From: a virus
Direction: 5' to 3' (one strand)
Length of the DNA: 20,875 bases
IMG/VR virus record: IMGVR_UViG_3300030090_002913
Span: 277-21,151 of that record
The position numbers and the translations under genes were made by a program. The notes beneath the pieces were generated by a model. The model was not told where the DNA came from. It saw only the letters and a program-made list of their open reading frames with translations, and searched no databases. Within the stretch, counting starts at the first letter, position 1, and each line of letters starts with the position of its first letter. Shown piece after piece: positions 1-20,875 of this stretch.

Positions 1-55
1 TGACAAAGTTGAAGAAATCGCTGATGCGGTGGAGGATGCTAAGGATGGACAATAA
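1..55 (+). CDS. C-terminal end of an upstream structural-operon gene (partial)
   Basis: An open frame enters from the left edge. Its first complete codon is at position 2 and it ends with TAA at 53-55. Only 17 residues are visible, an acidic, helix-prone tail (DKVEEIADAVEDAKDGQ). It lies just before the head-tail adaptor, where siphovirus genomes usually carry the capsid protein or a small head gene. The residues are too few to identify the product. Confidence 0.5.
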   Translation, partial: DKVEEIADAVEDAKDGQ

Positions 56-107
56 TCCTCGCTATCTTTTAGAATGGTTAGACTTCTACTTTCCAGAGGA
101 GGAATAG
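45..107 (+). CDS. Possible 20-residue micro-ORF bridging two structural genes
   Basis: An ATG at 45 opens a 20-codon frame ending in TAG at 105-107. It starts inside the last codons of the upstream gene and stops 3 bases before the adaptor start at 111. A GGAGG at 31-35 lies 9 bases before the ATG, a good ribosome-binding site. The peptide is aromatic in the middle (LLEWLDFYF) and ends in four residues, PEEE. It could be a real micro-protein or only a coupling ORF that carries ribosomes to the adaptor gene, whose own GAGGAGGA site lies within it. Nothing in the sequence gives it a function. Confidence 0.35.
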   Translation: MDNNPRYLLEWLDFYFPEEE

Positions 108-110
108 ACA

Positions 111-647
111 ATGGTTTACTATTGCTCCGTCGCAGACGTAGGCTCGCGTCTAGGTCTTAACAGTGAGCAACGTACACGCGCCACCACACGCATAACTAGC
201 GCAATCCGAAGGGCTACAATCGACATTGACCAATGCTATCGCGATTACGGTAGAGATGTTCCATCACGCGAGATAGCAAGTACCACACTAAATGGTGCTA
301 TTTCTGCTGGTGCTACTACCATTACTTTGACTAGCGGTACAGGATTTAGTAGTGCTGGTAATGGTAACGTAGATGGTGATTCTTTCAAGTGGAGTGGTAA
401 ATCTACTAACGACCTTACAGGTGTTACAGGCATATCTTTCGACCATGCTTCCGGCGTTACTGTGGAAGAGGGTGAAGAGGCTCACGTACTGCGTGAGATT
501 TGCGCTGACTTATCAGCAGCATACTATTACGAGGATGAATCAACATTCCAAACAACAGGCGTTGAAGGAGGAATGAGAGGTACTACATTACGCGAAAGAG
601 GTACTAACAACCTAGTGCGCCTAGCACACCTCGGTTCAGTAGATTGA
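111..647 (+). CDS. Head-tail adaptor (connector) protein with an inserted beta module
   Basis: This 178-residue protein is probably the head-completion adaptor that docks under the portal (HK97 gp6-like class). The call rests on its position at the head of the neck-tail series and on its layout. Helical residues 1-50 (SVADVGSRLGL, then AIRRATIDIDQCY) and 125-178 (HVLREICADLSAAYYY) flank a Ser/Thr/Gly-rich insert at about 57-125. The insert has the pattern AGATTITLTSGTGF, then SGKSTNDLTGVTG. Such adaptors are normally short and all-helical, so the insert is an addition. A very similar pattern recurs in the large tail protein near 9855-10125. The start is supported by GAGGAGGA at 96-103. The next gene starts 9 bases after the stop. 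The adaptor role is inferred from synteny and helix pattern; a direct family match was not tested. Confidence 0.6.
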   Translation: MVYYCSVADVGSRLGLNSEQRTRATTRITSAIRRATIDIDQCYRDYGRDVPSREIASTTLNGAISAGATTITLTSGTGFSSAGNGNVDGDSFKWSGKSTNDLTGVTGISFDHASGVTVEEGEEAHVLREICADLSAAYYYEDESTFQTTGVEGGMRGTTLRERGTNNLVRLAHLGSVD

Positions 648-656
648 GGTGATTGA

Positions 657-1190
657 ATGATTCATATAAAAACACCGGGTATCACCAAAGAAGCCAAAAG
701 ATATTTACAAAAATTTGGCAAAGAGGCGGTGGATGAAATTATTAAAACTCTTAAAAAAATTGGTGAGGAAGAGGTTCGTAATACACAAAGTAGACTTGCT
801 ACTAGAAGCACAGCCAGCGGTGATATTTTCGATGAAGTTGCCGATGAAGTAACTTTTGATATTGTTGGTGCTGGCCCAACACAAATACCTGTTTTACGTT
901 TTGGTGCGGGAGACAACTTCGCAGGTATTATAGGTAGTCGTCGAGAGAACATAGCAGGTATTCTTGCTTTTGGAAAAAAAGCAGGTAAGCCTTTAAAGCA
1001 AAGAAAACTTGCTACCCCCGCTAAAAAAAGTGGCACAGGATTTAAACTAATTTTACAAAAAGGTTACGTTAGCCCCGCAAGGGAAGCCGAGGAAGCGTTT
1101 TTACCAAAAGCAGAAAAAAATATAGAAGAGAAAATAGAAAGGAGAGTGCCGGAAGCACTTCGTAAGGCGTTTGATGAGGTGAAGGTATAA
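657..1190 (+). CDS. Neck / head-tail joining protein (HK97 gp10-like)
   Basis: A 177-residue, lysine-rich protein. Its opening is long and helical (GITKEAKRYLQKFGKEAVDE, then KKIGEEEVRNTQSRLATRS), followed by a beta-rich middle (FDIVGAGPTQIPVLRFGAGD) and a helical C-terminal end. This helix-sheet-helix layout, with conserved-looking KxIGEEEVxNTQSRL, is typical of gp10-type minor tail or head-tail joining proteins that form a neck ring. Position agrees: it sits between the adaptor and the tail terminator. The ATG at 657 is preceded by GAGGTGAT three bases upstream, the strongest ribosome-binding site pattern in this virus. Its TAA overlaps the next ATG (TAATG at 1188-1192), so the two genes are probably translationally coupled. 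Confidence 0.6.
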   Translation: MIHIKTPGITKEAKRYLQKFGKEAVDEIIKTLKKIGEEEVRNTQSRLATRSTASGDIFDEVADEVTFDIVGAGPTQIPVLRFGAGDNFAGIIGSRRENIAGILAFGKKAGKPLKQRKLATPAKKSGTGFKLILQKGYVSPAREAEEAFLPKAEKNIEEKIERRVPEALRKAFDEVKV

Positions 1191-2263
1191 TGGCTATCGC
1201 AACTAAGACTCAATACTGGACAAGTCGTATGAACGGCACAAATCCAGCCGCCTTGACAGGAACATTCAACGATTCTTGGTCTGAAACTGGTAGCGGTGGT
1301 GCAGCCAGTGGAGAGTATTGGAGAATCAGTGGCAACGGTTATTGGTCACAAACTCCTACAACGAGCGATTATACTCTTGTTGCCGCTCTAAAATTTCCAA
1401 ACACAGGCGCGTTACCTAGCGATGGCACTGTGCTTATGCGCCTAGATAATGGTGATTACAGGGTAGAAGTAAGAGCAAAAGGCAACTCATCTACCCTAGA
1501 CCTTGTTGGTGCTAGTACGGCTACTACACCAGACCTTGATTTAGCATTGGCTGACGATAATCCGGTAGCAGTTATATTACGCCTTACGCTAGATGCTAGT
1601 GGTAACGCTAGACTGTATATGCGTGAGATTATCGAGGATGACGACGGTGCTACACACTTCCTATCTGTAACCGCTTCTAGTGGTTCTGGTAAAGATGTGC
1701 GATGGGGTAACTCGTCCGGTACAGTTGATTGGGGTTCAGTGTACTACACAAGCCTTGGGTCATTTAGTCCAGACGAACTACTAACATCTGATTTTGCTCA
1801 AGATGCTTTGGTTCGTATGGGTCTTGCCATAGTAGACCAAATAAAAAACAGCACACGTATGTACCTAAAAACACAGGTAGACAACTCTTCGGTGATATAT
1901 GGGTATGACCTTTCTATGGATATGTTGAATAGATTGTCACCTCCGACAGTCCATGTTATGATAAAAGATTTGGGGTCGCCTGAGTTTGAATCGTTAGGCG
2001 GAGCAAAGATAACACAGAACTATGACGTTATGATTTTTGTAACCACAAAGGGTACTAATTATGAAAACGCATATCGTCTTGGCCTAAACATTATTGGAGA
2101 AATATTTGACGAACTTTACACGAACACAGGTGTAGAAGGAACTACTGATAGTATTATTTCGTATGTTGCTGAATTTAGTCCTCGTATGGACAATGATGAC
2201 TTTGTTTGCGTACATCGAATGGAACTAACATATATGCGTAGAATCGATATGCGACACCGATGA
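1190..2263 (+). CDS. Tail terminator fused to an N-terminal LamG/lectin-like domain
   Basis: A 357-residue protein that appears to have two parts. Residues about 40-195 look like a concanavalin A/LamG-type beta sandwich (YWRISGNGYWSQ, DYTLVAALKFP, YRVEVRAKG, VAVILRLTLDASGNARLYMRE, ending SVYYTSLGSFSPDEL). Residues about 200-357 are an alpha/beta domain of tail-terminator type. It has an N-terminal helix (DALVRMGLAIVDQI), strands PTVHVMIKDLG and YDVMIFVTTKG, a helix AYRLGLNIIGEIFDEL and a last strand MELTYMRRID. Tail terminators cap the tail tube and join it to the neck; family members are usually only about 120-160 residues, so the N-terminal half is an addition. It lies just before the tail tube gene, as expected. 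The start overlaps the previous stop and has GAGGTGAAGG upstream. The lectin-fold call is by pattern only. Confidence 0.55.
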   Translation: MAIATKTQYWTSRMNGTNPAALTGTFNDSWSETGSGGAASGEYWRISGNGYWSQTPTTSDYTLVAALKFPNTGALPSDGTVLMRLDNGDYRVEVRAKGNSSTLDLVGASTATTPDLDLALADDNPVAVILRLTLDASGNARLYMREIIEDDDGATHFLSVTASSGSGKDVRWGNSSGTVDWGSVYYTSLGSFSPDELLTSDFAQDALVRMGLAIVDQIKNSTRMYLKTQVDNSSVIYGYDLSMDMLNRLSPPTVHVMIKDLGSPEFESLGGAKITQNYDVMIFVTTKGTNYENAYRLGLNIIGEIFDELYTNTGVEGTTDSIISYVAEFSPRMDNDDFVCVHRMELTYMRRIDMRHR

Positions 2264-2276
2264 TAAGTGCGAATGC

Positions 2277-2284
2277 TTAATAAT
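2277..2284 (+). promoter_or_regulatory. Weak TATA-like element before the tail tube gene
   Basis: The 59-base gap at 2264-2322 is the longest non-coding stretch in the late block. It contains TTAATAAT about 40 bases before the tail tube ATG. A start site about 25 bases downstream (near 2307) would leave a short leader carrying GAGGTG at 2311-2316. An extra promoter would suit a highly expressed tail tube gene. The match to the archaeal TATA consensus is poor and no clear BRE is visible. Confidence 0.22.
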
Positions 2285-2322
2285 CAATCAGAGAATCAAC
2301 AACTACCGTCGAGGTGTAACCT

Positions 2323-3360
2323 ATGGTTGAATTCTTAAATCGATATGTTTCTATACAAAAAGAAGCCAGTTACGGTACTGAACCTACTGCGGGTACAGGT
2401 AACGGAGAAGTATTCGGAGAAGTAGACGATGAATCTATCCAACATAACTTTGAACTTATGACTCGCGAAGACATGAGCCGACCTATCAGTGCAAAGTCCG
2501 TAACCGGAACAGAACATTCAGCAGGAGACATCAATCTTGCTATGCAAGTCGATGATTTCGTAGGCAACTTACTTTACTCTTTCTTACCACAAGACACAAA
2601 AACAGATTCGGGTTCGATTCGGATTCATACACTAACAGAGCCTTCTCTTACAAGCGCATCTGCTGGTGTTTATCCTTCTTGGACTGTCCGTATTGGGCGC
2701 GAAGAGAAAGAACACACCTTTACTGGTATGATGACCAACACATTGAACATTTCTGCTTCTGTTGGAGAATACGCTACAATGAGTGTTGGATTTGTTGGAA
2801 AAGCAGAATCGGCAACCTCCGCTCTCGCTACCCCTACATTTGCCGGTGTCGCTCTCGATGCACTATACTTTGCTAATGGAGAAGTTCATTTCGATGATGG
2901 TTCTAGCAGCGCACCAGCCGCAGTAGCATCTGTTAAATCGTTTTCTTTTGATATTAACCTAAACCGTGATACAGATAACGCATACGGTATTGGTTCAAGC
3001 ACTTATGGTCGCGCACCTCCGGCACAACGCCGTGAAATCACGGGAACTATTGAGTTCAATAAGGTAATTTACACAAGTTCTCTCGACGAGCCTACTTACG
3101 ACGGTTTGATTGCGGCTGATGGTCTTGAATACAACGATGGAACAGACCCATCAATGAGCCTAAAATTATTAGATGAAGCAGGTGCAGATTTTATTGACAT
3201 TCAGTTCTTTAAGGTAAGATTTGAAGCACCCGAAGCATCAGTAAGTGGTCGTGACACGAATACAATGACTGTGAACTTTGTAGCCCTATACGATGACAAC
3301 CTCGGTGCGATGAAAGTAATCGCACAGGGAACTTCACTATCAAACACACAGTATGATTGA
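2323..3360 (+). CDS. Major tail tube protein
   Basis: A 345-residue protein that likely forms the stacked rings of the tail tube. The N-terminus has the typical opening of siphovirus tail tube proteins (YVSIQKEASYGTEPTAGTG, then a negatively charged stretch and RPISAKSVTGTEHSAGDINL). Two beta-rich halves follow: about 60-170, and 175-330 with FANGEVHFDDGSS, KSFSFDINLNRD, QRREITGTIEFN and MSLKLLDEAGADFIDIQFF. The repeated half pattern agrees with the tandem tube-fold layout in long tail tube proteins. It lies between the tail terminator and the tail chaperones, the canonical place. GAGGTGT stands 5 bases before the ATG. The next gene begins 9 bases after the TGA, with a GGTGAT site in between. 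Identification rests on fold-like pattern and synteny. Confidence 0.75.
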   Translation: MVEFLNRYVSIQKEASYGTEPTAGTGNGEVFGEVDDESIQHNFELMTREDMSRPISAKSVTGTEHSAGDINLAMQVDDFVGNLLYSFLPQDTKTDSGSIRIHTLTEPSLTSASAGVYPSWTVRIGREEKEHTFTGMMTNTLNISASVGEYATMSVGFVGKAESATSALATPTFAGVALDALYFANGEVHFDDGSSSAPAAVASVKSFSFDINLNRDTDNAYGIGSSTYGRAPPAQRREITGTIEFNKVIYTSSLDEPTYDGLIAADGLEYNDGTDPSMSLKLLDEAGADFIDIQFFKVRFEAPEASVSGRDTNTMTVNFVALYDDNLGAMKVIAQGTSLSNTQYD

Positions 3361-3369
3361 GGTGATTAA

Positions 3370-3546
3370 ATGAGTTTCATAGAACTAGCAGAATCTCTTG
3401 GGCATGAAGTCGATGAGGCTTCCGCAGAAGTTCTAGCAAGACTTGAGAACAAAAGCGTTGCACTAAAATACATTCGCAGACTTCCTAAGAAGAAGGCTAC
3501 ACCTAAGAAGGCTAAGAAGGCTTCAAAGAAGGAGAGTGAAGAATAA
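3370..3546 (+). CDS. Small protein with a lysine-rich C-terminal tail
   Basis: A 58-residue protein starting 3 bases after a strong GAGGTGAT site. The first 37 residues form a short acidic/helical part (SFIELAESLGHEVDEASAEVL, ALKYIRRL). Residues 38-58 are a basic tail in which KKA is repeated (PKKKATPKKAKKASKKES). Its stop overlaps the next ATG (TAATG, 3544-3548). I do not recognise it. The LGxxxxxxSAEVLARL region resembles the N-terminus of translation initiation factor IF2-type or SAP-like mini-domains, which can bind nucleic acid or protein, but the match is too short to trust. Its place between tail tube and chaperone genes suggests a tail assembly or virion role. A similar Lys-rich tail is coded 300 bases downstream. 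Confidence 0.65.
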   Translation: MSFIELAESLGHEVDEASAEVLARLENKSVALKYIRRLPKKKATPKKAKKASKKESEE

Positions 3547-3758
3547 TGGCAGTCGGTGACGGCGGCATTAAGATTGTCGATAAGACAAAGATTACTGTTG
3601 CAGAACTAAAGACCACAATGGCTGGTCTTGCATCAGAATTACAAACATTCCTTCGTGGTAGCACATTTGCTAACAACGATATTATCTATCAAATCATGTA
3701 CGAGAGAAACAAGAACAGTAACGACGTTACTGTGTATGTGGTGTTTGAAGACCAGTAA
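3546..3758 (+). CDS. Unidentified 70-residue tail-operon protein
   Basis: A 70-residue protein coupled by TAATG overlap to the preceding gene. It has no Cys, no signal peptide and no membrane segment. It has a short beta start (GGIKIVDKTKITV), a central helix (AELKTTMAGLASELQTFLRG) and a C-terminal pair of strands (DIIYQIMYERN, DVTVYVVFED). The compact alpha/beta profile fits a small assembly factor or minor tail component, but I know no family for it. The GGTGAT site for the next small gene begins just past its stop. Confidence 0.6.
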   Translation: MAVGDGGIKIVDKTKITVAELKTTMAGLASELQTFLRGSTFANNDIIYQIMYERNKNSNDVTVYVVFEDQ

Positions 3759-3771
3759 TAGGTGATTAAGA

Positions 3772-3876
3772 ATGTCGAGAAGATATACAGAACCAGTAAG
3801 TGAAGAGAAGCCAAAGAAGAAGGCTAAGAAAAGTGGAAAAGTGAAGAAAGATGCCGGTGCTAAAAAAGGAAATTGA
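3772..3876 (+). CDS. 34-residue lysine-rich protein overlapping the tail chaperone start
   Basis: An ATG at 3772 has GGTGAT five bases upstream, the same site used for clear genes here. It opens a 34-codon frame ending with TGA at 3874-3876. The peptide is strongly basic (SEEKPKKKAKKSGKVKK) and resembles the basic tail of the 58-residue protein at 3370. It overlaps the chaperone start at 3851 by 26 bases in another frame. The chaperone has only a weak site of its own, so translating this ORF may load ribosomes onto it. It is either a real mini-protein or a leader for coupling. Confidence 0.5.
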   Translation: MSRRYTEPVSEEKPKKKAKKSGKVKKDAGAKKGN

Positions 3877-4210
3877 ACTAGAAGACGGACGCAAGATTTG
3901 GGTGCGGCAAGCATCCGGTATGCAGAAATTAAAAATCGAAACTATACAGGCGAAAGTATTTCGCAAATTTAGGCACTTCGGAACTAACCCCGCAGAATGG
4001 ACAGAAGACCAAAACATAGAGTTTTCTGACGCTCTTGACGAGGCTGGTGGCGGTATGGAAGACCAAATCCAGACTTGGATTCCGGGCTGTATATTAGAAG
4101 AAAACTTTGACATAGATACTCTTACTACAACAGAACTTATGACATTACTTTCTTTTGTGCGCGGTGATGACCCGGAGGGTGCTATCCCTTTGGTCAATTC
4201 CTCGGAGTAG
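3851..4210 (+). CDS. Tail assembly chaperone, short form (G-like)
   Basis: A 119-residue protein of the tail assembly chaperone type. Such proteins coat the tape measure protein during tail growth and are absent from finished virions. It opens with a small beta hairpin (KKEIELEDGRKIWVRQASG), as many tail chaperones do. It continues with helices and ends in TTTELMTLLSFVRGDDPEGAIPLVNSSE. It sits between tail tube and tape measure genes, the family's fixed position. A slippery heptamer C CCT TTG at 4186-4192 lies five codons before its stop codon and would feed ribosomes into the -1 frame to make a longer form, as in lambda G and G-T. The start overlaps a Lys-rich small ORF and has only weak GTGAAG-like pairing upstream. 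Confidence 0.75.
   Translation: MPVLKKEIELEDGRKIWVRQASGMQKLKIETIQAKVFRKFRHFGTNPAEWTEDQNIEFSDALDEAGGGMEDQIQTWIPGCILEENFDIDTLTTTELMTLLSFVRGDDPEGAIPLVNSSE
4174..4192 (+). promoter_or_regulatory. Programmed -1 ribosomal frameshift site with SD-like stimulator
   Basis: C CCT TTG at 4186-4192 is a perfect X XXY YYZ heptamer in the zero frame (codons CCT at 4187-4189 and TTG at 4190-4192). Slipping back one base re-pairs them as CCC and TTT. A GGAGG at 4174-4178 lies about 11 bases before the A-site codon, comparable with the internal Shine-Dalgarno that stimulates -1 slipping in bacterial dnaX. The -1 frame is closed upstream by a TGA at 4168-4170 and open from 4171 to 4506. A small hairpin, AGGGT/ACCCT, is at 4235-4249, rather far to act. 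Confidence 0.72.
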
Positions 4211-4506
4211 CGACCCCATTGTGTATGGCGTTTAAGGGTGTTTTACCCTCAGACCTTTGGGACCGATATGACTCCGAGGGAGGGCATAAAAAACTTGAAA
4301 TTGATATGCTAGTAGCATCAGAAATCAATGACCGTATTAGCGAGGCCAGTAAGGATGCTAAAAAGAATGGTAAATCTATGGTTGATAGGCGTAACAAACG
4401 ACGAGAGGAACGCCAACTCTTAAACAACAACAAAGACCTGTTTACCGCATTGAGAGATGCGAATGTCCCGATTGTGGGCAGTAATGAAAGTGGGGATAAG
4501 GAATGA
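4192..4506 (+). CDS. Tail assembly chaperone extension (T-like), made by -1 frameshift
   Basis: This frame is entered by -1 slipping at 4186-4192 and adds 104 residues to the short chaperone, giving a fusion of about 218 residues. The added part begins GQFLGVATPLCMAFKGVLPSDLWD and ends in a charged helical region (KNGKSMVDRRNKRREERQLLNNN). That fits T domains, which recruit the tape measure protein. Independent starts are poor: a TTG at 4219 follows a GGAG at 4204-4207, and the ATG at 4225 lies 17 bases from it. Starting there would cut off the conserved-looking LGVATPLCMAF stretch. Its TGA overlaps the tape measure ATG (ATGA, 4503-4506). Independent initiation at 4219 or 4225 remains possible. 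Confidence 0.7.
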   Translation, partial: GQFLGVATPLCMAFKGVLPSDLWDRYDSEGGHKKLEIDMLVASEINDRISEASKDAKKNGKSMVDRRNKRREERQLLNNNKDLFTALRDANVPIVGSNESGDKE

Positions 4507-7226
4507 TTGAACTTTTAGGTATCATTCCATCTTGGTTTATAGCAGTCGTATTCGCGGCCACGCTAGTTGTAAATCGTGCTGGTGCATCTAAGATTTTCTT
4601 CGATGTGGTAGGTACTTTCCAAGCCAACAGATTAGTTATGGAAGGAGGTGCTGCCTTTGCCACATTCCAGTCACTTGCTATGGACGCCTTTTCTGGTATA
4701 GAAGAAGTAGCGATGATGGTCAATGAACAGATACAAGAAATAGTAGATAGTACAGTGCCTCTATCGAGAGAAATCGCTGCTGCTAGAATAGAATTTGATA
4801 AATTTATTAGTGATGCTGAACAGGCTAGGTTGGGCGATGAAATCAAAGATATTGGTGTACAGTTTGGTTTTACTGGCGACCAAGCACTCCGAGCCGGTGC
4901 TAAGATGGCGCAGTTGTCTGGTATGCTCGGAGAAGAAGCCGTACCTGCCGCTACGGAAATGAGTCTAGCGTTTGGTATGATTGGTGAAATGGAAGCAGAA
5001 CAAGCCATGCAGAGGCTAATCAACTTACATCAGCAGACTGGTTTTATGATGCGTGGAACCACACAAGCACAATTTGATGCTATGAGTGCAGATGAGCAAC
5101 GCAACCAAATTCGTGTAGCATCTATCGCTACACTCAACGAACTAAACGCAGTCGAAGACCATTCAGCAGCCAACATGGAAAGAATCACCTTCGTCATGAA
5201 TCAGTTCGCTGCACAAGCCCATCTGACCGGAGAATCAATAGCACATATGGCTGCTATGTCTGCGGTATTGATTGAGGCCGGTGAAGAACAGGGTAAGGCT
5301 GGTCGTGCGCTTCGTATGATTTACGCTCGTCTTGGTGCTGATACTAACGGTGCTGCTTCTGAACTAGAAGCATTGGGTGTAGCAGTAAAGAAAGCAGATG
5401 GAACCCTAAGACCACTTAATGAAATTTTGATTGATTTAGATGAAAAGACTGTTAATTTATCAGCAGCAGAAAGACAAAGAATAGCGCAGACTGTCGCTGG
5501 TAACAACCATTATGTACGTATGCTCAAGTTGATGGAAGGCACAGATAGGATGCAAAGTCTTGTTGGCGAAGCGATGGGAAATACTGCGCCTATTGTGGAT
5601 ATATTGAATGATAGATTTAGTGATATGTCTGTACAATTGACACAAGCAGAAACTAAATTAAATAACGTGCGTGGGGAGATTGGGGATGCCTTTATGCCAG
5701 CGATGGTAAATGCTACTAATGCTCAAGTCGCCTTTAATGAAGCATACTTAGATTTTATACAAATGCCTGTTTTTGGAGATGTACTACAAGGCATAGTAGA
5801 ATTTCAACAGATTGCACAAGGTACTATCGCTCCTCTAATGACCATGAACATGAACGCAAAGCAGTTATCGGTGGGTCTTATGACTTCTGTTGTTGTTATG
5901 CGTTCATTGAGTGGTGCTACTACTGCTGGTTTTAACAAAGAGGAGCAATTAAATAATCTAAGAAGAGAGGGCCAAATCTTGATGCGAAACCAAGTTGGTA
6001 TAAAACAAAAGGAGAACAATCTGACCTCACAAACTTCTATGGAAGTCGCAGAACAAATGAGATTAGAAAGAGAAAGATTTATCTTAGAAAGGTTCTCCGG
6101 TGTAGAGGGTCAAAAGCGTTTGAATTTGGCTAAACAAGAGGTTGCTGAACTACAAAAACAACTTATAAATGGTAGAATGATATTGGCACATGACGATGAA
6201 AAGATAATAAAGGTAAGACAAAGAACTAGGGGTCATAAAAACCTTAATCTTCTGTCAAAAGAAGAAAGAACAGACCAAAGATTGATAAACCAAGAATTAG
6301 AGGCACAGATACGGGAGTTATTAGAAAAAATAAATCTACAAAAAGTAGCAAACCAGTTGAGGGATGAGGAGCATCGTACTGGACAAAAGATTTTGATGAA
6401 CAGTAAAATGCAAAATGATGAAATTCAAAAATTCAATTTTAATCACCTGATGAAATTATCTAGTGCTTTTATGCAAGTACAGATGGGTGCTATGTTGGCG
6501 ACAGCGGCGGTAGGACCGTTCCTCAGTGTGTTAGGCGCGGGAGAAGATTCCGCTCGTAAGGCTAGAGTTCAAATGATTATGATGAGTATTACTATGGGTC
6601 TGATGATTGCTGAAATGGGTATATTCACAAGTGCTACTGTGGCTGACTCAAACGCTAAAGTAGTGAATACTGTTGTTACTCATCAACAAAGAAACGCTTT
6701 ACATGGTGTGGCTCATGCTTATCATGTAGCCGCAGCAGCGGCTAGAAGTTTTGGACTTGCTATTGGCGCAGGTTTGCTTTTGATAGGCTTGTCTATTGTT
6801 ATTGAAAGAGCAGCCTCATTTTTCGGTTTGTTTGGAGATGAAGTAGAGACTGCAACAGAGGCTATGGAAAGAATGAGTGCAGAGACCCAAGCAGCATCAG
6901 ACCAAGCATTTGAACTTATGTTAAGTCAGCAACAAGAAATAGAAGCGGTGATGGGTGTAGGACAGGCTTACAGTGATGCCGCTGATGAAATACATAAGTT
7001 TGGCAATTCCAGAGAAGAGTTGTTCTTTGGATTCAAGGCTGGTAATGTCACTGGTGATTTGGTAAAGCAGGTTCAACAGCAGGGTGTCGAGAACTTCGTG
7101 GCGAACACAGAAATAATTATGACCAACAACTTTAATGGTATGACTACCGATGAAGTAGCAGATACAATACTTGAAAAGATAGAAGAGAGAGCAGCGATGG
7201 AAAACATCGGAGTGACTAGGATGTAG
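4503..7226 (+). CDS. Tail tape measure protein
   Basis: A 907-residue protein, largely helical and rich in Ala, Met and Gln, next to the chaperones as expected. Residues about 250-295 carry the core typical of TP901-type tape measures (EAGEEQGKAGRALRMIYARL). Hydrophobic segments lie at about 5-23, 655-678, 691-713 and 750-778; such segments may later help the genome cross the host membrane. Charged, coiled-coil-like stretches occupy about 490-640. In this family length sets tail length; at roughly 1.5 angstrom per residue the tail would be near 130-140 nm, an estimate only. The start is fixed by the ATGA overlap with the chaperone extension. I see no lysozyme or peptidase domain, in line with a host that lacks murein. 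Confidence 0.85.
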   Translation: MIELLGIIPSWFIAVVFAATLVVNRAGASKIFFDVVGTFQANRLVMEGGAAFATFQSLAMDAFSGIEEVAMMVNEQIQEIVDSTVPLSREIAAARIEFDKFISDAEQARLGDEIKDIGVQFGFTGDQALRAGAKMAQLSGMLGEEAVPAATEMSLAFGMIGEMEAEQAMQRLINLHQQTGFMMRGTTQAQFDAMSADEQRNQIRVASIATLNELNAVEDHSAANMERITFVMNQFAAQAHLTGESIAHMAAMSAVLIEAGEEQGKAGRALRMIYARLGADTNGAASELEALGVAVKKADGTLRPLNEILIDLDEKTVNLSAAERQRIAQTVAGNNHYVRMLKLMEGTDRMQSLVGEAMGNTAPIVDILNDRFSDMSVQLTQAETKLNNVRGEIGDAFMPAMVNATNAQVAFNEAYLDFIQMPVFGDVLQGIVEFQQIAQGTIAPLMTMNMNAKQLSVGLMTSVVVMRSLSGATTAGFNKEEQLNNLRREGQILMRNQVGIKQKENNLTSQTSMEVAEQMRLERERFILERFSGVEGQKRLNLAKQEVAELQKQLINGRMILAHDDEKIIKVRQRTRGHKNLNLLSKEERTDQRLINQELEAQIRELLEKINLQKVANQLRDEEHRTGQKILMNSKMQNDEIQKFNFNHLMKLSSAFMQVQMGAMLATAAVGPFLSVLGAGEDSARKARVQMIMMSITMGLMIAEMGIFTSATVADSNAKVVNTVVTHQQRNALHGVAHAYHVAAAAARSFGLAIGAGLLLIGLSIVIERAASFFGLFGDEVETATEAMERMSAETQAASDQAFELMLSQQQEIEAVMGVGQAYSDAADEIHKFGNSREELFFGFKAGNVTGDLVKQVQQQGVENFVANTEIIMTNNFNGMTTDEVADTILEKIEERAAMENIGVTRM

Positions 7227-7232
7227 TGAAAT

Positions 7233-10200
7233 ATGGTAAGAGCAACAACATTAAATTATCAGTTTCTTTTGGCTGGTTATTACGATGACTTTAACGGCGC
7301 AAGAGTCATACCAAACGATGACAATAGACCAAGCCTAACAGATACTTACGACCATAGCAAAACACACTATGGTAATTCTCTAAACGGCGAGGCAACAACA
7401 AATACTCGTTATCGCTGGTCTTATGCTGATAGAGCGCAACTAGGCTCTAATCTAGTACCTTCTGCTTCTGAAAAATTCTTAAAGAATGTTGGACCGGCTG
7501 AATGGCTTACTTTTGACGTTATTAGACAAAAAGCAAATAAATGGGAGGGTCGCTCTCAACTACAATATCCAGATTCAAACACCAACGCTAACAAATATGA
7601 GTTTGGACAGGCTGGCACAGACGGTTTTATTTCTTTTTGTAACGGACATGATACGGCTGGCACTTACACTGTCCCAACAGGAGATAACGACGCTTCACAA
7701 GGTAGAGCGACACGCTCTCCTTATACGATAGTAAATTATGATGCTGGTAGCACAACAGCACAAGCAACTTCTGGTAGTACCGCTGCGGCATACGGTAGTA
7801 ACGGTGGTAATTTTATACAAACTACTCATTTGACTGGTTGTTGGATGGGAGAAAGAAACTATGATTTTTCACACTTTTCTACTGGAGGTGCTACTGAAAC
7901 CCCCGAACTGCTTTACACACCACATAGGTCGCCGGGCGGAAAACCGTTTCTTTGTATTGAGGCTAGACATTTAAGTGATACGGGTTATATCGTATCTTCT
8001 GTACCTAGACCCGCTATCGCTTATGACGCTCTTTTGAATAGCAGACAAGACAACGATACCTTTGGTATTAGATTCGCAATACAATCTCTCAAAGGGACAT
8101 CCACATCAGCAGATGGTAATGCGCCTAAAATGGTAATACACATAGGTTTCCCTTCGGGTAAAAGTGTTGATGGTGAAAAGGGTTTTGATACAAACGCTAA
8201 CACCGCTGCTATTGAATGGAACATCGATTTAGGTGCTGGAACAGTCGCAAACAATGGTCTTGGAGGAACCTATGATTATACAAACACAATGACATCTTGG
8301 GACGGTAGTGCTTACGATGAATCTTCATTATGGATAGATTTAGAGTTTGTGATAGATTACACCAATAATCGTTTTACTGTTTATAGGGATGGTACTGCGA
8401 TTAAAAACACTAGCGGAACAGATGGGCCTTTTACTATGAATAATAATTCAGAAACATCTGGTACGTTTTTGCCTAGTGAAATGAGAGGTTATCAAATAGA
8501 AACCATGCCCCAATCCGGTGATACAAATAGTATATTTACCCTCATGTTAGATAGAGTAGGGCTGTATCAATCTCTAAGTGAGAGAGCAGACGGAACACTA
8601 ATGCCTCCTATCGATAGTATGCAAATAAATTCTCCAATAAACGGTGTATCTTCTATGATGATAAGAATTGCTGACGACCCCGGAACGAATACCGCAACTG
8701 GCGCAGTTGGTCTTAGGGACCAAGATTACACGCACTTCCTTAACAATATTTTTAGAGGAACAGTAAATGATTGGAGCCTGTTACTATTTTATCAGAACCT
8801 AAACAGACCTCTTTGGTGGGGATTATTAGAAGGCATGAATATCAAACAAGGGCCAAAAACAAGAATGTTGACATTACAAGCGCGTGACCCACTAGGTTTG
8901 TTAGAAAGACAAGTTCCTCTTTGGGAATTGGGACAAGGAGCAGAAAATGATAATGAGCAGGGAGTAGCGTATTGGACACAAGAATCACAAACATTTAACA
9001 CGTCCTTTTATTTGGGTGCTAGTCCTTTGAAAACCTTAAGACCCACAGTTGGATTACATAAGGATGATTCTTATGCTGTGCGGACTGACCAAAGAACACA
9101 AGTGTTATCTGGAATACCTATACAGATGTACAACAATGAAGATGCTATAAATGGTCCGAATAGTATAGAGGATGATTACTCTGGTGTTGAAACTATGGGT
9201 TTTTCACAAGTTACAAGTTCTGGAGATACGAGAGTTTTTCTTAGAGGTAATCCGGGTTATACAACATCTAGTTCTATAACTATTTCTGGTTCTACTAATC
9301 ACAACTGCACCAATAAAAATCCTCAAGCGGTAGGTACTTGGACGCATGACGGACAGACATTTCAGTTTTTGGATTTTGATGCTAGTGATTTACCATATGT
9401 TTCCGACACTAACACAAAATACGTTTATGCTGGCAAGTATCTCTGGAATGGTGATTCGGTTGCTGATACAGCAAACGCTAGTATTTCAAACTCTTACTGT
9501 TTCATATTTTTCGGCGACCCAAACCTAAGTATAGGAGATTTTTTTACGATACCAGAAAATTCTGCTTTGAATCATGCAGATATAGACAACAAGGTTCACA
9601 AAGTAATGGCTATTGGTAAATACAATAATTATTACCAAAGAAAAATACAACAATTCTTTTACACATACGCAACTAGACCTAACTTTACACCTCCAACTAT
9701 CACAGTACCCGGCTTTAAATTAGATTTAGGTAGTGATTCGTACGTGAATTTAGACTCTAACAACATACCGACAGATGGTTGTGATTTGTATGTAGTAATG
9801 ACTGATTGTCCATACACATCAAATGAATATGGAACTTTTAACAATGCGGTAGCAAGCACCACTATATCTAGTAGTCTAGCGGCAGGTTCATCCACTATCG
9901 CGCTAACAAGTTCAAGTGGCTTCAATTCTTCTGGTTCTGATGCGAAACCAGCGACAATAAATTTTGCGCCTATCACTTACAGTTTTTCTGGTTTTGCTTC
10001 TAAAATAGATTTTGTAACTTATACTGGTATTTCTACTAATGATTTAACTGGAGTTCCGACATCGGGAGAAAACGACGTAGACCATAATCATTTTAGAGGT
10101 ACTATAAGTGGTGTTGCTAGAAGTCAAGTAGTTACGCAGCCGGGATGGTTGTATGGTTCACATAGAGGTATAGTTTCTACGGACAGAGGGTTCGTTACAC

Positions 10201-13200
10201 CACTACCTACATCAGTAACAGATATATCTACTCGCGCATCCCACGCATTATGGATGAGAGATTTACCTAAGTCTTTGTGGTTCCAATATCATTTCGGTAA
10301 AATGGTAGGAACCGATGAATTAGTTTTAGGTGCTACTTACAAGGCCGGAACCACTGGTGCGTCGGTCGCGGTTGGTGCTAATGTAGTAACGATTTCAAGC
10401 ACACTATACAATGCTATACCTAGTTCTGGTGTAGCACAATTAGGCTCTCCGCTTAGTGGAACGAGTTATTTGAATTCAGTAAAAGACCAAGTAGATAGAA
10501 TGGATTTAGATACATTTATCTATCGAGGAAAGGCAACAAGTGGAGGTGCGTATTATCTTATAGGTTGTTCTTTTATTAGTAAAGCACATGACACCGCCTC
10601 TTTTATAGGAGTAGCGAACATGAGCGATGATTATAAACACTGTTGGGCGTTATGGGCAGATATGCGAAATGATGGAACCGCTGACGCAGATGGCGCAAAA
10701 AGAAAATCTGATTTTGGTATCATAGAACCCACCATAGAAAATTATGAAGTAGATTTATTTTATGCCGACCAACTCGATGAAAACGGTAATCCAGATGTTT
10801 TTACAGATTTGAAATTGGGTCAAGATGTAGATGTTTGGGAGATAAACGCGCAGATAGACCCCTCTACTAGAGGCGCATGGTCTAAACCTGCTGACTACTC
10901 AACAGGAGCCGCAGCAACTTTAGCAGATGCTTCTGGTGCTTTGCGTCTTACCGTTAGTTCTGGTCACGGAGTTGTTGCCAACGACTACATTCATATTTTC
11001 AATAGTGATGTGCATGATGGTGTTTATGAAGTAGCATCAGTTACTTCTACTACAATAACATTAGGTGCTAATACTTTCATAAGCGCAGATAATGGACATG
11101 GTGCGCCGGGAGTATTCTTTTGTAAGGTAACAGGTAGTGAAACAGAAACAAACACAGAATTTCATGATTGGGAAGATAAGGCTGGTTCGTTTTTAATTGT
11201 AGATTCTTCTAAGTTCTTTAATCTTAACACTACTGTCAATAACGGTAGAATGTATAAAAGTGTAGGTGGTAGAACTAATTTAGGGGAGTTCGTATCTACT
11301 AGAGAGGGTTTTCCGGCTTTGATAGATAATTATTGGAAAGAGGCTATGGCTACTTTCCAAACCGTAGACCCTCCTTACGGGACACACCCCAACCAATCTA
11401 GGTTTATTGCTGACGTGTCTGTCGCTGATAACGCAATACTCGCTGGTGACAGACACATTACACTACAAAACGGCTCCTTGTTCCCATCAAACGGAGTAGG
11501 TAGAGTCATAGGAACGAAAGAAGATAGTATTACAACCAATTACATTTTATGGAAGCAAAGAGTTAAGGATGCTTTTACTGGCACTGTCACAAGCAACAGT
11601 TTGAGCGGTAGTAATATTTATCGATTAACTGACTCTTCTGCCAACTTCGCCCCACTTTTAGATATGATTGGTAATCAACAATATCCTATGATACATAATC
11701 TTACGACAGGAGAAACCAGTATAGTTATTACTTATTACAGTAGTACAGAAATAGGGGTTTGTAAATCAAACTATACTAGCGCAAGTGCGCCAAATCAAGA
11801 CTTGAATGATTATCCAAATATCTCCGGTTGGACATCAATAACAAACAGTAATAGTTACGTTATACCAGAACAATTAGTTAGTGTGTTCGGTACATCTTTA
11901 AGCAATTCTACCAATGTAACAAACTCTTCTTATTCTGAAATAGAGAAAGAAATACAAAAAGAATTTATAACTGCTAGTATAACTGCCACTACTAACGCTA
12001 TATCTGGAGTAACGTCTTATGGTACTACTATACCTAATATTAGATTTAGTATGATACAAGGTACAAATAATTTTGAAAGTCTAGGCGTAACAAATAGTTT
12101 AGGCTCTCCATATTCTGTACGTTTGATGATGAGAATACGTGGTTTTGTGGAAAGCCCTAACAACGGCACATATTACGAAAGCGATAAAATGAGAATGTTA
12201 TGGAATGCTGCTTTGATGAAAACTTGGTTGCCTAGAACTAGGTTATCGTGTATTCATGATATTAACAATGTGCCTAATACAAGTATCATGACTATCGATG
12301 GTACTACGAGCGCAGATTCACAAGATGATTTTGGTTCAATTTATGATGGTCGCTCTAAAACACTATTGGGTATCGTAAAGGGCGCACAGGCCGCCAGTGG
12401 TTTAGGAAGGACTAGCGGAGTTACAACTAATTTTGGTTTTCTTTGCGGTAGAGATGGTAGAATAGAATTTAGGCCCCGATACAATTCTGGTTTTGCTTTC
12501 GATAGAAGCAACCTAATGATTAGCGATATGAAAAGTGATATGGGAGGACAAATTACTCATGTACGAGTATATTACAAAAACGGAAGGTCTTTTGCTGACT
12601 TCCCTACGCCTTCACTTTCAGATACAACTCGTTGGAAAATTATAGAGCATCCTACTATCGTCAATCACAGAGAAGCAGAAGCGATAGCAAAGGCAGAATT
12701 TAGAAAATCCAAAAACACAAGACTCTCTATAACTGCTGAAACTATAAGGTCAAGCACACAAACTGATAAAATGATTAGTGGGGGTAGATTCGGTTACATA
12801 GCAGATACTCAAAGAACATTAGACCATAAAGTAGGCGGAGGTATATACGACCCATTCCATATTTCTTTAGGCTTTTCACCCTTTCCCGGAATGGTAAATG
12901 GTATGGATGGAAACCTAAAAAATGTTGTAACCACTGGTGATTTATCGAATCGTTACGGTCAGGCCGCTCCTTACACGGCCATAGGAACCTCCGGTACGCC
13001 TAGTAGAACTGCTTACGACGAACACTACTATTCTTATGGTGCTAACAGTACAGCGTATGCTTTACAAGTAGTTCATGTGCCTCAAGATATGCCTTACAAG
13101 AGTGATACTACAAACAATGAACTTAGGGTTTTCGTTGGACTAAAGCCGGGTCAAAGTGGAACGGACATAGACAACGCTGAATTTGTATTATTATTAGTAG

Positions 13201-14666
13201 ATTACGAATTTTCAAACAGTGCTACCTCTAACGGCTACACTTCTTCTACTGTTGCATCTTTGACTGCTACAAGGAGAGGAGAGTCGTTTTTGTTTGTTAA
13301 AAATAGTGGCTTTTATCAGTTGGACGTACCTTCTTCTTATTCTTCAACACTGAATTCTGCTGGCGCAAAAATAGTGGTGTCTTTCAATGCCGAGTATTGT
13401 CGTGCGCTTTTGAGGCATAGATGTGGCGACCCAAGTGCTAGTAGTGATATATTGGAAAACGCAAACGGTCTTACTGGTGTCTCAACAGGTTATATTACTG
13501 ATGGTAACGATAACAGTATTTTTCCACTAGGAGGTAGAAAATATAGTGAATTCGGTGATTTTGCTTACGGACGTAGCGAATGGTATGCCCCAAGGCTTCA
13601 TGTAGTTTCTGATATTAATTATGTACCGGGAACCTTCGCTACTTACACAGACAAGGCACTAGAACTAAATGATGAAACATTAGTTATACAAAATGTAAAT
13701 TGGTCTGTAAAAGGTAGCAACACAGAAAAAGTTATGTTGAGATTGGAAAGAGATTTGAATTTAGGTCCGACAGGATTTTTGCCATATATTTCTACTATCG
13801 GTATCAACCCTAGAACTGGTAACGGAGGGAATGCTGGTGGCCCTCAACCAACACCATATCCCGACACCAATGGACCGGGTGATGGTGCTGGTGGTTACGG
13901 TGGTTCATACCCCGGTTTAGACCCACTACCCGGCAACAACCCAAGTCCCGGCCTACCAACAGGAGGAGTAACACCTCCTTCTAAATCACCCGGAGGAAAT
14001 CATTCTCCATCAAGCGGAGTGAACCAACTAACCAACGCTGCTTACGGTAACATGAAAGGTAGGATGGGTTTAGATAATGATGTTTTTAGTGGACAGGCTT
14101 CGTTTTCTATATTAGGGCAGAAAAAACCTTCTCCTTTGCCATCGATGATGACACCGGCCAATTCTACTGGATTAGATAACATACAACCTTCTTTTGGCGC
14201 GGCTACAAAAACAGATGGCGATGTTACTTTACCGGGTATAGGTAATTCAGACAATACTGGCGACCATTCAAGCGGTCTTGTGGCTAGTGCTACCGTTCCT
14301 ATCGATGTAGTTTCTTCTAAGATAAATGTAAGTTCCGTGATAAGTTGTGCGCCTAATTCTATCAATAGTCAAAATTCAGTGTTGAACATCAACATAGAGT
14401 GTTTAGAAACAGGAGAGAGTATCAGCAACGACATAGTAATTCCAACAGGAACATCTAAAAAGACGTTTGAGTTAATACCTAATTCATTGTTAAATGGAGC
14501 CTCCACTACCGGCAATAATATTTCTGTAAAAATAACCAGAAGACCAAACACAACAGAAGATACTGCCAATTTTAGTTCTGTAAAAATACATTCCATAGAT
14601 GTGTTGTTTGACCAATCAGCATTCAACACTCAAAGTATAGGTAGAGAGTTTAGTTCGTTTTCGTGA
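7233..14666 (+). CDS. Giant tail-tip protein: baseplate-hub-like domain with adhesin modules
   Basis: A 2477-residue protein filling over a third of the window; by position (after the tape measure) and layout it is the tail-tip hub and probable host adhesin. Residues about 230-445 look like a LamG/concanavalin A-type sandwich (SLWIDLEFVIDYTNNRFTVY, DGTAIKN, LMLDRVGLYQS). Residues about 490-575 resemble the first half of a gp27/Tal-type hub (FRGTVNDWSLLLFY, GPKTRMLTLQARDPLGLLER). Matching second-half features appear only near 1735-1840 (FLCGRDGRIEFRPRYNSG, HREAEAIAKAEFRKSK) and 2114-2186. Between them lie about 1000 residues of Ser/Thr/Gly-rich beta modules. Residues about 2190-2266 are a Gly/Pro-rich linker (GGPQPTPYPD, NNPSPGLPTGG); a separate beta domain ends the protein. 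The start follows the tape measure stop by 6 bases with a weak site. Its last 17 coding bases overlap the opposing nuclease gene. Confidence 0.75.
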   Translation: MVRATTLNYQFLLAGYYDDFNGARVIPNDDNRPSLTDTYDHSKTHYGNSLNGEATTNTRYRWSYADRAQLGSNLVPSASEKFLKNVGPAEWLTFDVIRQKANKWEGRSQLQYPDSNTNANKYEFGQAGTDGFISFCNGHDTAGTYTVPTGDNDASQGRATRSPYTIVNYDAGSTTAQATSGSTAAAYGSNGGNFIQTTHLTGCWMGERNYDFSHFSTGGATETPELLYTPHRSPGGKPFLCIEARHLSDTGYIVSSVPRPAIAYDALLNSRQDNDTFGIRFAIQSLKGTSTSADGNAPKMVIHIGFPSGKSVDGEKGFDTNANTAAIEWNIDLGAGTVANNGLGGTYDYTNTMTSWDGSAYDESSLWIDLEFVIDYTNNRFTVYRDGTAIKNTSGTDGPFTMNNNSETSGTFLPSEMRGYQIETMPQSGDTNSIFTLMLDRVGLYQSLSERADGTLMPPIDSMQINSPINGVSSMMIRIADDPGTNTATGAVGLRDQDYTHFLNNIFRGTVNDWSLLLFYQNLNRPLWWGLLEGMNIKQGPKTRMLTLQARDPLGLLERQVPLWELGQGAENDNEQGVAYWTQESQTFNTSFYLGASPLKTLRPTVGLHKDDSYAVRTDQRTQVLSGIPIQMYNNEDAINGPNSIEDDYSGVETMGFSQVTSSGDTRVFLRGNPGYTTSSSITISGSTNHNCTNKNPQAVGTWTHDGQTFQFLDFDASDLPYVSDTNTKYVYAGKYLWNGDSVADTANASISNSYCFIFFGDPNLSIGDFFTIPENSALNHADIDNKVHKVMAIGKYNNYYQRKIQQFFYTYATRPNFTPPTITVPGFKLDLGSDSYVNLDSNNIPTDGCDLYVVMTDCPYTSNEYGTFNNAVASTTISSSLAAGSSTIALTSSSGFNSSGSDAKPATINFAPITYSFSGFASKIDFVTYTGISTNDLTGVPTSGENDVDHNHFRGTISGVARSQVVTQPGWLYGSHRGIVSTDRGFVTPLPTSVTDISTRASHALWMRDLPKSLWFQYHFGKMVGTDELVLGATYKAGTTGASVAVGANVVTISSTLYNAIPSSGVAQLGSPLSGTSYLNSVKDQVDRMDLDTFIYRGKATSGGAYYLIGCSFISKAHDTASFIGVANMSDDYKHCWALWADMRNDGTADADGAKRKSDFGIIEPTIENYEVDLFYADQLDENGNPDVFTDLKLGQDVDVWEINAQIDPSTRGAWSKPADYSTGAAATLADASGALRLTVSSGHGVVANDYIHIFNSDVHDGVYEVASVTSTTITLGANTFISADNGHGAPGVFFCKVTGSETETNTEFHDWEDKAGSFLIVDSSKFFNLNTTVNNGRMYKSVGGRTNLGEFVSTREGFPALIDNYWKEAMATFQTVDPPYGTHPNQSRFIADVSVADNAILAGDRHITLQNGSLFPSNGVGRVIGTKEDSITTNYILWKQRVKDAFTGTVTSNSLSGSNIYRLTDSSANFAPLLDMIGNQQYPMIHNLTTGETSIVITYYSSTEIGVCKSNYTSASAPNQDLNDYPNISGWTSITNSNSYVIPEQLVSVFGTSLSNSTNVTNSSYSEIEKEIQKEFITASITATTNAISGVTSYGTTIPNIRFSMIQGTNNFESLGVTNSLGSPYSVRLMMRIRGFVESPNNGTYYESDKMRMLWNAALMKTWLPRTRLSCIHDINNVPNTSIMTIDGTTSADSQDDFGSIYDGRSKTLLGIVKGAQAASGLGRTSGVTTNFGFLCGRDGRIEFRPRYNSGFAFDRSNLMISDMKSDMGGQITHVRVYYKNGRSFADFPTPSLSDTTRWKIIEHPTIVNHREAEAIAKAEFRKSKNTRLSITAETIRSSTQTDKMISGGRFGYIADTQRTLDHKVGGGIYDPFHISLGFSPFPGMVNGMDGNLKNVVTTGDLSNRYGQAAPYTAIGTSGTPSRTAYDEHYYSYGANSTAYALQVVHVPQDMPYKSDTTNNELRVFVGLKPGQSGTDIDNAEFVLLLVDYEFSNSATSNGYTSSTVASLTATRRGESFLFVKNSGFYQLDVPSSYSSTLNSAGAKIVVSFNAEYCRALLRHRCGDPSASSDILENANGLTGVSTGYITDGNDNSIFPLGGRKYSEFGDFAYGRSEWYAPRLHVVSDINYVPGTFATYTDKALELNDETLVIQNVNWSVKGSNTEKVMLRLERDLNLGPTGFLPYISTIGINPRTGNGGNAGGPQPTPYPDTNGPGDGAGGYGGSYPGLDPLPGNNPSPGLPTGGVTPPSKSPGGNHSPSSGVNQLTNAAYGNMKGRMGLDNDVFSGQASFSILGQKKPSPLPSMMTPANSTGLDNIQPSFGAATKTDGDVTLPGIGNSDNTGDHSSGLVASATVPIDVVSSKINVSSVISCAPNSINSQNSVLNINIECLETGESISNDIVIPTGTSKKTFELIPNSLLNGASTTGNNISVKITRRPNTTEDTANFSSVKIHSIDVLFDQSAFNTQSIGREFSSFS
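9855..10125 (+). repeat. Coded module resembling the insert in the head-tail adaptor
   Basis: Residues about 875-965 of the large tail protein read STTISSSLAAGSSTIALTSS, SGFNSSG, then TYTGISTNDLTGVPTSG and a His-rich turn. The adaptor insert coded at 279-485 reads STTLNGAISAGATTITLTSG, TGFSSAG, then WSGKSTNDLTGVTG. The order and spacing agree and STNDLTGV is identical. Looser relatives of the AGxxxITLxxxxxFxSxG pattern occur near 10340-10470 and 11400-11500. This is a protein-level repeat; the DNA has diverged. Confidence 0.55.
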
Positions 14667-15372
14667 TTGGGTCACGTAGAGACAATATCCTACGCGCTTT
14701 TTCCCTGCCAATACCCGGAATCTTCATCAGTTGTTTCTGTGAAGTTTTGCTGTTTAGTAATTTAGGAATCGTAGTGAATTCATCCATCAATTGTTCTGCT
14801 AGATGTGGTGTTATACCTTGGATAGATGATAACGCCTTGATAGGAGCCTCTAGGCTTGCCGTCTGAGCCACCTTTACGGTTTTGGGTACGTTACCTAGCC
14901 TGTCGGTAATTAAGTGGTTTGTGTGCGTTGTCATGATAAAATCTACAAATTCTTCCATAGTTAAAAACTGCATGAATTTTATGTTTGGAAACCTAGAGTA
15001 AAAAGATACCTTGAAAGATTTTATAACAGACCTCATCTTAGACATTTCTTTTGCTACCGATTGAGCAGTAGGTCTTCCGCCGGGAACCCAAGGTTTTAAC
15101 TTAGTTCCGTAGACAACTAACATAGGATTCTCAAATGCTTCTTCAAGGTCACGTAGTTGCGCTACGATAGTTCTAGTTCTACCTATGCCCAAGATAGACC
15201 TATACAAATCGTTTATTTCTTTGGCTTCTATACCTATATCACCTATGATATAATCAGCCGAGTCTAAACGCGCTACTTTCGCTATGCCGTTTGGTGATTG
15301 ATTAGCGTCGCCACCGCGCATAAGCATTTTGTGTATGACCTTCTCGTTCTCTCGGTCATCTATTAGAATCAT
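14650..15372 (-). CDS. XPF/ERCC4-type structure-specific nuclease with tandem HhH
   Basis: A 240-residue nuclease. Residues 1-60 carry the ERCC4 core: LIDDREN at 3-9, ADYIIGDIGIEAKEINDLYRSI at 39-60. Asp5/Asp6, Arg7-Glu8, Asp45, Glu49, Lys51 and Asp55 match the metal and catalytic pattern, but the usual ERK is EAK. Residues about 178-232 hold two helix-hairpin-helix motifs (LSSIQGITPHLAEQL; LMKIPGIGREKARRIL), which bind branched duplex DNA. There is no helicase domain, so it resembles the nuclease half of archaeal Hef/XPF and should cut flaps, forks or recombination intermediates formed during viral replication. It is the last gene of the - strand block, 26 bases after the primase stop. Its 3' end overlaps the opposing tail gene. 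Confidence 0.85.
   Translation of the reverse strand: MILIDDRENEKVIHKMLMRGGDANQSPNGIAKVARLDSADYIIGDIGIEAKEINDLYRSILGIGRTRTIVAQLRDLEEAFENPMLVVYGTKLKPWVPGGRPTAQSVAKEMSKMRSVIKSFKVSFYSRFPNIKFMQFLTMEEFVDFIMTTHTNHLITDRLGNVPKTVKVAQTASLEAPIKALSSIQGITPHLAEQLMDEFTTIPKLLNSKTSQKQLMKIPGIGREKARRILSLRDPITKTN
14698..14702 (+). terminator. Possible U-tract terminator for the late operon
   Basis: Five T residues on the + strand (after TACGCGC) lie about 30 bases past the stop of the large tail gene. Archaeal transcription can end at such T-tracts without a hairpin. The site is inside the opposing nuclease gene, so base composition there is constrained by coding. The case is weak. Confidence 0.25.
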
Positions 15373-15398
15373 AGATAATACTAGGCTAACTCCCTTTA

Positions 15399-16415
15399 TT
15401 AATTAACTCTTGTTAGATTATGCGCCCAACAGTCGTGACCGTCACAAAGACCGCGAGCAGCGTACCAGCCAGCAGAAGGCGACCTATCGTAAGTCAACAA
15501 AGTTCTGATGTGTCCTCTACTTACACTAGGATTAAAGTCTCTCCAATTCAAGGTCTCAATGTAGGTCAGTATCTCGTCCTCCATAGACTTCATTTTGTCA
15601 GCCGGGACACTAGATGCTGGTGCGAACCAACGTAGGTTTTCAGCCATGTGTAAAACTAAGGCTACACGAATCTCATGACTAGGGTTGCTAACCTGTATTG
15701 CTCTATCTAGGCAGGGAGGTATAGGCACAGTGCTATGTGTGCCTACCTCTCCCGAAAAGGTTCCGCTAGATACCCATTGTTCTGTTTCAGGATTATCGAT
15801 AGCCCACTTTGTAATAGAAAACGTAGGAGACAAATCATCTCCGCGGAACGGGTCTAGGTGAGTGTAATCATCTACTGGTCTTGTGGGTATGGTAAAATCC
15901 ATAGGAGAGTCAGCAAATTCTCGCGCATCTATGTTGACTGCCCATCTACCCCTACTCACGTTAAATGTGTCAGGAATCCTAGTCATCTTCTTGGCAAAAC
16001 CTACGCCATCCAATGTCTTAAGGTCATGCGCTTTACTTCGCTCGTAGCGATTTAGTTTGCGGTCCCATGAGCCACCGATAACAGGCTCCCTAAACAACTG
16101 ATGTACGTGGAATCCACGACCAGTAGCAACCAATCTTACGTCGCCTTCTAAGCGATTTATCAGTGTTGCTACGTCACGCTTGACATCATTTATACCGCCG
16201 CGTTCACCCATATCGAAGTCCCACCACGCTCGGTCAATAACTACACTGTTGTAATCTGGTTTCCAAGGGCGTTGAGGGTCACGTTCTTTGAATGAAAACA
16301 AAGATGTGTAACAATTTGCTTTGCCATTTACGGTATCAACGTAAGAAGAGAATCTATCTATCGAAGGACAAATGCTACGCCGTAGACCAATCTCGCGAGG
16401 GAAGGAAAGTAACAT
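15399..16415 (-). CDS. Archaeo-eukaryotic primase with PriS-like catalytic and PriL-like C-terminal parts
   Basis: A 338-residue primase that should lay down primers for the DNA polymerase B coded upstream. The N-terminal AEP domain shows motif I, DFD at 66-68 (AWWDFDMG), motif II with GRGFHVH at 99-105 (catalytic His103), and a motif III-like RIPDTFNVSRGRW at 146-158. After about residue 230 the sequence changes to a helical region with PPC at 233-235, SHEIRVALVLHMAENL at 246-261 and RTLLTYDRSPSAGWYAARGLCDGHDC at 304-329. PPC plus two later Cys recalls the Fe-S domain of the large subunit PriL, with His327 or His332 as possible extra ligands. Fused PriS/PriL-like primases are known from archaeal mobile elements. 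The preceding gene ends 3 bases before its ATG. Confidence 0.82.
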   Translation of the reverse strand: MLLSFPREIGLRRSICPSIDRFSSYVDTVNGKANCYTSLFSFKERDPQRPWKPDYNSVVIDRAWWDFDMGERGGINDVKRDVATLINRLEGDVRLVATGRGFHVHQLFREPVIGGSWDRKLNRYERSKAHDLKTLDGVGFAKKMTRIPDTFNVSRGRWAVNIDAREFADSPMDFTIPTRPVDDYTHLDPFRGDDLSPTFSITKWAIDNPETEQWVSSGTFSGEVGTHSTVPIPPCLDRAIQVSNPSHEIRVALVLHMAENLRWFAPASSVPADKMKSMEDEILTYIETLNWRDFNPSVSRGHIRTLLTYDRSPSAGWYAARGLCDGHDCWAHNLTRVN

Positions 16416-16418
16416 AAC

Positions 16419-16580
16419 TCAACCAACCACCTGCTCATGTCCACACGCGCAGACTGCTACGACAATAGGAGTTCTTTCGCCACCTTCTTCGCTAGTGACA
16501 CTCCAAAGGGTCATTTCATCTACCCATTCACAATCGCCAGTGCCTTCATCTTTTGCACATACTGTTACTTTTTTACTCAT
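16419..16580 (-). CDS. 53-residue cysteine-containing protein
   Basis: A short frame between nuclease and primase genes. Its ATG overlaps the nuclease stop (ATGA at 16577-16580) and GTGAT precedes it. Cys lie at 8, 17, 45 and 47 with His49 (VCACGHE). This could be a one-metal zinc or small redox site, but the spacing is not that of a standard zinc ribbon. The middle is acidic with Trp19 and Trp26. Tight coupling to a nuclease and a primase suggests a part in replication. I do not recognise the family. The frame is closed exactly by its neighbours on both sides, which supports it being a real gene. Confidence 0.6.
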   Translation of the reverse strand: MSKKVTVCAKDEGTGDCEWVDEMTLWSVTSEEGGERTPIVVAVCACGHEQVVG

Positions 16581-17428
16581 GCTATCACGTCCGGTTCTAA
16601 TCCACTAAGTATGCCATCACATGACATGGAAAAATCACACCATTCGGGGCAAAAATAATCATTCCACTTCATCGGCCATTGATGGGAAACTAGAGATTCT
16701 ATGGTGTCGTTTAAGGATTGTGGGAATGTATTAAGTGACCTAGTTGGTACTCGTTCCATAACTGCAACGCCACAAGTTTCTCCCAACCAAACTTGTTTAC
16801 CGCGCTTGCCTATCTCATCTAACATACGTTCATCAGTACAGTCTGGAGCGATGTACAGGAAGTGTGTGATGTTCTCATAACCAGCCTGTGTAAGCATCCT
16901 GTGATAGAACACAAGTTCTTTACGAGTACGACTTAACTTAGAAGGATTCATATTACCTGTCTTGAGTTCTACGATAATGATACCGCCATCTGGATGACGC
17001 AAAACACCGTCAATCATACCACTCCAAATGATAGGGATAGTGCCTTTGTTTTCGGTTACAAAATCCTCATAGATGTATCTCTTTTCTTCTACCTCGACTA
17101 CATCGAGACCACCAAGAGATGCCGCTATACCGTGAATTAATTTAGCCATTTCATCAACCCCGGTATCTCCAGCAACACCTTCCTTTTCAGCAACGGCTGG
17201 TATAACATCGGGTCCGTCTACTAGACTTGCTTCCATCACAGAATGTATAGCAGTACCGCGAATCGCCGCTTCGCCAACAGGAGGGCTAGGCACACCACTC
17301 ATGTATCTCCACCAATACTGGCGAGGACACTTTTGATAGTTCATGAAAGAAGATTTACTTACTCTCAAGATAGGTAGTTCTCCCACCTTGTAAGAAGATT
17401 GTTCGACTTGTTGTGGCGTAGCGTCCAT
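16577..17428 (-). CDS. RecB/Cas4-like PD-(D/E)XK exonuclease with Fe-S cysteines
   Basis: A 283-residue nuclease of the Cas4/AddB/RecB-C type. Cys34 sits in SSFMNYQKCPRQYWWRY, the usual first cluster ligand. Then come GTAIHSVME (His62), the active site MIDGVLRHPDGGIIIVELKTG (Asp140, Glu154, Lys156), and a helix with Tyr175 (KELVFYHRML) matching the QxxxY motif. The C-terminal CPEWCDFSMSC supplies Cys260, 264 and 270, so a 4Fe-4S cluster is likely. Such enzymes resect DNA ends for recombination or packaging-linked repair; many archaeal viruses have one. No Cas1 or Cas2 gene is near, so a CRISPR role is not indicated. The start follows GGAGGT and overlaps the previous stop (TAATG). Confidence 0.85.
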   Translation of the reverse strand: MDATPQQVEQSSYKVGELPILRVSKSSFMNYQKCPRQYWWRYMSGVPSPPVGEAAIRGTAIHSVMEASLVDGPDVIPAVAEKEGVAGDTGVDEMAKLIHGIAASLGGLDVVEVEEKRYIYEDFVTENKGTIPIIWSGMIDGVLRHPDGGIIIVELKTGNMNPSKLSRTRKELVFYHRMLTQAGYENITHFLYIAPDCTDERMLDEIGKRGKQVWLGETCGVAVMERVPTRSLNTFPQSLNDTIESLVSHQWPMKWNDYFCPEWCDFSMSCDGILSGLEPDVIA

Positions 17429-17565
17429 TAGTTTACCTCCGCACCAAGAATATCTTCTAGGGTGCGGATAAGAAGTTTTCGTGGCACATCTCCCAAATCG
17501 TTACCTCGCTTTAGACCTGCTATGTACCGTATAAGACGGTCATATACTTCATCTGCTTCTCTCAT
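17428..17565 (-). CDS. Unidentified 45-residue helical protein
   Basis: A 45-codon frame fitted exactly between two genes. Its ATG at 17565 overlaps the stop of the zinc-ribbon gene (ATGA), and its TAA overlaps the nuclease ATG (TAATG at 17426-17430). GGGGGAGAG lies just upstream of the start. The peptide is helical and amphipathic (EADEVYDRLIRYIAGLKR, then PRKLLIRTLEDILGAEV). It has no Cys and no membrane segment. Both overlaps and the ribosome-binding site make it likely to be translated. The size and helix-loop-helix look fit a small partner or regulator of the nuclease, which is a guess from position. Confidence 0.62.
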   Translation of the reverse strand: MREADEVYDRLIRYIAGLKRGNDLGDVPRKLLIRTLEDILGAEVN

Positions 17566-17861
17566 TCGCTCTCCCCCGTAAAGTCGTTGAGTGTTGGTTG
17601 CCCCTCATTCAGAGGATTGTTACAATTAGGACAGATTTCTTCTCGCTCTATACCCTTTATTAGCGGTATTAGTATTTCTTGCTGACAAGACTGACAGGTT
17701 ACTTCTTCTGCCGCACCCTGTTCTTTCAGATACGAGAACAAGATTACGTTCAACCTATGAATATCCATAGAAACCGCTTGCGTGAACTGCATTAGATACT
17801 GACGCATATCCTTCATATCACGTTCTATTTCGCGAATGCTTGGCTTTCTCCCTCTACTCAT
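17562..17861 (-). CDS. Coiled-coil plus zinc-ribbon small protein
   Basis: A 99-residue protein. Residues about 8-48 form a basic-acidic helix likely to be a coiled coil (REIERDMKDMRQYLMQFTQA, then MDIHRLNVILFSYLKEQ). Residues 56-80 hold a four-Cys zinc ribbon: C56-x2-C59 and C77-x2-C80 (CQSC, CPNC). The C-terminal end is acidic. I chose the ATG at 17861 because AGGTGAT stands three bases before it, as in other genes here. A start at 17885 would add 8 residues but lacks such a site. Small zinc-ribbon proteins in viral replication blocks often bind DNA or a replication enzyme. It lies between the polymerase and the nuclease; its exact job is unknown. Confidence 0.7.
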   Translation of the reverse strand: MSRGRKPSIREIERDMKDMRQYLMQFTQAVSMDIHRLNVILFSYLKEQGAAEEVTCQSCQQEILIPLIKGIEREEICPNCNNPLNEGQPTLNDFTGESE

Positions 17862-17882
17862 ATTATCACCTTGTTGTCTAAC

Positions 17883-17890
17883 CATATAAA
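17883..17890 (-). promoter_or_regulatory. TATA-like box in the gap after the polymerase gene
   Basis: On the - strand TTTATATG reads from 17890 to 17883, in the 34-base gap between the polymerase stop and the zinc-ribbon start. It is a fair archaeal TATA match. A start site 25 bases on would fall almost on the ATG at 17861, giving a leaderless message that would drop the GGTGAT site. It may be an internal promoter or a chance match in A/T-rich DNA. Confidence 0.3.
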
Positions 17891-17895
17891 GTTGT

Positions 17896-20100
17896 TTATA
17901 CCCACTCTACCCTGCCTAACCCGTTCAAAGCGTTGTAAAGTGGCTGTACGTCCCACTTCATAACATTGTAATAAGGCAGAACCTTATCCACCACGAACTT
18001 GCTTGCTAGAGTTCTAAATCCAACCTTAGTAATACCTTCTATGTCTTGCGGATTATCGAAGGCGACATATTTACCCTCATCATTAATAGTCACTAAGAAG
18101 TATGAACCAGCACCGTAACCTTTGCCTAGATATTCGTTGGCCCACGCTGCGCCAGCAGAAGGACCGGACAACACCTTATACTCCTTAAGTGACTTTTCTA
18201 GTTTACCCTTCATACAAAGTTCCTCGACCTCACAACCACCAGACACAATCTCATCTATGAGAGAAGTTAAATTTTTAGTAATTGCTACTTCGGGCCGACC
18301 CGATAACATACCATTTAGAGTTTCTTTCATGGCTTCTTTCATGACCGGAGGCATACGCGATTGTTTCAATTCAATACCCTTGACATACAGACTAGGCTCA
18401 TGATATTCTCCATCAGTCCATACGGTTATGCCAGCATACCTATTCTTAGCCATGATGACCATACTATTACACCACTTCTCAAATTCAGTGATGATAGGAG
18501 ACATCTTTTCGTTGATTCTTGCTAGTGCTTCTAAACCCGTGTCCGGGTCAGGTATTTCACAGAACACACTGTCAGTATGACCGTATCTAACTGTAAGTCC
18601 TTCTTCATTAGCCAACTCCTTCAATCTACCCAAAGTCTGTCTCGATGTGTATGTGATTGCTTGTGCTACATCAGGGTGATACAGACCGTATTTAGAGTCA
18701 CCGGCTGCGCCATACATAGAAGCAACAAGGGTTTTACAAGCAAACTGCATCGTGTCCCACTTATCATAATTATCGGGGTCATCCTTCATCATTTTCTTGT
18801 AATGGTTTCTTAGGTTAGTCATCTTATCCATTTGTCTAACGAGTAATCCTTTGTCTCCTTGGCGGAAACAAGTACCGTTACCACAATCCTTGCCTTCGGC
18901 GTCTAACGTGTCCCAAGATATGTTGTGTAGTTCAGCATTACTATGGTACATAGCCCTAATATCTAAGATTCCCATGTTATGATAAATACCAGACTCAACC
19001 TCCATAACTTCCGCACCGGAATACGGCCTGTAATCGAACTGTGGCTTAGTAGGTATTCTTTCATCAAACTTCTCGTCTACAAGAGCAAGTGATGTAAATA
19101 ACTTAGTTACAAACGGTGTAGAGCGTAAGTCACACTGGACGATATGTTGTATAGCACAGTAATACTCAATGGCATTGACCAAAGAGTTCAGTTTAGGTAG
19201 CAACCTTACGTCCTGTACTGCATATTTCAGATATAGAGGGAAATCGCTGTAATATGTATCGTGTCCATCTTCTAAGGCTACCTTAGAGTCTTTCAAACAC
19301 TCAAAGGCGACATCATCAAGACGATAACCCGGAAGTTTGCCGTTTTTCATTTCCCATAACTTTGAGAATGCAATCATAAGGTCTATACAATTCCTTCCTA
19401 CTATCGGTTGCTCCCAATCACCAAACTTCCAACGAAAACGACGCATAGGAGACATATTACCCGGATTGATACCGAGCGACCTACATCGTTCTGCTATGGT
19501 CTTGATGTCTGCCCCGACGACGAACCAACCAGTAATGATGTCGGGGTCACAACGCTTCATGTGATTAATAAAATGTTCTAACATGGTCTTTTCATCAGAA
19601 AAACACATAGCATGAGTTTCGTACTCATGGTCGCCTATGTTACTATATTTACCAGCCTCGTAATCTGGATGAATAAACCAAACGTACTCTCGTTCTGTGT
19701 AGGAGTCATAAACTACAATAATTCTCATCTCACTTGTGTCCGGGGACCATTCACAATCCATATACCACACACGATGTTTGTAATTAGGGATAGGGGGTAA
19801 GCCTTCGTTTATTCTGTCAGTAAGCACACGATTGACAAAGGGTATGTTGCCCTCCCAAGTTGGCCCTACGTCTTTGATTGCACGTAGTTGGTCGGGATGA
19901 GATACTGTTACTTTAGTTAAGTTTTCTCCGTACAAACCTTCGTAACCAGACTCCTTACTAACTGCCTGAACCCACTGTGCAGATTCATTGGTTACAAAAA
20001 CATAAGGCCAGTGGTCATTGTCTTTGATAACCTTACGAGCATCGTTCTCATCCCTATAACGGATGATTACTTCTCGACCTTTACCTTGCTCGACAATCAT
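17896..20100 (-). CDS. Family B DNA polymerase with 3'-5' exonuclease
   Basis: A 734-residue replicative DNA polymerase. Numbering from the upstream ATG at 20112: Exo I is YMDCEW (Asp119, Glu121), Exo II GWFVVGAD (Asp202), Exo III YAVQD (Tyr297, Asp301). Polymerase motif A is LDIRAMYHS (Asp384), motif B KTLVASMYG (460-468), motif C YGHTDS (510-515), followed by KNRYAG at 556-561. The second motif C aspartate (Asp514), the metal ligand shared by the family, is kept; the first is His. Exo II lacks the usual Asn four residues before the Phe-Asp pair, having Phe197 and Ala201. I prefer the ATG at 20100: it forms an ATGA overlap with the previous stop and has GGTGGATGAG before it, while 20112 has no clear site. 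No intein is present. Confidence 0.93.
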   Translation of the reverse strand: MIVEQGKGREVIIRYRDENDARKVIKDNDHWPYVFVTNESAQWVQAVSKESGYEGLYGENLTKVTVSHPDQLRAIKDVGPTWEGNIPFVNRVLTDRINEGLPPIPNYKHRVWYMDCEWSPDTSEMRIIVVYDSYTEREYVWFIHPDYEAGKYSNIGDHEYETHAMCFSDEKTMLEHFINHMKRCDPDIITGWFVVGADIKTIAERCRSLGINPGNMSPMRRFRWKFGDWEQPIVGRNCIDLMIAFSKLWEMKNGKLPGYRLDDVAFECLKDSKVALEDGHDTYYSDFPLYLKYAVQDVRLLPKLNSLVNAIEYYCAIQHIVQCDLRSTPFVTKLFTSLALVDEKFDERIPTKPQFDYRPYSGAEVMEVESGIYHNMGILDIRAMYHSNAELHNISWDTLDAEGKDCGNGTCFRQGDKGLLVRQMDKMTNLRNHYKKMMKDDPDNYDKWDTMQFACKTLVASMYGAAGDSKYGLYHPDVAQAITYTSRQTLGRLKELANEEGLTVRYGHTDSVFCEIPDPDTGLEALARINEKMSPIITEFEKWCNSMVIMAKNRYAGITVWTDGEYHEPSLYVKGIELKQSRMPPVMKEAMKETLNGMLSGRPEVAITKNLTSLIDEIVSGGCEVEELCMKGKLEKSLKEYKVLSGPSAGAAWANEYLGKGYGAGSYFLVTINDEGKYVAFDNPQDIEGITKVGFRTLASKFVVDKVLPYYNVMKWDVQPLYNALNGLGRVEWV

Positions 20101-20222
20101 CTCATCCACCATTTATCCATTTCTTGTGTAGGCTTATAACTGTTCTTGTAGCACTTGTAACAAAGACGATGTATAGGGTGTAAAACTGCCCACCGCTTAC
20201 ATCTTTTACATACACCAGACAT
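20097..20222 (-). CDS. 41-residue zinc-ribbon protein, first gene of the polymerase operon
   Basis: The ATG at 20222 opens a 41-codon frame ending in TGA at 20097-20099, which overlaps the polymerase ATG. Cys5-x2-Cys8 (CKRC) and Cys21-x2-Cys24 (CYKC) make a minimal zinc ribbon; the protein is basic with Trp at 11, 38 and 39. I take 20222 rather than a farther in-frame ATG at 20345. The longer form would run through the TATA box and the palindrome, and its extra 41 residues are low-complexity Pro-rich. The predicted transcript start lies about 20 bases before this ATG. It probably binds nucleic acid or the polymerase; no function is shown. Confidence 0.68.
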   Translation of the reverse strand: MSGVCKRCKRWAVLHPIHRLCYKCYKNSYKPTQEMDKWWMR

Positions 20223-20232
20223 AGCAATCACA

Positions 20233-20253
20233 AAATTTTTTTCCAAAAAATTT
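20233..20253. promoter_or_regulatory. A/T palindrome at the predicted transcription start
   Basis: AAATTTTTT at 20233-20241 and AAAAAATTT at 20245-20253 form a perfect 9-base inverted repeat with a 3-base spacer. The predicted - strand start site (about 25 bases from the TATA box, near 20242) falls inside it. A repressor site or easily melted initiation region are both possible. A run of T on the opposite strand could alternatively act as a terminator. Confidence 0.45.
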
Positions 20254-20264
20254 GTAGAAACAGG

Positions 20265-20272
20265 TATATAAA
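20265..20272 (-). promoter_or_regulatory. Archaeal TATA box of the polymerase operon
   Basis: The - strand reads TTTATATA from 20272 to 20265, an exact archaeal box A. It lies about 45 bases before the zinc-ribbon ATG at 20222, leaving a leader of roughly 20 bases with a GTGAT ribosome-binding site. The sequence just upstream is TTCCCGC instead of an A-rich BRE. It is the only strong promoter I can see in the window. Confidence 0.75.
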
Positions 20273-20330
20273 GCGGGAACGGCGGGAGCGGAGGATAAAC
20301 CCCCTGCCCATCCCGCGATGTTCTGCGGGA
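20273..20330. repeat. GCGGGA repeats and hairpin upstream of the polymerase-operon TATA box
   Basis: GCGGGA occurs at 20273-20278, 20282-20287 and 20325-20330, and inverted (TCCCGC) at 20311-20316. The last two make a 6-bp stem with an 8-base loop at 20311-20330. The first copy abuts the TATA box, where TFB would contact the BRE. The cluster looks like a regulator binding region; the helix-turn-helix protein coded next door is an obvious candidate partner, by position only. Confidence 0.45.
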
Positions 20331-20371
20331 GAGAATGACCCTCATATACCGTTATTACCGGGCAAACCGCG

Positions 20372-20376
20372 AAAAA
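20372..20376 (-). terminator. U-tract terminator after the helix-turn-helix gene
   Basis: On the - strand TTTTT starts three bases after the TAA of the helix-turn-helix gene (TAAGTATTTTTCGCG). Oligo-T is the usual archaeal intrinsic termination signal. It is placed to separate the upstream transcript from the promoter at 20265-20272. Confidence 0.45.
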
Positions 20377-20379
20377 TAC

Positions 20380-20670
20380 TTACTCCTTTCTTCGACCTCT
20401 AGCCCGTGTTTCAATACCGAACTTTAACAACCAATCTCGTACTGCCATAGGCGTGATACCCTGTTCAGATGCTATGTCTGCCATAGACCTTCCTTCTACT
20501 AAGTATGCGTTCCTAAGCCATTCTTCGCTACGATATTCTTTAGTGTGTTTCATCAACCTACCGCTGAATCCCCAATCACCCAAAGATTGTTCTACTGTCC
20601 CATCTTCGGGATGAATAGTAATGTTAATCGTATTTCCTTCGTCGTCTGTCAAATGTATTTCTGCTTTCAT
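20380..20670 (-). CDS. Helix-turn-helix DNA-binding protein
   Basis: A 96-residue protein. Residues 1-20 form a beta hairpin (KAEIHLTDDEGNTINITIH). Residues about 48-86 form a helix-turn-helix (SEEWLRNAYLVEGRSMADIASEQGITPMAVRDWLLKFGI), matching resolvase/recombinase-type HTH with the turn at EQGIT. The C-terminus is basic (RARGRRKE). I use the ATG at 20670, which has GGAGTGAT four bases upstream; the ATG at 20679 sits inside that site. There is no catalytic domain, so a transcriptional regulator or DNA-organising protein is most likely. It is followed directly by a terminator and the operator-like region of the polymerase operon, which it may control. It begins 5 bases after the stop of the preceding gene. 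Confidence 0.75.
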   Translation of the reverse strand: MKAEIHLTDDEGNTINITIHPEDGTVEQSLGDWGFSGRLMKHTKEYRSEEWLRNAYLVEGRSMADIASEQGITPMAVRDWLLKFGIETRARGRRKE

Positions 20671-20675
20671 GTAAA

Positions 20676-20875
20676 TCACTCCAGTATTCCCACTTGGAAA
20701 ACCATGTCTCCATTGTGGAATGTAAATAAAATACGGGTTCCTTGACCGTATTTACTGAAATCTAGGAAATGTAATGTAACATCTCCCCCGTAGTGTTTGA
20801 GTACCGAATCGATACCGCCTTCAATAGTTACCTCGCCAGCATCTAACATTTGGTCGGGTAGAGAAAAGATAGTTT
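20676..20875 (-). CDS. C-terminal part of an unidentified gene (5' end outside the window)
   Basis: An open - strand frame runs from the right edge to a TGA at 20676-20678; 65 residues are visible. They look like a small alpha/beta fold with alternating charged strands (DVTLHFLDFSKYGQG, TRILFTFHNGDMVFQVGIL) and a short helix (GGIDSVLKHYGG). An internal Met is near the start of the visible part, but the frame stays open to the edge, so the true start is probably outside. The GGAGTGAT for the next gene overlaps its last codons. I do not recognise it. Confidence 0.6.
   Translation of the reverse strand, partial: TIFSLPDQMLDAGEVTIEGGIDSVLKHYGGDVTLHFLDFSKYGQGTRILFTFHNGDMVFQVGILE

Follow-up and report, generated by a model that had tools for sequence, protein, structure and literature searches.

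A 20,875-nucleotide stretch of viral DNA (the window), part of a 21,151-base IMG/VR record (IMGVR_UViG_3300030090_002913), carries two small open reading frames (ORFs), G and T, between genes for virion tail proteins. T lies in the -1 frame relative to G, which raises the question of how it is translated. We consider it very probable (about 0.93) that the locus uses a programmed -1 ribosomal frameshift of the lambda G/GT type, in a magrovirus-like tailed virus with a probable Poseidoniales host. Comparison with related sequences establishes the site and the direction of the shift and shows that, in at least some lineages, T has no other route of expression.

Gene layout and probable host

On the + strand of the window, the gene order is a tail tube protein gene (2323-3360; Pfam Phage_tube_2, E = 5e-23; phrog_290), a small ORF (3546-3758), G (3851-4210), T (4192-4506), a tape measure protein gene (4503-7226; PHROG tape measure families, E = 6e-18; Pfam PhageMin_Tail, E = 2e-17) and a large ORF (7233-14666). 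G encodes 119 amino acids by standard decoding, and T is a 104-amino-acid extension, the stop codon of which (TGA, 4504-4506) overlaps the tape measure ATG at 4503. The G/T pair is located between the tail tube and tape measure genes, as G/GT chaperones are. A further small ORF, with a basic product (MSRRYTEPVSEEKPKKKAKK...; 3771-3875), which overlaps the start of G by 25 bases, has counterparts only in the closest relatives (22 checked).

The identification of G as a tail assembly chaperone draws on the ORF itself, its conservation in 258 related loci, fold matches and gene order. The AF2 model of G (pLDDT 91) consists of a beta-hairpin and four helices, and among PDB structures it matches the HK97 tail assembly chaperone 2ob9 best, though weakly (E = 0.28, TM 0.45-0.49). 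In BFVD, many matches named tail assembly chaperone were obtained, all of them weak. No match to the G sequence was detected in PHROGs, Pfam or the phage collection; among named phage genomes, neither G nor the tail tube protein has a homologue, and tape measure matches are distant only. The T model is of low confidence, and its fold search returned a single match without a name. Gene position and the frameshift layout are stronger arguments for the chaperone identity than the fold match.

The replication module is located on the - strand and consists of an ERCC4-type nuclease with an HhH domain (14650-15372; Pfam ERCC4, E = 5e-7; HHH_5, E = 2e-10), a PD-(D/E)XK nuclease (16577-17428; PDDEXK_1, E = 1e-12) and a family B DNA polymerase (PolB; 17896-20112), all three of which served as markers of host type. 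The ORF at the expected primase position (15399-16415, - strand) gave no significant Pfam match. In the PDB, PolB is closest to archaeal PolB (best match, the archaeal polymerase 5mdn; E = 2e-27), and the contig of a relative encodes an RFC small subunit closest to archaeal RFC, together with a portal, a terminase and a GroEL-type chaperonin. The archaeal-type replisome genes thus form a module that runs opposite to the one for the virion, an arrangement expected of the Magrovirales (PMC10768690, PMC12999244). For the magrovirus family Aoguangviridae, the ICTV profile gives PolB, RFC-S and GroEL, describes two opposed modules and labels a TAC gene (PMC10768690), and ERCC4 and PD-(D/E)XK nucleases are listed for magroviruses (PMC10160649, PMC12999244). 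The likeness to Magrovirales such as the Aoguangviridae, which extends to PolB, the clamp loader, both nucleases, GroEL and the opposed modules, is one of gene content; a TAC gene is also labelled on the published map of the magrovirus YSH_150918 (PMC10768690, PMC12999244, PMC10160649). A search of GTDB genome contigs with G and with PolB for a host identified no relatives. Gene content supports well the archaeal-virus label given in the sequence-only reading and makes a Poseidoniales host likely.

Several other features of related contigs were observed. The ORF L113:1441-3030 encodes a GroEL-type (group I) chaperonin, and 8 of 15 related records contain a Cpn60-family match; GroEL also figures in the gene list of a published magrovirus (PMC10768690). 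One 73.8-kb contig (IMGVR_UViG_3300030117_003378, containing L117-L120) carries at both ends related, non-identical blocks of PD-(D/E)XK nuclease, primase-like and large tail ORFs, and PolB sequences at the two ends are 49% and 58% identical to the PolB of the window, suggesting that the contig is chimeric or contains a diverged duplication. In addition, L119:5024-5986 encodes an ArdC-like anti-restriction protein with a zincin-like metallopeptidase domain.

The slippery heptamer and the expression of T

The heptamer CCCTTTG (4186-4192, + strand) is read as C CCT TTG in the frame of G, and five codons separate it from the short-form stop (TAG, 4208-4210). The -1 frame is closed by a TGA at 4168-4170, is open from 4171 and ends at the TGA at 4504-4506. 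Translation across the heptamer reproduces the junction EGAIPL-GQFLGVATP that had been predicted from the sequence alone; the predicted GT fusion is about 218 amino acids in length, with the junction-spanning peptide ...GDDPEGAIPLGQFLGVATPLCMAFK. By itself, a single X_XXY_YYZ heptamer in the 12-codon overlap is weak evidence and only mildly surprising at most: in long ORFs of these viruses, such heptamers occur in frame by chance once per 260 codon pairs. The corresponding rate for C_CCT_TTN is once per 16,543 codon pairs.

Profile-guided scans of viral contigs (IMG/VR) identified 258 loci that contain both G and T, some of which are overlapping stretches of one contig; counted at ±50 nt of the G stop, they comprise 113 distinct junctions. 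T is in the -1 frame relative to G in all 258 loci. In-frame CCT_TTN is present at 112 of the 113 junctions and C_CCT_TTN at 104, and such retention is not a product of chance. The types are C_CCT_TTG (72 junctions), C_CCT_TTA (17), C_CCT_TTT (15), other N_CCT_TTT (8) and G_CAT_TTT (1). In a set of 51 representatives, clustered at 85% identity and used for the analyses of codon periodicity and synonymous sites, the freely varying site is the third position of frame 0 before the heptamer and the third position of frame -1 after it, the periodicity changing frame exactly at the heptamer. Within the heptamer, synonymous sites are frozen: the third base of the Val, Ile, Leu or Pro codon preceding CCT is C in 48 of 51 representatives (8.1 expected, P = 2e-35), the Pro codon is CCT in all 51 (16.9 expected, P = 3e-25) and the Leu codon is TTR in 39 of 39 (P = 3e-13). 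These P values treat the representatives as independent, an assumption that holds only approximately for related sequences, and serve as guides. The 0-frame stop drifts from 0 to 9 codons past the heptamer, being the very next codon in one clade; therefore, constraint on the 0-frame protein cannot account for the frozen heptamer.

Conservation of the T-frame protein begins at the codon that directly follows the heptamer. This bears on the possibility that T is a gene in its own right, with a start at TTG 4219 or ATG 4225 that ribosomes would use by coupling or by reinitiating once they have terminated at the G stop. In most relatives the T frame does contain an ATG (at +33 or +12) or a TTG (at +27), the G stop and the candidate start are close together, and a GGAGG is present upstream. 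However, the T-frame amino acids between the heptamer and the candidate starts are conserved, the candidate starts differ among relatives, and the GGAGG lies about 40 nt from them, which is too distant for initiation. Moreover, six representatives of divergent lineages (L070, L075, L013, L086, L021 and L038) contain no T-frame ATG, GTG or TTG before +60 nt, so that in these T must come from frameshifting. Independent initiation, which also leaves the frozen heptamer unexplained, was rejected on these grounds and is very unlikely. Relatives that had lost the heptamer and kept a good T start, which the sequence-only reading had named as the contrary finding, were not what we encountered; the heptamer is kept, and several relatives lack a usable start.

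Two further explanations of the frame change are less probable still. Transcriptional slippage, in which the polymerase rather than the ribosome would shift the frame, operates at A or T runs in some genes, but the known bacterial cases require runs of about nine (PMC5009743). The longest run in CCCTTTG is three, the TTT variants reach four T, and the frozen sites are those expected from codon-anticodon re-pairing instead, making slippage of this kind highly improbable. Metagenomic contigs may carry indels, and the frame change could in principle be an artefact of sequencing or assembly, or a sign of gene decay. Nothing specific in our analysis points to an error at this locus, and the relatives refute this explanation, to which we attach a negligible probability: the 258 loci, drawn from many metagenomes, share the layout, and both frames are under purifying selection. 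A -1 ribosomal frameshift producing a G/GT pair, as originally proposed from the window, is thus supported by the retention of the heptamer among relatives.

In the scheme that we infer for tRNA re-pairing, the G:GT ratio and the roles of the two chaperones in the presumed host, most ribosomes would end translation of G at its TAG (4208). In a minority, peptidyl-tRNA-Pro paired with CCT and tRNA-Leu paired with TTG would move one base back onto CCC_TTT, and these ribosomes would enter T, yielding a GT fusion (...EGAIPL-GQFLGVATP...) that ends at the start of the tape measure gene. By analogy with lambda, G would form a coat on the tape measure protein, and GT, the less abundant product, would recruit the tail tube subunit. 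In those viruses that carry it, the upstream GGAGG probably boosts the efficiency of the shift.

The nine imperfect heptamers (eight N_CCT_TTT and one G_CAT_TTT) all have TTT in the A site: departures from C_CCT occur at 9 of 24 TTT sites versus 0 of 89 TTG/TTA sites (Fisher P = 2e-7), and the G+T tree requires a minimum of 8 transitions between the perfect form and imperfect ones. This association is the pattern expected under tRNA re-pairing. Since tRNA-Phe can re-pair perfectly on U_UUU, sites with TTT may do with a poorer match in the P site, whereas re-pairing of TTG and TTA is imperfect and would explain why CCC is kept with them. Y_CCU_UUU is also the reported frameshift site of flaviviruses of the Japanese encephalitis virus (JEV) group (PMC4342338). 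The sole relative without a CCT P-site codon (L168, IMGVR_UViG_3300000973_000236) has G_CAT_TTT, with no slippery codon in the P site, and retains both ORFs; the P-site tRNA might slip on U_UUU there, or the sequence may be in error.

Stimulatory elements flanking the heptamer

Most known -1 sites carry a downstream stimulatory structure. When 51 representatives were folded and compared with synonymous shuffles, no stem-loop or pseudoknot was found 3' of the heptamer; the mean z of downstream folding was between -0.65 and about 0, like that of control windows inside G. RNAalifold detected no conserved downstream helix in the same representatives.

Upstream, a Shine-Dalgarno (SD)-like GGAGG, a putative optional 5' stimulator, is present at 4174-4178 (+ strand), 7 nt before the heptamer, 8 nt before the P-site codon and 11 nt before the A-site codon, the last of these distances agreeing with the sequence-only reading. 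Of 72 representatives, 24 contain it, in each case with the same 7-nt spacing to the heptamer; GAT GGC or GAA GGC takes its place in many relatives. Alignment of the relatives therefore bore out the heptamer and the two-frame layout, but not a general conservation of GGAGG, which only about one-third possess. Nevertheless, GGAGG exceeds the synonymous expectation about six-fold (20 of 51 versus 3.2-3.3 expected from synonymous resampling). The mean anti-SD energy at the site has a z of about -4.7 to -5.0, whereas among 34 other windows along G the lowest z is -2.95 and most are positive. Glu is encoded by GAG in 64-76% of cases at the two codons of the site; in the rest of G, the best-populated Glu columns use GAG in 17-20%. 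On the tree, the GGAGG state switches a minimum of 21 times; therefore, its excess does not derive from one founder. Windows immediately upstream of GGAGG avoid anti-SD pairing (z +5 to +6.5), and such avoidance just upstream has likewise been described for the bacterial RF2 SD (PMC5009743). Depletion of anti-SD complementarity extends over most of G in the relatives, at codons before -21 (counted from the CCT codon), and is strongest near -207 and directly before the heptamer.

An alternative explanation of the enrichment is that GGAGGG is kept for a small hairpin with CCCTTT rather than for 16S rRNA binding. The two sequences can pair in the window, with two G-U pairs. However, A at position -13 would pair better with U than G does, yet G is enriched there (38 versus 15.2 expected) and A is depleted (16 versus 27.9), which fits anti-SD pairing, and the helix would be inside the ribosome during slipping. 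We therefore disfavour the hairpin and regard it as unlikely; it concerns only the nature of the stimulator. The role of GGAGG as a -1 stimulator, suggested earlier from the window, is supported by its enrichment at a fixed spacing and tempered by its absence from most relatives, and the comparative data point to an optional stimulator at most. We tentatively propose, at slightly less than even odds, that archaeal ribosomes use an internal SD as an optional -1 enhancer, which would have been gained and lost often in this virus family, and that UUU in the A site frees the P-site codon from having to re-pair.

Relation to known frameshift systems

Long-tailed dsDNA phages generally use G/GT frameshifting (PMC5009743, PMC8211752). 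Compared with lambda G/GT and its relatives in dsDNA phages, the present locus uses a pyrimidine heptamer (C_CCT_TTN versus G_GGA_AAG in lambda), has no detectable sequence similarity and belongs to an archaeal-type virus. For archaea, reports of -1 frameshifting in haloarchaeal viruses date back to 2013 (PMC5009743, PMC8211752): G/GT frameshifting is predicted or reported, likewise in the -1 direction, for HVTV-1, HCTV-1, -2 and -5, and Hardycor1, in which a -1 heptamer was noted, and in the +1 direction for HSTV-2 (PMC5009743, PMC8211752, PMC7911831). These haloarchaeal tailed viruses have different hosts, and no G homologue is present in the phage collection. The novelty initially attached to an archaeal G/GT frameshift was thus overstated, since all of these viruses precede it. 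A 2021 review described archaeal -1 frameshifting in one cellular gene and a few haloarchaeal viruses (PMC8211752), and our literature search, of incomplete coverage, found no mention of frameshifting in Poseidoniales viruses or magroviruses.

The SD of Escherichia coli dnaX is located about 10 nt before the heptamer. The dnaX site resembles the present one in having an SD-like sequence upstream of a -1 heptamer; it differs in that the spacing here is 7 nt, about 3 nt closer, only about one-third of the relatives carry the element, there is no conserved 3' stem-loop and the outcome is an extension instead of a truncation. The JEV-group site is the same heptamer as the C/T_CCT_TTT variants found here (PMC4342338), but it operates on eukaryotic ribosomes with a 3' pseudoknot in an unrelated virus, and the resemblance is one of convergence only.

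Because G/GT frameshifting is known in bacterial phages and haloarchaeal viruses, the locus represents a new and well-supported case, not a new mechanism. What appears to be new is the pyrimidine heptamer with its natural variants and the comparative evidence for an optional SD-like stimulator in a probable archaeal virus. The 113 distinct junctions constitute a large natural data set, probably from viruses of abundant uncultured marine archaea, that reveals which heptamer positions are under selection and under what conditions variation is permitted. SD stimulation on archaeal ribosomes thereby becomes directly testable, and T in these genomes should be annotated as part of a GT fusion and not as a separate gene.
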